Shown here: one piece after another, positions 1-64,000 of the stretch
Numbering within the stretch: position 1 is the first letter of the stretch
Layout of the letters: each line of letters begins with the position of its first letter
DNA from: Halodesulfovibrio aestuarii DSM 17919 = ATCC 29578
GTDB lineage: Bacteria; Desulfobacterota; Desulfovibrionia; Desulfovibrionales; Desulfovibrionaceae
Direction of reading: 5' to 3'
Assembly (NCBI RefSeq): GCF_000384815.1
Contig: NZ_ARQF01000021.1
Location: 620,001-684,000 of the forward strand
DNA length: 64,000 bases
The notes under the pieces: model-generated
Seen by the model: the letters and a program-made list of their open reading frames with translations, nothing else
Told to the model about the DNA's origin: nothing
Databases searched by the model: none
Made by a program: the position numbers and the translations under genes

Positions 1-122
1 AGCGGAAAGAATAGGGTATCAAGTTCATGATACCCGTTTTCCCGAACACCGGTAATTTCTAAATGCAGGTTAATTTTGCACCCCGCATGTAGTGTGACGG
101 AGGCTGGTTGCGTAAACGACAT
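1..122 (-). CDS. ispE: 4-diphosphocytidyl-2-C-methyl-D-erythritol kinase, N-terminal part (cut by window edge)
   Basis: Only the first 40 codons are inside the window; the gene continues off the left edge. IspE is the GHMP-type kinase that phosphorylates CDP-methylerythritol in the non-mevalonate isoprenoid pathway in the cytoplasm. The translation from the ATG at 120-122 has the family N-terminal signature: a KINL segment at about residues 16-19, then VRENGYHELDTLF at about 27-39, which matches the usual KxNLxLxVxGxRxDGYHxLxT pattern. The start lies one base beyond the hslV stop codon, so the two genes are probably co-transcribed on the minus strand. Family assignment rests on this short stretch only. 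Confidence 0.85.
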   Translation of the reverse strand, partial: MSFTQPASVTLHAGCKINLHLEITGVRENGYHELDTLFFP

Positions 123-123
123 G

Positions 124-663
124 TTATTTGTTGATGGTTTCAATAGTAAGGTTTTTATTTGTAAATACACATATTTCTGCAGCGATGGCCATCGCATTGC
201 GGCAAATATCTTCTGCGCTCATTTCAGTGTGACGCTGGAGGCCGCGGGCAGCTGACAGTGCATATGCGCCGCCACTGCCGATTGCTGCGATGTTGTCGTC
301 CGGCTCAATCACGTCACCATTACCGCTGATGATGAAAACATATTCAGCATCTGCAACAATGAGCATTGCTTCAAGTTTTCTGAGATATTTATCAGAACGC
401 CAGTCTTTGGCCATTTCAACAGAGGCACGTAATAGGTTGCCTCCAAATTCTTCCAGTTTTGCTTCACAACGTTCAAATAACGTGAATGCATCTGCAGTGG
501 CACCAGCGAAACCGGCGATTACTTTTTCGCGGTAGATGCGGCGTACTTTGCGTGCCTGATGCTTCATAACAATGGATTGCCCTAATGTTACCTGTCCGTC
601 GCCAGCCATTGCAACACCGTTAGCATCTTTTACTGCCAGAATAGTTGTTCCACGAAGTTCCAT
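124..663 (-). CDS. hslV: ATP-dependent protease proteolytic subunit HslV (ClpQ)
   Basis: HslV is the N-terminal-threonine peptidase that forms the two-ring core of the HslUV protease in the cytoplasm. The 179-residue length is normal. The N-terminus reads [11 protein letters not shown], followed by AGDGQVTLG; the family nucleophile is the first Thr of the TTI motif (residue 6), so five residues must be removed to expose it. The [14 protein letters not shown] segment at about residues 129-142 is also typical. The ATPase partner hslU, often adjacent, is not next to it here: ispE follows directly and an M48 protease gene precedes. Any hslU must lie elsewhere in the genome. Confidence 0.95.
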
Positions 664-733
664 AACAAATCCTTATATTGTGCTTGTCGTATATGAATCG
701 AAATTGTCAGATGAAAGGGGAATGAATTATTCC

Positions 734-750
734 TGCCTGTTGTACAGGCA
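734..750. other. Small perfect hairpin between hslV and the M48 protease gene
   Basis: A 7-bp perfect inverted repeat (TGCCTGT / ACAGGCA, three-base loop) lies between the M48 gene stop at 761 and the hslV start at 663. No run of T follows on the minus strand, so it does not look like a factor-independent terminator. It could stabilise or process the mRNA, or be chance. Confidence 0.4.
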
Positions 751-760
751 ACGTAAAAAA

Positions 761-2224
761 TTATTCCCAGTATGCAGCTCGTTCATCCCGCTGTTTTTTG
801 ATTAGCTCAAGAGCCGACGTCTGTTCTTGGGTCGTAGCAAGAGCCTCGGCTTTTTTGATATGATATGCTGTTTTTTTGGGGTCATTGCGATAGAGCGCAC
901 TGTAAGCAAGATGTAGATGACCATTAAATTGATCACCACTTTGTCCGAGCATTTTGCCGTAGAAAAAATGTACTTCTGAATCTTCAGGTAGTTTCCGTAA
1001 AATTTTTTGGTAGTAGGACCCTGCTGATTTTGAATCACCCTTGTCATTAAGCAAACGGGCATAGAAAAACAGTGTCATTAAATCTTCAGGATTGCGTACC
1101 GCGGCTTTTTGAAGCAAGAAAATTGCTTTATTAGTATCACCCTTGGTGTAGTGGAATCTACCTGCTTCTCGAAGGATCAGGTAGTCTTTGGGTGCATCTT
1201 TTACTGCTTTATCAAAATATTCTGCTGCTTCCTTAACTTTATTAACTCTGGCTGCGGCGATACCTCGCCCCATGAGAATGATTGGTGTTTGTTCTTGTTT
1301 AGAGAAATAGGTAAGGGCAGTATTCGGGTCAGTAAAACGCGAGCGCACAAGAATCTGCACTCGTTTAAAGCGGATGTCATCTTCAGGACGGCTTTGCATA
1401 TCCTTTGGTAAAGAGGCAACCCGTCCTGCCAGGTAATCCTGACGTTCTTCTACTGCGGGGTGAGTAGACAGATAGGAAGGCATGTTGGAGCCGGATTCCC
1501 ATTTGCGTCTGCGGATTTTTTCAAAGCTGTTGGACAACCCGTTAGGGTTATATCCTGCATCAGTAAGGTAAATCAGACCCATTTGGTCTGCTTCCCGTTC
1601 GTCCTCACGACTATAGTTGAGTAAAGCAGCCTGACCTGCCGCCATTGAGCCGGTAATAAGGCCGCTGGTAACTTCAGACCCGCTCTCTGTTGTTGCACCA
1701 AGTACGGCACCTGCAAGCATCCCGACAAGACTCATTAGTTGAACTTTTTGCGATTTTTCGATGCGTTTGGCAATGTGACGTTGTGTGATATGCGCAAGTT
1801 CGTGAGCAAGAACTCCTGCAAGTTCGGATTCATGTTCCATTTCCAGCAGCATTCCTGTGTGGACAAATACGTAACCACCCGGCACGGCAAATGCGTTCAG
1901 GGTGTCGTTTACAATTACATTAATTTCAAAAGGGAAAGGCTGGGGAGGGATGTTTTTCTGGAGTCTGTCCAGAACTCCTTCGACGTAGGACACTATTTCA
2001 GGGTCTTCAAGAATAGGCATTCTGGATTTGATGAGAATGCTGAATTTTTTGCCAAGTTCAACTTCATCTTTTACGCCGAATTTGCCAAACGTATCAAGAA
2101 TATTGGCTTTTGCAAGATGAACAGGAGGCAATAGAATAAAAAGCACTGCAACAAAAGCGCACAAGAGGTTCTTCCAGAATGAAGTTTGTGTCATTGTATG
2201 ATTATGCTGCAGTGCTTTTTTCAT
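761..2224 (-). CDS. M48 family metalloprotease with C-terminal TPR repeats (BepA/YfgC-like)
   Basis: Probable periplasmic zinc metalloprotease of the BepA type, a family that degrades or assists misassembled outer-membrane proteins. An N-terminal signal peptide (hydrophobic stretch LLCAFVAVLFILL, then AKA) is followed by a peptidase M48 domain with the zinc motif HELAH at about residue 142 and a downstream glutamate-rich EDEREAD segment (about 208) providing the third ligand. The region from about residue 310 to the end has TPR-like helices. Possible starts are at 2242, 2224 and 2194; I chose 2224, which lies just after the cysS stop and gives a normal signal peptide. The gene follows cysS closely and precedes hslV. 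Confidence 0.85.
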   Translation of the reverse strand: MKKALQHNHTMTQTSFWKNLLCAFVAVLFILLPPVHLAKANILDTFGKFGVKDEVELGKKFSILIKSRMPILEDPEIVSYVEGVLDRLQKNIPPQPFPFEINVIVNDTLNAFAVPGGYVFVHTGMLLEMEHESELAGVLAHELAHITQRHIAKRIEKSQKVQLMSLVGMLAGAVLGATTESGSEVTSGLITGSMAAGQAALLNYSREDEREADQMGLIYLTDAGYNPNGLSNSFEKIRRRKWESGSNMPSYLSTHPAVEERQDYLAGRVASLPKDMQSRPEDDIRFKRVQILVRSRFTDPNTALTYFSKQEQTPIILMGRGIAAARVNKVKEAAEYFDKAVKDAPKDYLILREAGRFHYTKGDTNKAIFLLQKAAVRNPEDLMTLFFYARLLNDKGDSKSAGSYYQKILRKLPEDSEVHFFYGKMLGQSGDQFNGHLHLAYSALYRNDPKKTAYHIKKAEALATTQEQTSALELIKKQRDERAAYWE

Positions 2225-2226
2225 AG

Positions 2227-3684
2227 TTAGATTACATCCCATACCGGGCCGGAAGGTGTATCTCGTACATCTACGCCCAGTTCGGTAAGTTTTTCGCGAA
2301 TAGTATCAGCAGCTTCAAAATCCTTGTTTTTACGGGCTTCAAGGCGCTGAGCCATGAGTTCTTCGATAGCATCGATAGAAATGTTTTTGCGAGTAGCACG
2401 CTTGAGTTTGAGATCCTGCAGGAATGTTTCCGGTGCAAGAGCAAACAGACCGAGCACTTCGCTCCATTTGATAAAGTCAGCGATAAAGCTTTCAAAAAGG
2501 GCTTTGGCTCCTTCACTTTTACGCATTGCTTTATCTTCTATGACGCGGTTCATAAGGCGAACAAGAGAGAAGATATGGCCGGTAGCACCGGCAGTGTTCA
2601 TATCATCAGCCATGGCTGCATCAAATGCTGCACTTTGTTCTTTGTATTCGTTTGTAATGTCTTCAGGCAGAGCTGACTTGCTCCACTTAGACTTGTTTAA
2701 CTCGTTCAGAACAGCAAGCTTTGTTTCATAAATACGTTTGATGCTCTTTTCGGCCTCATCCATAGCAATAAAGCTGAAGTCAATCGGGCTACGGTAGTGC
2801 TTAGTGAGCAAGAAGAAACGAAGTACTTCTGGAAGATATGATTCCAGAATATCACGGATGGTTTTAAAGTTTCCGAGAGATTTGGACATCTTTTCAGAAT
2901 CAATTTGTACAAAACCATTATGAACCCAGTAGCGTGCCATTTCTTTTTCAGTTGCAGCTTCACTTTGGGCTATTTCGTTTTCATGATGCGGGAAGATAAG
3001 ATCAAGTCCACCACCGTGGATGTCCAAAGGCAGCGGCATGTGCCGATGGCTCATTGCAGAACATTCAATATGCCAGCCAGGACGACCTGGCCCCCAAGGG
3101 CTTTCCCATGAAGGTTCTCCTGGTTTTGCACCTTTCCAGAGAGCAAAATCGAGTGGATCTTCTTTTTCGTCACCCGGAGCAATGCGAGCGCCGGAGCGCA
3201 TGTCATTAACATCACGACCGGAAAGCTTGCCGTAGTCTTTGAATTCACGAACACGGAAATATACGTCACCGGATTCAGTGGAATATGCTTTGCCTTTTGC
3301 AATGAGATTTTCACACATTGCAATCATATCGTCGATATGCTCAGTACATTTCGGTTCAATGTCGGCACGGAGGACGTTAAGTGAATCCATATCTTCGTAG
3401 AAGGTTTGGATGTACTTTTCAGCGACTTCTTTGCTGCTCAAGCCCTCTTCGTTAGCACGTTTGATGATTTTATCATCAACGTCCGTGAAGTTACGTGCGA
3501 AGAGAACTTCAAGACCAGTACTGCGAAGGTAACGAACAAGAACATCAAAAACCACTGCAGATCGAGCGTGACCAATGTGACAAAGATCGTACGCGGTAAT
3601 GCCGCATACATACATATTCACTTTGCCTTCAGTAAGAGGAATAAACGCTTCTTTCTTGTGTGTCAGAGTATTATAGAGCTGCAT
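2227..3684 (-). CDS. cysS: Cysteinyl-tRNA synthetase
   Basis: Class I aminoacyl-tRNA synthetase that charges tRNA-Cys in the cytoplasm. The 485-residue protein has the N-terminal MYVCGITAYDLCHIGHARS segment, which holds a zinc-binding Cys and the HIGH signature, further Cys/His zinc ligands around HIECSAMS and HHENEIAQSE, and the KMSKSLGN (KMSKS) loop at about residue 268. I start at the ATG at 3682-3684 (MQLYNTLTH) because the family begins there and an AGAAGGAA ribosome-binding site precedes it; a longer reading frame adds an unrelated stretch. It sits 16 bases after rpiB and just before the M48 protease gene. Confidence 0.97.
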   Translation of the reverse strand: MQLYNTLTHKKEAFIPLTEGKVNMYVCGITAYDLCHIGHARSAVVFDVLVRYLRSTGLEVLFARNFTDVDDKIIKRANEEGLSSKEVAEKYIQTFYEDMDSLNVLRADIEPKCTEHIDDMIAMCENLIAKGKAYSTESGDVYFRVREFKDYGKLSGRDVNDMRSGARIAPGDEKEDPLDFALWKGAKPGEPSWESPWGPGRPGWHIECSAMSHRHMPLPLDIHGGGLDLIFPHHENEIAQSEAATEKEMARYWVHNGFVQIDSEKMSKSLGNFKTIRDILESYLPEVLRFFLLTKHYRSPIDFSFIAMDEAEKSIKRIYETKLAVLNELNKSKWSKSALPEDITNEYKEQSAAFDAAMADDMNTAGATGHIFSLVRLMNRVIEDKAMRKSEGAKALFESFIADFIKWSEVLGLFALAPETFLQDLKLKRATRKNISIDAIEELMAQRLEARKNKDFEAADTIREKLTELGVDVRDTPSGPVWDVI

Positions 3685-3700
3685 GGTCGTGCTATTCCTT

Positions 3701-4135
3701 CTACGCTTTGTCGAACTGGTCAATGCGACGCTGGTGACGGCCGCCTTCAAATTCGGTTTCAAGGAAAATTTCTGCAAGATTTATGGCAACGCCGGGGCCA
3801 GTAACTCGTTCTCCAAGGCAAAGTACATTTGCGTTGTTGTGCTGACGGGTAAGGCGGGCATGAAATTCGTTAGTTGCAAGCGCAGCGCGAATGCCAGGAA
3901 TACGGTTGGCAGCCATAGACATGCCGATGCCAGTGCCGCAAATAAGGATACCAGGCGCGTTTTTTTCCAGAACCTTTTCACACACTTTTTCTGCGTACAT
4001 CGGATAATCTGTGCTTTCGGTGGAGTAGCATCCTAAGTCTTCAACATCGTAACCATTTTTAGTAAGATGTTCTACGATGACAACTTTAAGGGCAAAGCCG
4101 CCATGATCCGCACCGATAAATACTTTCTTAGACAT
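3701..4135 (-). CDS. rpiB: Ribose-5-phosphate isomerase B
   Basis: RpiB interconverts ribose 5-phosphate and ribulose 5-phosphate in the pentose phosphate pathway. The 144-residue protein starts with the family signature KVFIGADHGGFALK (about residues 4-17). The segment CGTGIGMSMAANRIPGIRAAL at about 66-86 contains the catalytic-base Cys and the phosphate/anion hole, and NVLCLGERV is also conserved. It is encoded immediately upstream of cysS on the same strand. Some family members act on other sugars (LacAB-type), but as a single unpaired gene next to housekeeping genes RpiB is the better call. Confidence 0.93.
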   Translation of the reverse strand: MSKKVFIGADHGGFALKVVIVEHLTKNGYDVEDLGCYSTESTDYPMYAEKVCEKVLEKNAPGILICGTGIGMSMAANRIPGIRAALATNEFHARLTRQHNNANVLCLGERVTGPGVAINLAEIFLETEFEGGRHQRRIDQFDKA

Positions 4136-4171
4136 TATTACCTCTATGTTACTGGCGGCGTAATCGCCGAG

Positions 4172-4480
4172 TTATGCGTCCTGTTTATGCGCTTCTTTAA
4201 GGCGCGCTATTTCTTCTTTTAAGAAGCTGATCTGTTTTGCTGCACTGGTCATTTCAAAAGATGGAGTAGCAGGCTTCTCCTCATTTTTTTCAAGGTGGTA
4301 GGAAGTCACCTTGCCGAGTGCTGCATACTCTTGCTCTAATCGCTTTTCAAGCTGCTTTATCTCAAAAGAATGAAGAATATCAGAAAACATGCGTTTTATA
4401 TTTTGTTTCCAGACAGAAATACCAAAGCAAAGGTTTTCAAAAACAGATTTTTCTTTTTTAGGTGCAGAAGTGTCAGACAT
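4172..4480 (-). CDS. Hypothetical coiled-coil protein
   Basis: A 102-residue protein that I do not recognise. It has no signal peptide or membrane segment. Residues about 35-60 (IKQLEKRLEQEYAALG) and about 80-100 (AAKQISFLKEEIARLKEAH) have heptad-like patterns expected of two short coiled coils joined by a Pro-rich linker. It lies between rpiB and the LolB-like lipoprotein gene on the same strand, with 36 and about 100 bases of spacing, so it may be part of the same transcript. Composition resembles its neighbours. Confidence 0.6.
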   Translation of the reverse strand: MSDTSAPKKEKSVFENLCFGISVWKQNIKRMFSDILHSFEIKQLEKRLEQEYAALGKVTSYHLEKNEEKPATPSFEMTSAAKQISFLKEEIARLKEAHKQDA

Positions 4481-4583
4481 GATCCCCTCGTGTAATTTGC
4501 AATGCTGTTCAGTAGATTATTATAGTTACGTTTTTTTAGCTGGGAGAAACTGTAATCATGGCACAATAAAAATATGTTATGTG

Positions 4584-5399
4584 CTACTGCATGGGTCTTA
4601 TTGGTTCAAGTTTAGTATCAGGAGGCAAAACGAGCTGTAGCGCCTTAGGATCAAAAGGGCTGACCGGAATTGTGCGGTCTTTTATTAAAAAAAGTGCACT
4701 TCGTTCTGTTCCGGCTAGTACTCTTATCTTGGTAGGCTGCCTGTCCTTATATTTCTCAAAAGAAATAGACATAGATTTATCTTTTTGCTCCCAAACAACA
4801 GGAAGTCCTTGTTTATTTAAGACAAGGACGCCATTCGTCAACTTTTGTGACGTATTTTTATTACTTACCGGTGTAGAAAATGTATACGCAATATTCGCAG
4901 CGCCTTCGACGTATGCGGTGTCATATGTTGTCGGGAAGAGCTTTGTGTAATTGCCGCGCAAGAGCGCTATAATATCCTGAACAGACACAGGAATCGGCAG
5001 TCCCATGCGCACTAACAGGTCCTGCCCGGAATCAGAGTAGACAGCGCGTTTGCTATCTGGCTCGTAAATGATTGATTGTAAATTACTCATACGCAAACTG
5101 GCAACGATAGAGCCAAATGGACCGATGATGTCTATTCGGACAGGAGCAGCACCGTTTCCCCACATGATCAGAGAAGCGCGGTTGCTGGTCTCCGATGTTT
5201 TAAACCGAAAGGAAGAACGGATACTGAAGGGTTGTGAGGTTGGGTTTCGTCTGGCGTTTGCAAGGTATTTTGCCCATACCTGTTCTGCTTCTGTTTGCGT
5301 TGCCTGCTGGTCTATACGGATTTGCGGTGCATGTTGCGCACACGCACTTAGTAAAAAAATGCAGAAGACTACAGAAGCCAGACGAAGTAGCCTTTTCAT
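4584..5399 (-). CDS. LolB-like outer-membrane lipoprotein (DUF4292-type)
   Basis: A 271-residue lipoprotein. The signal peptide ends in the lipobox LLSAC with the acylated Cys at about residue 20. The mature part has the LolB/LppX-like pattern: IRSSFRF near 60, then MWGNGAAPVRIDIIGPFGS and YEPDSKRAVYSDSG, followed by a segment that names an LPIPVSVQDIIALLRGNY stretch. LolB receives lipoproteins from LolA at the outer membrane; related proteins have less clear roles, so I do not name it lolB. I start at the second of two adjacent ATGs, which sits five bases after AGGAG; it overlaps the stop of the TPR lipoprotein gene by one base, implying translational coupling. Confidence 0.72.
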   Translation of the reverse strand: MKRLLRLASVVFCIFLLSACAQHAPQIRIDQQATQTEAEQVWAKYLANARRNPTSQPFSIRSSFRFKTSETSNRASLIMWGNGAAPVRIDIIGPFGSIVASLRMSNLQSIIYEPDSKRAVYSDSGQDLLVRMGLPIPVSVQDIIALLRGNYTKLFPTTYDTAYVEGAANIAYTFSTPVSNKNTSQKLTNGVLVLNKQGLPVVWEQKDKSMSISFEKYKDRQPTKIRVLAGTERSALFLIKDRTIPVSPFDPKALQLVLPPDTKLEPIRPMQ

Positions 5400-7078
5400 C
5401 ATAACTCCTTGAGTTTTTGTTTAATTAACTCTGGATTACTGTGACCATTGAGTGCACGTGTGTAGCCTTTTCGGGCTTCTGTTTTATTTCCACGTTTTTT
5501 TGCAATGTCACCATAATGTTCCCAAATAGCAGGGTCACTTGTTCCAAGAGTTACGGCTTGGGTTATATATGTCCATGCGTTTTTGTAGTCATCACGTAAA
5601 AAATAAACCCACGCTAACGAATCGAGAATATATGGTTGGCCCGGAGCAAGGTTTGCAGCTGTGCGAACCAGCACTAAAGCCCGGTCAAGATCTTTTCCCA
5701 TTTCTGCAAGAGTGTAGCCGACAAAGTTAAGTGCCTTGAAATATTCTGGGTCATCGCTGATGATTTGTTCCATAATCTCCAGAGCACGTTTTTTATCACC
5801 AAGAGAGTGGTAAATAGAACCCTTGGTGAACAGCAATTCTTGATCATTGGGCCAGATGGTGAGAGCTGAATTTATAGTTTTTAATGCATCTTTTGGACGC
5901 TTAGCTACCATAAGCAGTTCGGTTTCCAACTCAAGGATAAAGCGGCTTCTAGGGTCGTGTTTGCGGGCAGACTGTACCAGTTTGATGGCTTCATCTGTTT
6001 TTCCTAACTCGTATAAAAGGCGGCTTCTAAACTCTAAGCTTTTTGTCCAGCTTGGGTTGTCTCGAGGGATATTGTTAAGAAGCTTTAATGCTTTGTTTAG
6101 GTCTTTTTCATATTCGAAAGCGATGAGGGCAAGGTGAAAGAAGACTTCAGCCGGCTGTTTAGCTTTAGCAAACGGCTCAAGCATTACTTTGGCTTCTTTG
6201 TAAAATCCTTCATTAATGAAAATTGTAGCTGCTTCCAATGTAAAGTCGTCAGAGTCAGGACCAATTTCTACAAGTTCAAGAGCCTTAGCGAGGTGGTTGA
6301 GCTTAAGATTTAAGTTGATAAGGCGTAACCAACTTACTTCGTTAGAAGTATCTACAGTGATAAGCTGTTCGTATGCTTGTTCGGCAAGAACATAATCTTG
6401 TTTTCGTTCGTATAACCGTGCCAGTTCTGACCATGCTTCCAACGAGGTGTCTTTCTGGTCTGTCACGGCCAGTAATTCTTTTTCCGCATCATCATACTTT
6501 TTTAACTGTATGAGTGCCTTAGCGAGAAATAGACGAGTGATAGGCGAGCGATGTGCCTCTTTGCTTTCCCGAAATGCGTCAACTGCTTCAGGATATTTTT
6601 CGCTGTCGAAGTACAATAATCCGATTGCACGGAATGCGTCATCAGATTGAGAGTGGTCTTCCAGATATTTCCTGACTACTCCAACAGCTTCATCCAGTTT
6701 ATTTTCCAGTCTGTAAGACTCTGCTTTAAGCAGCACCATTTGAAAGTTATCAGGGAAAGCTTTAGTGCCTTTAGTAGCTATCTTGCGAGCAGTAAGCGTT
6801 TTATCGTTACGTAGATAAAAGTTAATTGCTTCTATATAAATTTCAGGCGGTGGTGACAGTGTGAGGAGTTTTGTAAGCGCATTTTTAGCTCCGCTGTAGT
6901 CATTTTCTCTCGATGCATCTTCAAAGAGCAGGTAGTAGTAAGTCGTAGCAGCTTCAGTATTAAGTATTCCGGAAGGTGCTGACTGCGTTTCAGGCATAGT
7001 TGTAGCACATCCAGAGGCGAGCAACAGCGCGCAGCAGAATATGATAACAGAACGAAAGCGTTTGTTATTTGTACGCAT
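5399..7078 (-). CDS. TPR-repeat lipoprotein
   Basis: A 559-residue protein with an N-terminal lipoprotein signal (hydrophobic stretch, lipobox LASGC with Cys at about residue 23) followed almost entirely by tetratricopeptide repeats, for example the helices around YLEDHSQSDDAFRAIGLLYF, AWSELARLYERKQDYVLAEQAY and ALNFVGYTLAEMGKDLDRAL. Such proteins act as protein-protein scaffolds at the outer membrane, often in secretion or envelope assembly. It is coupled (one-base overlap) to the LolB-like lipoprotein gene and lies downstream of rpoH. The exact partner cannot be told from the sequence. Confidence 0.85.
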   Translation of the reverse strand: MRTNNKRFRSVIIFCCALLLASGCATTMPETQSAPSGILNTEAATTYYYLLFEDASRENDYSGAKNALTKLLTLSPPPEIYIEAINFYLRNDKTLTARKIATKGTKAFPDNFQMVLLKAESYRLENKLDEAVGVVRKYLEDHSQSDDAFRAIGLLYFDSEKYPEAVDAFRESKEAHRSPITRLFLAKALIQLKKYDDAEKELLAVTDQKDTSLEAWSELARLYERKQDYVLAEQAYEQLITVDTSNEVSWLRLINLNLKLNHLAKALELVEIGPDSDDFTLEAATIFINEGFYKEAKVMLEPFAKAKQPAEVFFHLALIAFEYEKDLNKALKLLNNIPRDNPSWTKSLEFRSRLLYELGKTDEAIKLVQSARKHDPRSRFILELETELLMVAKRPKDALKTINSALTIWPNDQELLFTKGSIYHSLGDKKRALEIMEQIISDDPEYFKALNFVGYTLAEMGKDLDRALVLVRTAANLAPGQPYILDSLAWVYFLRDDYKNAWTYITQAVTLGTSDPAIWEHYGDIAKKRGNKTEARKGYTRALNGHSNPELIKQKLKEL

Positions 7079-7094
7079 AATAAGAATCCATAAT

Positions 7095-7131
7095 TAGGGG
7101 TAGAAGTTTGGGGCTGTTGGAAGTACCCCTA
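7095..7131. other. Inverted repeat spanning the rpoH stop codon
   Basis: An 8-bp perfect inverted repeat (TAGGGGTA / TACCCCTA) with a 21-base spacer covers the rpoH stop codon and the gap before the TPR lipoprotein gene. No T-run follows on the minus strand, so it is not a standard terminator; it could be an mRNA processing or stability element that sets the rpoH to lipoprotein ratio. Confidence 0.45.
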
Positions 7132-8184
7132 GCGCTGAATCCAATCTTTAGAAAAGTCTTTAATTTCTTTAAACAAATAGTCTCTAATTTTTTGCAACAA
7201 TCGTGCTTCAATTTGTCTGACGCGTTCCCGGGTAATTTCGAATTTTTCTCCGATTTCTCGCAGCGTAACCGGGTCATCAGATAATAGTCTTTTATGAAGA
7301 ATCTCAAGCTCTTTATCGTTAAAGGTGTGCTCAATTTCATTAATCTTTTGTGTAAGCATTTCTGCCATTTGATGATCTGAAAGCACATCTTCAATACCTG
7401 GGCCAAGTGCAGGAAGAAAGTCCATTCTCGTTGCGCCGCCTGCGTCATCACCAATCGGGATGTTGAGGGACATATCAGAAGCATCCAGGCGTTGTTCCAT
7501 TTCAATAACCTGTTCTTCTGATACATTGAGTTTTTTAGACAAAGTTGCGGCGTCAGGATCAAATCCTTGAGAGATAAGGCGTTGTCGTTCTTTATTGAGG
7601 TTGTAGAAAAGTTTTCGTTGGGCTTGTGTGGTTCCAACTTTAACAAGTCTCCAGTTATCCATAATAAATTTAAGGATGTATGCCTTAATCCAGAACGATG
7701 CGTAGTAGGAAAACTTAATTCCTTTGTCTGGGTCAAATTTGTTAACGGCACGCATGAGCCCCACGTTCCCTTCCTGAATGAGGTCAAGGACGTTTTGCAT
7801 CCAACGGCGTTGAAAGTCCATTGCGATTTTAACAACAAGGCGGAGATGGGAGGAAACAAGACGAAAAGCTGCATCAGAGTCGTTGTGCTCTTGCACGCGC
7901 TTGGCTAGTTCAAACTCTTCATCAGGTTTGAGCATAGGAAACTTGCTAATTTCCCGCAAGTACATGCTTAGAGAGTCTGTAGATCGTGTGCGGGCGCTAG
8001 TACTTTTATCAACGAAGACTGGCAATGTGTCAGGAATTTCATTTTCGTCTTCTTTTGTAATATCGATAACAGGATCAATATCTAAGTTTTCCTCTTCGTC
8101 AGAATCTTCCATATCAAGAAGTTCGACTTCGGCAGCGTTTTGGTCTTTAAGGGAATTCTTAGTTTTTTCTGTAGATTTGGTCAT
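7129..8184 (-). CDS. rpoH: RNA polymerase sigma factor, RpoH (sigma-32) type, with acidic N-terminal extension
   Basis: Heat-shock-type sigma factor. From the ATG at 8182-8184 the protein has 351 residues. After about 70 residues rich in Asp and Glu, region 1.2/2 begins (SLSMYLREISKFPML at 71-85), followed by region 2 (LIQEGNVGLMRAVNKFDP, FSYYASFWIKAYI), the RpoH-box QRKLFYNL at 189-196 that distinguishes sigma-32 from housekeeping sigma factors, and a region 4.2 helix-turn-helix (TLREIGEKFEITRERVRQIE). E. coli RpoH has only a short N-terminus, so the acidic extension is unusual. A longer frame start at 8226 is not supported by a ribosome-binding site. The gene is divergent from metH. Confidence 0.88.
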   Translation of the reverse strand: MTKSTEKTKNSLKDQNAAEVELLDMEDSDEEENLDIDPVIDITKEDENEIPDTLPVFVDKSTSARTRSTDSLSMYLREISKFPMLKPDEEFELAKRVQEHNDSDAAFRLVSSHLRLVVKIAMDFQRRWMQNVLDLIQEGNVGLMRAVNKFDPDKGIKFSYYASFWIKAYILKFIMDNWRLVKVGTTQAQRKLFYNLNKERQRLISQGFDPDAATLSKKLNVSEEQVIEMEQRLDASDMSLNIPIGDDAGGATRMDFLPALGPGIEDVLSDHQMAEMLTQKINEIEHTFNDKELEILHKRLLSDDPVTLREIGEKFEITRERVRQIEARLLQKIRDYLFKEIKDFSKDWIQR

Positions 8185-8346
8185 AATCCTGTATTTGTAT
8201 AATACCTTATAGCTTAGCATAAACACTGTTGTTACACAGTATCTATGTCTGGTTAACTGTGTGGATACATGCTATTTAGCAATGTAAACCATATAGTTTT
8301 TGTTTGTTCTTTTCAATGTTTTTCAGTAGAGCATTACTTTCTTAAA

Positions 8347-8378
8347 TTGGTGATCTAGTGCCCAGTGTGGCGTATAAT
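8347..8378 (+). promoter_or_regulatory. Candidate metH promoter
   Basis: A perfect TATAAT -10 lies at 8373-8378, 28 bases before the metH start. The best -35-like hexamer (TTGGTG at 8347) is 20 bp away, which is longer than ideal, so the -35 assignment is weak. The intergenic region 8185-8400 shared with the divergent rpoH also holds a small imperfect palindrome (TGCTA TT TAGCA near 8267). No cobalamin or SAM riboswitch fold was recognised. Confidence 0.4.
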
Positions 8379-8406
8379 ACTTTTGGGATATGTTTAGGAG
8401 TTGTTT

Positions 8407-10821
8407 GTGGCGGATTTTCGTAGTGCCTTGTCTTCTGGTGAGTTTTTATTTTTCGATGGTGCAATGGGAACTATGCTGCAAGCACGCGGGTTGACTGCTG
8501 GCGTGAGTCCGGAAGTCTGGTGCATGTCAAACCCTGATGTTTTGCAGGGAGTGCATTGTGATTATGCTCGTGCTGGTGCCAATGTTCTCACTACTAATAC
8601 CTTTGGTGGAACTTCTTTTAAGTTACCGGAGGGTATGGATGTTGTCGGCTTTAACCGGGAAATGGCTGCCGCTGCCAAACGTGCTGCCGTTGAATCTGGC
8701 AGGGACGTTTATGTAGCCGGTAGCGTTGGTCCTACTGGACATTTTCTACGCCCTTTGGGTGATGTTGAATTTGCAACACTCGTTGATTCATATAAAGAAC
8801 AAATTTCCGGCCTTGTAGAAGGCGGTATTGATCTTATTATTTGTGAAACCCACTTTGACGTTGCAGAGTTGCGTGCTGCAGTTGTGGCTGTACGCGAAGT
8901 TTGCGATTTACCTGTTGGGGCCTCAATGACATTCGAAAACGGAATGTCATTAACAGGTTCTTCTCCGGAAGTTTTTGTTGAGACTATGCTTAACATGGGG
9001 GTTGATTTTGTAGCAACAAACTGTAGCGCAGGGCCGGAGCAAATGGTCCCTGTTGTGCAGGAAATGCTCGAATACTCAACGGTACCTGTGTTGGTTATGC
9101 CAAATGCAGGTCTTCCTGAACTTGATGAAAATGGCAATACTGTTTTCCGTCTCGACCCCGATTCTTTTGCAACGCAGACAAAAGTGTTCGCTGAAATGGG
9201 GGCACGCTGTCTTGGTGGCTGTTGCGGCACTTCTCCTGATCACATCGCTGCTTTGGTAGCAGCTGTTGACGGATTGATTGCAAAGCCTGTCCTTCGTGAG
9301 ACAGATTGTTTTTGCATGACGTCTCGGTCTCAGGCTGTACGATTCGGTAAAGAACATCCAGCCCGCATTATTGGCGAACGAATTAACCCGACTGGAAAAA
9401 AGCAATTAATCGCTGAATTACAGAATGGTCAGCTTACTTCTGCTTTGATGTTTGCACAGGAGCAGCTTGACTGTGGAGCACCTGTTCTCGATGTGAACGT
9501 TGGCGCGCCAATGGTGGATGAAACTGTAATATTACCGGATCTGGTAGAAAAACTGGTATCACAGTTCCCTATACCTCTTTCTATCGATTCTTCGAATATG
9601 GATGCAGTTGAAGCTGGGCTTAAAGTGTATCCTGCTTCTGCTCTGGTAAACTCTATCAGCGGTGAGGAAGGGCGCTTGGAGCGTCTGGGGCCATTATGTA
9701 AAAAGTATGGTGCACCGTTTATCATGCTTCCTCTTACAGGCAGCAAGTTGCCTGTTGCCGCAAAAGACCGCATCGCCATTATTGATGCAATGTTGGAAAA
9801 AGTGGATACACTAGGTATTCCTCGTCGCCTTGTTATGGTCGATGTGCTTGCACTTGCTGTTTCTTCTAAGCCGGAAGCCGCGTTGGCGTGTCTTGAAACT
9901 GTTGAATACTGTACAACGCTTGGTCTGCCGACCACTATCGGGCTTTCAAATATTTCTTTTGGGTTACCAGCGAGACCGTTGCTGAATGGCACCTTTTTAG
10001 CCATGGCTGTGTCAAAAGGACTGAGTTCCTGTATCGCTCATCCGGGCAATCCGCAGATTTGTGAAACTCTTGCTGCAGCTGAAGTTTTACTTGGCCGTGA
10101 CGAAAACGCAGCACACTTCATTGCAGGTTTTTCTGGCTGGAAGGCTGGAACAGGAACCGTTGTTGCTGGTGGATCAGTTACAAGCAGTGCTGCTACAACA
10201 GTATTTGAAGCGGTCGTAAAAGGTAGTAAGGATGCTGTCATCGGGCTTATTGAAGCCGAGCTGAAAAAGAAGAAAGAGCCGTTTGAAATTGTAAACGGTA
10301 TGCTTATTCCAGCGATTACTGAAGTCGGGATGAAGTATGAGCGTAAGGAGTATTTCTTACCGCAGCTTCTTCGTTCTGCTGAAACCATGCAGCACGGTTT
10401 TTCTTTGTTGCGTCCTCTGTTGGAAAAAGATGCAGCTGCAACTGTCCGTCCTAAAGTAATAATGGCAACGGTTGAAGGTGACATTCATGATATTGGTAAA
10501 AATATCGTATGCTTAATGCTTGGCAACCATGGCTTTGACGTGGTTGACCTTGGTAAGGATGTTAAAGCAGAAACCATTGTTGATGCGGCTGCAGAGCATG
10601 GCGCTAAAATTATTGGACTTTCTGCCTTGATGACGACGACAATGGTTCGTATGGAAGACACTGTTTCACTGCTGAAAGAACGTGGCATGGATGATGTAAA
10701 GGTAATGATTGGCGGGGCGGTTGTAACTGCTGCTTTTGCTGATACTATCGGCGCTCATGGCTACTCTGAAGATGCAGTGTCTGCTGTGCGAGTTGCTCAA
10801 TCTTTCATAGAGGAGAAGTAG
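8407..10821 (+). CDS. metH: Cobalamin-dependent methionine synthase, short form lacking the activation domain
   Basis: Transfers a methyl group from methyltetrahydrofolate to homocysteine through cobalamin. Domains in order: homocysteine-binding domain (residues 1 to about 290) with zinc-ligand Cys in ATNCSAGP and GGCCGT; pterin-binding domain from about 318 (IIGERINPTGKK); B12 cap and B12-binding domain with the DxHxxG motif in EGDIHDIGKNIV at about 691. It ends right after the B12 domain: at 804 residues it lacks the C-terminal SAM-binding reactivation domain of the roughly 1,230-residue E. coli enzyme, so reactivation would need a separate protein. I start at GTG 8407, six bases after AGGAG; a TTG at 8401 is too close. 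It is the first gene of a six-gene operon. Confidence 0.95.
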   Translation: MADFRSALSSGEFLFFDGAMGTMLQARGLTAGVSPEVWCMSNPDVLQGVHCDYARAGANVLTTNTFGGTSFKLPEGMDVVGFNREMAAAAKRAAVESGRDVYVAGSVGPTGHFLRPLGDVEFATLVDSYKEQISGLVEGGIDLIICETHFDVAELRAAVVAVREVCDLPVGASMTFENGMSLTGSSPEVFVETMLNMGVDFVATNCSAGPEQMVPVVQEMLEYSTVPVLVMPNAGLPELDENGNTVFRLDPDSFATQTKVFAEMGARCLGGCCGTSPDHIAALVAAVDGLIAKPVLRETDCFCMTSRSQAVRFGKEHPARIIGERINPTGKKQLIAELQNGQLTSALMFAQEQLDCGAPVLDVNVGAPMVDETVILPDLVEKLVSQFPIPLSIDSSNMDAVEAGLKVYPASALVNSISGEEGRLERLGPLCKKYGAPFIMLPLTGSKLPVAAKDRIAIIDAMLEKVDTLGIPRRLVMVDVLALAVSSKPEAALACLETVEYCTTLGLPTTIGLSNISFGLPARPLLNGTFLAMAVSKGLSSCIAHPGNPQICETLAAAEVLLGRDENAAHFIAGFSGWKAGTGTVVAGGSVTSSAATTVFEAVVKGSKDAVIGLIEAELKKKKEPFEIVNGMLIPAITEVGMKYERKEYFLPQLLRSAETMQHGFSLLRPLLEKDAAATVRPKVIMATVEGDIHDIGKNIVCLMLGNHGFDVVDLGKDVKAETIVDAAAEHGAKIIGLSALMTTTMVRMEDTVSLLKERGMDDVKVMIGGAVVTAAFADTIGAHGYSEDAVSAVRVAQSFIEEK

Positions 10822-10826
10822 TCAGC

Positions 10827-11318
10827 ATGAAATCTATTAAATCCATAATGCGTATCGCGTTCTTGTGCACGGCATTTGCCGTTGTTCTTGGAGTACAGTC
10901 TGCTGTGGCAGAACCTCTAAAAAAAGCGGATACCGCAGAAGTTATTAAGCTCATAAACAGCGGCAAGGGCAAAGTTACCGTTGTGAATTTTTGGGCTTCA
11001 TGGTGTCCGCCATGCCGTGAAGAACTGCCGGATTTAAAAAAGACTCGTGCTGCATTTTCCGGTGACGACTTGTTGTTGCTCGGCGTTTCTGTGGATGAAA
11101 ACGCTGCGGCTGCTGAAAAGGCTGTAAAAGAATTCGGGCTGAATTACCCTGTGGTTCTTGCCGAATCTGATGTTTATGAGACGTTTGGAATTAAGTCTAT
11201 TCCACGCCTTCTTATATACAATACAAAGGGAAAGCTTCTTGTTGATCACGTAGGTCCTGTTAGCTTCAAGGATTTAAAAGTGCTCATCGATCAAGTCTTA
11301 AAGGGAAAACAGAAATAA
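10827..11318 (+). CDS. Periplasmic TlpA/ResA-like thioredoxin
   Basis: A 163-residue thiol-disulfide oxidoreductase. It has a signal peptide (MRIAFLCTAFAVVLGVQSAVA, cleavage near residue 28) and a thioredoxin fold with the active-site WCPPC (Cys60 and Cys63), then the TlpA/ResA-type VSVDENAAAAEKAV and cis-Pro loop SIPRLLIY. Family members reduce periplasmic disulfides, often for cytochrome c maturation or to protect exported proteins. It lies six bases after metH, and its stop overlaps the ATG of the next gene (TAATG), so it is translationally coupled. A specific target is not indicated by the context. Confidence 0.88.
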   Translation: MKSIKSIMRIAFLCTAFAVVLGVQSAVAEPLKKADTAEVIKLINSGKGKVTVVNFWASWCPPCREELPDLKKTRAAFSGDDLLLLGVSVDENAAAAEKAVKEFGLNYPVVLAESDVYETFGIKSIPRLLIYNTKGKLLVDHVGPVSFKDLKVLIDQVLKGKQK

Positions 11319-11809
11319 TGTCTGAGCCGTTTATTCGCAAAGCACAGATGCGGGACGTGAAGGTGATTCATAACCTGCTGTTAACGTGCTCTAGTCAAGG
11401 TGTCCTTCTTCCTCGCTCATTAACTCAATTGTACAATTGCCTGCGAGAATTTAATGTCTTAGATCCTGGTGACGGGGGAGATATTATCGGGTGTTGTGCT
11501 CTTTCTATTGTTTGGGAAGGGTTAGCAGAAATCCGTTCCCTTATTGTAGACGAAAAAGCGCGTCGTGGTGGGTACGGTCGTGAGCTTGTAGATGAGTGTA
11601 TAGACGAAGCTCGCAGATTAGGTATTTACAAAATCTTCACTCTCACCTATCAAGATGCCTTTTTTCAGAAGCTAGGCTTTGTTGAAGTGTCGAAGGAAGT
11701 ACTGCCTCAAAAGATTTGGGCAGATTGTGTTAATTGTCCTAAATTCCCAGAGTGTGACGAAATCGCCATGCTCTTAGAGATACAACCAGAGAATTCTGGA
11801 GAGAGTTAA
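11318..11809 (+). CDS. argA: Short-form N-acetylglutamate synthase (GNAT acetyltransferase)
   Basis: A 163-residue GNAT-family acetyltransferase. It begins IRKAQMRDVKVIHNLL, has the acetyl-CoA binding loop RRGGYGRELVDE (about 86-97) after LAEIRSLIV, and ends with a Cys-containing motif CVNCPKFPECDEIAM. That tail is characteristic of the short, kinase-domain-free N-acetylglutamate synthases that perform the first step of arginine synthesis in many delta-proteobacteria. The call is by family resemblance; another small GNAT activity cannot be excluded. Its start and stop both overlap neighbours (TAATG), so it is tightly coupled with the thioredoxin gene and hpt. Confidence 0.78.
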   Translation: MSEPFIRKAQMRDVKVIHNLLLTCSSQGVLLPRSLTQLYNCLREFNVLDPGDGGDIIGCCALSIVWEGLAEIRSLIVDEKARRGGYGRELVDECIDEARRLGIYKIFTLTYQDAFFQKLGFVEVSKEVLPQKIWADCVNCPKFPECDEIAMLLEIQPENSGES

Positions 11810-12339
11810 TGGAAATCAAGGAACTTACAGTAGTTTATAGCGAAGAACAGATTCAGGAACGTGTAAAAGAGCTTGCAGAGCAGATCAATAATGACTTCGA
11901 GGGAAAAGACCTTGTTGTCGTTTGTGTGCTTAAAGGTGCTTTCATGTTTTTCTCTGATTTATTAAAGCATCTCACCGTTAAGCCCGAAATAGACTTTGTG
12001 CGTTGCGCAAGCTATGGCAACAGCACAAACAGTTCTAAAACAGTTTCTTTCACTAAAGACCTCGAAGTTTCTATTAAGGGAAAACATGTTCTCATCGTGG
12101 AAGACATTGTTGACACTGGTCATACTATTGCCTTCCTCATGTCTCAGCTTAAAGCTCGTGGTGCAGATTCTCTTAAACTTGCTTCTATTGTAGAAAAAGT
12201 TGAGCGTCGCGAAATTGATGTCGTTGTTGATTACCCGGGTTTTACTCTGGAAAAAGGGTTTATTGTCGGGTATGGAATGGACTACGCTGAAAAATATCGT
12301 GAGTTGGGAGCTATTTACGAAGCTACTGTAATCGAATAA
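11809..12339 (+). CDS. hpt: Hypoxanthine phosphoribosyltransferase
   Basis: Purine salvage enzyme converting hypoxanthine (and often guanine) with PRPP to the nucleotide. The 176-residue protein has the PRPP-binding signature VLIVEDIVDTGHT at about residues 93-105, where the two acidic residues bind the ribose. It also has LKGAFMFFSDLL near the N-terminus and GFIVGYGMDYAEKYREL near the C-terminus, both typical of bacterial HPRTs. Its ATG overlaps the stop of argA. It is followed after 30 bases by the zinc-ribbon gene in the same operon. Confidence 0.95.
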   Translation: MEIKELTVVYSEEQIQERVKELAEQINNDFEGKDLVVVCVLKGAFMFFSDLLKHLTVKPEIDFVRCASYGNSTNSSKTVSFTKDLEVSIKGKHVLIVEDIVDTGHTIAFLMSQLKARGADSLKLASIVEKVERREIDVVVDYPGFTLEKGFIVGYGMDYAEKYRELGAIYEATVIE

Positions 12340-12369
12340 CGGTTTTTGAAAACGTAATTGGGAAGCGTT

Positions 12370-13182
12370 ATGCACATTACCTGTCCAAATTGTTCTACCA
12401 AGTTTAGTCTTCCAGATGAAATGTTCAAAGACGGAGCACAAGCTCGTTGCACAGTGTGCGATGAAGTCTTTCCTCTTATTCAACCTGCTGAACATAATGT
12501 TGAAGTAGAATCTCAAGAAGAAATATCTTTCTCTGAATCGCCAGAAATGGAAGAAACCATTGCTCCAGATGGCAACATGGATGCACTTATTGGAGAGGAA
12601 GGTACATTTGGGCTTGGCGAACCTAAGAAAAAGAAAAAATCCGGTAAGGGTTGTCTTGTCTTTTTCTTGATTCTTCTTCTACTGGGTGGAGCTTGTGCTG
12701 GTGCGTGGTATTTTGCACCAGAACTTGTTAACCGGTTCCTGCCTATGAAGGAAAAAGCCCAGAGTGGCCCTGTAACCGTTGCGAATGATGTTTCCCGCAT
12801 TTCACTCAAAAACATTAGCCAATACTACATTACAAATGAGAAAATTGGTCAGATTTTTGTTATCGAAGGTGATGCAGAAAACCGTTTTGGTGTTCCTAAG
12901 GAACTCATTAAGGTGGAGGCAACATTGTACGATGCAAATAATGTAGCGATTGTCGCTAAGCAACAGCTTGCTGGTTCCAGTGTTTCTTTGTTCCAGCTTC
13001 AGGTTTTAGCTAAAGAAGAGCTTGCTGATGCGCTGAATAACAAAGTTGAGATCTTGACTAACAACACCAACGTGATGCCTACAAAATCTGTTCATTTTAT
13101 GGTGGTTTTTTATGATCCGCCTAAGGGTGTTGCAGAGTTTGGGGTGAAGGTTGTTGAAGCTAAGAATCCTCCTGTTCAGTAG
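12370..13182 (+). CDS. Zinc-ribbon membrane protein (MJ0042 ribbon plus DUF3426-like domain)
   Basis: A 270-residue protein of unknown function. An N-terminal MJ0042-type zinc ribbon (CPNC ... CTVC within the first 30 residues) is followed by an acidic linker, a basic stretch KKKKKSGKGC, one membrane segment (LVFFLILLLLGGACAGAWYF, about residues 98-117) and a C-terminal domain of about 140 residues predicted outside the cytoplasm that resembles DUF3426. I start at ATG 12370, nine bases downstream of a GGAAG; an in-frame TTG at 12358 is less likely. It lies between hpt and radA, with seven bases before the radA GTG. Confidence 0.8.
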   Translation: MHITCPNCSTKFSLPDEMFKDGAQARCTVCDEVFPLIQPAEHNVEVESQEEISFSESPEMEETIAPDGNMDALIGEEGTFGLGEPKKKKKSGKGCLVFFLILLLLGGACAGAWYFAPELVNRFLPMKEKAQSGPVTVANDVSRISLKNISQYYITNEKIGQIFVIEGDAENRFGVPKELIKVEATLYDANNVAIVAKQQLAGSSVSLFQLQVLAKEELADALNNKVEILTNNTNVMPTKSVHFMVVFYDPPKGVAEFGVKVVEAKNPPVQ

Positions 13183-13188
13183 TATACA

Positions 13189-14538
13189 GTGAAGACTCGC
13201 GAAATATATATTTGCTCCGCTTGTGGTGCTTCTTCAGCACAATGGCGTGGGCAATGTCCGAAATGTAAGGAGTGGAACACTCTTGAGGCCCGCACTGTTT
13301 CGAAAGAGCAGGCCAAAAGGCGTGGTTCCACTCCTTTAGTCTCTTCAGGGTCTGCCATTATTCCTCTTCGTGATGTGAAAGAAGATGACCATACCCCTTT
13401 TGGGACGGGCATGGCTGAGCTGGATCGCATCCTCGGTTCCGGTCTTGTGCCGGGAGCGGCTTTGTTGATCGGTGGCGAGCCGGGAATTGGTAAATCAACG
13501 TTGCTGCTGCAAGTGGCTGGGGGTGTTGCTGAGTCCGGTAAACAGGTGTTGTATGTTTCCGGTGAAGAGTCATTGGGGCAACTTCGCGCCCGTGCAGCCC
13601 GCCTTGACGCTCTGGACGAAAATCTTACCGCGATTTCTACTTCTAAGTTAGATGATGTTCTACCAGTGCTGGAATCATCGAACCCGCCGGACTTGCTGAT
13701 TGTTGATTCAGTCCAGACTATTTCATCGCTTCGGGTGGAAGGACTGCCCGGTAGTGTAACGCAGGTTCGTGCGGTATCGATTGAACTTATTGAAACATGC
13801 AAGCGGGTAGGCATTTCTTTGTTGCTTGTGGGACATGTTACAAAAGATGGGCAGCTTGCGGGGCCAAAACTCCTTGAGCATATGGTAGATACTGTAATCT
13901 CCATTGAGGGTGATCGCAGGCAGATGTACCGCATGATGCGTGTCATAAAAAACCGTTTTGGTCCTAATCAGGAACTTATTGTTTTTGAAATGGTGCAGGA
14001 CGGTATGCAGATTGTGGATGACCCTTCAACTTATTTTCTTGGTGCGCGCGACCCGCAGCTATCCGGCACAGCTGTTGTTATGGCTGTTGACGGGCAGCGT
14101 CCATTTGCCGTTGAAGTTCAGGCTCTGGTGAGTCGCAGCTATCTTTCTATCCCACGCCGTACTGGACTCGGTTTTGATGTGAATAGACTGCATCTGTTGC
14201 TTGCGGTGCTGGAGAAACGTCTGCGTCTAAATTTTGCAGAGGTCGATATATATGCGAAAGTTGGCGGCGGGATGAAGCTGCAAGACCCGGGGATGGATCT
14301 TGCTTTGATTGCTGCTGTGCTTTCTTCTTTTTATGATCTTCCACTTCCTTCTAAGTCGGTATTATGGGGTGAGGTAGATTTGAACGGTCAGGTACGTCCT
14401 GTGGCGTCACATGATATCAGACAGCGTCAGGCCGCTAGACTTGGGTACCGTCCTATATTATGTCCTGAATCAGAGCCGGAAACAGGACTGCGCACGATTG
14501 TTCAGTTGCAGGAAGCTCTTTTTAGTAAAAATGGGTAG
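13189..14538 (+). CDS. radA: DNA repair protein RadA
   Basis: RadA is a RecA-like DnaB-type helicase that helps branch migration and processing of recombination intermediates. The 449-residue protein has the N-terminal C4 zinc finger (CSACG ... CPKC), Walker A GEPGIGKST at about 96-104, Walker B LLIVDSVQT, the RadA-specific KNRFG motif at 254-258, and a C-terminal Lon-protease-like domain ending after the DIRQRQAARLGY segment. Start is a GTG at 13189 following the previous gene by six bases. The gene is the last of the metH operon; a terminator follows. Confidence 0.96.
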   Translation: MKTREIYICSACGASSAQWRGQCPKCKEWNTLEARTVSKEQAKRRGSTPLVSSGSAIIPLRDVKEDDHTPFGTGMAELDRILGSGLVPGAALLIGGEPGIGKSTLLLQVAGGVAESGKQVLYVSGEESLGQLRARAARLDALDENLTAISTSKLDDVLPVLESSNPPDLLIVDSVQTISSLRVEGLPGSVTQVRAVSIELIETCKRVGISLLLVGHVTKDGQLAGPKLLEHMVDTVISIEGDRRQMYRMMRVIKNRFGPNQELIVFEMVQDGMQIVDDPSTYFLGARDPQLSGTAVVMAVDGQRPFAVEVQALVSRSYLSIPRRTGLGFDVNRLHLLLAVLEKRLRLNFAEVDIYAKVGGGMKLQDPGMDLALIAAVLSSFYDLPLPSKSVLWGEVDLNGQVRPVASHDIRQRQAARLGYRPILCPESEPETGLRTIVQLQEALFSKNG

Positions 14539-14586
14539 CAGCGTACTCGTATACGTTGTCGTGTAGGGACGTTAAAAAGCAGCAGT

Positions 14587-14622
14587 ACACCAAAATTTCC
14601 TTGTGGGTTTTGGTGTTTTTTT
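14587..14622 (+). terminator. Factor-independent terminator after radA
   Basis: A 9-bp perfect stem (ACACCAAAA / TTTTGGTGT) with a 12-base loop is followed by a run of T. It closes the metH-radA operon. Confidence 0.85.
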
Positions 14623-14697
14623 GCCGCCTTTTTTTCGTGGGTATGAGTGTGAAAAGCGTATTGTGTTACTTCTCTTAGAGAATAAAGGCAAAATGTA

Positions 14698-16659
14698 ATG
14701 TTAGATGACACATGTGTGCAGCGTGGCAGCGTTGCTGATTACCAAAATCATTCAGGGCCGGCTCTTCATTCAGCTCAGGCCTCTTTTGATGCTCAACTGT
14801 ACACAATGTCTTATGTGCGACTTAGATTGCAATCTGATCTTGCAAGTGAAACTCCGGCTTCTATTTTTGCCGCACAGGAAGAACAGGGAACAGTTTTTTA
14901 TCTGCCAGAATTAACATTTCTGCCTACGCTCGATGAGTATACAGTCGGTGAGCGCTACCTGCAGTACCATGTTTTAGTAATTTCGCCGTTAGCATGCAGC
15001 GCTGAACCTAGCGGTTCAGTATTTGATTCTCTTGGCTCTGCTGAATTTGCCAAGCTGGGCACTACAGGGGATGATTGCTGCAAAAATGTTACGGATGTCT
15101 TTTCTCAATATTTTTTATCTGCAATAGGCCGTGGCCAGGCCGATTTCGCTGAAATATCAGAGGAGTTGCGAGAACTGTTGCAGCCTTTGTTTGTTGCACA
15201 GGATGTTTTGCAATCTTTCGATGTGCTTCCCAATTCGTCCTGTCAGTCTGAAGACGTTTATCGATCTGATGGTACCGTCCTACTACCGGTAGATGATGCT
15301 TCTGAGAAGGTTCCCGTTTCAACCGGCATGCGGGAAGAGGCTTTGGGCGTCGTTTCTGAACCGGAGGAGCATAACTCCGCGGTACCTATGTCCGATTTAG
15401 AATGTTCTAATGCACCTCGGGTTACGGACACCATGGACGTGGTTCCTTCCAGCATCTTGAACGAAAGTCGCTCCGGCTATCTTGCGAGTGTTTGCGACCA
15501 ACGTATGCCTTTTGTGGAAAGTGGGTCTCTTCGTGATTCGGATCCTTCTTTATTTGCTGCGGGCAGTAAAAAGTCTTTCGAAGATAGCGCAGTGTTGTCA
15601 GCCTGCAGTTCAGTAAAACCTTTTTCATGTAGAAAAAGGTCCTGCCTTACCCCTCTGCAATCAACCCAGGATGAAGATAAGCTGGATCGATTAATCTCCC
15701 ATGTAAGCGAATTGTCTCGGATACAGTCAAACTTATACGACTATGCGCTTGCGCATGACGATGATCGTTTGCGTAGTATGGCAGACGAATTTGACCGGCT
15801 ATACTCAGTACTGCGTGACTCAGCGTTAGAGTTACGTATGGTTTCTCTGAATCCGCTGCTTTTCTCTGTTAAGGATTGGGTCGAGGACTTTGTTCAATCT
15901 ATGGATAAGCAGTTATTATTCACGTTAGAGGGGGGGGATGTACAAGTTGATGCTGTTATTGCAGAACAAGTAACTGATGCGCTTGCTACATATTTTTCTA
16001 CAGCTATCCTGCCTTTCTTTGATGATGAAATTCTTTCTATTTCGCTTTCAGTTGAGTATTCTGGCACAGATATTCTGTTAGTTATGGAACATTCTGAATG
16101 CGCAATTCAGGGTTCAGAAGAAAACGTGATTATTTCAGAAGCATTACTTCGGTTACAGGCAGAAATCTTAGCGCTTCATGGAGGACTGGCTGTTGAGTGC
16201 GGTGATCAGAGCCTTCGTATCATAAAAGTTTGTTTCCCTGTGACGCAGGCAATGATTGAGGGGCTGGTCGTACAGTGCGGCGAAGAGCAATACATTGTTC
16301 CTATGAATCAGGTTGCTGAGTGCATTGATTGCAGTCCACGCATGGGGGTTGAAATTAAAGAGGATAAGGTCGTACTTGGTGGTGAGACTGTTCCTTATGT
16401 TCGTCTTCGTGAGTATGTAGATATTGATGGTAAGACAGAGCACGAGCAGTGTGTTGTGATTCAGTCTCTTTCAGGCACGTTCGGTTTAATTGTCGATGGT
16501 GTCGTGGGGGAACTGCAGGCGGCCATAAAGCCCGTAGGTGCTCTCTATAAGCATGTCGAAATGATTTCAGGCGTATCGGTGAAGTCAGATGGTATTCCGT
16601 GCCTTGTGTTGAACCTTCAACATCTGCAAATGGTTGCGGATTGTTTGGTTATAACTTGA
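14698..16659 (+). CDS. CheA-like protein lacking HPt and kinase motifs, with C-terminal CheW domain
   Basis: A 653-residue protein that follows the CheA domain plan but appears catalytically dead. Residues about 37-95 resemble the CheA P2-type domain (YVRLRLQSDL ... LPTLDEYTVGERYLQYHV). No His-phosphotransfer P1 domain precedes it. A long Ser/Asp-rich linker (about 175-325) leads to a P3-like dimerisation helix pair (KLDRLISHVSELSRIQ ... LELRMVSLNPLLFSV, about 328-395). The next part aligns with P4 but the N-box (HLVRNAIDHG-type) and the glycine-rich ATP boxes are missing. The C-terminus from about 517 is a CheW-like P5 domain (IEGLVVQCGEEQYIVPM, then FGLIVDGVVGE). It stands alone between radA and the sulfite reductase, with terminators on both sides and no other che gene nearby. 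Confidence 0.75.
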   Translation: MLDDTCVQRGSVADYQNHSGPALHSAQASFDAQLYTMSYVRLRLQSDLASETPASIFAAQEEQGTVFYLPELTFLPTLDEYTVGERYLQYHVLVISPLACSAEPSGSVFDSLGSAEFAKLGTTGDDCCKNVTDVFSQYFLSAIGRGQADFAEISEELRELLQPLFVAQDVLQSFDVLPNSSCQSEDVYRSDGTVLLPVDDASEKVPVSTGMREEALGVVSEPEEHNSAVPMSDLECSNAPRVTDTMDVVPSSILNESRSGYLASVCDQRMPFVESGSLRDSDPSLFAAGSKKSFEDSAVLSACSSVKPFSCRKRSCLTPLQSTQDEDKLDRLISHVSELSRIQSNLYDYALAHDDDRLRSMADEFDRLYSVLRDSALELRMVSLNPLLFSVKDWVEDFVQSMDKQLLFTLEGGDVQVDAVIAEQVTDALATYFSTAILPFFDDEILSISLSVEYSGTDILLVMEHSECAIQGSEENVIISEALLRLQAEILALHGGLAVECGDQSLRIIKVCFPVTQAMIEGLVVQCGEEQYIVPMNQVAECIDCSPRMGVEIKEDKVVLGGETVPYVRLREYVDIDGKTEHEQCVVIQSLSGTFGLIVDGVVGELQAAIKPVGALYKHVEMISGVSVKSDGIPCLVLNLQHLQMVADCLVIT

Positions 16660-16731
16660 GAAAATATATAATTGAGCAATCAAACAACTTTGTAAAAAAT
16701 TATTTTTTCATTTAATTTGGTGAAATTGTTT

Positions 16732-16768
16732 AAAAAGACAAATAGTTATCTATTTGTCTTTTTGTTTT
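16732..16768 (+). terminator. Terminator after the CheA-like gene
   Basis: A 12-bp perfect stem (AAAGACAAATAG / CTATTTGTCTTT) with a TTAT loop and a T-rich tail, 73 bases after the CheA-like stop codon. Confidence 0.85.
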
Positions 16769-16999
16769 ATCTAAGAATGTTAAAGTGATGTTTACATAGT
16801 GATGTGCTAACTTATTAAAAGATAAGTATATTTTATGTACTTAATCTAAGTGTTAATCGCTTAACCAAGCACAAAGTTTAGTAAGCATGGACAGGAGCGC
16901 AGCTGTAGTGTAAAAATCCACAAAATTAAAAGCAAAAGTTCTTTTAAAGCACACCCATAATTATATTATAATAAAAATAACTATTAAGAAGGGCATGAT
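16769..16999 (+). promoter_or_regulatory. Leader region of the sulfite reductase gene with palindromes and a -10 box
   Basis: An AT-rich non-coding stretch upstream of the sulfite reductase. It has a TATAAT at 16967-16972 (about 28 bases before the ATG, -35 weak), the palindrome GTTAA TCGC TTAAC at 16852-16865, and a longer imperfect inverted repeat from about 16820 to 16846 (GATAAGTA ... TACTTAATC). The palindromes look like possible regulator-binding sites. No small ORF with a ribosome-binding site was seen. AAGAAGG at 16985 is the ribosome-binding site. Confidence 0.4.
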
Positions 17000-17650
17000 A
17001 TGACTACTCCAGATGGTGCAATTTTACAGCGCGACAAAAAAACTTATGCAATCGTTCCACGTACCCCGGCAGGTATGCTTACTCCAGATGTTCTTGAGAC
17101 TATCGCATACGTTTGTCGTAAGTACGAAGTGCCAATTATCAAAATTACTTCCGGCCAGCGCATGGCCCTTGTCGGCATGAAAGAAGAGCAGGTTGAACCA
17201 ATTTGGGAAGAGCTTAAATGGAAAGTGGGCCGTGCCACTGAACTTTGTGTTCATTACGTTCAGGCCTGCCCTGGTACCGCAGTATGTAAACTCGGCGTGC
17301 AAGATTCTCTTGGTTTCGGTCTTGAAATTGAAGAAGCTATGTACGGCAAGCCGTTTCCAGCAAAAGTTAAGTTCGGTATTTCCGGCTGTCCAATGTGCTG
17401 TGGCGAAAGTCGTGTTCGTGACATTGGTCTTATTGGCACGAAAAAAGGTTGGGAAGTTATTGTAGGCGGTAACTCTGGTCCTCGTCCTCGTATAGGTGAC
17501 ACTCTTGCAAAAGACCTTACTCAGGAAGAAGCTCAGGCTCTTGTTGAAAAATTCCTCGACTACTATCGTGAAAACTCAGGTAAACGAGTACGTATATCTA
17601 AGTTTGTAGAAAAAGAGGGCATTGATGCAATTAAAGAAGCTATTTTATAG
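17000..17650 (+). CDS. Assimilatory-type siroheme sulfite reductase (small, monomeric)
   Basis: A 216-residue nitrite/sulfite reductase of the minimal low-spin type described from Desulfovibrio, which reduces sulfite to sulfide using one siroheme coupled to a [4Fe-4S] cluster. The cluster ligands are visible as Cys90-x5-Cys96 (CPGTAVC) and Cys130-x3-Cys134 (CPMCC). An N-terminal ferredoxin-like half (residues about 15-70) and KFGISGC before the second Cys pair are typical. It has no fused ferredoxin domain and is about one third the size of E. coli CysI. It is monocistronic, with its own leader and a strong terminator. Whether it works in assimilation, detoxification or otherwise is not settled by the sequence. 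Confidence 0.93.
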   Translation: MTTPDGAILQRDKKTYAIVPRTPAGMLTPDVLETIAYVCRKYEVPIIKITSGQRMALVGMKEEQVEPIWEELKWKVGRATELCVHYVQACPGTAVCKLGVQDSLGFGLEIEEAMYGKPFPAKVKFGISGCPMCCGESRVRDIGLIGTKKGWEVIVGGNSGPRPRIGDTLAKDLTQEEAQALVEKFLDYYRENSGKRVRISKFVEKEGIDAIKEAIL

Positions 17651-17664
17651 TTTTTAGTAAAAAT

Positions 17665-17712
17665 AAAAAGCTCAAAGATATGCAAGTGTTGCATGTCTTT
17701 GAGCTTTTTTTT
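17665..17712. terminator. Bidirectional terminator between sulfite reductase and DUF190 genes
   Basis: Long inverted repeat (AAAAAGCTCAAAGA ... TCTTTGAGCTTTTT with an inner TGCAA/TTGCA) ending in T-runs on both strands. It serves the sulfite reductase on the plus strand and the convergent DUF190 gene on the minus strand, whose stop is at 17711. Confidence 0.9.
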
Positions 17713-18052
17713 ATTCAGATTTTGACGCAGGTAATATTACTGTTACGTCTTCTTGTAAAATGAGTGCATCAGCAGCGAATTGTGCTAATTTAGGAATAAA
17801 GCTTTGAATGTTCTCTTTTGTGTCGATAATTTGTATAAGAAGAGGAAGGTCTTCAGAAATACGCAACACACCCATAGAGTGTATTTTTTTGTCTCTGCCA
17901 TAGCTGTACAAACCTCGGAAAACAGAAACACCTGCAAGGTCTGAATTTTTTGCTTGTTCTATAATAACTTCGTAAAGACTTTGACCATTGAACTGATCTT
18001 TTTCACTAATATAAATACTTAGTCGCTGTGTGGGGCCTTGTAAGTTATGCAT
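17711..18052 (-). CDS. DUF190 family protein
   Basis: A 113-residue protein of the DUF190 family, often found beside crcB/fluC fluoride-channel genes. The pattern begins with RLSIYISEKDQFNGQSLYEVIIEQAK, followed by AGVSVFRGLYSYG and the conserved LRISEDLPLLIQIID segment; this is a PII-like ferredoxin-fold layout. The biochemical role of the family is not well known; some members may bind small ligands. It lies nine bases after the fluoride channel gene and is probably co-transcribed with it, supporting a fluoride or ion-homeostasis link by context. Confidence 0.85.
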   Translation of the reverse strand: MHNLQGPTQRLSIYISEKDQFNGQSLYEVIIEQAKNSDLAGVSVFRGLYSYGRDKKIHSMGVLRISEDLPLLIQIIDTKENIQSFIPKLAQFAADALILQEDVTVILPASKSE

Positions 18053-18061
18053 TGTATTCTC

Positions 18062-18436
18062 CTACAAAAGTCTACCAAGAGTGAGTCCGAATTTAAGAAG
18101 GATAACTCCAGTGATAATTTGTCCCGCAACATTTAAGAGAAAGTACGGCCATTGTGCAGAGTCTAGCAGGGCTGCTGATTCAAAAATGAATGTTGAGAAG
18201 GTAGTAAAGGCACCCATGAAGCCAGTAAGCACTATGACACGAAAGTCTGGAGAAAGGGAGAGTCTGTCTTGTGCGTATGCCCAGATAAGACCGAACAGGA
18301 AGCACCCGAAAATGTTGACTAGATATGTGCCTATAGGGAAGCTAATGTTTATTGCGCGTTGAAATACCCCTGAAAGTAAATAACGGCTCAAACTGCCCAG
18401 CCCGCCGGCACAAAACAGTAGGATGATTTTTGTCAT
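18062..18436 (-). CDS. crcB: Fluoride channel CrcB/Fluc
   Basis: A 124-residue membrane protein of the Fluc family, which exports fluoride as an antiparallel dimer. Four hydrophobic segments are visible. The hallmark residues are in GSLSRYLL near the N-terminus, [17 protein letters not shown] (TM2, with the conserved Asn) and [16 protein letters not shown] (TM3 break with the Phe-box and Na+-site backbone). Only 44 bases separate it from the divergent CYTH gene, and no fluoride riboswitch fold was seen there. It appears as a single crcB copy with a DUF190 partner. Confidence 0.93.
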
Positions 18437-18480
18437 GCTGTTTCCTTGGTTATTATAACAAAAAATCTGGAAGTTTCTAT

Positions 18481-19080
18481 ATGGCGTTCGAAATTGAACT
18501 GAAATTTATACATATTAACCCCTCATTGCTGCGCGAAAAACTATCAGCACTCGGTGGTTTGTGTAAAGGAAGACATCTGGAGCGCAACGTTGTTTTCGAC
18601 TTGCCTGAACGGGATATGAAAGAAGCAGGCAAGCTTTTACGCTTACGGACAAAACAGTGGAAAGATCGACATGAGACGGTTCTAACATTGAAACTTCCGC
18701 CAAAAGGTGACATGCCTGTAGATGTAAAGATATACGATGAGCGTGAAACTAAAGTTGAGAGCTTTGACGGAACGTATGCTATCCTTGAAGGGCTTGGGTA
18801 TGATGGAGCCTTTCGGTATGATAAGATGCGTGAAGAATGGGCACTTGATAATGTTGAGATTTGTCTTGATGAACTTTCATTTGATACGGTTGTTGAGTTG
18901 GAAGGCGAGCGGGATGATATTTTTGCGGTAGCGGACAAGCTTTGTCTACCGCGTGAAAATGCATCTACTGCCACCTATCATGAATTACACAGCTCCTACC
19001 GTGAAAGGGAAAATCTTGCTCCGCAGGATAGTTTTTATTTTACCGATGATGAATGCCAGAGGTTGCTGGAAAAATTGTAG
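18481..19080 (+). CDS. CYTH domain protein (CyaB / thiamine triphosphatase family)
   Basis: A 199-residue protein with the CYTH signature ExExK at residues 4-8 (EIELK), then RLR(T/K)-type basic residues around [12 protein letters not shown] and acidic residues ([23 protein letters not shown]) that line the tunnel binding triphosphate and divalent metal. The family includes inorganic triphosphatases, thiamine triphosphatases and class IV adenylate cyclases; the sequence alone does not separate these. I start at ATG 18481 because the motif must lie near the N-terminus; a longer frame start at 18430 overlaps crcB. It is divergent from crcB and precedes clpS. Confidence 0.88.
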
Positions 19081-19117
19081 ATACGGCAGCAAAGGAGCGA
19101 TTAATCCTGTGCGTAGG

Positions 19118-19146
19118 TTGTCACTACCTTAATCTGGCATTAACAA
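19118..19146 (+). promoter_or_regulatory. Candidate clpS promoter
   Basis: TTGTCA (19118-19123) and TAACAA (19141-19146) are 17 bp apart, about 23 bases before the clpS ATG. Fits a sigma-70-type promoter; the -10 is imperfect. Confidence 0.4.
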
Positions 19147-19168
19147 TATTACATGTAATGGATTCATT

Positions 19169-19480
19169 ATGGCTGAACATCATAGACCTGACTTTGATTC
19201 TGACATTCTGCTTGAAGAAGACCTGAAAGAGCCTCGCAAGTTTCGAGTGCTCATGCATAATGATGACTATACCACAATGGATTTTGTCATTTTAATTCTT
19301 GTTGAAGTGTTTCGAAAAACTACGCAGCAGGCAACACAGATTATGCTGAGTATTCATGAAAAAGGTGCCGGAGAATGCGGAGTGTACACCGCAGAAGTTG
19401 CAGAAACGAAAATTGCAATAGTCCGTGCCCGCGCAAAAGAAGCTGGCTATCCTCTCAAATGTTCAATGGAAGAGGTATAA
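19169..19480 (+). CDS. clpS: ATP-dependent Clp protease adaptor ClpS
   Basis: ClpS delivers N-degron substrates to ClpAP. The 103-residue protein has the family core: an unstructured N-terminal tail, then KFRVLMHNDDYTTMDFVI (about residues 26-43), where the Asn-Asp-Asp residues bind the substrate alpha-amino group, and later IHEKGAGECGVYTAEVAETK. It is followed by clpA after one base and then by aat, so the recognition adaptor, the unfoldase and the transferase that creates N-degrons are in one operon. Confidence 0.95.
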   Translation: MAEHHRPDFDSDILLEEDLKEPRKFRVLMHNDDYTTMDFVILILVEVFRKTTQQATQIMLSIHEKGAGECGVYTAEVAETKIAIVRARAKEAGYPLKCSMEEV

Positions 19481-19481
19481 T

Positions 19482-21758
19482 ATGCTGAGTATACATTTAG
19501 AACAAGCGATTGCTAACGCTGTTCACGAAGTACAGGAACGAAATCATGAATTTTTAACCCTTGAGCATCTTCTTTACGGTATCGCTCAGGATGACCAAGG
19601 GTACTATATTCTAGAGCAGGCCGGTGCAGATGTGCCGTCTCTGTTAAAACGTGTAGAGGTATTTTTTGCCTCGCATCTTGAACCGTTACCGGAAGATGTA
19701 CCTACAGAGATTATCCGGACTATTAGTGTCCAGAGAGTGTTGCAGCGCGCGGCCATGCAGATGCAGTCATCCGGTCGTGATGTTGTAGAAATTGGTGATG
19801 TGCTCGCAGCTATCTTTGAAGAAGAAGATTCCTATGCCCTTTATTTCCTGCGTCATATGGAAGTCACTCGTTTAGATATTCTGGAAGTCGTTTCTCATGA
19901 GATGGACGGAAGTGAGTGGGTAATGATGGATGAAGCGGGCATGAACGAATCCCGTACAGACTCGCTTACCGAATTCTGCGTTAATCTTACCGAGAAAGCT
20001 AAGCAAGGTGGAATTGATCCGCTTATTGGCCGGAAGACAGAGCTTGAACGTACTATTCAGGTTCTTGCCCGCCGCCGCAAGAACAATCCGTTGTTTGTAG
20101 GTGAACCTGGGGTAGGTAAAACTGCGCTTGCTGAAGGGCTTGCTGTCCGTATTGTTGACGGTAATGTTCCTGAAAGTTTCCATGATGCACATATTTATGC
20201 ATTGGACATGGGGCTGTTGCTTGCCGGCACTAAGTATCGCGGTGATTTTGAGTCTCGCCTTAAAGGGGTGATTCAGGATCTTAAAAAGATAGATGGTGCA
20301 ATTCTCTTTATTGATGAAATCCATACTATTGTAGGCGCGGGTGCGACAACAGGCGGCTCAATGGATGCTTCCAATATCCTTAAACCTGTTCTTGCCAGTG
20401 GTGATATTAAATGTATTGGGTCAACGACCTATGAAGAGTACAAAAACCATTTTGAAAAAGACCGTGCCTTGTCCCGTCGTTTCCAGAAAATTGATGTTCC
20501 GGAACCTACTATTGAAGAGTGCATGTCTATTTTGAAAGGTCTTAAGCCATATTATGAAGAGCATCATGGTGTGCGTTATAGCCAGCCTGCAATTAAAGCA
20601 TCGGTTGAGCTTTCCGCACGGTATATAACTGAGCGTTTTCTTCCTGATAAAGCTATTGATGTAATCGATGAAGCCGGTGCAGCATATCGCCTGCATGGTA
20701 CACACCGTAAGAGTAATACTATTACGGCAAACGATATAGAGCGTGTTGTAGCAAAGATGGCGCGTATTCCAGAACAGCGCGTCTCTACAGGTGACAAGCA
20801 GAAGTTGTCCGGTTTGGTTGATGATTTAAAAGCACAGGTTTATGGGCAGGATAAGGCTGTTGATATCGTAGGAAAAGCCATTCTACGCAGTCGTGCAGGT
20901 TTGGGTAGAGATGATCGCCCCACTGGCTCATTCCTTTTTTATGGTCCTACAGGTGTGGGTAAAACAGAGCTTGCCCGTCAGCTCGCAACACAGCTTGGTG
21001 TGCAGTTCCTTAGATACGACATGAGTGAGTACATGGAGAAGCACGCGGTTTCCCGTCTTATCGGGGCACCTCCGGGCTATGTTGGTTTTGATCAGGGTGG
21101 GCAGCTCACAGATGCTGTTCGTAAACATCCGCACGCTGTAGTTCTGCTTGATGAAATTGAAAAAGCGCATCCAGATATCTTTAATATTCTTTTGCAGGTT
21201 ATGGATTATGCGACCTTGACAGATAACTCCGGTCGTAAAGCAGACTTCCGCAATATTATTCTTATCATGACTTCCAACGCCGGTGCCCGTGAAATGGTAG
21301 CAAAATCCATTGGGTTTGGCACACAGGGGAAAGTTGATGTGGCGCAGCGCGGCTTGAAAGCTGTAGAACGTACTTTTAGTCCGGAATTTAGAAACCGCCT
21401 TGATGCAATGGTTCCATTCCACGGCCTTGGTGAGTCCATTATGGAACGCATTGTAGATAAGTTTGTGGCGGAACTGGAAGACATGCTTAAATCTAAGCGG
21501 GTGCAGATTGAATTAACAGAGGCAGCGCGGAAACGTCTTGCAGCTAAAGGCTATGATGATGCTTTTGGTGCACGACCAATGCGTAGAGTAGTCAGAACAG
21601 GGCTTGAAGATGCCATCGCACATGAAGTTCTTTTTGGTGACTTGCAAAAAGGCGGTATAGCTACTGTTGATGTTAAGGATGTAAAAGCACCACAGGATGC
21701 AGAAGATCTTGGCTTGAGTCTGACATTCCTGCCGTTGAGTTCTAAAAAGAAAAAGTAA
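19482..21758 (+). CDS. clpA: ATP-dependent Clp protease ATP-binding subunit ClpA
   Basis: A 758-residue AAA+ unfoldase that pairs with ClpP and is modulated by ClpS. It has the N-terminal repeat domain ([14 protein letters not shown] ... LEHLLYGIA), a first AAA module with Walker [10 protein letters not shown] near residue 208, a second with Walker [10 protein letters not shown] near 490, and no long middle coiled coil, which separates ClpA from ClpB. I start at ATG 19482, one base after the clpS stop with AGAGG upstream; a longer frame opening within clpS is not used. clpP is not in the window. Confidence 0.95.
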
Positions 21759-21801
21759 CTGCGGTTGTGTGAGGCTTAGGCAACGTTTTAAAATAGCAAT
21801 T

Positions 21802-22506
21802 ATGACAGTTTATTTACTTTCAGATGATGATGTCGCCTTCCCCAACCCTGCATTAGCAGATGGGGAAGGACTTCTTGCCGTTGGCGGTGATTTATGTATG
21901 GAGCGTCTTATCAATGGATATGCCAACGGTATTTTTCCTTGGTATGATGATGACTCTCCTATCCTTTGGTGGTCTCCGGATCCACGTTTTGTCCTTTATC
22001 CTAAAGAATTGCATATTCCACGCAGTTTACGTCGAGTTATAAATTCGCGTAAATTTACTATCAAAATTGATACTGCCTTTGAAAAAGTTATTCGGAATTG
22101 TGCTACGTCACAGCGCCCTGATGAAGAAGGCACATGGATTGTAGAAGAGATGATACAAGCTTACTGCGAGTTGAACGATGCAGGGTTAGCACACTCTATC
22201 GAAACATGGCGTGATGATGAACTTGTAGGTGGACTTTATGGAGTCTCTTTGGGGAAGGTCTTTTATGGTGAGTCCATGTTTTTCAAGGAGTCAGACGCGT
22301 CAAAAGTTGCTCTTGTATGGCTCGCCCGATTGCTTGTTGCGGCGGGGTTTGAGATGATAGACTGTCAACAGGTGACAGACAATCTTGAACGTTTTGGTGC
22401 AGTCGCTATCTCACGCGAAGAGTTCTTGAAGAAGCTTCATAACGCACTGGAAGCACAGACTATTCAAGGGCAATGGATGTTTCCTGAAGAGTTTTTTCCG
22501 TTATAA
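21802..22506 (+). CDS. aat: Leucyl/phenylalanyl-tRNA-protein transferase
   Basis: Aat adds Leu or Phe from charged tRNA to proteins with N-terminal Arg or Lys, making ClpS-recognised N-degrons. The 234-residue protein has the family segments FPNPALADGEGLLAVGGDL, YANGIFPWYDDDSPILWWSPDPR and the later FYGESMFFKESDASKVALVWL, which forms the catalytic and tRNA-binding surface. The start is taken at ATG 21802 (MTVYLLSDD); a GTG 33 bases upstream would add a tail with no family match. Placement after clpS-clpA points to a dedicated N-degron operon, closed by a terminator. Confidence 0.95.
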   Translation: MTVYLLSDDDVAFPNPALADGEGLLAVGGDLCMERLINGYANGIFPWYDDDSPILWWSPDPRFVLYPKELHIPRSLRRVINSRKFTIKIDTAFEKVIRNCATSQRPDEEGTWIVEEMIQAYCELNDAGLAHSIETWRDDELVGGLYGVSLGKVFYGESMFFKESDASKVALVWLARLLVAAGFEMIDCQQVTDNLERFGAVAISREEFLKKLHNALEAQTIQGQWMFPEEFFPL

Positions 22507-22509
22507 TTT

Positions 22510-22543
22510 AAAAAATCCCTGTTCGTTAGAACAGGGATTTTTT
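22510..22543 (+). terminator. Terminator after aat
   Basis: Perfect 15-bp inverted repeat (AAAAAATCCCTGTTC / GAACAGGGATTTTTT) with a GTTA loop. It ends the clpS-clpA-aat transcript and, being symmetric, may also act on the convergent gene whose stop is at 22572. Confidence 0.9.
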
Positions 22544-22571
22544 AACATACACGGAAGCTTGATGTTTAAGG

Positions 22572-23063
22572 CTAAATGACATTCGGCTCATGCTGGTCCA
22601 GATCGTAGAACCCTCTAAAATTAAACGGTAAAGGGTATTCATGCACTTTATCGAACTTAATGAAGCCCATGCTTTTTCCTTCAGGTATGGAGGCAAGAGG
22701 CATGGTGCCTTGCGGAACAGGAAAAGAGAGTGGAGCTGCGAAAATACCTTCAAGTCTGGTCTGGTATCGCTCTTCAAGATAACTAATAATCATATCCCGT
22801 TCTTCTTTGGTAAAACTTTCGAGTATCATCTCTTTGGTGTCCTCAAGTGTACCGGTAAGGTCGGGGCTAAGTTTCTGTTTTTCATAATCTGTATCTATGC
22901 AGCGAAGTAGATTTGTGTCTTGTCGTTCTTCTTCAGGAATGTCAGAACGGAACAGATGTACTTCTACATGCTTGCGTCCCTTGAAGCTACGTATGACTAT
23001 TGTCATGGCGTAGATTCTATCAATGGGGGTGTTACCGGGGGCAGAGACAATTTCTTTCTGCAT
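22572..23063 (-). CDS. Hypothetical protein (163 aa)
   Basis: Not recognised. From ATG 23061-23063 (MQKEIVSAPGN) the protein has 163 residues, with a very strong GGAGGGA ribosome-binding site; a longer frame start at 23123 is less likely. It has no signal peptide or membrane segment. The N-terminal half looks like an alpha/beta fold (AMTIVIRSFKGRKHVEVHLFR), and the middle is charged and helical (EDTKEMILESFTKEERDMIISYLEERY). It stands alone on the minus strand between aat and uvrB, convergent with aat and divergent from uvrB. Confidence 0.7.
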   Translation of the reverse strand: MQKEIVSAPGNTPIDRIYAMTIVIRSFKGRKHVEVHLFRSDIPEEERQDTNLLRCIDTDYEKQKLSPDLTGTLEDTKEMILESFTKEERDMIISYLEERYQTRLEGIFAAPLSFPVPQGTMPLASIPEGKSMGFIKFDKVHEYPLPFNFRGFYDLDQHEPNVI

Positions 23064-23246
23064 ATGGTTCCCTCCGCGGAAACTGATATTATCTATATTT
23101 CTGCATGTTATGTGATTGTTCACGTAGCTGCAACAGAGTGATTAATTTTTTGTTTTACTATAGTTCCGGTAGTGTTAAGTCGAAAGCTATGTGAGCATCC
23201 GTCTACCATTTCGTGATATTGTCGTTGAATATAATAAGAGGAAGTA

Positions 23247-25265
23247 ATGCAGGATACGCTGTTTACATTAGAAACTTCATTCACCCCGCAAGGTGATCAG
23301 CCACAAGCTATTGAAGAGCTGACAACGAACTTGGAGCAAGGTGTGCAGGATCAGATCCTGCTCGGAGTTACCGGTTCCGGTAAAACCTTTTCAGTTGCAC
23401 AGACCATTGCCCGTGTTCAACGTCCTGCGCTTATTCTTGCGCCAAACAAGACATTGGCGGCGCAGCTGTATAATGAATTTAAAGAATTATTCCCGCATAA
23501 TGCGGTTGAATATTTTGTAAGTTATTATGACTATTATCAGCCGGAAGCCTATGTTCCGTCGTCTGATACGTATATTGAAAAAGATTCATCTATCAACGAT
23601 AACATCGATAAATTACGCCATGCTGCGACGCATGCGTTGCTTACTCGTCGTGACGTAATCATTATTGCATCGGTGTCCTGCATTTATGGTCTTGGCTCTC
23701 CAGAATACTATGCAAAGTTGGTTATTCCTGTAGAGGTGGGGCAGGCTCTCTCTATGGATGAGATCATTACACGTCTTGTGGAAGTTCAGTATGAGCGCAA
23801 TGACTATGACTTCCACCGCGGTACGTTCAGAGTGCGTGGGGATGTGTTGGAAATAATTCCGGCGTACCACCATGAAAAGGCGTTACGGATAGAATTTTTT
23901 GGTGATGATATCGATGCAATGCATGAGATTGATCCTATTACAGGTAATATTCTCGGAAGTATCGGAAAAACTGTCATTTATCCTGCAAGTCACTATGTAT
24001 CAGACAAGGACAATTTAAAGCGTGCTGTTTCTGATATCCGTGAAGAGTTACAAGTTCGACTTGCAGAGTTCAAGGCTCAGAATAAACTTGTGGAAGCGCA
24101 GCGGTTGGAACAACGTACGATGCTTGATCTCGAAATGATCGAAGAAATGGGCTATTGTACAGGTATTGAAAATTACTCTCGCCATCTGGATTGCCGTAAA
24201 GAAGGTGATCCTCCAGCGTGTTTGCTTGATTACTTTCCTAAAGATTTTTTATTATTTATTGATGAAAGCCATATTACGGTTTCTCAGGTCGGGGCAATGT
24301 ACAAAGGGGACCGCTCCCGTAAAAGTACTCTTGTTGACTTTGGTTTCCGTCTTCCTTCTGCTTTGGATAACCGTCCACTTGAATTTAATGAATTTCTGGA
24401 ACGGATAGGGCAGACGGTATACGTTTCTGCAACTCCCGGTAAATGGGAGCTTGAGCGAACTCAGGGGCTTGTTGTCGAACAGATTATTCGTCCTACAGGG
24501 CTTGTTGATCCACAGCTTGAAGTTCGTCCAACAAAAGGTCAGATGGAGGATTTGTTAGGGGAGTGTAAGCAGCGTATTGCTAAGAATGAACGTGTACTTG
24601 TTACAACTCTTACAAAACGTATGGCTGAAGACCTAACCGAGTACTTTAAGAGTATGGGCGTGAGTACCCGTTATCTGCACTCTGACATTGATACTATGGA
24701 ACGTATGGCAATTATTCAGGCATTGCGTAGAAAAGAGTGCGATGTGTTAGTTGGAATTAACTTGTTGCGAGAAGGTCTTGATATACCGGAAGTTTCTTTG
24801 GTAGCAATACTCGATGCGGACAAGGAAGGTTTCTTGCGTTCTGTAGGTTCACTTATTCAGACTTTTGGTCGTGCTGCACGTAATGCCAGTGGTAGGGTTA
24901 TCATGTATGCTGATACTATTACCAAGAGTATGAAAGCGGCAATGGGTGAAACGGAACGCAGACGTGAAAAGCAGGAGGCTTTTAACATAGAGCACGGTAT
25001 TGTTCCGCAAACAATTATGAAACGTATTGATACGCCGTTTGATTCAATTGCTCCTAATGCTGCTGAGGCAGATAAAGGCAAGAAAGGTAAAAAGGGCGTG
25101 GCTATTGCGCCGGAGATTGAACAGGATCCTAAAAAACTGGCTAAGATGATAGCTAAGCTTGAACGTGAAATGCGTGAAGCGGCAAAAGAGCTTGAGTTTG
25201 AAAAAGCTGCAGAATTAAGAGATCAAATTCATATCCTTCGGGAACGTCTGCTTGAAACTGGTTAA
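23247..25265 (+). CDS. uvrB: Excinuclease ABC subunit B
   Basis: UvrB is the DNA-loading helicase-like subunit of nucleotide excision repair. The 672-residue protein has Walker A GVTGSGKT at about 40-47, the beta-hairpin region with [15 protein letters not shown]-like DESH, helicase motifs including the [24 protein letters not shown] region (motifs V/VI), and a C-terminal UVR domain ([29 protein letters not shown], given here in two parts: residues about 628-647 and 648-657) that binds UvrC. A Gly/Lys-rich linker (DKGKKGKKG) precedes the UVR domain. The ATG at 23247 follows AGAGGAAG. No clear LexA box was identified upstream. Confidence 0.97.
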
Positions 25266-25278
25266 TCTGGGGAAATGC

Positions 25279-26325
25279 ATGAAGTTGTTTTCCAAGTCTT
25301 TTGTTGGCCGTCTTGTTCGTCTACGAAATCAGTTGGGAGTCTTCTGGCCTCTGATGGTCAGTCAGATTTCTATACTCGGTGTCGTTGCATTAGCTGTGTA
25401 CGGCTATATGGAGCTTGAGGGATGGTCCATGGCTGACGCTGTCTACATGGTGGTCATTACGCTTTCCACAGTAGGCTTTGGTGAGGTTCAGCCTCTGTCC
25501 CCTGCAGGACGTATTTTAACTTCTTTCCTCATTCTGGCTGGTGTTGGTAACTTTGCTTTTATTCTGGGTGCATTTTCCCAATTATTGGTTGAAGGGAAGT
25601 TTTTTCACATTATCGGGAGCCGCAGGGTGCTTAAAACAATCAGCAAACTTAAAGATCATTGTGTCGTCTGTGGCTATGGCCGCATAGGCTCGGTTGTGGT
25701 GAAGGAAATTATCGCAGAGGGGCAAGACGTAGTTGTTATTGAAAACGATCCGGAAATGGTACAGCATCTTCAAGAAGAAGGTACGTTATACATAGATGGA
25801 GATGCCACCTCTGATGACGTGCTTGTCCAGTCCGGTATTGCGAATGCAAAAAGTCTTATTACTGCATTATCCGAAGATGCCGCGAATGTTTATGTTGTGC
25901 TGAGTGCGCGGGAGATGAATCAGGAACTGTATATTGTTTCAAGAGCCAGTTCTCATGAACGTGTAAGCAAGCTGAAGCAGGCAGGTGCAGATTCTGTAAT
26001 TCTTCCAAACCATATCGGTGGGTTACGACTTGCGCAGTCTGTGCTTCGTCCGACTGTGACGAGCTTTATGGAACTGGCAAATAGAAGAAGCACAATAGAT
26101 ATCCAGATGGAAGAGCTTACTATACGCGAAGGCTCGTCCCTTGTAGGTAAAGATCTTATTGAATCGGAGCTTCGCCCTAAATTTAACCTCATTGTTATCG
26201 CCATTAAGAAACAGGGGCAGGATATGATTTTTAACCCTGATGGTAAAACCGTGTTGGACGCAGGGAATACAATTGTTGCTGTTGGTGCAAAGGAAAAACT
26301 AGATGAATTTGCACAGCTTTTATAA
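25279..26325 (+). CDS. Two-TM potassium channel with RCK domains
   Basis: A 348-residue ion channel protein. Two transmembrane helices (about residues 24-42 and 78-98) flank a pore loop with the selectivity filter TVGFGE (64-69), followed by an RCK/TrkA-N domain with the Rossmann GYGRIG motif at about 130 and a C-terminal TrkA-C-like domain (LTIREGSSLVGKDLIES). This layout matches MthK/Kch-type K+ channels, which are gated by ligands on the RCK ring. It starts 13 bases after the uvrB stop, at ATG 25279 in a GGGGAAATG context, so it probably shares the uvrB transcript; a functional link with repair is not obvious. Confidence 0.9.
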   Translation: MKLFSKSFVGRLVRLRNQLGVFWPLMVSQISILGVVALAVYGYMELEGWSMADAVYMVVITLSTVGFGEVQPLSPAGRILTSFLILAGVGNFAFILGAFSQLLVEGKFFHIIGSRRVLKTISKLKDHCVVCGYGRIGSVVVKEIIAEGQDVVVIENDPEMVQHLQEEGTLYIDGDATSDDVLVQSGIANAKSLITALSEDAANVYVVLSAREMNQELYIVSRASSHERVSKLKQAGADSVILPNHIGGLRLAQSVLRPTVTSFMELANRRSTIDIQMEELTIREGSSLVGKDLIESELRPKFNLIVIAIKKQGQDMIFNPDGKTVLDAGNTIVAVGAKEKLDEFAQLL

Positions 26326-29059
<2,734 letters not shown>

Positions 29060-29070
29060 CGTACTCTCTT

Positions 29071-29145
29071 TTATCGGGATCAAGGGGGGAACCTCCCTTG
29101 CGGGTGCAGTGCAGAGCCTGCCCGCCGGAGGCAAAAAATTATCGG
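29071..29145 (+). repeat. GC-rich palindromic element flanked by 7-bp direct repeats
   Basis: Between ligA and dapB lies a GC-rich block (29078-29138) that contrasts with the AT-rich surroundings. It holds CAAGGG/CCCTTG arms at 29081-29100 and a second GC-rich palindromic part (CCGCCGGAGG). It is bordered by identical TTATCGG copies at 29071-29077 and 29139-29145, which looks like a target-site duplication. The block resembles GC-rich repeats I associate with Desulfovibrio intergenic regions. No protein is encoded. The second TTATCGG overlaps the dapB ribosome-binding site. Confidence 0.5.
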
Positions 29146-29154
29146 AGAAATAAC

Positions 29155-29934
29155 ATGAGTGTATCTATAGTTGTAATGGGTGCTAATGGTCGTATGGGTG
29201 CAACCATTGCGCGCATGGCGCAGGATAGCGATAAATATGAGCTTGCCGCAGTTGTAGGAAGAAAGGAACACGAAGAGCGTCTTAATATTTGGGGCTGCGA
29301 GGTTTCAAATGATCTTGATGTTGTTCTTGATAAAATTGACAATGCTGTTGTTATCGATTTTACCGTTCCTGCTGCAAGCTTGGCTAATGCTAAGATCGCG
29401 GCAAAACATAATACTCCGATTGTAATGGGAACCACTGGTTTTACTATTGAAGAGCGAGCACAGCTTGAAGAGTTGGCTAAAACATCTCCTATGTTTTGGG
29501 CACCAAACACAAGTGTAGGTATTTCTGCTCTTACCCAAATTTTGCCTGAACTTATTAAGATCCTCGGTGAAGATTACGATCTCGAAATGGTAGAATTGCA
29601 CCATAACAAAAAGAAAGATTCTCCAAGCGGCACGGCAATGCGTCTTGCAGAATGCCTTGCGGAAGCTAAAAAATGGGATCTTGATAAAGTCGCCAACTAT
29701 CATCGTGAAGGTATAATTGGCGAACGTCCTAAAGAAGAAATCGGTATACAGACTATTCGTGGTGGTGACGTTGTGGGTGTTCATACTGTATATGCAATGG
29801 GGCCGGGTGAGCGCATTGAAGTAACGCACCATGCGCATTCCCGTGAAACGTTTGCGGCTGGCGCCCTTCGGGCTGCATACTGGCTTGCAGGACGTGATGC
29901 AGGAAAACTTTATTCTATGTCGGATATTATCTAA
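29155..29934 (+). CDS. dapB: 4-hydroxy-tetrahydrodipicolinate reductase
   Basis: Reduces hydroxytetrahydrodipicolinate with NAD(P)H in lysine and meso-diaminopimelate synthesis. The 259-residue protein has the Rossmann motif GANGRMG (residues 9-15), MGTTGFT (about 91-97), and the substrate and catalytic segment HHNKKKDSPSGTA (about 148-160). I start at ATG 29155, in a CGGAGAAATAAC context; upstream codons come from the GC-rich element. Its stop overlaps the nadE ATG (TAATG), so the two are coupled. Confidence 0.97.
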   Translation: MSVSIVVMGANGRMGATIARMAQDSDKYELAAVVGRKEHEERLNIWGCEVSNDLDVVLDKIDNAVVIDFTVPAASLANAKIAAKHNTPIVMGTTGFTIEERAQLEELAKTSPMFWAPNTSVGISALTQILPELIKILGEDYDLEMVELHHNKKKDSPSGTAMRLAECLAEAKKWDLDKVANYHREGIIGERPKEEIGIQTIRGGDVVGVHTVYAMGPGERIEVTHHAHSRETFAAGALRAAYWLAGRDAGKLYSMSDII

Positions 29935-31583
29935 TGAAAGTAGCGCTTCTTCAGCTGAATCCTGTTGTGGGTGATGTTTCTGGCAATATCATTAAGATTG
30001 TCGAAGCAGTTAAAAAAGCTGCAAAAGACGGGGCACAACTGTGTGTGACTCCGGAATTGTCTGTGTGCGGATATCCTCCACGTGATTTGTTATTGCGTCA
30101 GGATTTTATTGATGGCTGTCAGAGCTCTCTCAAGGCATTGGCTGTAGAACTGAAAGATATGCCTCCCACCTTAGTTGGTGTGCCGATCAATAATTTGTCT
30201 AGCGTAGGTAAACCTGTGTTTAACGCTGCAGCCTTGGTGGCAAATGGAACCTATTCCATTGTAGCGCATAAAACACTGCTTCCTACCTATGATGTATTTG
30301 ACGAAAACAGATATTTTGAACAAGGAAAATTACGTGGGCTTGTGACAATTAATGGACGCAAGGTCGGTGTAACCATTTGTGAAGATATTTGGAACGACAA
30401 GGCATACTGGAAGGATCGCAGGCAGTACGCGCAAAATCCGCTCGCGGCTCTTGTTGAAGATGGCGCAGAGCTCATTATCAACCTTTCAGCATCTCCCTTT
30501 ACGCTTGGCAAGCAGTTTGTACGTGAGCAGATGCTTTCGTCAATGGTACATTCTTACGAACTTCCGTTCTTATATGCTAACCAGATAGGTGGAAACGACG
30601 ACCTTATTTTTGCAGGTAAAAGCCTCGCTTATGCTGCAGACGGTACGCTGATAGGTAAAGGAAAATCCTTTGAAGAAGATGTACTGGTTGTAGATCTGGA
30701 AACAAAGGCTGGACGAGTTGAGCAGGAAGATGCCAGCGACGAAGCACAGGCATGGAATGCGCTGGTTCTTGGAACACGTGACTATGTGAGAAAATGTGGC
30801 TTTACAAAGGTGGTCCTCGGCCTTTCCGGCGGGGTTGATTCAGCCTTGACAGCTGCTGTTGCGGTGGAAGCTCTTGGTTCTGATAATGTAATCGGTGTGC
30901 TTATGCCGTCGCCTTACTCCAGTCAGGGTAGTGTTGACGACTCTCTTGATCTTGCAGATCGTCTTGGTATCCATACTGAGACAATTGAAATTGAGCCAAT
31001 GCTTACAGCCTTCCTCAGCTCTCTTCATCCTGTCTTCAATGGTGAGGGCACAGATGTAACAGAAGAAAATCTTCAGGCGCGTATCCGTGGTAATCTGCTT
31101 ATGGCAATGTCAAATAAATTTGGTGCATTGCTTTTAACCACAGGTAATAAATCCGAGTTGGCAGTAGGATATTGCACTATCTATGGTGACATGGCTGGCG
31201 GCTTGGCTGTTATTTCTGATGTGCCGAAAACTCTTGTTTGGAACGTTTGTCGTTGGGCAAACGAGCATTGCGGAAATAAAATTCCTATGGAGATTATCGA
31301 AAAAGCTCCGTCCGCAGAATTACGCCCTGATCAGAAAGATACTGACTCGTTACCGGAATACGAAGAGCTTGATGCTATTCTGCGAAAATATATTGACGAG
31401 CGGTTGAGTAAAGAAGCAATCATCTCACAGGGGCACGCTCCTGAAGATGTAGAACAAATACTAAAGCTTGTGAAGATTTCTGAGTTTAAACGCAGACAGG
31501 CTGCACCGGGACTGCGCATCACAGACAGAGCCTTTGGCACTGGTTGGAGAATGCCGGTTGCAAGTAGTGTACGTTTGCCTTAG
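29934..31583 (+). CDS. nadE: Glutamine-dependent NAD+ synthetase
   Basis: Makes NAD from nicotinic acid adenine dinucleotide with ammonia released from glutamine. The 549-residue protein has an N-terminal nitrilase-like glutaminase domain (residues 1 to about 265) with the Glu41-Lys-Cys triad in TPELSVCGYPPR, AHKTLLPTYDVFDE and VTICEDIW. The C-terminal ATP-pyrophosphatase domain carries SGGVDSALT near residue 299. This is the self-sufficient glutaminase-linked form. It starts inside the dapB stop codon and is followed by a strong terminator. Confidence 0.96.
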   Translation: MKVALLQLNPVVGDVSGNIIKIVEAVKKAAKDGAQLCVTPELSVCGYPPRDLLLRQDFIDGCQSSLKALAVELKDMPPTLVGVPINNLSSVGKPVFNAAALVANGTYSIVAHKTLLPTYDVFDENRYFEQGKLRGLVTINGRKVGVTICEDIWNDKAYWKDRRQYAQNPLAALVEDGAELIINLSASPFTLGKQFVREQMLSSMVHSYELPFLYANQIGGNDDLIFAGKSLAYAADGTLIGKGKSFEEDVLVVDLETKAGRVEQEDASDEAQAWNALVLGTRDYVRKCGFTKVVLGLSGGVDSALTAAVAVEALGSDNVIGVLMPSPYSSQGSVDDSLDLADRLGIHTETIEIEPMLTAFLSSLHPVFNGEGTDVTEENLQARIRGNLLMAMSNKFGALLLTTGNKSELAVGYCTIYGDMAGGLAVISDVPKTLVWNVCRWANEHCGNKIPMEIIEKAPSAELRPDQKDTDSLPEYEELDAILRKYIDERLSKEAIISQGHAPEDVEQILKLVKISEFKRRQAAPGLRITDRAFGTGWRMPVASSVRLP

Positions 31584-31603
31584 CTATCATATTGAAAAAC
31601 AAT

Positions 31604-31640
31604 AAAAAAAGCGTGAGCCGTACAGCTCACGCTTTTTTTT
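31604..31640. terminator. Bidirectional terminator after nadE
   Basis: Perfect 15-bp stem AAAAAAAGCGTGAGC / GCTCACGCTTTTTTT with a six-base loop, between the nadE stop and the stop of the convergent Mo-pterin gene at 31639. Confidence 0.92.
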
Positions 31641-33564
31641 ATTGTTCAATGGGTTCTAACCGTACCCGCTGGCTGTAATAAGCTGCGTTCCAACCAATGT
31701 CGGTGACATGTGCTTCAATAATCGTGTTGGGGCATCGGTTGAACATCATCCAGCCTCCACGGCGCACAATGACGGCTTCAGGATGCACAGAGGTATCCGC
31801 TACGACCTGTACTTGTATTTTGCCGATTGGGGATACAATATATGCTTGGACATCTGGTTCGATGTTGCTTTGTGTAAGAGTCGCAGGGTATACGTATGCT
31901 TTTAGTTGCTCTTGTTGTTTGTCCGCAGGAATCTGGGAGTGCTCAAAATCTTTGTTGATGAGTGACAGTAGTGAGAGTGGAAAGTCTACGGCTGCTTTTA
32001 GCTCATCATGTAATATTGGGTCGGGGAAGCGATATTTACCATCTGGATGTTTGAACTGCATATCCTTGAACGCAACAGTTGGCCAGTCTGTAGGCAGAAA
32101 GCCTTGTCGGCGGATTTTTTCAAGCGGATTTTTTGTAAGATTTGTGATTGGCTTTGTATTAAGTGCAGTTGTTAAGATTTCATCTCGTTCGGGAAAGGGA
32201 ATAGACAGACGGTTCGCAAGATCTTTTATGATGTCATAGTCAGCGCGTGCTTCGCCTCTGGGGGCAAAGACTTTTGCACTGTGTTGGATATAGTTGTGGA
32301 AATATGACCCGAGAATGTCTTCTCGCTCATAGATAAGCGCGCATGGTAGAATTATGTCTGCGCGTTTGGCTGTGTCATTCATAAAGGCATCTACTACGAC
32401 AACCATATCGATTGTATTGAATGCCTTTGCCATCTTATTAGCTTCAGGTGTCTGGTTAACGGCGTTTGTTCCGTCACACCAGAGAAATTCAATGTCACCG
32501 GCATCAAGAATTTCGTCAGCAAGTTTTGGCGTTAATAATTTTCGGGCAGTTTTGCCTCCGGAGCGCCAAGTAGAGTCAAAGTTTCTACCAGTGCTGACAC
32601 CGCCGTAACTCCCCGCTCCTTTTTTGCCTATATTGCCGGAAAGCATACTCAGGGCATTAATATAGCGGACATTCTCTCCACCATAGGTGTAGCGTTGTAA
32701 TCCCCACCCAAGGATGCTGGAAACCGCACAATTTTCTTTGCCATAAATTTCAACAAGTGTGTTGAGTTCTTCAGAACGTATGCCACATGTATCCAACAGC
32801 TTTTTTTCATCAAGTTCTTTGATGAATGCGAGAAATTCTGAACCATTTGATGTGCGGTTTAGAATGGTGTCGGATATTCCTGCTTCGGAAAGACGTCTTA
32901 TAATTGCAGCTGCAAGAAATCGATCTGTACCCGGCCTGATTTGGATGTGTGTGTCACTGACGTGAATCCGCATCCCTTCTTTAGGTGACACTGGTGAAAT
33001 ACTGATGAGTTGACAGCCGTTATTCTGTGCGTCTTTTAGCAGGGCAGCTGTATGAATAGAAGAACGAAGAACATCGCGGCCCCAGTTTACAATGCAGTCA
33101 GCATTAAGAAGCTCTGTATAGCTGTTTTGGTCAAGCTCACCGAAGTCAAGAATGCAGGAATCGATAATTGCATTGTTACACAGTGCGCCATGGGTACTGG
33201 AAGCTTCAAGTTGTCCAAAAAGATAACGGCTTGTATCTGCAAGCACACCGTGAAAACCGAAACCACGAACATGAAGCATGCGTTCGGGGGTAGTTCGCAA
33301 TGTAGAAATTTTATTCGCAATGGTATTAAGAGCTTTTTCCCATGAGACAGGGACAAATGTCGTTCCGTCACGCATAAGCGGGGTTGTTATGCGGTCTGGT
33401 GCGTTGATTCGCGCGAGGGCGTGTTTCCCTTTTTTGCAGGTGTATCCTTGTGTGACGGGATGCGTAGGGTTGCCTTTTATCGACGTATTACCATGTTCAT
33501 CAATTTTTACAATTGTTGAGCAACCGTCTGGACAGTCTAACGTACATGCAGAAATACGTTCCAT
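31639..33564 (-). CDS. Molybdopterin (bis-MGD) oxidoreductase of the DMSO reductase family
   Basis: A 641-residue catalytic subunit. The N-terminus has a [4Fe-4S] motif with Cys7-x3-Cys11-x3-Cys15 and Cys43 (YTCKKG), followed by the family opening RITTPL. Residue Cys129 in HGALC is the best candidate for the Mo ligand by rough alignment with DmsA-type enzymes. The segment FLWCDGTNAVNQTPE and the final MFNRCPNTIIEAH (MGD binding, molydop-binding domain) are typical. There is no Tat signal, so it appears cytoplasmic. Its substrate is unknown. The opposite-strand GltD-like and ferredoxin genes lie beyond the ACT gene and could accept or supply electrons. Confidence 0.85.
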   Translation of the reverse strand: MERISACTLDCPDGCSTIVKIDEHGNTSIKGNPTHPVTQGYTCKKGKHALARINAPDRITTPLMRDGTTFVPVSWEKALNTIANKISTLRTTPERMLHVRGFGFHGVLADTSRYLFGQLEASSTHGALCNNAIIDSCILDFGELDQNSYTELLNADCIVNWGRDVLRSSIHTAALLKDAQNNGCQLISISPVSPKEGMRIHVSDTHIQIRPGTDRFLAAAIIRRLSEAGISDTILNRTSNGSEFLAFIKELDEKKLLDTCGIRSEELNTLVEIYGKENCAVSSILGWGLQRYTYGGENVRYINALSMLSGNIGKKGAGSYGGVSTGRNFDSTWRSGGKTARKLLTPKLADEILDAGDIEFLWCDGTNAVNQTPEANKMAKAFNTIDMVVVVDAFMNDTAKRADIILPCALIYEREDILGSYFHNYIQHSAKVFAPRGEARADYDIIKDLANRLSIPFPERDEILTTALNTKPITNLTKNPLEKIRRQGFLPTDWPTVAFKDMQFKHPDGKYRFPDPILHDELKAAVDFPLSLLSLINKDFEHSQIPADKQQEQLKAYVYPATLTQSNIEPDVQAYIVSPIGKIQVQVVADTSVHPEAVIVRRGGWMMFNRCPNTIIEAHVTDIGWNAAYYSQRVRLEPIEQ

Positions 33565-33733
33565 TTGTGTTCTCCTAGGGGAGATCCCCTCTATGCGATA
33601 CTTGTATTCCGCATTGTCCTTGTGCCTGCGGAAACAGGTATGTTTTGCCGTAAAATTTTTCCATTGGCATCTAATTTTTAGTCAATGTTATAGAAGGCAG
33701 ACTTCACAGAGATACAAGGTGCACTATGAAAAC

Positions 33734-33763
33734 AAAAGAAGCCGGAAAGATCCGGCTTCTTTT
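33734..33763 (-). terminator. Terminator after the ACT-domain gene
   Basis: 13-bp inverted repeat (AAAAGAAGCCGGA / TCCGGCTTCTTTT), 19 bases past the ACT gene stop on the minus strand. It separates the ACT gene from the Mo-pterin gene, so they do not share one simple transcript. Confidence 0.85.
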
Positions 33764-33781
33764 ATCTGCTGCGATAACTAG

Positions 33782-34213
33782 TTATTGAGCGTGTAATTTT
33801 GTGCCCGGGATAATCGGAATGTTATTCTCAGATAAAACGTCTACGGCTTGATCTGTTTTGTCGAAACGGAAAATCAACGTAGCATTTGTGCTGCCGGGCA
33901 TAACAAAAGCGTACATGTATTCAACGTTGATCCCATTGTTACCAAGCGTATCGAGAATATGGTTCAAGCCGCCCGGCTTATCTTCTACTTCCACTGCAAC
34001 AACATTTGTTTTGCCGACCGTGAAGCCCTTATCTTTCAATACGGATTTTGCCTTTTCACTATTATCTACGATAAGGCGCAAAATTCCAAAGTCCGTTGTG
34101 TCTGCGAGGGAAAGGGCGCGAATGTTTATGCCATTCGCTGCCAGTGTATTAGTTACTTCTGCAAGGCGCCCAGCCTTGTTTTCTAGAAAAACGGATATTT
34201 GTTCTACTTTCAT
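33782..34213 (-). CDS. Tandem ACT-domain protein
   Basis: A 143-residue cytoplasmic protein made of two ACT domains: the first at residues 1-68 ([23 protein letters not shown]), the second at 69-143 ([23 protein letters not shown]). ACT domains bind amino acids; such stand-alone tandem proteins are usually small-molecule sensors. It resembles ACT proteins found with phenylacetate-CoA ligase or indolepyruvate oxidoreductase genes in other anaerobes, but none is adjacent here. It starts at the ATG at 34211-34213 after GGAG-type spacing. An 8-bp palindrome at 34245-34265 lies upstream. Confidence 0.88.
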
Positions 34214-34244
34214 GAGGAGTGCCCCTTATTGTCTTCAGATACAT

Positions 34245-34265
34245 AGAAATATACCCTATTTCTAG
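34245..34265 (-). promoter_or_regulatory. Palindrome upstream of the ACT gene
   Basis: TAGAAATA and TATTTCTA form an 8-bp perfect inverted repeat with a five-base spacer, 32 bases upstream of the ACT start. No promoter elements could be tied to it; it may be an operator. Confidence 0.3.
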
Positions 34266-34392
34266 CATTTGAACCTTTGGTGGGCAATACGTAATACAAC
34301 TTTGTTAAAAATTAGTATCGATATCAAACTTTTTAAAAGACAGCTTAGTTGTAAGGCATACTGGTTGTGCCTATTTTCACACAATTTCGTGC

Positions 34393-34420
34393 TTGCCAGC
34401 ACACTACTGTGATGTATATT
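34393..34420 (+). promoter_or_regulatory. Candidate promoter of the flavoprotein-ferredoxin pair
   Basis: TTGCCA (34393-34398) and TATATT (34415-34420) are 16 bp apart, about 85 bases before the start of the flavoprotein gene. Confidence 0.45.
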
Positions 34421-34505
34421 AAAGAATTCGTGAAGCAGGTTGAGTGTTCAATGAGTTATTGTGGCAGTTACTCCTTTGAATGAATTTAAGAATAGGGGTG
34501 TGTTA

Positions 34506-35579
34506 GTGTCTTCATCTTTACACGCTGGTATAATGAATTTCGGTTTCTTACAGACCCAAAATACACACGCAGTAAATAGAAGTGTTGGAATTATTGGCGC
34601 AGGCCCTTCTGGCCTTGCTGCTGCTGGGCTTTTAGCAAGTCGGGGCTACGAAGTGCATGTCTACGATAAGCTACCAAAGCCGGGTGGGCTTATGGTCTTT
34701 GGTATTCCAAGTCATAGAATACCTGTGGATCGTATTAACCGCGGGGTGCGTGACTTAGAACGCCGTCTTGGCGTCACCTTTAGAACAAATACAAAAATTT
34801 GCTGCAGTGCGCCTATGCACGAAGAAGAGGGTGACCATTTTGCGGCCGATGTTTTAGGTCTTTCTGACTTGACGGATAACCATGATGCCGTGGTTGTATG
34901 TTCCGGATCGTGGAAGTCTCGTAAATTGACTATTGAGGGAAGCACACTGGACGGCGTGTATTCCAGTCTGCAATTTTTATTTCCTATCCGTGCCATTAAG
35001 TATGCCCACAGCAACGTTTCAATGCCGGATGTTAACGGAAAAAAAATTATAGTTATTGGTGCAGGGCACTCTGCTGTCGATGTGGTTGACTCAGCCAGAA
35101 AGCTCGGTGCAGCAGAAATTACTCTTGTATATAGACGCACTGTAGCAGAGGCTCCGTGCGGCAAGTTCGAGATTGATCGTATTCAAGAAATGGGTGTTAC
35201 ATGGCTTGAGAAACGCTCTCCTGAGGCTATACGAGGCAATGAGCATGTTGAAACGCTTATAGTGCGTAATAGTGCAACTGATGAGCTGGAAGAATTGGAC
35301 GCCGATATTATTGTAAGCGCAATTGGGGAAATTCCTACTCCTCCGTTTCAAAAAGAGCTTGGCTTGGAGAACGTACGCAAAGGTGATGTCCGCTGGTTGA
35401 ATATGACAGCAATAGATAACGTTTTTGTTGCTGGTGATGTGCTTACAGGGCCAAGTAAGATTGGCAAAGCTGTCTACAGTGGTTTGCGTGCGGCCCGTTC
35501 ATTGACAAACTGGCTTGATTTGAAAGCGCAGTCTCGTGAAGCAGAATATAATTTTGAAGCCGATAAAATTTCGCGGTAA
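34506..35579 (+). CDS. GltD-like FAD/NAD(P) oxidoreductase
   Basis: A 357-residue flavoprotein of the glutamate-synthase small-subunit type without the N-terminal iron-sulfur part. It has an FAD-binding GIIGAGPSGLAAAGLL near residue 24, the PGGLMVFGIPSHRIP segment, an NAD(P)-binding IVIGAGHSAVDVVDSA near 180 and a C-terminal GDVLTGPSKIGKAVYSG that closes over FAD. I start at GTG 34506, seven bases after AGGGG; an in-frame GTG at 34461 and ATG at 34533 are alternatives. A four-cluster ferredoxin follows at once, so the pair probably transfers electrons between NAD(P)H and a ferredoxin-type partner. Confidence 0.85.
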   Translation: MSSSLHAGIMNFGFLQTQNTHAVNRSVGIIGAGPSGLAAAGLLASRGYEVHVYDKLPKPGGLMVFGIPSHRIPVDRINRGVRDLERRLGVTFRTNTKICCSAPMHEEEGDHFAADVLGLSDLTDNHDAVVVCSGSWKSRKLTIEGSTLDGVYSSLQFLFPIRAIKYAHSNVSMPDVNGKKIIVIGAGHSAVDVVDSARKLGAAEITLVYRRTVAEAPCGKFEIDRIQEMGVTWLEKRSPEAIRGNEHVETLIVRNSATDELEELDADIIVSAIGEIPTPPFQKELGLENVRKGDVRWLNMTAIDNVFVAGDVLTGPSKIGKAVYSGLRAARSLTNWLDLKAQSREAEYNFEADKISR

Positions 35580-35594
35580 GTGGCGGGAGCAAAA

Positions 35595-36107
35595 GTGAAT
35601 AGTATGCAAGAACAGAAAACACTGTTTGTTGATTACTCCAAATGCATTGGCTGTGAAACTTGTGAAGCAGTATGCAGGTTTCTTTACGACACTCCGCGGA
35701 TAGCAATGTCGCGCACTATTGAAGGTGAGATTGTTCCTTTATATTGTCAGCATTGTGAAAAGGCTGCATGCCAGCGCGTTTGTAAACGCGGGGCAATTTC
35801 TCGGGACGCTCAAGGAGCTGTATTGCATGATTCGATGAAATGTCGAGGATGTGAAACAAAGGATTGTCTGATTGCCTGCCCGTATGCTGCGTTTTTTGCA
35901 ACCTGCAAAAGTGTGGCTGTGGCAAAGTGCGATTTATGTAAGAAACGTAGGGCAGAGGATATGCTTCCTGCTTGTGTAGAAATGTGTCCGTGCGATGCTA
36001 TTAAATATGTCGATCGGGAAGAGATTGAATCGCTGAGAACTCCTGCATCTGAAGAGGCTTTTAAGCGTGTAATGTCACATATTCGTCCTAAAAAATTCGT
36101 TGATTAA
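35595..36107 (+). CDS. 4Fe-4S ferredoxin-type electron-transfer protein (HycB/DmsB-like)
   Basis: A 170-residue protein with 16 Cys arranged as four [4Fe-4S] sites: CIGCETCEAVC, YCQHCEKAACQRVC, CRGCETKDCLIACP, and CDLCKK with CVEMCP. This is the usual layout of electron-transfer subunits of molybdopterin enzymes and hydrogenases. There is no signal peptide or membrane segment. I start at GTG 35595, five bases after GGGAG; an earlier GTG at 35580 directly follows the flavoprotein stop. It forms a unit with the GltD-like gene. A partner catalytic subunit might be the Mo-pterin enzyme at 31639-33564, but this is inferred only from proximity. Confidence 0.88.
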   Translation: MNSMQEQKTLFVDYSKCIGCETCEAVCRFLYDTPRIAMSRTIEGEIVPLYCQHCEKAACQRVCKRGAISRDAQGAVLHDSMKCRGCETKDCLIACPYAAFFATCKSVAVAKCDLCKKRRAEDMLPACVEMCPCDAIKYVDREEIESLRTPASEEAFKRVMSHIRPKKFVD

Positions 36108-36158
36108 CGTGAGTTATTATAGGGCAGAGTAAGCTGTGCCCAAACGATGTAACTTACT

Positions 36159-36190
36159 AAAAGGTGGAGTGAATTGCTCCACCTTTTTTT
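36159..36190 (+). terminator. Terminator after the ferredoxin gene
   Basis: 10-bp stem AAAGGTGGAG / CTCCACCTTT with a seven-base loop and a T-run, about 50 bases beyond the stop codon. Confidence 0.88.
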
Positions 36191-36239
36191 ATGCATGAGT
36201 ATTAAGGTTTTCAAGCTTGGCTGTTCCGTACTTTTAATT

Positions 36240-36382
36240 TTGCTGCCTACTTGCTCTGTGTTCTTACATAAATTTTCCCCATAAACTTTTTTTTCTTCGT
36301 ACCCCAACGCGTTGTGCAGCTTTATGTTTTTCAAATAGTTGTTTGTAGGCCCTTCTGAATTAAAAAAATTACAAGTTAACAT
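36240..36382 (-). pseudogene. Possible relic of an IS-type (IS3/IS481-like) transposase C-terminus
   Basis: A minus-strand frame contains a segment NNYLKNIKLHNALGYEEKKV, which resembles the conserved end of IS3/IS481 integrase-type transposases (Y-N-x-x-R-x-H-S-A-L-G-Y pattern). The frame starts with an ATG and soon loses similarity, with no DDE core upstream and no clear terminal repeats. I read it as a decayed fragment rather than a working gene; chance similarity is possible. The surrounding stretch 36191-36516 shows no other gene. Confidence 0.35.
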
Positions 36383-36516
36383 AATGATGTAGGTCGGCTA
36401 GTTACCCAAATGTAATAATAGGATAATGAAAATATTTTACATCCCAAAAGAAAAGCGGAGTTGCGTACTTATAGTTAAAGGGAGTGCTGTTAGATGCCGT
36501 TTTTCAGCAGAAGGTG

Positions 36517-36554
36517 AAAAAAAAGCCCGTGTGAAATACTCACACGGGCTTTTT
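36517..36554. terminator. Terminator after the M23 peptidase gene
   Basis: Perfect inverted repeat AAAAAGCCCGTGTGA / TCACACGGGCTTTTT with a T-run on the minus strand, just past the stop at 36569. Confidence 0.9.
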
Positions 36555-36568
36555 GAATATAATAGTAT

Positions 36569-37885
36569 TTAGTCAAAATTAAGTTTGTCAGTAATGTTAT
36601 ATTGAATCCATCGAGGGTCGAACCATTCGATAGGTGTGACTGGAATACCTGATACAATGACACCAAAGTGGAGGTGGTCACCACCCGACATACCAGTAGA
36701 ACCAGAACTTCCTATAATATCTCCCTGATTAACAACAGAACCTACGGTCGTTTTGATTTCTGTCATATGTGCGTACAGCGTCTGCAGACCAAGACCATGG
36801 TCTATTATAACGACGTTTCCGTAGATGCCGAGGTTGCCGCAAAATACAACAGTTCCTTTGTTTGCCGCTGGAATAGGGGAGCGCTTGCGGGAAGCAAGGT
36901 CAAGTCCAAGGTGGGTCTGTTCGTCGATGACTTTTCCATCGTACATGTAGCTTCTACGGTCGCCAAAACCTGCGCGAGTGGCTGAGTTAGGAAACCGAAG
37001 GAACTTACTTTTCCATAAAATAGACGATGATGTCTGCCGACCTATTTCTAGGAGTTTCGCACGGTTTGCTGCACGAATTTTCTGATTTACAATAAGAAAA
37101 CGTTCCAGGTTTGTTTTTGCCTGAGGTGTATCTTTAGTAAAGGCAGGCATTTTACTATTTAAAAAGTGGTCGCTTAAATTAATTTTATCATGTCTGAATC
37201 TACGGGCAAGAGCATTAATGGAAAAAGGCTGGTTGTATATATTGCCCGCTATATCCATTGCAAACGCTGTAGGATTGAAATCCTTTTTGTCAATGTTCTG
37301 CGGGAAAGCAAAGAAGCTGATATAGCTACCGTCGGCTTGCTTGTACCCCGGAAAGAACATTTTCTTTACTTTTACGCCTGAAGTTTCAACAGGCTCTGAG
37401 ACGGTGTATGCAATAACACCGGTGCCTCCCTGCCAGATGTTTGGCGGCAATGACTTGATGGTAATGCTTGGTGGAGTGTTGTCCATCCGCATGATAACAA
37501 CTTTACGGGTAGTGTTCCCTTTACCAAATGCCGCGAGAGAGGTGTCTGTCGCAGTGATGATCATTTCGAATGAACCATCTGAAATGTTCGCACTTGCAAG
37601 AGGAATGCTAAGTGTGATCGATTTTTTTCCTGGTTCAAAAGCCGTTGAATACAACGGGATGGTTTTTGAGTTTTTGCGAACGGCAATAGAAAGATTTTTT
37701 AGCTCAGATGTTACATCGTGTAGTGAAAGAGTCGCTACGCTGCTTTTGTTAACTCGGGCGTTTTCTTTATCAATAGCAACGATCGGACCTTGCTGGTCTT
37801 TGAATAAAAGCCAGCCTGCAATCGCACCGCCGCAAATAAGAGATAGAAATATAATAAAGAAGAAAGTTTTTTTAAGGCTCGCCAT
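36569..37885 (-). CDS. M23 family metallopeptidase (LytM/DacB-like), membrane-anchored
   Basis: A 438-residue protein with an N-terminal signal anchor (KKTFFFIIFLSLICGGAIAGWLLF), a large middle region of beta-rich folds predicted in the periplasm, and a C-terminal M23 domain. The zinc ligands are His and Asp in HLGLDLA and HLHFG, and the GHLQ-like loop follows NHGLGLQTLYAH. M23 peptidases cut peptidoglycan cross-links or regulate amidases. I start at ATG 37883-37885, which follows AAGGGA; a longer start gives a poorer signal. It is probably monocistronic, with a terminator behind and a palindromic intergenic region before it. Confidence 0.9.
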   Translation of the reverse strand: MASLKKTFFFIIFLSLICGGAIAGWLLFKDQQGPIVAIDKENARVNKSSVATLSLHDVTSELKNLSIAVRKNSKTIPLYSTAFEPGKKSITLSIPLASANISDGSFEMIITATDTSLAAFGKGNTTRKVVIMRMDNTPPSITIKSLPPNIWQGGTGVIAYTVSEPVETSGVKVKKMFFPGYKQADGSYISFFAFPQNIDKKDFNPTAFAMDIAGNIYNQPFSINALARRFRHDKINLSDHFLNSKMPAFTKDTPQAKTNLERFLIVNQKIRAANRAKLLEIGRQTSSSILWKSKFLRFPNSATRAGFGDRRSYMYDGKVIDEQTHLGLDLASRKRSPIPAANKGTVVFCGNLGIYGNVVIIDHGLGLQTLYAHMTEIKTTVGSVVNQGDIIGSSGSTGMSGGDHLHFGVIVSGIPVTPIEWFDPRWIQYNITDKLNFD

Positions 37886-38196
37886 GGGCAGTCCCTTGTA
37901 CAACGTTAGTGTGATGGAATAGGGTAATATTTTGATATTACCTAAGACAGATGGTTGTTTGGTGCAATTACAGCTTTATAAGTATGAAAGCGTGCGCCGA
38001 CATTACGATTATAGGTAACCATAGCGTAAAAAATCGATTATTTCATAATGGTTGTGATTATGCCGGTGGGTGCTGAGTGATAAAAGCACTCAGTGTTCCA
38101 TAAAGTGAAAAGCACAGCAGCCGATGAGACTCTACCTAGATACATCGAATCTAACAAGTCTAAGTATCAGCTGCTATGCATATTGTAAGGTTTGAC
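37886..38196 (-). other. Intergenic region with several inverted repeats (311 bases)
   Basis: No gene found. It holds GGTAATAT/ATATTACC at 37923-37942, CTGAGTG/CACTCAG at 38073-38093, and a cluster of interleaved complementary blocks at 38116-38175 (see findings). It separates the CBS-domain gene (upstream) from the M23 gene (downstream) on the minus strand. No T-run terminator is present. Confidence 0.4.
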
Positions 38197-38622
38197 TTAT
38201 GTATCTAATGCATCCATTAAATCAATTGTCAGACGCAAAAAGTCCGCTTCGGTGAGAATTCCTACAAGAATGTCTTTTTCTACAACGGGTAAGCAACCGT
38301 ATTTGTGGTTGAGAAGAAGTTCAGCTGCATCCCTTAAGCTCGCATGGGGGGCGACAGCAAAGACATCGCTTCGCATTATTTCTGATACTGGAATAGATGC
38401 TTCAATCTCCTCCTGCACAGCGCGGTCTACATCTGCTAGTTTTGAAAGAGTAGCAGATAGAATGTCTCTGTGTGTTATAAGGCCGACAAAAATATTTCCA
38501 TTTTCAACGACCGGGATGTGACGAATGCGGGCTAGTTCCATCAGCGATTTTGCAGCCATCAATGAGTCAGATTTTTTGAGCGTGAATAAATTGGTGGACA
38601 TCAGATCTTGTACATGCAGCAT
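38197..38622 (-). CDS. CBS-pair domain protein
   Basis: A 141-residue cytoplasmic protein made of two CBS domains (Bateman module). Residues about 1-60 and 75-141 each show the repeat pattern (VQDLMSTNLFTLKKSDSLMAAKSLM, IPVVENGNIFVGLITHRDIL, then SEIMRSDVFAVAPHASLRDAAELLL and LPVVEKDILVGILTEADFL). CBS pairs bind adenosyl nucleotides and act as energy or ionic sensors. I start at ATG 38620-38622, six bases after GGAG. The gene is divergent from pcm. No partner is adjacent that would tell its target. Confidence 0.88.
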   Translation of the reverse strand: MLHVQDLMSTNLFTLKKSDSLMAAKSLMELARIRHIPVVENGNIFVGLITHRDILSATLSKLADVDRAVQEEIEASIPVSEIMRSDVFAVAPHASLRDAAELLLNHKYGCLPVVEKDILVGILTEADFLRLTIDLMDALDT

Positions 38623-38801
38623 AATTGTCTCCATTATTTCTAATTTACACAATGTTCATATGGTGTTGCAGAGTGTTAAACTAAGGGTTGTAGTTGACTT
38701 GTGCGAAAAAATCTGCTTCTCAAGCCATGCAGAGAATGTGTCGAGTGTAACTCTTGGTTGTTTTTCTGACTATGACTATTTCACATTAAAGGAATCTTAT
38801 T

Positions 38802-39446
38802 TTGCCGTACGATTTGAAGCGTAATAGAGAGAGAATGGTCCGTGACCAGCTTGAAAGGCGGAATATCTCTGATCCGAACGTACTACGGGCAATGCGCGCC
38901 GTTCCTCGACATAAGTTTGTGCAGGATGCCATGAGGCTGAGTGCGTATGAAGATAATGCATTGCCCATAGGATACGGACAAACGATTTCTCAGCCGTATA
39001 TTGTTGGGCTTATGTCGGAAGCGCTTGAAGCAACCGAGGGCATGAGTGTGCTTGAAATTGGCACAGGTTCCGGCTATCAAGCAGCAGTACTCTATGCAAT
39101 GGGCTTGAAGGTCTATTCTGTGGAGCGGATTCAGGAACTGCACGTTGCTGCAGTAAAACTCTTTGCAGAGCTTGGTTATGTTTCTCCTCAATTCAAATTG
39201 GATGACGGGACTCTTGGTTGGCCGGAGAAAGCGCCGTTTGATCGAATTTTGGTTACTGCGGGAGGGCCTGAGATTCCTGAACCTCTAGTGGAACAATTGT
39301 CCGATCCCGGAGTTCTTGTTTTGCCTGTCGGACGCGCAAAACGTACGCAACAACTTGTGCGAATACGAAAAAATAATGGTGACATCACGATAGAAAAGCT
39401 GGCAAACGTTGCTTTTGTAGATCTGGTGGGTGCACACGGATGGTAA
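38802..39446 (+). CDS. pcm: Protein-L-isoaspartate O-methyltransferase
   Basis: Repairs isoaspartyl residues in aged proteins using SAM. The 214-residue protein has the family start ([32 protein letters not shown], positions about 9-40), the motif [18 protein letters not shown], and the SAM-binding [15 protein letters not shown] at about 80-94. The start is the TTG at 38802, seven bases after AAAGGAA; the next Met would remove part of the conserved N-terminus. It is followed closely by a DedA-like gene. Confidence 0.95.
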
Positions 39447-39450
39447 TTTT

Positions 39451-40035
39451 ATGAGGCTGATATCTCGGCTGATGGACTGGGTTTCCAGATCGGCACTTTC
39501 TTCAAAAGCGAAATGGATTCTGGCAATTGTTGCCTTTACGGAATCCATAATTTTTCCTCTTCCACCTGACTTACTTTTGATTCCGATGGCACTTACTCAG
39601 CGAAAAAAGGCATTTTATTTTGCCACGATTTGTACTGTCGGATCTGTACTGGGCGGAATGATTGGATACTATATCGGATATAATTTTATGGATTATGTAG
39701 GTATGCCTATTGTCCGTTTTTATAATCTGACAAACGAATATGTTGCCATCAAAGAATGGTACGACACCTATAATGCATGGGCTGTTGCTGTTGCTGGGCT
39801 TACACCTGTTCCGTATAAGTTATGCACACTTTCTGCCGGTGCTTTTAAAGTAAATTTTGGTATTTTCCTTTTTGCTTCAGTCGCAAGTCGTAGCCTACGT
39901 TTTTTTGCCATTGCAGGTCTTATCTATGTTTTTGGCGAACGGGCACGATACTTTTTGGAGAAGCGATTTGATCTGGTGCTAATTGGTGCGCTAGTGCTTG
40001 GCGTTGCCGGATTTTTAGCATTAAAATTTCTCTAA
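39451..40035 (+). CDS. DedA/YqaA family membrane protein
   Basis: A 194-residue integral membrane protein of the SNARE-associated/DedA superfamily, close to YqaA. It has about four or five hydrophobic segments. The family features are LPPDLLLIPMAL near the N-terminus, a glycine-rich VGSVLGGMIGYYIGY, and GLTPVPYKLCTLSAGAF, the re-entrant loop with the conserved Pro-Lys. Family members influence membrane potential and lipid scrambling or undecaprenyl phosphate recycling; the exact role here is unknown. It starts four bases after pcm (ATG 39451) and is likely co-transcribed. Confidence 0.88.
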   Translation: MRLISRLMDWVSRSALSSKAKWILAIVAFTESIIFPLPPDLLLIPMALTQRKKAFYFATICTVGSVLGGMIGYYIGYNFMDYVGMPIVRFYNLTNEYVAIKEWYDTYNAWAVAVAGLTPVPYKLCTLSAGAFKVNFGIFLFASVASRSLRFFAIAGLIYVFGERARYFLEKRFDLVLIGALVLGVAGFLALKFL

Positions 40036-40114
40036 TGACTATATTTGTCCGCCTGATAGCTTGACGGATTGGGCAGACTGCTTATGTAGCCATTAAATAT
40101 AAGGAGTTGCATAT

Positions 40115-41017
40115 ATGTCTTCTTGCAGCGGTTGCTCCTCTTCCAAGGAAATTACTCCGGGGAAAGAGATTAAAGCGAGCCCAAAAAAGAATATTCAGGA
40201 CGAAATGATTAACTGTACGTTGGACAAAATCCGTCACAAGTTATTCATTATGAGCGGTAAAGGTGGAGTCGGCAAAAGTTCTGTCACCGTTAATACCGCA
40301 GCAGCACTTGCTGCTAAAGGTTTTAAAGTGGGTATTCTGGATGTAGATATACATGGTCCAAGTATCCCAGGTCTTCTCGGCGTAAAAGACTCCGGTCTGG
40401 AAGCTGATCGCGGAGGGTTATTAACCCCTGCAAAGGTTAATGATAATTTATATATCGTTTCAATGGATTCTTTGTTGAAAGACAAAGATACTGCTGTATT
40501 GTGGCGAGGCCCTAAAAAAACAGCAGCAATCCGTCAGTTTGTTTCGGATGTAAATTGGGGAGAGCTTGATTTTCTGCTTATCGATTCCCCTCCGGGAACC
40601 GGTGATGAACATATGACAGTTCTTAAAACTATTCCGGACGCAACCTCCGTTGTTGTGACTACTCCGCAGGAAGTTTCTCTTGCAGACGTACGTAAGGCTG
40701 TGAACTTTCTTCAGTACGCAAAAGCGAATGTACTCGGTGTGGTTGAAAACATGAGCGGCCTTTCTTGTCCGCACTGTGGTGAGGAGATCGAGTTGTTTAA
40801 GAAAGGCGGCGGCAAAGAGCTTGCTGAAAAATACGGCCTTGAGTTTCTTGGCGCTATTCCGCTCGATCCTGCAACCGTAGTGGCTGCGGACAGAGGTATT
40901 CCAGTAGTTATGCTTGAAGAAGAAACTGCTGCAAAGCGTGGTTTCTTGAATCTGGCAGACAGTATTGTAAAAGCACTTAACTGCAGCCTTGAGTCTGTTT
41001 CTTCAGACAATTCTTAG
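40115..41017 (+). CDS. Mrp/NBP35 family Fe-S cluster carrier ATPase
   Basis: A 300-residue P-loop ATPase involved in iron-sulfur cluster delivery. The N-terminus has CSGCSS (Cys4, Cys7), the deviant Walker A SGKGGVGKSS at 47-56 is typical of the Mrp/MinD superfamily, and the family-specific VDIHGPSIPGLLG follows. A CPHC pair near residue 220 is the Fe-S binding site at the dimer interface. It is the last gene before a terminator. Related names are mrp and apbC; I leave the symbol empty because homologues are named inconsistently. Confidence 0.92.
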   Translation: MSSCSGCSSSKEITPGKEIKASPKKNIQDEMINCTLDKIRHKLFIMSGKGGVGKSSVTVNTAAALAAKGFKVGILDVDIHGPSIPGLLGVKDSGLEADRGGLLTPAKVNDNLYIVSMDSLLKDKDTAVLWRGPKKTAAIRQFVSDVNWGELDFLLIDSPPGTGDEHMTVLKTIPDATSVVVTTPQEVSLADVRKAVNFLQYAKANVLGVVENMSGLSCPHCGEEIELFKKGGGKELAEKYGLEFLGAIPLDPATVVAADRGIPVVMLEEETAAKRGFLNLADSIVKALNCSLESVSSDNS

Positions 41018-41067
41018 GTTCTGAATCTAAAAAGAGGCGCACAGGGCAGTTGGTCTTGTGCCGTGTA

Positions 41068-41104
41068 CAGAAAAACCATGGCGGCTTTCGTCATGGTTTT
41101 TCTG
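41068..41104 (+). terminator. Terminator after the Mrp gene
   Basis: 13-bp inverted repeat CAGAAAAACCATG / CATGGTTTTTCTG with an eleven-base loop; the T-run is within the right arm. Confidence 0.85.
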
Positions 41105-41243
41105 TGAAAATATAAAAAAATACTTCAAATAACTCTAGATGGTATCAATATATTATAATTTGGTGTCCTAGCAGTCTTTGCACCTTGTATGAACTGTGGT
41201 ACACAGCGTTATCTTGAATAAACCAGCTAGAGGTAGAGCACAC

Positions 41244-41798
41244 ATGTTTAATTTGGCGAACAAGATTACCATGTTCAGAGTTTTATTGGTTCCATTTGTA
41301 GTTGTATTGTTATACTTCCCAAGTGAAACTACATGCTTACTTGCATTTTTTCTCTTTTTCCTTGCATCTCTTTCAGATCTTGTGGACGGCTTTGTTGCCC
41401 GTCGTGAAGGCATGGTGACAAGTTTTGGCAAATTCCTTGATCCGCTTGCAGACAAGCTTCTGATTTGTTCAGTACTTATTATGCTTGTCGAGCTTGGTTG
41501 GGCACCAGCTTGGGTTGTAATTACAATTATTTGTCGGGAACTTATTGTGACAGGGCTACGTGCAATGGCTGCTGATGAAGGGATTGTTATTGCAGCAGAT
41601 AAATACGGAAAGATGAAAACTGTATTACAAATGTTTGCTCTTTCTCCTATGATTATTCATTATCCATTGTTTGGGTATGATGTCGCCGTTATTGGTGAAA
41701 TACTTCTTTACATTGCGTTGATCCTGACGGTATTTTCTGGCGGCAACTACCTTTTCGGGTTTTACAAAAACTGGTTACAGCAGGACGAGCCCAAATAA
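41244..41798 (+). CDS. pgsA: CDP-diacylglycerol-glycerol-3-phosphate 3-phosphatidyltransferase
   Basis: Makes phosphatidylglycerophosphate, the precursor of phosphatidylglycerol and cardiolipin, at the inner membrane. The 184-residue protein has several transmembrane segments and the CDP-alcohol phosphotransferase motif D-G-x2-A-R-x8-G-x3-D-x3-D in the segment DGFVARREG followed by GKFLDPLADK (about residues 48-68). The start is taken at ATG 41244 (MFNLANKIT), after AGAGG. It begins a five-gene run with ftsB and a lipoprotein. Confidence 0.95.
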   Translation: MFNLANKITMFRVLLVPFVVVLLYFPSETTCLLAFFLFFLASLSDLVDGFVARREGMVTSFGKFLDPLADKLLICSVLIMLVELGWAPAWVVITIICRELIVTGLRAMAADEGIVIAADKYGKMKTVLQMFALSPMIIHYPLFGYDVAVIGEILLYIALILTVFSGGNYLFGFYKNWLQQDEPK

Positions 41799-41863
41799 GT
41801 TTTCTGCTGAGAGCTTCTTACGGAAGGTACATCCCTTTTATGTTAGACTCGCAAGGAAAATAC

Positions 41864-42136
41864 ATGAAAGAACTTAAAGAATTGAAAAGTAGGTTGCGCA
41901 ATTGCCTGCATACAATTCTTGAGCTGGAACCTGATCTTGATGACATTGAGTTAAGTCATGATTTGCGGGATGAGTTTGGCATGTTAAAAATGCTAATTGA
42001 GCGAATCAATGAGATGGAGCTGGTTGAAGCGGATGTTGCACGTATTGAATCTGCAACAGCAAACTTCTTGGAAGAGCTGCAGCTTCCGATGTCACATGTT
42101 AAGTTTACAGCTGAAAAGCGACGTTTCTTACAATAA
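41864..42136 (+). CDS. Hypothetical helical protein
   Basis: A 90-residue protein of unknown function. Start at ATG 41864, preceded by AAGGA; an upstream ATG at 41840 has weaker support. It is helical and charged (KELKELKSRLRNCLHTILEL, MLKMLIERINEMELVEADVARIE), with no membrane or signal segment. It sits 65 bases after pgsA and just before ftsB, so a role in cell division or lipid metabolism is possible but not shown. Confidence 0.65.
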   Translation: MKELKELKSRLRNCLHTILELEPDLDDIELSHDLRDEFGMLKMLIERINEMELVEADVARIESATANFLEELQLPMSHVKFTAEKRRFLQ

Positions 42137-42138
42137 TA

Positions 42139-42450
42139 ATGTTAGTAAAAAAAATTTTGCTGGCTTTATCTGTTCTGCTTAACCTTACCCTTATTGCTTA
42201 TTTACTAATGAGTGATAAAGGCGTGAGTAATTATCAGACACTTAAAGCTGATACGCATGCTTTTACTGAACAACAGGACGTGCTTGATGAAAAAGCGTAT
42301 TTGCTGAGTCATGAAATACGACTTTTGCAAAACGACTCTGAATACGTAGAAAAAATTATAAGAAAACGTCTTGGGTTTGTTAAGTGTGGAGAAATATTGT
42401 ATATTTTTCCAGATAGTAAAATAAAGGTCCCTGTTGGAGCTCGTGAATGA
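42139..42450 (+). CDS. ftsB: Septum formation initiator family protein (FtsB/DivIC-like)
   Basis: A 103-residue protein with one N-terminal membrane segment (ILLALSVLLNLTLIAYLLM), a short coiled coil (TEQQDVLDEKAYLLSHEIRLL) and the C-terminal family motif SEYVEKIIRKRLGFVKCGE followed by ILYIFP. FtsB works with FtsL and FtsQ in the divisome to activate septal peptidoglycan synthesis. The ATG at 42139 is two bases after the previous stop, and the stop overlaps the next start (GTGAATGA region), so the genes are coupled. Confidence 0.88.
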   Translation: MLVKKILLALSVLLNLTLIAYLLMSDKGVSNYQTLKADTHAFTEQQDVLDEKAYLLSHEIRLLQNDSEYVEKIIRKRLGFVKCGEILYIFPDSKIKVPVGARE

Positions 42451-43346
42451 TTCAAGCAAAGATTAAGTGGTATAAGGAAGTTTTGGAGCTCGATCCTGGT
42501 TCTAAGGTGTTCTTTCCACTTGCGCGACTTCTTGTAAAAGAGAACGATCTTATCGAAGCGGTTTCCGTTTTAAAGACAGGACTGGAAAGGCATCCTGAGC
42601 ATTTTGAAGCTCGTTTGCTACTGCTTAATTGTCTTGAACGCGTAGAGGATTTTGATCAGATTGATGCAGAACTTGGGGCGCTTGGAGATATTTTGAAGCG
42701 CTATCCCAAATTTTGGAAAATCTGGGCAGGATTGCTTGCTGCTGAACCGGGCTCTCAAGATGCCGCTCTTGCGATGACATTTCTCGCGGCAGCTTTTGAA
42801 GAGACCCCTATCACTTGGCGTGATGTAATTGATAGAGGGCTTCAGGCTTGTCTGGAAGAGAGCGTAGATAAATTTCTTATAACTCGTCAGGCACCAGCAC
42901 CTGTTTCAGAACCATTGCCGACTAGCGATAATGTGGGGTTGGTAAAAGATGTTCATGAAATTCTAGTGCCGACGACCTCGCCGAAAGATATTTCTCAGTT
43001 AAAAAGTTTGGCAGAACTAGAGGGTGAAATTCCGCTTATACGTAAACAGGAAGCTGTTTTTGGCGAAGCCATGGAAGGGGGAGAGTCCATTTCAGAACGT
43101 ACGTTATCTATGGCGCAAATTCTTGCTGACCAAGGTGATCTGAAAGGTGCTCTCGAGATCTGTGATGAACTCACAGAGCAAGTAACAAGCAGGGAAGAGC
43201 TTGAGAATATTACTGAACTTCGAACAAAAATTCTGGCCAATAGAAATAGTTCTGTGCTGGATCAGGTTGAAGTTGTTACAAGTAAGGACAGGATTGTCCA
43301 TACGCTTGAAGCACTTGCAGAACGTTTAGAAGCCAGAGCCTCGTAG
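42447..43346 (+). CDS. TPR-repeat protein
   Basis: A 299-residue cytoplasmic protein with TPR-like helices in residues 1-130 (VFFPLARLLVKENDLIEAVSVLKTGLERHPE) and a second repeat near 215-270 (SMAQILADQGDLKGALEICDELTEQ). The middle is acidic and Pro-rich. It has no signal peptide. Its start overlaps the ftsB stop by four bases, so it is translationally coupled. Such proteins are scaffolds; the position next to ftsB suggests a possible divisome link, without further proof. Confidence 0.8.
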   Translation: MIQAKIKWYKEVLELDPGSKVFFPLARLLVKENDLIEAVSVLKTGLERHPEHFEARLLLLNCLERVEDFDQIDAELGALGDILKRYPKFWKIWAGLLAAEPGSQDAALAMTFLAAAFEETPITWRDVIDRGLQACLEESVDKFLITRQAPAPVSEPLPTSDNVGLVKDVHEILVPTTSPKDISQLKSLAELEGEIPLIRKQEAVFGEAMEGGESISERTLSMAQILADQGDLKGALEICDELTEQVTSREELENITELRTKILANRNSSVLDQVEVVTSKDRIVHTLEALAERLEARAS

Positions 43347-43376
43347 GTCTTTCCTTTATATTTTCAGGAGATTGCA

Positions 43377-44153
43377 TTGCATTATTCATTGAGATGTGGT
43401 GTTGCGTTATGCGCACTGCTAGTCTTATTAACTGGTTGTAAGCAGAGCGTTAACAACACATGGCGTGAGACTAAGGGGTACTACAATACGTATTTGAATA
43501 CCCCTGCAGAACTTGAATTTGCTGAAGTTGATGTTGAGGCGGCTGAAGATAACTTAGCTGCTATGTATACCCCGATCGGGGAAGAGTTAGAAAAATTTGT
43601 TCGCGTTATTGATGCAAAAGATGTTTTTCCGGATTTAGCGTGGGTCGACGCTACGATGAAGCGCTTTCCTTGGCTTTCCGGCATCGCCGTTGTTAACCTT
43701 GAGGGTAACGTTTTAATGCAGCGTCCTTCGGTAAGTATGAAACCTTTGAATTTTGCTCCTCTTCTGGACGAAAATAAAGATTATGGTTTCCGTGCGTTGC
43801 GTGGGTATGTTGATGAAACACCGCTTGGTAACGAAGCATATGTAGCCATGCCGTTTTTTGTTGATAACGAAATGAAAGGGCTGGTTGTTGCGCATTTTGA
43901 TGCCCGTAACCTTGTTGAGCTTTCCCCAAATCCTGAAGAGCTTGTTGTGCTTTCAGGAAAGAAGATGTTGTGGAGCGGAAAGTACAACTTTGAGAGTACG
44001 CCATTTGCACAGATCAACTGGGAAGAAATGCTTAGCGAAGAAAGTCATGGTGTTTTTGAAGAAAGTGGTAATTCTTACACGTGGCTTGTTCGGTATGTTG
44101 GAAATATCCCAATGATCTTTGGCACTGCTATAGTCGAAGCGTCTGCAAGCTAG
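43377..44153 (+). CDS. Lipoprotein with a Cache/PAS-like domain
   Basis: A 258-residue lipoprotein. The signal peptide ends in LLTGC with Cys at about residue 21, then a helical part (residues 30-75) and a domain resembling Cache/PDC ligand-sensing folds (LSGIAVVNLEGNVLMQRPSVS, YVAMPFFVDNEMKGLVVAHFD, MLWSGKYNF). It starts with TTG 43377, six bases after AGGAG. It is the last gene of the pgsA run before a terminator. Periplasmic sensing is inferred from the fold pattern; no partner kinase is nearby. Confidence 0.72.
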   Translation: MHYSLRCGVALCALLVLLTGCKQSVNNTWRETKGYYNTYLNTPAELEFAEVDVEAAEDNLAAMYTPIGEELEKFVRVIDAKDVFPDLAWVDATMKRFPWLSGIAVVNLEGNVLMQRPSVSMKPLNFAPLLDENKDYGFRALRGYVDETPLGNEAYVAMPFFVDNEMKGLVVAHFDARNLVELSPNPEELVVLSGKKMLWSGKYNFESTPFAQINWEEMLSEESHGVFEESGNSYTWLVRYVGNIPMIFGTAIVEASAS

Positions 44154-44251
44154 TTTACATTAGCGCCATATTTTTATGTCTTTAAATAAACTGTTTGACT
44201 CTATAGGGCGTTATGCATAGAGCAAGCTTTCATCCTGTTTAACAATACGAA

Positions 44252-44290
44252 GGGTACCTGAATTGACGCTATCAATCAGGTACCCGTTTT
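44252..44290 (+). terminator. Terminator after the lipoprotein gene
   Basis: 10-bp perfect stem GGGTACCTGA / TCAGGTACCC (extended with one bulged base), followed by GTTTT. Confidence 0.8.
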
Positions 44291-44363
44291 GTGTCAGGAG
44301 AATCTTTGTCTCCCCCCTCATCTCGATGTAACGTAATCGAATTGTATTATTTTTTTCGGGTAA

Positions 44364-44414
44364 TTGACAAATCCCAGTCCCATTGTAGTATGAATAAATT
44401 AATTTTTATTCATA
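44364..44414 (+). promoter_or_regulatory. fbp promoter with a palindrome over the -10/start region
   Basis: TTGACA (44364-44369), 16 bp spacing, TAGTAT (44386-44391). A 10-bp perfect inverted repeat TATGAATAAA / TTTATTCATA with six bases between covers 44389-44414, overlapping the -10 box and the expected start of transcription. The position fits a repressor site or a 5' hairpin. Confidence 0.55.
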
Positions 44415-44433
44415 GATAGTTAGGAGTAAACTC

Positions 44434-45456
44434 ATGCGCCAAGTAACCGTCACTGAACATCTCTTATTGCATCAAACACAGACTCCCGATGCTTCAGGTA
44501 AATTTACTGCACTCTTTTATGATCTTATTTTGGCTGCTAAAACCATCTCGAAGACAATGAATAAAGCTGGTTTGCTTGATATTTTAGGAGCAACCGGTGA
44601 GATTAATGTTCAGGGCGAACAGGTTCAAAAGTTAGATGCATACGCCAACCGCGTACTTATTCATCGTATGGAGCGTACAGGCGTTTTGTGCGCGATTGCG
44701 TCTGAAGAGAATGCTGATTTTATTCGTATTCCAGAGCAGCTCCAGAAGGGCGAGTATATTCTCATTTTTGATCCTCTCGATGGTTCCTCCAATGTTGACG
44801 TGAATGTAAATGTTGGTACAATTTTCTCTATTTTGCGCCGTAAGTCTCCTTCAAATAATGATGTTACGTTGGGTGATATTCTACAAAGTGGTGTGGAGCA
44901 GGTCGCAGCCGGGTACTTCCTTTATGGCCCTTCAACCATGCTTGTGTACTCTACTGGTGACGGAGTTCACGGATTTACACTCGATCCGAGTGTTGGTGAA
45001 TTTTTATTGTCCCATCCGGATCTTCGGATTCCTGAACAGGGAAAAGTTTATTCGGTAAATGAAGGTTACTATAAGTATTGGGATGATGCGACTCGAGAAG
45101 CCGTAGCGTACTTTAAAGGTGACGAAAACCCGTTGGGTAAGCCGTACTCTGCGCGCTATATAGGGTCTCTTGTGGCGGACTTTCATAGGGGCCTTCTTAA
45201 CGGCGGCATCTATATGTATCCTGCAGATTGTCGTAATCCTGGTAAGGCTAAAGGTAAGCTACGCTATTTGTGTGAAGCATCTCCACTTGCATACCTTGCA
45301 GAACAGGCTGGTGGTGCTGCAACTGAAGGTACAACCCGTATTCTTGAGTTGCAGCCGGAAGAGTTGCATGAACGCGTCCCACTTTTCATCGGTTCAAAGA
45401 ATGATGTAGAAGCTGTGGCAACTATTTATAAAAAACATCGTAAGACAGCTGAGTAG
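44434..45456 (+). CDS. fbp: Fructose-1,6-bisphosphatase class I
   Basis: Gluconeogenic enzyme that hydrolyses fructose 1,6-bisphosphate to fructose 6-phosphate. The 340-residue protein has the metal-binding site [21 protein letters not shown] (about residues 112-132), the substrate site [23 protein letters not shown]-like segment (here [19 protein letters not shown], about 253-271), and the end EAVATIY. It has a TTAGGAG ribosome-binding site and its own promoter with a palindrome. tsaD follows after 31 bases. Confidence 0.96.
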
Positions 45457-45487
45457 CTGTTGATGGAACCGACGTCGGAATATTTGT

Positions 45488-46573
45488 ATGCTCACTTTAG
45501 GTATTGAATCTTCGTGTGATGAGACTGCTTTTGCTCTTGTTAAGGACGGGAAACTGCTAGATAGTGTAATTTCTACACAAATTGACATTCATGCATTGTT
45601 TGGCGGTGTTGTTCCTGAAATTGCATCCCGAGAACATTATCGGCTTATTGGATATTTATATGATTCTTTACTTGCAAAATCGGGTATCGATGCAGCACAA
45701 ATTGAGAACGTCGCTGTATCTCGCGGGCCTGGCTTATTAGGAAGTTTGTTAGTAGGGGTCGGTTTTGCAAAAGGTCTTGTTGCTGGAACCAATAAGAAGC
45801 TTATAGGTGTTAACCACCTGCATGCCCATCTTCTTGCCGCGGGGCTGGAACAAGATATCAAACTTCCAGCTTTAGGTTTGCTTGTTTCCGGTGGACATAC
45901 CCAGATTTTTCTTATTCGCGCGGCAGATGATTTTGTTGAATTGGGTAAAACCTTGGATGATGCCGCAGGTGAAGCTTTTGATAAGGTCGCTAAAATGTTG
46001 AATATGCCATATCCCGGTGGCAAATTCATTGATCAGTTAGGAAAGCTTGCTGCACCGGATAAAAAAAGATTTACAAGACCGTATCTTGACAATACAAATT
46101 TAAACTTTAGTTTCAGTGGGTTAAAAACTGCATTAAGCTTGTATATTGAAGCGCATCCGCATTTAAAGCTCCCTAGCCTTAATGATGTTGATGAACTCTT
46201 CAACGGTACACGTGAAGTTGCTGAACTTGCAGAGCTTTGTGCATCTTTTAACTTTACTGTTGCAGACACGTTACGTGTGAAAATGCAACGCGCTGTTGAC
46301 CAGCGAAAAGAGCAGGGCGACGCTATCAATAGTATTATTGTAGCGGGTGGCGTTGCTGCTAACAGTGTGATCCGTGACACAATGGCAGAAGTTGCTAAGA
46401 ACAATAAACTTACGCTTACACTGCCATCGTTAAGTTTGTGCACCGATAATGCATCTATGGTTGCATATATGGGAGAACAGCTTGTTCTCAAAGGCTACTC
46501 ACACGGTTTGGATTTGGATGCAATTCCGCGTGGTAGAAAGATTCCGCAGGACTATCTGCATAGTTTGTGTTAA
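45488..46573 (+). CDS. tsaD: tRNA N6-adenosine threonylcarbamoyltransferase
   Basis: Transfers the threonylcarbamoyl group from TC-AMP to A37 of ANN-decoding tRNAs. The 361-residue protein begins LGIESSCDETAFAL, has the metal-binding HLHAH at about 112-116, the GGHTQIFLI and EAFDKVAKMLNMPYPGG segments, and VAGGVAANSVIRD near the C-terminus, all hallmarks of the ASKHA-type TsaD/Kae1 family. It lies downstream of fbp; whether they share a transcript or tsaD has an internal promoter is unclear. Confidence 0.96.
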   Translation: MLTLGIESSCDETAFALVKDGKLLDSVISTQIDIHALFGGVVPEIASREHYRLIGYLYDSLLAKSGIDAAQIENVAVSRGPGLLGSLLVGVGFAKGLVAGTNKKLIGVNHLHAHLLAAGLEQDIKLPALGLLVSGGHTQIFLIRAADDFVELGKTLDDAAGEAFDKVAKMLNMPYPGGKFIDQLGKLAAPDKKRFTRPYLDNTNLNFSFSGLKTALSLYIEAHPHLKLPSLNDVDELFNGTREVAELAELCASFNFTVADTLRVKMQRAVDQRKEQGDAINSIIVAGGVAANSVIRDTMAEVAKNNKLTLTLPSLSLCTDNASMVAYMGEQLVLKGYSHGLDLDAIPRGRKIPQDYLHSLC

Positions 46574-46609
46574 AAATTGAAAGGTGAGGGGAGAAAGCTT
46601 GCCTCACTC

Positions 46610-46638
46610 TTGACACTGTCTTACAGGCTTACTATTTG
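46610..46638 (+). promoter_or_regulatory. Candidate trxA promoter
   Basis: A perfect TTGACA at 46610-46615 with TATTTG 17 bp downstream, roughly 100 bases before trxA. The -10 is poor, so this is a modest call. Confidence 0.35.
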
Positions 46639-46738
46639 TAGTTTTCAGTAAATATAACCTCCTGTAGATATTTGCTGAGTTCAGAACACAATGGTCAATT
46701 GGCCAAGTTTTTAATGTTTAGTAAAAAAGGAGCGAACA

Positions 46739-47062
46739 ATGGCTGCTCAAGTAACAGATAGCAATTTTGAAGCTGAAATTCTCGAATCTAAGATTCCTGC
46801 TCTGGTAGATTTTTGGGCACCCTGGTGTGGCCCGTGCCGTGCTATGGGGCCTGTAATCGACGAGCTTGCTGCTGAGTATGAAGGCCAGGTTCGTATCGTA
46901 AAAATGAATGTTGACGAAAACCCAGGTACTCCGAGTAAGTACGGTATCCGTGCTATTCCTACCATCATTCTTTTTAAAGATGGTGAAGTGCTCGAGCAAG
47001 TTACTGGCGCAGTTTCTAAGAGCAGCATTCAAGATATGATTACCAAGAAGGCTCTTGGCTAA
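46739..47062 (+). CDS. trxA: Thioredoxin
   Basis: General cytoplasmic disulfide reductase. The 107-residue protein has the active-site WCGPC (Trp29-Cys30-Gly-Pro-Cys33), the LVDFWAPW strand before it and the cis-Pro IPTIILFKDGE loop. It has AAAGGAG upstream. Its stop overlaps the ATG of trxB (TAATG), so thioredoxin and its reductase are translated as a coupled pair. Confidence 0.97.
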   Translation: MAAQVTDSNFEAEILESKIPALVDFWAPWCGPCRAMGPVIDELAAEYEGQVRIVKMNVDENPGTPSKYGIRAIPTIILFKDGEVLEQVTGAVSKSSIQDMITKKALG

Positions 47063-47985
47063 TGAAAAAATACGATTGCTTTGTAATCGGGGGCGGTCCG
47101 GCTGGAATGACGGCCGCCCTTTATCTTCTTAGGTCGGGGGTGACAGTGGCGATGGCCGAAAAGCTGACGCCTGGCGGACAAGTTCTGCAGACCGAGGAAG
47201 TAGAGAACTACCCAGGTTACCCAAAAGGTATAAAAGGGTACGAGCTCGCAGATGTCTTTGCAGAGCATCTTGAGGCGTATAACCTAGATCGTTATTCGGA
47301 ACCGGTAACTTCTCTTCAGCATGCGTATGGTGCTAATAAACTTAAAGTGGGTGATCAAGAAATTATTGCTCGCTCCGTTATTATTTGTACCGGCGCACGT
47401 TACAAGAAACTTGGTCTCCCTAATGAGGAATTTTTGACAGGCAAGGGCGTATCTTATTGCGCCTTGTGTGACGGTAATTTTTTTAGAAACCAAACTGTCG
47501 CTGTAGTCGGTGGTGGTAACTCTGCTCTAGAAGAGTCTCTCTATCTGGCTAAGTTGGTAAAAAAACTGTATCTCATCCATCGTCGGGAAGGCTTCCGTGC
47601 TGCAAGGTACTATCAGGATAAGATAAAAGCCTCTCCAGTTATCGAAGTTGTAAAAAGCACCATTGTCAAAGAACTGCATGGTGAGAACGGCTTGACCGGG
47701 GTACTCATTAAGAACTTGAAAACAGAAGAAGAGCAAGTGCTGCCAGTAGATGGCCTGTTTATTTTTGTTGGTTATGAGCCAAACAAAGAATTGCTACCAG
47801 AGGGGTTGCAGACAGACGAAACAGGCTTCATTTTAACTGACATTGAAATGCGCACTAATTTGCCGGGGATTTTTGCTTCCGGCGATTGCAGGGCTAAACA
47901 ATGTCGTCAGGTAACTACTGCGGTTGGTGATGGTGCAACTGCAGCAAACTCTGCTTTCCTTTACTTGGAACAACTCAATGCGTAG
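47062..47985 (+). CDS. trxB: Thioredoxin reductase
   Basis: NADPH (or ferredoxin/NADH-type) dependent flavoprotein that reduces thioredoxin. The 307-residue protein has FAD-binding GGGPAGMTAA at about 10-19, the redox-active Cys133-Ala-Leu-Cys136 followed by DG, NAD(P)-binding VVGGGNSALEESL, and the closing FAD segment FASGDCRAKQCRQVTTAVGDGATAA (about residues 271-295). The CALC active site varies from the CATC of E. coli. It is coupled to trxA and overlaps bamD by eight bases. Confidence 0.95.
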   Translation: MKKYDCFVIGGGPAGMTAALYLLRSGVTVAMAEKLTPGGQVLQTEEVENYPGYPKGIKGYELADVFAEHLEAYNLDRYSEPVTSLQHAYGANKLKVGDQEIIARSVIICTGARYKKLGLPNEEFLTGKGVSYCALCDGNFFRNQTVAVVGGGNSALEESLYLAKLVKKLYLIHRREGFRAARYYQDKIKASPVIEVVKSTIVKELHGENGLTGVLIKNLKTEEEQVLPVDGLFIFVGYEPNKELLPEGLQTDETGFILTDIEMRTNLPGIFASGDCRAKQCRQVTTAVGDGATAANSAFLYLEQLNA

Positions 47986-48709
47986 AACGCTGCTTCGCTT
48001 TTTAGCTATTCTCCCACTGTTAAGTGTTTTATCCGGTTGTGGTATTATTGACTATTTTTATCTGCCGCCTCCTGAAGATACCGCTCAGGAAATTTTTGAA
48101 GCAGGTAATGATGCTATGCGTGACCAAAACTACGCAAAGGCAAAAGAGTACTTCAACACCCTTAAAGATAAATATCCTTTTAGTCCGTACGCTGTGGAAT
48201 CCGAACTTTCGCTGGCAGATGCGTACTTCCTTGATTCCGACTACTTGTTAGCAGTTGATTCATACAAGGAATTTGAGTCATTGCATCCACGCCATAAAGC
48301 TATTCCGTATGTTTTATTCCAGATTGGTAATGCAAACTTGGAAAGCTTTGTTTCGATTGACCGTCCTCAAGATAATATTGCGGAAGGTTACGAATACTTG
48401 ATGCGTTTAAGAGAGTCTTATCCTGGTAGTGAATATGCAGAAAAGGCAAAACCTTTAATGCAGCGTGCCCGTAAGTTGATGGCAGCACATGAAGTATTTG
48501 TTGCTGACTTTTATTGGCGACGTGAAAATTATGGATCTGCATACGAACGCTATAAGTTCGTGATGGAGAACTTCCAAGATGTTCCAGACTATCAGGAATA
48601 CGTAAAAGAGCGTGCCCGACTTTCTTATCTTAAGAAGACTGAGCAAGAAGCTGAACTTCTTCGCGAAAAAGATAACGGCTCTTGGAAAGATTATTTTGAG
48701 TGGTTGTAA
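47978..48709 (+). CDS. bamD: Outer-membrane assembly lipoprotein BamD
   Basis: BamD is the essential TPR lipoprotein of the BAM complex, which folds outer-membrane beta-barrels. The 243-residue protein has a signal peptide with lipobox LSGC (Cys about 20), then five TPR-like helices (residues 40-220), including AKAKEYFNTLKDKYPFSPYAVES and YAEKAKPLMQRARKLMAAHEVFVADFYWRRENYGSAYERY, of which the latter is the BamD signature. Its ATG at 47978 overlaps the end of trxB. A strong terminator follows, so trxA, trxB and bamD form one unit. Confidence 0.93.
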   Translation: MRRTLLRFLAILPLLSVLSGCGIIDYFYLPPPEDTAQEIFEAGNDAMRDQNYAKAKEYFNTLKDKYPFSPYAVESELSLADAYFLDSDYLLAVDSYKEFESLHPRHKAIPYVLFQIGNANLESFVSIDRPQDNIAEGYEYLMRLRESYPGSEYAEKAKPLMQRARKLMAAHEVFVADFYWRRENYGSAYERYKFVMENFQDVPDYQEYVKERARLSYLKKTEQEAELLREKDNGSWKDYFEWL

Positions 48710-48728
48710 TTACACTCTTTGATTGTAT

Positions 48729-48768
48729 AAAGCTCCTGCATGACATTTGTTATGCAGGAGCTTTTTTT
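48729..48768. terminator. Terminator between bamD and the Crp/Fnr gene
   Basis: 13-bp perfect stem AAAGCTCCTGCAT / ATGCAGGAGCTTT with a T-run on the plus strand; A-rich on the other side, so it can serve the convergent gene at 48773 too. Confidence 0.9.
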
Positions 48769-48772
48769 ATTA

Positions 48773-49462
48773 CTATAATCCCATTTCAGCACATTCTTCG
48801 AGCATAATTCGGTTAAGAATATGTACAGTGCGTCCCTCTATCGCAATCATTCCTTTCTCACTCATTCGTTTTAATGTTCTGGAGAGAGCTTCGGGGGTTG
48901 CTCCGATAACTTTTGCTAACTCCTTATGCGAGATAGGCAAATGGACGGTGTGATCTTCTTTTTGTGAAGTAGCCGGAGAGTCAAGTTTTGCAATAAAGGT
49001 TGCAATGCGTTGTGGTAGTTCCTGTAATGAAAGAGTTCCTGCAAGTTCCATAGCATCTCTTAAGCGTTCTGAGACTTTTAGGAGCATTGAGAACAAGAAA
49101 GCGTTATCTTTCTCCGCCGCGGCGAAAAAGCTTTGCTTTGAAATAGAAACGACTTTACATGGTGTTAGAGCAGTGGCTGTAACGGGAAATGGTTTCTTGC
49201 GGAAGGTGGAACAAAGGCAGAACGGTTCACCATCTGTTAGAACAAAAAGTGTCTGTTCTTTCCCATCTAGAGAGCTTTTGTAGAGCTTTGCCGTACCACT
49301 GAGCAAAATATAGAGCCCTGAAGGGAGTTCTCCTTCGCCAATTATAATTTCCTTTGCCTTAAATGTCATTTCAACGGCGCCGTCCAGCAGTATAGGAAAA
49401 ACTTCTGCAGGAACTTCAGTTAATAGCGGCAATTTTTGAAACGCTTGTTGCAATGTATCCAT
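48773..49462 (-). CDS. Crp/Fnr family transcriptional regulator
   Basis: A 229-residue regulator with an N-terminal cyclic-nucleotide-binding fold (residues 15-130, IIGEGELPSGLYILLSGTAKL) and a C-terminal winged helix with the recognition segment LAKVIGATPEALSRTLKRM at about 188-206. It lacks the four Cys of an FNR iron-sulfur site at the extreme N-terminus; a Cys pair FCLC near residue 81 is notable. It may sense a small molecule, redox or heme. It is similar in layout to Desulfovibrio HcpR-like factors, but no hcp gene is near. It is transcribed away from tRNA-Gln. Confidence 0.9.
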   Translation of the reverse strand: MDTLQQAFQKLPLLTEVPAEVFPILLDGAVEMTFKAKEIIIGEGELPSGLYILLSGTAKLYKSSLDGKEQTLFVLTDGEPFCLCSTFRKKPFPVTATALTPCKVVSISKQSFFAAAEKDNAFLFSMLLKVSERLRDAMELAGTLSLQELPQRIATFIAKLDSPATSQKEDHTVHLPISHKELAKVIGATPEALSRTLKRMSEKGMIAIEGRTVHILNRIMLEECAEMGL

Positions 49463-49834
49463 TCTTTATGACCTTTTGTTGTATAACGATACGCAATGAA
49501 ATTATTAAGTATAGTATGATGGGTAAGTTTTTTAAAAGAGATTTCTCATCTATGGCTATATCAGTTAACACAGTTTGTTAGTTAGTATCTTTTGGCTGTG
49601 TTGCATAGAGTTCTATAACTGATATTGCAGGGTGCTAATGTCAACGGCAGGTAAAAACTGACAGCGTTGCCTTCTTTCAAAATCGCAATAATCTGAGGTT
49701 CAGTGAATCGTGATTTTTTATAGATATCTTCTGACTACGTTATGTCAGAAAAATTTATTTTTGACTTGTGTCTTTTTAAGTGAAGGTTGCAAGTTTGTTA
49801 GGTGTAAACTTGTTTCAGGACGAGATACAAAGAC
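49463..49834. other. Intergenic region between the Crp/Fnr gene and tRNA-Gln
   Basis: No gene found. It holds TTCTGAC/GTCAGAA (49729-49750) and CAAGTTT/AAACTTG (49790-49812) inverted repeats, neither with a clear T-run in a useful position. The upstream region of the Crp/Fnr gene (minus) lies at its left end. Nothing further was supported. Confidence 0.35.
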
Positions 49835-49869
49835 AAAAAAAGCCGCCGGTAAAACCGGCGGCTTTTTTT
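49835..49869. terminator. Terminator of the tRNA-Gln transcript
   Basis: Perfect inverted repeat AAAAAAAGCCGCCGG / CCGGCGGCTTTTTTT with a TAAAA loop; T-runs exist on both strands. It lies about 30 bases past the tRNA 3' end on the minus strand. Confidence 0.93.
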
Positions 49870-49899
49870 GTCTTGAATAACTCAAGATAAGATGTCTGT

Positions 49900-49975
49900 T
49901 GGCTGGGACGGCAGGACTTGAACCCGCGGATGTCGGGACCAAAACCCGATGCCTTACCAACTTGGCTACGTCCCA
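49900..49975 (-). tRNA. tRNA-Gln (anticodon UUG)
   Basis: 76 bases including an encoded CCA end (49900-49902). The cloverleaf is clear: acceptor TGGGACG/CGTCCCA, anticodon arm with a CGGG stem and loop TTTTGGT, and T arm GCGGG-TTCAAGT-CCTGC with one G-U pair. The anticodon reads TTG, giving Gln; the U1-A72 pair is also typical for tRNA-Gln. No duplicated 3' end was found that would mark an integrated element. It has its own promoter and terminator. Confidence 0.96.
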
Positions 49976-49993
49976 GCAGCAGCAACAAGAGCG

Positions 49994-50022
49994 TGTATAG
50001 TGAGGAGTTCAGTTTTCGTCAA
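49994..50022 (-). promoter_or_regulatory. tRNA-Gln promoter
   Basis: On the minus strand TTGACG (50017-50022) and TATACA (49994-49999) are 17 bp apart, with the -10 about 19 bases before the tRNA 5' end. Good sigma-70 match. Confidence 0.8.
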
Positions 50023-50222
50023 GTAAAAAAGTAATTTTTTATATATTTGACGTACGTTAGACGAATATAAGCTTAACCTACGCAAAGTGATTTCAAGGTA
50101 TTTTACTGTAATATCTTAAAATCACTATAGTTGTTTTTCTTTGGTGGTGCACTACTTATTTTAATTGAACATAGCGACTCTTCACTGATATTTTTAATAG
50201 CTTGGAAGGACTGCTTATTTTT

Positions 50223-50381
50223 CTAACGCAGTGCGTCTATGTGCAGCGGCTTATGACAATGTGGGCAAACAATATGTGGGCTGTACTTTGTCGCATCAAG
50301 TAACGTATATGTCCAATTTCCAGATTGTTTCACATAATCTACCAGAAGAACAAAACCACAAGTGCAGAATCTTTTTTGCAT
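50223..50381 (-). CDS. Small zinc-ribbon protein (52 aa)
   Basis: A short gene with a good ribosome-binding site (GAGG, five bases before the ATG at 50379-50381). The protein begins MQKRFCTCGF and has a second Cys pair CPHC 33 residues later, followed by His, so it probably folds around one zinc as a rubredoxin- or ribbon-type knuckle. No other feature is recognised. It lies alone between tRNA-Gln and the CI-like repressor gene, with terminator-like hairpins upstream. A longer frame begins at 50411 but the inner start fits better. Confidence 0.65.
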   Translation of the reverse strand: MQKRFCTCGFVLLVDYVKQSGNWTYTLLDATKYSPHIVCPHCHKPLHIDALR

Positions 50382-50424
50382 GACAACCTCATTGTTTATA
50401 AAAGTTAACAAGTGGTGTTAAATA

Positions 50425-50445
50425 AAAGCCAGCTAGACTGGCTTT
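50425..50445 (-). terminator. Hairpin with T-rich tail between the repressor and zinc-ribbon genes
   Basis: 8-bp stem AAAGCCAG / CTGGCTTT with a five-base loop; on the minus strand the sequence TTTTATTT follows. Probable weak terminator. Confidence 0.5.
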
Positions 50446-50480
50446 AGAGTTACGATAAACCTGCATGGCGTTGCGTGCTG

Positions 50481-50501
50481 AAAAAAGCGAAGCTTTTTTT
50501 T
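50481..50501. terminator. Short hairpin with T-run after the repressor gene
   Basis: AAAAAAGC and GCTTTTTT form a stem with a GAA loop. It lies about 120 bases beyond the repressor stop on the minus strand. The stem is A-T rich, so it is less certain than the other terminators. Confidence 0.5.
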
Positions 50502-50623
50502 GCGTAATAGCACTCTCTACTTCGTGATGCTTGATGGTTTGCTAACGAAGAAAATGTACACCACACAGGTTTTTCGTAATCTGAACAAATAAAAACAAAG
50601 TCACAACCGAGCTAAAAAAAGAA

Positions 50624-51274
50624 TTAATAGTCCCTTGCAGACCATACCACTCGACCAATAACTCGGAAGGAAAGTAGCTCATCTCCCTGAATACTTATTG
50701 GAGAGTACGCTGGGTTATCGCTTAGAAGCGTAATTTTGTTGTGTTCCGCAGTAACGCGTTTTACCATAATCGAATCATCAACGCCTACGGCATAAATAAT
50801 GTCTGCACGAAGAGTAGTCTGGGCTTGATCAACAAGTACGGTGTCACCTTGACAGATACATGGCTCCATACTGTCACCGATGACATCCATGAGCACCATC
50901 GCAGATGGTGTACCCTTTTGTGCCAGCCATGACTCTTTGAATATATGTTCCTCAATAGGGGTTGCTTCTACTTCGAAAGAGCCGTCACCAGCACAAAGCC
51001 GTGCAAACACTTTGGGGACAGCAAAGGTCGTAGTGCTTTCAAGTAGCGCGGGGTCGAGCAGTGCATCTGGTTTACCCACTCCGAATTCAAGCCAGTCAAT
51101 CGAGAGCTGAAACGAGCGGGATAATGCTAATATCCATTTTTGAGGGATGGAATTTCTGCGTTTTGCCTGTGTAATGGCAGAGCGATTTACTCCAAGCGCT
51201 TTAGCAAGATCTTGCTGCGTAGATATGGAGGTGGCTTTTTGAACGCGTGTAAAAAAAGTATGGAAATCAATCAT
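50624..51274 (-). CDS. CI/LexA-like repressor with HTH and S24 peptidase domain
   Basis: A 216-residue phage-repressor-type regulator. The N-terminal HTH (residues about 18-42, QQDLAKALGVNRSAITQAKR) binds DNA. The C-terminal S24 domain has the catalytic dyad Ser135 in GDSMEP and Lys172 in MVKRV. An Ala95-Gly96 pair in LCAGDG is a possible self-cleavage site, as in LexA and CI. Such proteins lose repression when RecA filaments form after DNA damage. No other phage gene is nearby, so it may be a domesticated regulator. A short palindrome GTCG TTT CGAC lies just upstream. Confidence 0.88.
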   Translation of the reverse strand: MIDFHTFFTRVQKATSISTQQDLAKALGVNRSAITQAKRRNSIPQKWILALSRSFQLSIDWLEFGVGKPDALLDPALLESTTTFAVPKVFARLCAGDGSFEVEATPIEEHIFKESWLAQKGTPSAMVLMDVIGDSMEPCICQGDTVLVDQAQTTLRADIIYAVGVDDSIMVKRVTAEHNKITLLSDNPAYSPISIQGDELLSFRVIGRVVWSARDY

Positions 51275-51287
51275 AGCTCTCTCAAAA

Positions 51288-51298
51288 GTCGTTTCGAC
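51288..51298 (-). promoter_or_regulatory. Candidate operator upstream of the repressor gene
   Basis: GTCG and CGAC around a TTT spacer form a short palindrome 14 bases upstream of the ATG on the minus strand. It could be an autoregulatory site; the match is short. Confidence 0.3.
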
Positions 51299-51393
51299 AT
51301 ATAAATTGAATCATTAGTGGGCTTGTGTTAATATATATAAACATAGAGTGTTTTATTTGCAATTAGAAAAAAGTACAACGATGAAATGTGACA

Positions 51394-51429
51394 AAAAAGC
51401 TCCCCCGTTTTTCAACGGGGGAGCTTTTT
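51394..51429. terminator. Strong bidirectional terminator
   Basis: 16-bp perfect inverted repeat AAAAAGCTCCCCCGTT / AACGGGGGAGCTTTTT with a TTTC loop. It ends the mutS-lipoprotein transcript on the minus strand. Confidence 0.93.
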
Positions 51430-51525
51430 GGGGTCACTTGGTAAATGTCGTCCTCAGTGATTTTTATTGGTGGAATGTACTGATAAGACTAGCACCATGA
51501 CTGAGGGCGATACATTTAAACAGAG

Positions 51526-51969
51526 TTAAGGCATCTCAATAAAATGCTCTTTGCTTACTGCATTCGGCATACCGAAGTACCTGCTCTTAGCCGTTACTTT
51601 CATTCGGTAGAGTGTTGAAATTTGTGTCGGACAGATTGTGGTAGTAAATTGCCCATTATTGCTTAACAGGCCGAGTTCTCTCGGGGTTAAGGCAAAACTT
51701 TCGTCAGCTTTGAACGGACAACCCGGGCAATCAGCGTTGTCACCGGCCTTTTGTAGCTCAAAGAGAACTTCTTCAACATTGGATACATTGCCCGAAAGGT
51801 CGCCTGCGATATTAATACATGGACTTTGAACAGATGTCTTAATGGAATCCCATTCAAAAAGATCAGCAGAACTGGTTGGTGACGGGTCGCTTTTGAATCC
51901 ACAACCTGTAGCAGTGATTATAAGTATACAGGCTGCCATCATAAATACAAGGCGCTTAGTTGGCGTCAT
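51526..51969 (-). CDS. Hypothetical lipoprotein
   Basis: A 147-residue lipoprotein. The signal peptide ends in TATGC (Cys at about residue 23) after MAACILIITA. The mature part has several Cys (CPGC at about 86-89, CINI, CPT) and ends FIEMP. No family is recognised; it looks like a small secreted domain with two or three disulfides. Its ATG overlaps the mutS stop region by 14 bases, so it is the downstream partner of mutS. Confidence 0.75.
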   Translation of the reverse strand: MTPTKRLVFMMAACILIITATGCGFKSDPSPTSSADLFEWDSIKTSVQSPCINIAGDLSGNVSNVEEVLFELQKAGDNADCPGCPFKADESFALTPRELGLLSNNGQFTTTICPTQISTLYRMKVTAKSRYFGMPNAVSKEHFIEMP

Positions 51970-54673
51970 TTCGTTCTCCCCACAAGAGCTTCCACTCTGT
52001 AAGTTGTTTTAATGCATCCATCGGAGTGATGTTGTCGGTATCCAAGTCTTTCAATGCGGTCACAAGAGGGTGGTTTACCGGCTCCGTATTCACAGGTGGT
52101 GTTTTAGCCGCTTTGGTTTTAGTTGGTGCTTCTGGTATCCCGGGTAGTACCCCGGACATAGTTGTAGTTGTTTGTACCTGATTTGACTTTTGTGAATTAC
52201 TTTCGAGTGATGCAAGAATTTCTTTCGCTCTTTTTACAACATTTGCAGGTACTCCTGCAAGGTTGGCTACTTCAATACCGTAGCTTCTATCTGAAGGTCC
52301 CGGTACCAGTCTGCGTAAGAAAACAATTTCGCCTCCCCATTCTTTAATGGCGATGTTCATGTTGTGAACGCCAGCGATTTTGCCTTCAAGTGCTGTTAAC
52401 TCATGGTAGTGTGTAGCAAATAGCGTGCGGATTCCGTTAGATTTTCTGCAAAGCTCTTCTACGACAGCCCAGGCGAGGGATAACCCGTCAAAGGTTGATG
52501 TTCCACGTCCAATTTCATCAAGAATGATCAGGCTGCGCTTTGTTGCTTGCCGCAGTATTCGCGCTGTTTCCATCATTTCAACCATAAAGGTTGATTGTCC
52601 CTGAGCAAGGTTGTCCGACGCTCCTACGCGAGAAAAGATTCTGTCTGCAACACCAATATTTGCTTCACGTGCCGGTACGTAGGAACCCATCTGAGCAAGA
52701 ATACAAATGATTGCCATTTGTCTCAGCACCGTAGATTTACCAGCCATGTTTGGACCGGTAATAAGGAGTAGCTTTCGTTTGTTGTCTACACGCAGGTCGT
52801 TAGGAATAAAATTAGAACTTCCTTGAACCGCCTCTACAACGGGATGACGCCCATCTTTGATGGAAATATGTGCTTCATTATGTAGTGCAGGGCGAGCCCA
52901 GTTCCATTTGCGTGCAGCTTCTGCAAGGCTTTGCCAATAGTCCAGACCTGCAAGCAAATCTGCCATAAACAGCAGGCGGGAACGTGCTTCGGTCATGGTT
53001 TCACGCATTTTTTGGAACAGCTTGTATTCGAGACTCTTACGCTTATCCGTGGCTACAAGGAGCTTTTCTTCAAGATCTTTCAGCCTTGGTGTCGAGTAGC
53101 GTTCTGAATTGGCAAGAGTCTGGCGTCGTACAAAGTAGTCCGGTACGTCAGCCACAGAACCTTTTGGCACATCAAAGAAATAGCCGAATACGCGGTTGTA
53201 CTTCAGTTTCATCTTTTGAATGCCGGTAGCTGCTTGTTCTTCCTGAAGCAATTCATCGAGCTTGGATTCTCCATGTTCGCTTAACTCAATAAGTTCATTA
53301 AGTTCGTCGTGGAATCCGTGTTTGAATAATCCACCCTCGGTAATGAGGTTTGGTGGATTGTCGACAAAAGCTTTATCTAGAAGCGTGTGGTAGTCAGCAA
53401 GGTCGTCCCAGTGCTTGAGCAGATTGGTGAGCCATTGTGGAAGCGTGAGCTTTTGCTCGTCATCCATAGTGGTGTATTGTTGAGTACCTGTTTGAACTTT
53501 TTCCAGCACGCTTCGTACAGTAGGTAAGGTGCTGATACTCTGGCGTAACGCGACAAAATCTTTTGGAGCGGCGCGGTTAAGCTGAATACGGGTGCTTAGA
53601 CGTTCAAGGTCATACACAAGATCAAGAGCTGTGCGGATATCGTTTCGAAGAGTGTCGTTAGTAAAAAAGTACTCAACGGCATTTTGGGTTTCGATGATTG
53701 GAGCAATGTCTCGCCATGGGTGTCGCATGCGTTCTGCAAGCAGACGCCCGCCCATAGGGGTGAGTGTGTGATCTAAAACTTGCCAGAGAGTGCCGAGTCC
53801 TTTTCGGCCATCTAACGTTTTAAAAAGTTCAAGGTTGCGCTCTGTGATATCATCCAAGATGAGATGTTTCGAAAGATTCAGCGGCTTGAATCGGGAAAGA
53901 TGTGTGAGCTCACTTTTCTGGGTTTGTTTCAGATAGGAGAGTAGGGCCCCGCATGACCTCACCAGCTCATTACTTTTTTCTAATCCAAGAGCCCCGAGCT
54001 CAACAATATTTTGAGATTCTAAAATTTTTTCTGTACTGCGTTTAAGATCAAAGAAGGCCTTTGTTGGCTTTTTGAGAACAATTGTCTCAGAAAGAGCAAA
54101 CGATGGTGGCGGAGTAAGCTCATCGGGGATGATAAGTTCTCTTGGGCTCATTTTTTGTGCCCATTGCCATAGGTCAGCCTGCTTCTTCAATTGCATGCCG
54201 GACCAGTCTCCAGTTGAGTAGTCTACCCATGCAAGGCCGCCGCTGTTGCTTTTTGCATCCCAGCAGAGAGCCCCGAGAAAGTTGTGCCCCTTGGCTACAA
54301 GATTAACATCTTCGACAACAGTGCCCGGAGTCAAAATTCGTTTCACTTCGCGTTTAACAAGCCCTTTTGCTTCCCGTGGGTCTTCTACTTGTTCACAAAT
54401 AGCGACGTTATGTCCTTTTGCAAGGAGTTTTGGAAGATAGGTCTCTACTGCATGGTATGGGACACCACACATCGGAATTTTGAATTCAGAATTCGCGCTG
54501 CTTCTGCTGGTAAGTGTAATTTGAAGGTCGCGTGCGGCAACTTCAGCATCTTCAAAGAACAGTTCATAAAAGTCTCCCATGCGGTAGAAAAGAAGACATT
54601 GCGGGTTCTGGTCTTTGATGTGGAGGTACTGCTCCATCATTGGAGTCAGTTTAGTGGGGCGGTTTGCAGTCAT
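51956..54673 (-). CDS. mutS: DNA mismatch repair protein MutS
   Basis: Recognises mismatches and starts repair. The 905-residue protein has the mismatch-binding GDFYELF with Phe35 and Glu37, connector and lever domains, and a C-terminal ATPase with Walker A GPNMAGKST, Walker B LIILDEIGRGTSTFDG, and the family end KELLASL-like part, here KRAKEILASL. The length is typical (855 in E. coli). A Thr/Pro-rich stretch (TTTTMSGVLPGIPEAPTKTK) follows the ATPase, then a final helical segment. mutL is not in the window. Confidence 0.97.
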   Translation of the reverse strand: MTANRPTKLTPMMEQYLHIKDQNPQCLLFYRMGDFYELFFEDAEVAARDLQITLTSRSSANSEFKIPMCGVPYHAVETYLPKLLAKGHNVAICEQVEDPREAKGLVKREVKRILTPGTVVEDVNLVAKGHNFLGALCWDAKSNSGGLAWVDYSTGDWSGMQLKKQADLWQWAQKMSPRELIIPDELTPPPSFALSETIVLKKPTKAFFDLKRSTEKILESQNIVELGALGLEKSNELVRSCGALLSYLKQTQKSELTHLSRFKPLNLSKHLILDDITERNLELFKTLDGRKGLGTLWQVLDHTLTPMGGRLLAERMRHPWRDIAPIIETQNAVEYFFTNDTLRNDIRTALDLVYDLERLSTRIQLNRAAPKDFVALRQSISTLPTVRSVLEKVQTGTQQYTTMDDEQKLTLPQWLTNLLKHWDDLADYHTLLDKAFVDNPPNLITEGGLFKHGFHDELNELIELSEHGESKLDELLQEEQAATGIQKMKLKYNRVFGYFFDVPKGSVADVPDYFVRRQTLANSERYSTPRLKDLEEKLLVATDKRKSLEYKLFQKMRETMTEARSRLLFMADLLAGLDYWQSLAEAARKWNWARPALHNEAHISIKDGRHPVVEAVQGSSNFIPNDLRVDNKRKLLLITGPNMAGKSTVLRQMAIICILAQMGSYVPAREANIGVADRIFSRVGASDNLAQGQSTFMVEMMETARILRQATKRSLIILDEIGRGTSTFDGLSLAWAVVEELCRKSNGIRTLFATHYHELTALEGKIAGVHNMNIAIKEWGGEIVFLRRLVPGPSDRSYGIEVANLAGVPANVVKRAKEILASLESNSQKSNQVQTTTTMSGVLPGIPEAPTKTKAAKTPPVNTEPVNHPLVTALKDLDTDNITPMDALKQLTEWKLLWGERNDAN

Positions 54674-54750
54674 TTATATATTCGGATGTCAAATTGTTTT
54701 GTCTAAGAAAGTAACAAGATGCCGCTTTCTTAACTATATTGCCTGAAGGT

Positions 54751-54785
54751 AAAAAATGGCGCTGCCCAGAGACAACGCCATTTTC
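54751..54785 (-). terminator. Terminator after lapB
   Basis: 9-bp stem AAAATGGCG / CGCCATTTT with a 14-base loop and a T-run on the minus strand, 30 bases past the lapB stop. It separates the HIT-lapA-lapB unit from mutS. Confidence 0.85.
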
Positions 54786-54814
54786 TGAAACAACGTACAA
54801 ATCAGCTGACAGAA

Positions 54815-55912
54815 TTAGTCTTGAAGATGAATTCTGAATGCCGCAGTGTGCCAGTTTCGGCATTTAGGACAAATGTAGAATGTTTCAAGGCGTCTGATGC
54901 CGCAATGGCTGCATACGAAGCGCTTAACATTACTAATTTGGTTTACAAAGAAACCAAGCTGATTTTTGAAAACAGGTGAAAGAGGTTGCTCGTTCATAGC
55001 AAGACCGAGCAGTTCCATACGCGCAGCCCAGAAGTTCGGATTAAGCACCATGGTCTTCGCAAGCCATGCGTTCGCTTCTTCAATGTTCCCATCATAAATA
55101 TGGAAGCGAGCGCAGTAATACTGAATAATAATATCCGGTTCCTGCGTACCAAGAGCTTCTACCACAATTTTACATAGCTTTGTGGCAAAATCATTGCCGC
55201 ATGAGTCAACATATCCATCAAGAGAAGTATAAATATGCTCAAGCATTAAGAAGCGCATGCTTGGAGTAATGTTCGTCAATCCATCTTTCAGGATAGAGTT
55301 ACATTTGCGGAGGTCACACTTTTGTACAGCAAGCGCGAATTTGGCAATCCAAGCTTCAACAGAACCTTTGTAAATACGCAGTGCTTTGTTGAAATATTTT
55401 TTAGCATCGCCTTCGTTGCCTAAAGATAGAAGCTCTTCACCGTGGAGAACCATATAGTGAGATTGACCGATTCTGTGGCCGAGCTTTCCATATAGTTTGG
55501 ATGCATCGAGGAAATTACCTACTTCTGCGTATAAAACAGCAAGTGACTGAAGGATTTCATCTGTATCCCCGGCAATTTTTCGTGCACGTTCAAAGGCTTG
55601 TAGTGCCCTGTCCATGAAGCCGCCACGACGGTAGTCGTAACCAAGTTCAAGAAAAGCTCGAACTCGGAATTTTTCATCAAGACCGGGACGTGCAATTAAA
55701 TTTTTACGCAATTGCACGGCTCGTTCGATATCACCCTGAGCGCGGTAAAGGTTGCCAAGGGCAATATAAATTTCAACGGCATCAGGATCGTTGCGAACAG
55801 CTCGAGACAGTTCTGCAATGGTTTCCTTGGTGTCTCGCTCACTATGCGGTGTTTCAATCGTAGTTGGAACAGATTTCCGCTTACCAGAAATCAATCGACT
55901 CAGCATGGACAT
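54815..55912 (-). CDS. lapB: TPR/zinc-finger protein LapB (YciM)-like
   Basis: LapB helps control LPS synthesis by targeting LpxC for FtsH degradation in E. coli. The 365-residue protein has TPR helices from about residue 25 to 310 (DAVEIYIALGNLYRAQGDIERAVQLRKNLIARPGL) and a C-terminal rubredoxin-like zinc site CSHCG ... CPKC (about 337-355). The family normally has an N-terminal membrane anchor; here the N-terminus is only a short basic stretch (MSMLSRLISGKRKS), so membrane attachment would need LapA. It follows lapA by 23 bases, the same order as lapAB in enterics, which supports the call. Confidence 0.82.
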   Translation of the reverse strand: MSMLSRLISGKRKSVPTTIETPHSERDTKETIAELSRAVRNDPDAVEIYIALGNLYRAQGDIERAVQLRKNLIARPGLDEKFRVRAFLELGYDYRRGGFMDRALQAFERARKIAGDTDEILQSLAVLYAEVGNFLDASKLYGKLGHRIGQSHYMVLHGEELLSLGNEGDAKKYFNKALRIYKGSVEAWIAKFALAVQKCDLRKCNSILKDGLTNITPSMRFLMLEHIYTSLDGYVDSCGNDFATKLCKIVVEALGTQEPDIIIQYYCARFHIYDGNIEEANAWLAKTMVLNPNFWAARMELLGLAMNEQPLSPVFKNQLGFFVNQISNVKRFVCSHCGIRRLETFYICPKCRNWHTAAFRIHLQD

Positions 55913-55935
55913 TGGCTGTCCTCCGTAAGTTGCGC

Positions 55936-56310
55936 TTACGCCTCAGTATCTTTTTCCGGAGTACCTTCAGATTCAGGCTCAATCTCAGGCAGTTTTGCTT
56001 TTTCATCAAGAGGGTTAGTACGAAGGGCAGTTACTTCTTTTTCAAGTTTTTTCAACTGCTTGCGTTCTTTGCGTATGGCGGAGCCAAGGCGAACGCGTTC
56101 GAGCAAGAAGAAAAAAGTAACAGCAAAGGCACCAAAAACAAAAGCACCGAGAATAAGAAAATAAATTGGAAGTGGAATGGTTTCCCAGGATTGGAACAGC
56201 AGGTCTACTTTCAGCGTGATAGTCTGAGAAAGTTCTGCTGTATTCTGCTGGAAGAACACCATACAGAGAAAAAATACAACAACAAGCAAAAGCACCTTAA
56301 TAAAACGCAT
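55936..56310 (-). CDS. lapA: LapA-like (YciS/DUF1049) membrane protein
   Basis: A 124-residue membrane protein with two transmembrane helices (residues 5-21 and 48-68), the second after PLPIYFLILGAFVFGAFAVTFFFLLE, and a C-terminal coiled coil (RKERKQLKKLEKEVTALR) with an acidic tail. This fits LapA (YciS), the membrane partner of LapB in LPS homeostasis. It lies between the HIT and lapB genes on the minus strand. The short family signature and the neighbour together support the call. Confidence 0.82.
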   Translation of the reverse strand: MRFIKVLLLVVVFFLCMVFFQQNTAELSQTITLKVDLLFQSWETIPLPIYFLILGAFVFGAFAVTFFFLLERVRLGSAIRKERKQLKKLEKEVTALRTNPLDEKAKLPEIEPESEGTPEKDTEA

Positions 56311-56330
56311 AGACTACTCCTTATTACACC

Positions 56331-56816
56331 CTATGGGAGGGCATCAAAGTTGAGTTTCAATTTGGCATAAGTACTCTGAAGATGCTCAGAGATTAGTCGG
56401 ACATCGGCACACGTTGCTATAAAAGAAGAATCACCTTCCCATCGTGGAACGATGTGATAGTGAAGATGCTCATGTATGCCGGCCCCTGCGGAAGTGCCAA
56501 GATTGAGACCAATATTGATCCCAGAAGGGTTAAATGTTTTTTTAATGATCGTGGTGGATAGTTGCAGTAAGTCCATCAATTCGTGAGTCACATCAGCAGC
56601 AAGCTTTGTAATGCAGTCCGTATGTTCGTACGGCATTACCATAATGTGTCCCACGTTATATGGATATTTATTCATGATGATGAAGTTTTTTTTGCCTCTG
56701 TAAAGAATGAGGCGTTCTTCATCTTCGTCTGTATGGTCAGGAATGCAAAATACGCATGTATCAGGTTTGGGGCCAAGAATATAGTCAATGCGCCAAGGCG
56801 CCCACATATGTTGCAT
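56331..56816 (-). CDS. HIT family nucleotide-binding protein
   Basis: A 161-residue HIT protein with a Cys pair CVFC at 21-24 (zinc site) and the histidine triad H117-x-H119-x-H121 in HEHLHYHIVPRW. Members hydrolyse or transfer nucleotides such as AP4A; this type with the CxxC and WxPWR start (MWAPWRIDYI) is near AP4A phosphorylase-like proteins. It is upstream of lapA-lapB in the same direction, with 20 bases of spacing, so it is probably co-transcribed. A functional link with LPS control is not evident. Confidence 0.9.
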   Translation of the reverse strand: MQHMWAPWRIDYILGPKPDTCVFCIPDHTDEDEERLILYRGKKNFIIMNKYPYNVGHIMVMPYEHTDCITKLAADVTHELMDLLQLSTTIIKKTFNPSGINIGLNLGTSAGAGIHEHLHYHIVPRWEGDSSFIATCADVRLISEHLQSTYAKLKLNFDALP

Positions 56817-57022
56817 GATATGTCCTAATTTCTTTCTGAATGAAGCTGGAAAAGTTGTCCGGCTCTTTATGAAAATTTAATAACGCCGTACAAACCTGTC
56901 ATTATTATCCCTTGCCGATTTACACGGGAAGCGCAGGAAGGGCAAGATTTAGGTTGCAAAAAGAGCATGCAGATTGCTGTGTTCGTTGCACAGAATCATA
57001 AGTTTTTAACAATAACTGTCTA

Positions 57023-59695
57023 TTATTCCCTAGCTTTTAGCATGTGATATGCAAAGTCAAGCTGTTCTTGTCTTGTCTTTATTCTTTCATCGAGTTTAGC
57101 AAAAAGTGTGTGTTGGAGTACTTCTCCATAGGCAGGTCCGGGAGGAAACCCAAGTAATTGTAAATCTGCACCTGTTATATCGAGGGTTATGTTGCGTAGG
57201 TATGCAAGGAAATGCGAAATTTGCTTTTTTACTGTTTCTGATTTTGTTCGTGCCATCATATATAACACACCTTCAAGAGGTATCGGCACAAGCAGCTTGT
57301 ACAGTTGACTGTAGGCATCTGGGCGGATTTGGCCGATGAGATGGATTACGGAGTTTACGGTTTCCCGTAATGTCATAAAGTCTGAATGTTGTTTAGGAGA
57401 AAAATGCAGTCGCTCCAGAATTTCTTCTACTGCGCCAGTCTTAGCTGCAGAGGCAAGTCCAAGCATGTAGATAATCCAAGGTTCCGGGGATGGCGTTGTG
57501 TATAGCATGCGATACCATTCAACTACTTTTTCAATTTCTTTGAGTACAGCTTTTGGGGGAGGAGTCAGCTTGAGCGCAGGGTGAATTGCTTCTAATACTG
57601 CAAATTCGTGCAATCTGTTAAGAGACTGATACGGGCTTACTTCGTTAAAAATAGATTGCAGTTCATGAAAAACTCGTGACCCGCTAAGCTTGGTAATCAG
57701 CTTAAGTTGCAACGCGTTTTTAATTAATTTCGTTGTCTGTGGCCCGATGGTAAAATCAAAACGGGTCTCAAATCTGATTGCACGCAAGATACGGGTCGGG
57801 TCTTCTACAAAACTTAAAGAATGAAGTACGCGGATAACTTTATCGCGAATATCTTTTTGAGCGCCAAAAAAGTCGATGAGCTTGCCGAATTTGTCGTGAC
57901 TTAACTGAATGGCCAGCGCATTGATGGTAAAGTCCCTGCGGTATAAGTCCATTTTTATGGAGGAGAGCTCTACCGTCGGCAAAGAAGCTGGCTGCTCATA
58001 ATATTCAAGGCGCGCTGTTGCCACATCTAGTCGTTCTTCTTCTCCTGCTGCATTAGTATATATAATGATAGCGGTCTTGAATTTTGTATGCTGCCGTACA
58101 CGTCCACCAAGTTTGCTAGCAAGTTTTTTTGCAAAAGAAATGCCGTCACCTTCGACAACTAAGTCGAGATCAAGGTTCTTGCGTCCGAGTAGCAGGTCGC
58201 GCACAAAACCACCCACAACATATACTGAAACATTCAGAAGATTACCTAATTCTCCTGCCATGGTCAGTAATTCAAAGTGGTGTTTTGGCAGACGTTCTTT
58301 TAGCAGCGGAAGTACGTTGCGTTCTTTTGTTTTGTCCGTGAAGAGTTTGTCTGGCACTCGGGATGGTTCTTCAACAAGAGTGTTAATAAGGTCTGTTCGG
58401 GTAATAACTCCCATAAGACGTGTATCAATAACAACGGGGACCAGTCGCTGGCGTTTTCCAACAATAATTTCCATTACAGGATATAAGTCGTCATCCGGCT
58501 TCACTGTTTGGAATTTTCTGTTCATATAGGTACTGGCAGGGGCGTTCCCAAGCCCATGAGAGCAGGCGCGGACAGCCGTTTGGTATTCTAGGTAGCCGCT
58601 GACAATGGGGTTGCTGGTACTTTCGAGTAAAGGGATGGCCTTAAGTCCGAAACGGTTCATGATAGATTCTGCGTTGCGCATGGATATCGTTTCGTATTCA
58701 TAGATAGCGGGAGCAGTCATGTGCTCACGTACGGTCTTCTCATGATGAATAGAAGAGTAGAGAAGTCCGAAAAGTTCATCCTTTACTTCAGATAATGGTT
58801 TGCTTTTTATAGAGGCCGATGCCGCAAAGTAGTGACCTCCACCTCCCATAGAATGACAAATTTGACCGACATTTACAGAATGAATTTTGCTTCTGGCGAC
58901 AACCTGCACTCGGTCGTTCATCCGACATAAGGCAAAAAGAACTTTTATTTCCTGCATCTCAATCATTTTGTGTGCGAGTAACGCAAAGTCCCGCACATAA
59001 TTGGATGTGGATGTTTCCGCAATAACAACCGGAATCCCATTGATATCGTGTGTTGTTGCAGATTCCAGCAGACTGTTAAGAATGGAAATTTGTTCAACAG
59101 TCAGTTCTCGGGTGGTAAGTTCTGAAATGGTATTAATATCCATTCCTTTTGATCTTAGCCAACCTCCTGCTTTAAAGTCCTGCTCTGTTGTAGAGTTGAA
59201 GGAAAAAGATCCGGTGTCCTCATAGATGCCAAGTCCTAGCAGGGTGGCTTCTTCTGGAGTGATAGAGAGTCCCTTTTCTTTGATCATCAGAGTGATAATT
59301 GTTGTGGTAGATCCCCAGGGTTTGACTATAGAGAGGGTTGCCGGAAGGTCGTCCTCTGAATCTGGGTGATGATCGTATAGATGAATTTCCAAGCCGGCAT
59401 TCTCCAGTGCCGGGAGAACATGAGTGATGCGGCTGTGCTGTCTGGTGTCTACAACTACGAGAGTTTTTACCGTGGAAAAGTCAATTTCCTTGGCGTCCTT
59501 AAAGTTGAAGAGGTAGGTTGCACTTTCAATAAAAAAATTACGGAGATTTGCTTCTTGTGATCCCGGGAAAACTAAAACTGAATCCTCGTAGAGCTTGCTT
59601 GCGGCTACAATTGCCGCAAGGCAATCAAAGTCTGCATTCGCGTGACCAGTAATCAGAACGGGAGCCGGAATAAGGGGCTTAGATGTAGAATTCAC
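57023..59695 (-). CDS. Fused DHH phosphoesterase, CBS pair and tRNA nucleotidyltransferase
   Basis: An 890-residue fusion. Residues 1 to about 310: a DHH/DHHA1 phosphoesterase module with GHANADFDCLAA (motif I), VVVDTR, YDHHPDS and the GGGGHYFAASAS motif. About 320-480: a pair of CBS domains (VREHMTAPAIYEYETISMRNAE). About 490-890: class II poly(A) polymerase/CCA-adding head with VGGFVRDLLLGRKNLDLDLVV, then RRDFTINALAI and the RxxR-type template arm (ILRAIRFETRFDF). Similar DHH-CBS-nucleotidyltransferase proteins occur in other deep-branching bacteria, where they may add A or CCA to tRNA. The start is a GTG three bases after xerD, in an AAGGA context. Confidence 0.88.
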   Translation of the reverse strand: MNSTSKPLIPAPVLITGHANADFDCLAAIVAASKLYEDSVLVFPGSQEANLRNFFIESATYLFNFKDAKEIDFSTVKTLVVVDTRQHSRITHVLPALENAGLEIHLYDHHPDSEDDLPATLSIVKPWGSTTTIITLMIKEKGLSITPEEATLLGLGIYEDTGSFSFNSTTEQDFKAGGWLRSKGMDINTISELTTRELTVEQISILNSLLESATTHDINGIPVVIAETSTSNYVRDFALLAHKMIEMQEIKVLFALCRMNDRVQVVARSKIHSVNVGQICHSMGGGGHYFAASASIKSKPLSEVKDELFGLLYSSIHHEKTVREHMTAPAIYEYETISMRNAESIMNRFGLKAIPLLESTSNPIVSGYLEYQTAVRACSHGLGNAPASTYMNRKFQTVKPDDDLYPVMEIIVGKRQRLVPVVIDTRLMGVITRTDLINTLVEEPSRVPDKLFTDKTKERNVLPLLKERLPKHHFELLTMAGELGNLLNVSVYVVGGFVRDLLLGRKNLDLDLVVEGDGISFAKKLASKLGGRVRQHTKFKTAIIIYTNAAGEEERLDVATARLEYYEQPASLPTVELSSIKMDLYRRDFTINALAIQLSHDKFGKLIDFFGAQKDIRDKVIRVLHSLSFVEDPTRILRAIRFETRFDFTIGPQTTKLIKNALQLKLITKLSGSRVFHELQSIFNEVSPYQSLNRLHEFAVLEAIHPALKLTPPPKAVLKEIEKVVEWYRMLYTTPSPEPWIIYMLGLASAAKTGAVEEILERLHFSPKQHSDFMTLRETVNSVIHLIGQIRPDAYSQLYKLLVPIPLEGVLYMMARTKSETVKKQISHFLAYLRNITLDITGADLQLLGFPPGPAYGEVLQHTLFAKLDERIKTRQEQLDFAYHMLKARE

Positions 59696-59697
59696 GC

Positions 59698-60615
59698 TTA
59701 CATCCTTGAACGTGGGTGGAACTGTTTATGGATTTGTCTGAGTCTGTCTGCCTGAACATGGGTGTATATTTCTGTGGCAGAAATATCCGTGTGACCAAGC
59801 AGCAACTGAACTGTGCGTAAATCGGCACCGCCGTCCAGTAAGTGGGTTGCAAACGAATGCCTAAAGGTGTGTGGAGATACATTTTTATGTACGTTCGCTT
59901 GTAGTACATAACGCTGTACCAGTTTCCAAATTGCCTGTCGGGTTAAACCCTTACCGGACCGATTAAGGAAAACAAAATTTTCAATAGGAGCAAAAAGTGG
60001 TCGCCAGTCCCGCATGTACAGTTGTAAAATTTGTATGGCTGCATTATGCATCGGAACGATTCGATCTTTGGAACCTTTGCCATGTACTCGTAACAAACCG
60101 CTTTGCAAATCAAGATCAATAGGTTTCAGCGTTACGCATTCTGTCACACGTAGACCGGAAGCATAGAGCAGTTCGAGAATTGCGCGGTCACGGAAGCCGA
60201 GCTTCTTCTTCATATCTGGTTGTTCAAGTATTACTTTAACTTCTTCTACTGATAATACATCTGGAAGAGTTTTGGGAAGTTTGGGGTTTTCGAGATATTG
60301 TACTGGATTGGCATTCAGATAATTTTCATCAAAACAGTACCGGAAAAATCCGCGAAGCGCGGATAAGTGGCGGGCGAGGCTGCGGCTGTTCAATCCTCCA
60401 CGACGCAAATGCATAATGTAAAGAAAGATGGATTGATCTGTAACATCTTTAATGTCGTAGCTCTTTTCATCGAGAAACAGGAGAAACCCGCGCAGATCTG
60501 TTTCATATGAAGTAAGCGTATTTTCAGACAGTCCTCGCGTGACAAGTAAAAATTGTAGGTAGCTATCAACAAAAGGGTGAGAGACCTGAAGTGTTTCATG
60601 AGATTGCGTATTCAT
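59698..60615 (-). CDS. xerD: Tyrosine recombinase XerD-type
   Basis: Site-specific recombinase that resolves chromosome dimers at dif. The 305-residue protein has a SAM-like core-binding N-terminus (SYLQFLLVTRGLSENTLTSYE) and the catalytic residues Arg156 (ASGLRVTE), Lys180, His249/Arg252 (HTFRHSFATHLL), His275 (LLGHTDI) and the Tyr284 nucleophile (TEIYTHV). All are present, so it should be active. XerD and XerC are hard to separate by eye; the call is generic. It lies 15 bases after the TSUP gene, and the fusion gene follows after two bases. Confidence 0.88.
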   Translation of the reverse strand: MNTQSHETLQVSHPFVDSYLQFLLVTRGLSENTLTSYETDLRGFLLFLDEKSYDIKDVTDQSIFLYIMHLRRGGLNSRSLARHLSALRGFFRYCFDENYLNANPVQYLENPKLPKTLPDVLSVEEVKVILEQPDMKKKLGFRDRAILELLYASGLRVTECVTLKPIDLDLQSGLLRVHGKGSKDRIVPMHNAAIQILQLYMRDWRPLFAPIENFVFLNRSGKGLTRQAIWKLVQRYVLQANVHKNVSPHTFRHSFATHLLDGGADLRTVQLLLGHTDISATEIYTHVQADRLRQIHKQFHPRSRM

Positions 60616-60630
60616 TGTGCTTGCCTGTAA

Positions 60631-61524
60631 TTAAAAGAAATATTCAACAATATATTTGCCCGCTGTGAACAGAATAAATGTTGTGAGAATTAATTTAAGA
60701 ATATTTGCAGAAACATATTTTTGACATAACGCGCCGAAGTACATTCCTCCCACACCGCCAATTCCGAAGAGTATGCCTAAAAGGTAATCTGGAGCAATTA
60801 CTTGCGATGGATAGATATACGAAAGAGTTTGGTATATTCCAACACCGGCAATAGATGTTACAAATGTTCCCATAAGGCATGCTCCGGCAACGGTGTAAAC
60901 AGGCAGCCCGAAGAACGTAATAAAGAACGGAGCAATAATAGCTCCTCCGCCTATACCGTAGATTCCACCTATAATTCCTACCATAAAGGTAAGAGAAAAA
61001 ATACCGATAGTGGGGGCGGTGTACGTTTCGCCTTCAAAAGAATAAGAAATGCGTTTTAGAGAAAACTCAAGGGTCGTTGTGTTTCCCATTGCATGGGGTG
61101 AGACTTTTGGTTTTAATGGTCTTCTTTTTTTATGCTGGATCGATTTCAGGAGACGATAGCCTATGTAGAGTAATACTCCACCTACAAATAATTTAAAATC
61201 TGCTGCATTTGGGAGATACGCGATGCGAATTATAGCACCGATTATAACTCCCGGAAGAGTGCCGGCAATAACTGCCCACGTAAGTGGCCAGACCATTCTT
61301 CTTTCACGCACGTAGCGCAATACTCCGCTGGGAATAGCAACAATATTAAAAAGTTGGTTTGTTGCACTTACAGAGGGTGTGGTGTAGCCAAGGACTGACA
61401 TTTGAAAGGGAAGCAGTAAAAAAGCTCCTGAAAGTCCACTCATAGACGTAAAAAACGAGATGACAAAAGCAACTGCTGGAGGAACCAGTGGGTGAATTTC
61501 AATGCCGGCAACAGGAAACAGCAT
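60631..61524 (-). CDS. TSUP/TauE-SafE family membrane exporter
   Basis: A 297-residue membrane protein with about eight hydrophobic helices. It has the family pattern of two repeats: FVISFFTSMSGLSGAFLLLP near residue 20 and GIIGGIYGIGGGAIIAPF near residue 190, with SATNQLFNIVAIPSG typical of the substrate path. TSUP members export sulfite, sulfoacetate, or organosulfonates, or import such anions. The substrate is not settled; in a sulfate reducer sulfite is reasonable but unproven. It starts the minus-strand run TSUP-xerD-fusion. Confidence 0.85.
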   Translation of the reverse strand: MLFPVAGIEIHPLVPPAVAFVISFFTSMSGLSGAFLLLPFQMSVLGYTTPSVSATNQLFNIVAIPSGVLRYVRERRMVWPLTWAVIAGTLPGVIIGAIIRIAYLPNAADFKLFVGGVLLYIGYRLLKSIQHKKRRPLKPKVSPHAMGNTTTLEFSLKRISYSFEGETYTAPTIGIFSLTFMVGIIGGIYGIGGGAIIAPFFITFFGLPVYTVAGACLMGTFVTSIAGVGIYQTLSYIYPSQVIAPDYLLGILFGIGGVGGMYFGALCQKYVSANILKLILTTFILFTAGKYIVEYFF

Positions 61525-61786
61525 ATGTTCTCCGCTGTTATATAATAAGGTCGTAGACGTGGGTGAGCTTGTAAAGAATTTACACTATTCTCCGATAAGA
61601 GTGCAACCTGTAGCATCTGAGATAACGGTAAGCGTATTTGTATTATGGCGCAATCTGTGTCGAATGCAGCAGAAATGGATACATGTGTTATTCCAATGAT
61701 GAAGTTATATGCAGATACTTTTCTGTATTAGTAATATTTTCAGTAATATGTGACTTGGCATCAGTTTTTAGTAAGGAAGAAATTGT

Positions 61787-63343
61787 ATGTGGAATTTTAA
61801 AAAGATTCAATGTCTTGCAATGGGTGGGGTTCTAGTCCAATTTATATCCTGTCTTGTAGTGTATAATACAAGTGGTACAATTCCACTTTTCTTTCTTATC
61901 GCTACTCTGATGGCGGTTGCGTTATTTTTAGCAATGTATATTGCTGTGTCACACCTGCGATCTGATAATAAGAAATTACAAGAATATATTTCAGAAATCT
62001 TGAAAGATAATTTTGATGCTCCATATCCTAAAAGAACCTCACAGGATGAGATTTGTGGATTAGTAAAACAGCTCATTGACGAACTCAAACGCGAAAAAGG
62101 CGTACTTCTTGGCGTCATTAAGGGGTTGCCAGTTCCGTACCTTCTTGTTGATGTAGACGAAAAGGCGCTTTTTACTAACCAAGAATGCTTAGATATGCTT
62201 GAAATAGATGGAGCTCCAGAAGCCCAGTATGGGAATACTCTTGGTGAAATCTTCTATAATGACAGAACTCGCGAGACCGCTGTTGGTCAGTCTATCAAAA
62301 ACGGAAAAGTTTTTAAAAACCTTGAAGTGACAATTAATGGGCATAAGGGGGGGCAGTGTCATGTTCTCGCAAACGTATACCCATTGTATAATATTGATGG
62401 AAGTTGCGTTGGTGGACTTTGTTTATACCTTGATATGACGCAGCTTAAAAAACATGAAGAAAGTTTGATGGCGCAGCATAAACTTATTGCTTCTTCAGCT
62501 GAAAAAATCTCCGTTATTACGGAAAGGCTTACTGCCTCTTGCTCTGAAATTTCTTCACAAGTTGATGAGTCCCTTAAGCTTTCTGTAACACAACAGAATG
62601 GAACGACCGATGTGGCGGCAGCTATGGAGCAAATGAATGCCTCGGTTGTGGATGTGGCTCGAAGCGCTAACGAAGCATCTGAATTGGCAGAGTCTACTCG
62701 GGGAAGTGCTACTCAGGGCGTCGAAGTTGTCCAGCAGTCTCGCAAGGTTATCACTCGAGTGCATGAACATGCCGTTGAACTGAAAAGTGATATGCACGAA
62801 CTGGGGGGCCATGCTGAATCAATTGGGGATATTATCAGCGTTATTAATGACATTGCCGACCAAACCAACTTGTTGGCATTAAATGCTGCTATTGAAGCCG
62901 CCCGTGCTGGTGAAGCCGGTAGGGGCTTTGCTGTTGTTGCTGATGAAGTACGTAAACTTGCAGAAAAAACCATGCAGGCAACTACGGAAGTTAGCAGGAC
63001 GGTCGATGCTATTCAAGTTAGTGCAGAAAAATCAATTGCTTCAACAGATGCTGCATCTGACGCGATTGATGAGAATACAAAACTTTCTGCCGATTCTGCG
63101 GAAGTTCTCGATACAATTGTTACCATGGCGAATACTACCGCGGACAGAGTTCGAGACATTGCTGCAGCGGCCGGAGAACAGTCTGCTGCAAGTGATCAGA
63201 TTTCATCTGCCGCAACGCATATTAATGACCTTGCCAATGAAAATACCGCAGCCATGAACGAATCCGCAATAGCCGTAAACGATGTGGCGCGTCTTGCATC
63301 TGAATTAACAGTGCTTGTGGCTGAATTGCGCGACATTCGTTAG
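61787..63343 (+). CDS. Methyl-accepting chemotaxis protein with PAS domain
   Basis: A 518-residue chemoreceptor. Two N-terminal membrane helices (about residues 10-25 and 31-50) are joined by only a few residues, so there is no periplasmic sensing domain. A PAS domain follows at about 105-230 ([24 protein letters not shown], cut as residues about 105-128). The C-terminal signalling domain has the highly conserved hairpin tip [35 protein letters not shown] (residues about 360-394), with methylation regions on either side. No CheR-docking pentapeptide ends the protein. Signals probably come from inside the cell through the PAS pocket. It starts at ATG 61787 with AAGGA upstream. Confidence 0.9.
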
Positions 63344-63494
63344 AAAGAATGAATTTCACTACAGGTCAGGACTTGTAGAGTATGGATAAATCGTGGCTTG
63401 AGTGGATTCTCATGTACTGGTTTGTTGACCGATAATGATTCTCAAGGTATACACACAGTAGCTTAAAAGCTATTTTATACGACATGTAAGGAAC

Positions 63495-63520
63495 AGAGCT
63501 TATGGCAGAGCTCTTTTTTT
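63495..63520 (+). terminator. Candidate terminator before dapL
   Basis: 6-bp stem AGAGCT / AGCTCT with an eight-base loop and a T-run, about 150 bases past the chemoreceptor stop. The stem is short, so this is moderate. Confidence 0.55.
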
Positions 63521-63564
63521 CCCGACCGGTAACGGGATATATACCCTAAGGAGAATGCAAAGCT

Positions 63565-64000
63565 ATGGCTGAGTTCAAGCTTGCTGACCGTTTGGCCGCA
63601 GTGCCACCGTATCTGTTCGCACAGATCGATAAAGTTAAGGCTGAAGTAGCCGCTCGTGGTGTTGATATTATTAGTCTCGGAATTGGCGATCCGGATACAC
63701 CTACACCACAGTTTGTTCTTGATGCCATGCGCACAGCGCTGGATGACGCGGCAAACCACCAGTACCCATCATACGTTGGCATGAGAGAGTATCGTACCGC
63801 AGTTTCAGACTGGTACAAAACTCGTTTCAATGTTGACCTTGATCCGGATAATGAAGTGGTAAGCCTTATTGGCTCTAAAGAAGGTATTGCACATTTCCCG
63901 CTTGCTTTCGTTAACCCGGGCGATCTCGTCCTCGTATGTACTCCTAACTATCCGGTATATGGAATTGCAACCGAGTTTGCAGGTGGTCAGGTTCAGTATG
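63565..64000 (+). CDS. dapL: LL-diaminopimelate aminotransferase, N-terminal part (cut by window edge)
   Basis: Pyridoxal-phosphate enzyme converting tetrahydrodipicolinate to LL-diaminopimelate, the DapL branch of lysine synthesis. The 145 codons present begin MAEFKLADRLAAVPPYLFAQID, then DIISLGIGDPDTPTP (about 34-48) and YPSYVGMREYRTAV, which are typical of fold-type I aminotransferases of the DapL type. ATG 63565 is preceded by AAGGAGA. The gene continues past the right edge, so the PLP-lysine is not visible. With dapB at 29155 it supports a DapL-type pathway. Confidence 0.85.
   Translation, partial: MAEFKLADRLAAVPPYLFAQIDKVKAEVAARGVDIISLGIGDPDTPTPQFVLDAMRTALDDAANHQYPSYVGMREYRTAVSDWYKTRFNVDLDPDNEVVSLIGSKEGIAHFPLAFVNPGDLVLVCTPNYPVYGIATEFAGGQVQY

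Follow-up and report, generated by a model that had tools for sequence, protein, structure and literature searches.

The 64,000-nucleotide stretch of DNA analysed here (the window) belongs to a Halodesulfovibrio genome of 3.55 Mb (G000). At positions 14698-16659 of its forward strand lies an intact open reading frame with an ATG start, encoding a kinase-dead CheA derivative of 653 amino acids in which a P2-like domain, a disordered linker, P3, P4 and P5 follow one another; intact orthologues are present in five further genomes of the genus. The gene is flanked on the left by radA (13189-14538, +) and on the right by a small gene resembling siroheme sulfite/nitrite reductases (17000-17650, +). 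A likely ribosome-binding site, AATAAAGG, is found at 14681-14688 (+), and its letters AAAGG are conserved in the aligned upstream regions of all six genes. Between radA and the gene is a hairpin followed by a run of T (14587-14616, +) that resembles an intrinsic terminator and is conserved at all six orthologous loci. A terminator scan of 4 kb gave 7 such sites, against 3.8 +/- 2.1 in shuffled sequences, so that the evidence for this upstream terminator is its conservation. A further terminator-like hairpin 3' of the gene (16731-16764, +) is present at each of the five loci whose sequence extends that far, the letters of the stem varying by species when compared by eye. As the ribosome-binding site and the terminators on both sides are conserved, the gene is probably transcribed on its own.

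This form of the protein (607-653 amino acids) was found in six of ten Halodesulfovibrio genomes (G000, G001, G002, G007, G008 and G009), and a full-length CheA of about 700 amino acids fills the same slot in the other four (G003-G006). The slot is bordered on the left by radA in all six genomes of the clade and in all four congeners with full CheA, and on the right by the sulfite-reductase-like gene in the four congeners and in five of the six, the contig of G008 stopping just past the gene. Because one and the same radA slot holds either this form or a full-length CheA within the genus, the gene is an in-place derivative of a full CheA. Among five CheA loci from other genera or families (L048-L052), the neighbourhood was partly shared in three and unshared in two. 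A gene for a zinc-ribbon/FxLYD-like protein adjoins radA in the window (12358-13182), and at locus L044 a second, similar FxLYD-like gene was seen on the far side of radA, bordering the che cluster that is lost here. A profile search of the order Desulfovibrionales at E<=1e-40 matched 6 of 348 genomes, all members of the Halodesulfovibrio clade; three candidates were scored per genome for many of the 348, and weaker or hidden relatives are possible. The distribution is thus narrow and clade-specific, which limits the reach of the observation. A mobile or recently acquired gene was also considered and rejected, the plasmid search having returned partial CheA matches, with 0 of 47 records reaching 80% query coverage.

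A Pfam search with the window protein at E<=10 returned CheW alone (residues 521-643, 61.9 bits against a cut-off of 23.5), and the CheW family (PF01584) matched in all six orthologues. Against PDB chains, phmmer aligned residues 325-439 with CheA P3 and the start of P4 (i-E 0.0017) and residues 490-641 with P5 (4.7e-13). The P3- and P5-like parts of the original prediction were in this way recovered by phmmer and in the structural model, and the CheW-like part by Pfam. The P3 dimerisation helices occupy residues 325-395 (15670-15882, +) and P5 residues 514-653 (16237-16656, +). Pfam H-kinase_dim did not match the window protein or its orthologues, though P3 was detected by phmmer and in the model. 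Of the residues that are invariant in nine full-length homologues, all six proteins keep 13 of 35 in P3 and 24 of 64 in P5, and since only this portion of P5 is retained its partners may have changed. Four P5 cysteines, at residues 527, 542, 545 and 585 (window 16276-16278, 16321-16323, 16330-16332 and 16450-16452), are invariant in the six. None of the 22 full-length CheA rows of the alignment has a cysteine at 527, 545 or 585, indicating that three were gained in the six. These cysteines are a possible candidate for a metal or redox site, bearing in mind that invariance is common in P5 and affects about two thirds of its columns.

Residues 37-97 (14806-14988, +) form a P2-like domain. With hhalign, residues 38-109 aligned to the P2 of full-length homologues (E 6.8e-5, probability 64), a moderate match, and 2 of 7 invariant P2 residues are kept in all six proteins; the Pfam P2 family matched neither the window protein nor the full-length slot CheAs scanned. 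A separate model of residues 30-165 showed a beta-alpha-beta-beta-alpha-beta arrangement, with the element order of a ferredoxin-like fold, and two helices (mean pLDDT 70.6). Fold searches with this model gave no match at E<=0.001 in one search and a best Z of 6.6 in a second, uninformative beyond the ferredoxin-like shape, and no CheA P2 structure was among the matches listed. The P2-like part proposed from sequence thus has a counterpart in the homologues' P2 region, and its assignment as a P2 domain is tentative, no solved P2 structure being among the listed matches. Residues 98-165 (14989-15192, +) appear to be a helical remnant in place of an ancestral MshEN-type c-di-GMP domain, as judged from the model, residue counts and evolutionary rate. 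They are followed by a fast-evolving linker, residues 166-324 (15193-15669, +), which is predicted to be disordered (pLDDT mostly <50).

The remaining region, residues 396-513 (15883-16236, +), is a pseudo-P4, that is, a GHKL core without the N box, the G1, F and G2 motifs and the lid. By hhalign, residues 397-472 aligned to the start of the homologues' P4 (E 3.1e-5). The N box HCLRNSLDHG of full-length CheA reads TYFSTAILPF in the window protein, the position of its Asn being occupied by T, A, S, D, I and S across the six. The G1 motif DDGAGL is replaced, the F motif FAPGFST is deleted in all six, and the G2 motif GRGVGMDVV is deleted in all six except for one aligned edge residue. Pfam HATPase_c did not match the window protein or its orthologues, and 8 of the 96 P4 residues invariant in the nine full-length homologues are kept in all six.

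The HPt domain is also gone. Pfam found none in the window protein (E<=10) or in its five orthologues, hhalign of residues 1-320 against the P1 of full-length homologues gave no match, and neither did tblastn of P1 against window positions 13000-18000 in all frames. Of 45 P1 residues invariant in the nine homologues, 0 are kept in all six orthologues and 2 in at least four, and 38 are deleted in all. The original prediction that the protein lacks an HPt domain and the N and G boxes was thus upheld, and neither an intact ATP pocket nor an HPt was found. Against the NCBIfam CheA equivalogs the window protein scored 68.8 (cut-off 950) and 66.9 (cut-off 793), but, as the full-length slot CheAs also lie below both cut-offs, these scores carry no weight by themselves. 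The protein is homologous to CheA yet is no CheA kinase, since two defining features, the HPt and the ATP motifs of P4, were looked for and neither was found. With both gone, the sequence excludes catalysis and phosphotransfer. A frameshifted full kinase was rejected because no P1 or P4 fragment occurs in any frame of window 13000-18000, separate domain queries returning a match for P5 only, and because the losses are common to the six members of the clade; the homologues in the slot of the four congeners are nevertheless full kinases. A split CheA receiving its HPt in trans was considered as well (the genome has seven HPt matches, two of them within its other CheA) and was rejected, since without the ATP site it would not be a kinase.

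The structural model of the whole protein had a mean pLDDT of 55.5, with ten-residue means of 58-86 over residues 321-650, and was built on a shallow alignment of 6 rows. It arranges P3, a lidless GHKL P4 and P5 as in CheA. The closest folds were 4jpb_A for P5 (Z 17.6, rmsd 1.9 over 125 residues), 1i59_A for the P4 core, which is not as long as a complete P4 (Z 16.0, rmsd 2.4 over 125 of 180 residues), and 4xiv_B for P3-P4 (Z 15.8, rmsd 3.1 over 183). In this model the pseudo-P4 keeps the GHKL fold though the pocket motifs are gone.

The full-length CheA of the four congeners resembles the window protein in its genomic slot, its first residues (MLDD...Q), P2, P3, P5 and domain order, and differs from it in having an HPt, an MshEN-type c-di-GMP motif, an intact ATP site and CheY, CheR, CheB and receptor-like neighbours. 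Two of the slot CheAs were scanned with Pfam, and each matched HPt, H-kinase_dim, HATPase_c and CheW. By gene order, this CheA would be the counterpart of Desulfovibrio vulgaris CheA1 (DVU1594). D. vulgaris has three cheA genes, and motility halos were lost in cheA3 mutants but not in cheA1 or cheA2 mutants, the role of CheA1 being left open in the part of that report available (PMC3944678). The MshEN-type motif (NF053729), which lies between P2 and P3, scored over the cut-off in eight of nine full-length CheAs (L044-L052), L050 scoring 35 against 38. This suggests a CheA that responds to c-di-GMP in Desulfovibrionaceae and relatives; the occurrence of MshEN domains together with CheA has already been published (PMC5013675). 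None of the 16 residues of this region that are invariant in the nine homologues is kept in all six, and the window form has, by these motif and residue counts, lost the domain.

The partners of the kinase have left the slot too. The slot of G005 additionally encodes a receptor-like protein (MCPsignal), CheY, CheR and CheB. Strong matches to the receptor-like protein (E<=7e-164) are confined to the four congeners; in the six the best are weak and partial (7e-9 to 8e-6). A tblastn search of the six loci found no remnant of the slot CheY, CheR, CheB or receptor, matches at E 0.25 and 0.53 being noise. Genome-wide, the six have 1-2 CheB domains against 3-4 in the four full-CheA congeners, 1-3 CheR domains against 4-5, and 6 CheW domains against 10. 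A CheW-domain protein in an open frame of 580-645 amino acids was also seen in the four congeners (G003:C26:14509, G004:C10:254288, G005:C1:2325168 and G006:C12:215897), with no match listed in the six.

A chemosensory system remains elsewhere. The window's genome has one other CheA, of 962 amino acids, with two HPt domains, HATPase_c and CheW. It belongs to the remaining che cluster (L053:2985-12127; G000:C21, approximately 188-197 kb), along with CheB, a HEAT-repeat protein, CheR, a ParA-like protein, a 317-amino-acid CheW-domain protein and CheY. The same genome encodes 22 receptors, which are possible hosts for the pseudo-CheA. A chemoreceptor signalling domain was noted in the window itself, at 62678-63232 within a 522-amino-acid open frame. 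Family matches for CheZ, CheC and CheX are present in all ten genomes of the genus.

Selection was assessed from dN/dS fits to 6 of 15 orthologue pairs for the whole gene and 4 of 15 by region; dS was saturated or high in several fits, including several regional ones, and the omega values are therefore approximate. Whole-gene omega was 0.086-0.164 in five of the six pairs, the sixth (G000-L042) being saturated with a dS of 66, and the likelihood-ratio statistic against omega=1 was 204-360 in all six. By region, in four pairs each, omega was 0.003-0.108 for P2, 0.003-0.036 for P3, 0.013-0.144 for pseudo-P4, 0.030-0.034 for P5 and 0.016-0.233 for residues 98-165. The linker gave 0.14-0.43 in three pairs and a value at the bound, not different from 1, in the fourth (L041-L042). 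For the N-terminal 36 residues constraint was not evident (omega 0.32-2.9, indistinguishable from 1 in most pairs, with a statistic of at most 4.4). As controls, radA gave 0.011-0.024, indicating that this neighbour evolves far more slowly than the pseudo-CheA gene, the sulfite-reductase gene 0.013-0.047 and the zinc-ribbon gene 0.05-0.10. P2, P3, the dead P4 and P5 are each under purifying selection, in agreement with the original view of a maintained rather than a decaying gene.

The P5 sequences of the six were 77% identical among themselves and 36% identical to those of the four congeners' CheA; the latter were 90% identical to one another and 66% identical to CheA of other genera. Most of the change therefore occurred on the stem of the six and was followed by constraint, and fast evolution on a stem followed by slow evolution is the pattern of changed function rather than decay. 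Two trees, one of P5 (28 rows) and one of P3 and P5 together (29 rows), united the six (100/100) in a position not adjoining the congeners' CheA, and midpoint rooting of the second placed them outside all other rows. The six cannot be placed in these trees because their stem is very long, and descent in place thus rests on synteny. From the 41 rows collected for the P5 tree, 12 duplicate or overly short rows were removed, and a length filter took out another. The P5 tree contained four long branches that were wrong-frame ORFs; it is superseded by the P3+P5 tree, which used 13 of 24 loci from other genomes (nine duplicates of slot rows and two short rows were omitted).

We consider the chances about even (probability approximately 0.5) that the protein works, without catalysis, as a component of the core units in the remaining chemoreceptor arrays. 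The parts that remain make a scaffold or array-organising role plausible. The gene goes back to a full chemotaxis kinase, HPt-P2-MshEN-P3-P4-P5, in the radA slot, whose receptor, CheY, CheR and CheB partners were deleted there in the ancestor of the six Halodesulfovibrio species. The HPt, the c-di-GMP domain and the ATP site disappeared, and P2, P3, a P4 core with a predicted fold and P5 were retained. P3 may form a homodimer, P5, to judge from this domain itself, could sit where the P5 of CheA does, on CheW and the tips of receptors, and P4, being inert, would be a structural filler. Occupancy of CheA positions by a non-kinase might set kinase density or array geometry and so affect signalling, and P2 on its long linker could hold a response regulator close to the array. 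A broader proposal, which we offer tentatively and with considerable doubt, is a class of pseudo-CheA in which a kinase hollowed in place after loss of its pathway becomes a P3-dimeric, inert member of another array whose P2 reads or holds a response regulator. Such a protein would be a sensor or tether rather than a phosphate donor. Redox or metal control could further come from the three P5 cysteines newly fixed in the six.

That the gene is a slowly decaying pseudogene, open by happenstance, might be argued from the loss of the catalytic parts and of all slot partners and from the fast linker, but this is extremely improbable. The reading frame of the original prediction is kept open in all five orthologues, which differ from the window gene at 33-44% of nucleotides and whose gaps are codon multiples. 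In a control with random substitution at 10% divergence, copies acquired 6.9 stops on average and 0 of 500 were free of stops. Chance openness is therefore excluded, as five diverged orthologues keep the frame and the control never does; the low omega of P2, P3, P4 and P5 and the conserved expression signals argue in the same direction. It is also unlikely that P5 and the dimer, after a change of partners, serve a scaffold outside chemotaxis and unrelated to receptor arrays. P5 and P3 diverged strongly along the stem and were constrained later, the dedicated receptor and modification enzymes were lost, and three invariant P5 cysteines were gained, all of which is consistent with such a role, but P5 still scores above the cut-off of the CheW family.

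Two further alternatives keep the protein in chemotaxis and give it a response regulator to act upon. It is possible, though doubtful, that the protein is an array- or receptor-tethered reader or sink, in which P2, with P3 and pseudo-P4, would bind CheY, perhaps depending on its phosphorylation, and P5 would only position the whole. P2 is as constrained here as in full CheAs (omega 0.003-0.108 against 0.030-0.077) although the HPt, the reason for a P2 in a kinase, is gone, and the pseudokinase DivL, which binds DivK~P, provides a precedent in the part of the source available (PMC4211667). However, the slot CheY is lost from the six, so that a different regulator would have to dock, and the profile match behind the P2 assignment is a moderate one. 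A phosphatase for CheY~P, by analogy with the central region of Rhodobacter sphaeroides CheA3 acting on CheY6~P, appears very unlikely: CheA3 likewise combines a degenerate kinase domain with a P5 and dephosphorylates CheY6~P, according to the portions of two reports (PMC6829392, PMC10782961), but with CheZ and CheX family genes in every genome of the genus no phosphatase is obviously missing.

Whichever of these roles applies, the locus is a natural domain-deletion experiment in which P2, P3, an inert P4 core and P5 survive selection without catalysis. It makes testable which functions P2, P3 and P5 have in an array, or towards a response regulator, beyond phosphotransfer, and close relatives with a full kinase in the same slot are natural controls. 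Surveys based on domains would miss such pseudo-CheAs, because Pfam detects CheW alone.

In the open-licence literature searched, neither this protein nor a CheA lacking the HPt together with the ATP site is described. ParP, which has an AIF domain, is an array protein without kinase function; its C-terminal domain is similar to the P5 of CheA and attaches to receptor tips, an example of a P5-like domain bringing a non-kinase into core units. It differs in having a ParC-binding N-terminus, and the part of the source available mentions no P2, P3 or P4 in it (PMC5706961). FrzB, a divergent coupling protein that modifies arrays, consists, in the available text, of CheW only and is without CheA domains (PMC6952110). 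The window protein does not belong to the ParP type: no ParA-like gene was seen by eye among ORFs of at least 100 amino acids in window 8000-24000, and one is present, with the 317-amino-acid CheW-domain protein, in the other che cluster. DivL is a membrane sensor kinase of another family, with a cell-cycle role, and is not known to carry a CheW domain. It resembles the window protein in that a histidine-kinase fold is kept for binding and not for catalysis, as described in the available part of the source (PMC4211667). In a survey of 13,673 CheA sequences, HPt, P3, P4 and P5 are called core to all CheA in the section available (PMC10782961). The statement in the original prediction that no family of this form is described agrees with that survey, but has to be qualified by a partial parallel, R. 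sphaeroides CheA3, which keeps its HPt. As far as these sources describe it, CheA3 too derives from CheA, having a P5 next to degenerate P2, P3 and P4 domains, and is without kinase activity of its own (PMC10782961, PMC6829392). CheA3 has a phosphorylatable HPt, a partner kinase, CheA4, and phosphatase activity in the same accounts (PMC10782961, PMC6829392), whereas the window protein lacks an HPt and its slot contains no partner kinase; the window protein is thus not of the CheA3 type, for which an HPt is required. None of ParP, DivL and CheA3 equals the architecture of the window protein, and its closest described parallel is R. sphaeroides CheA3.
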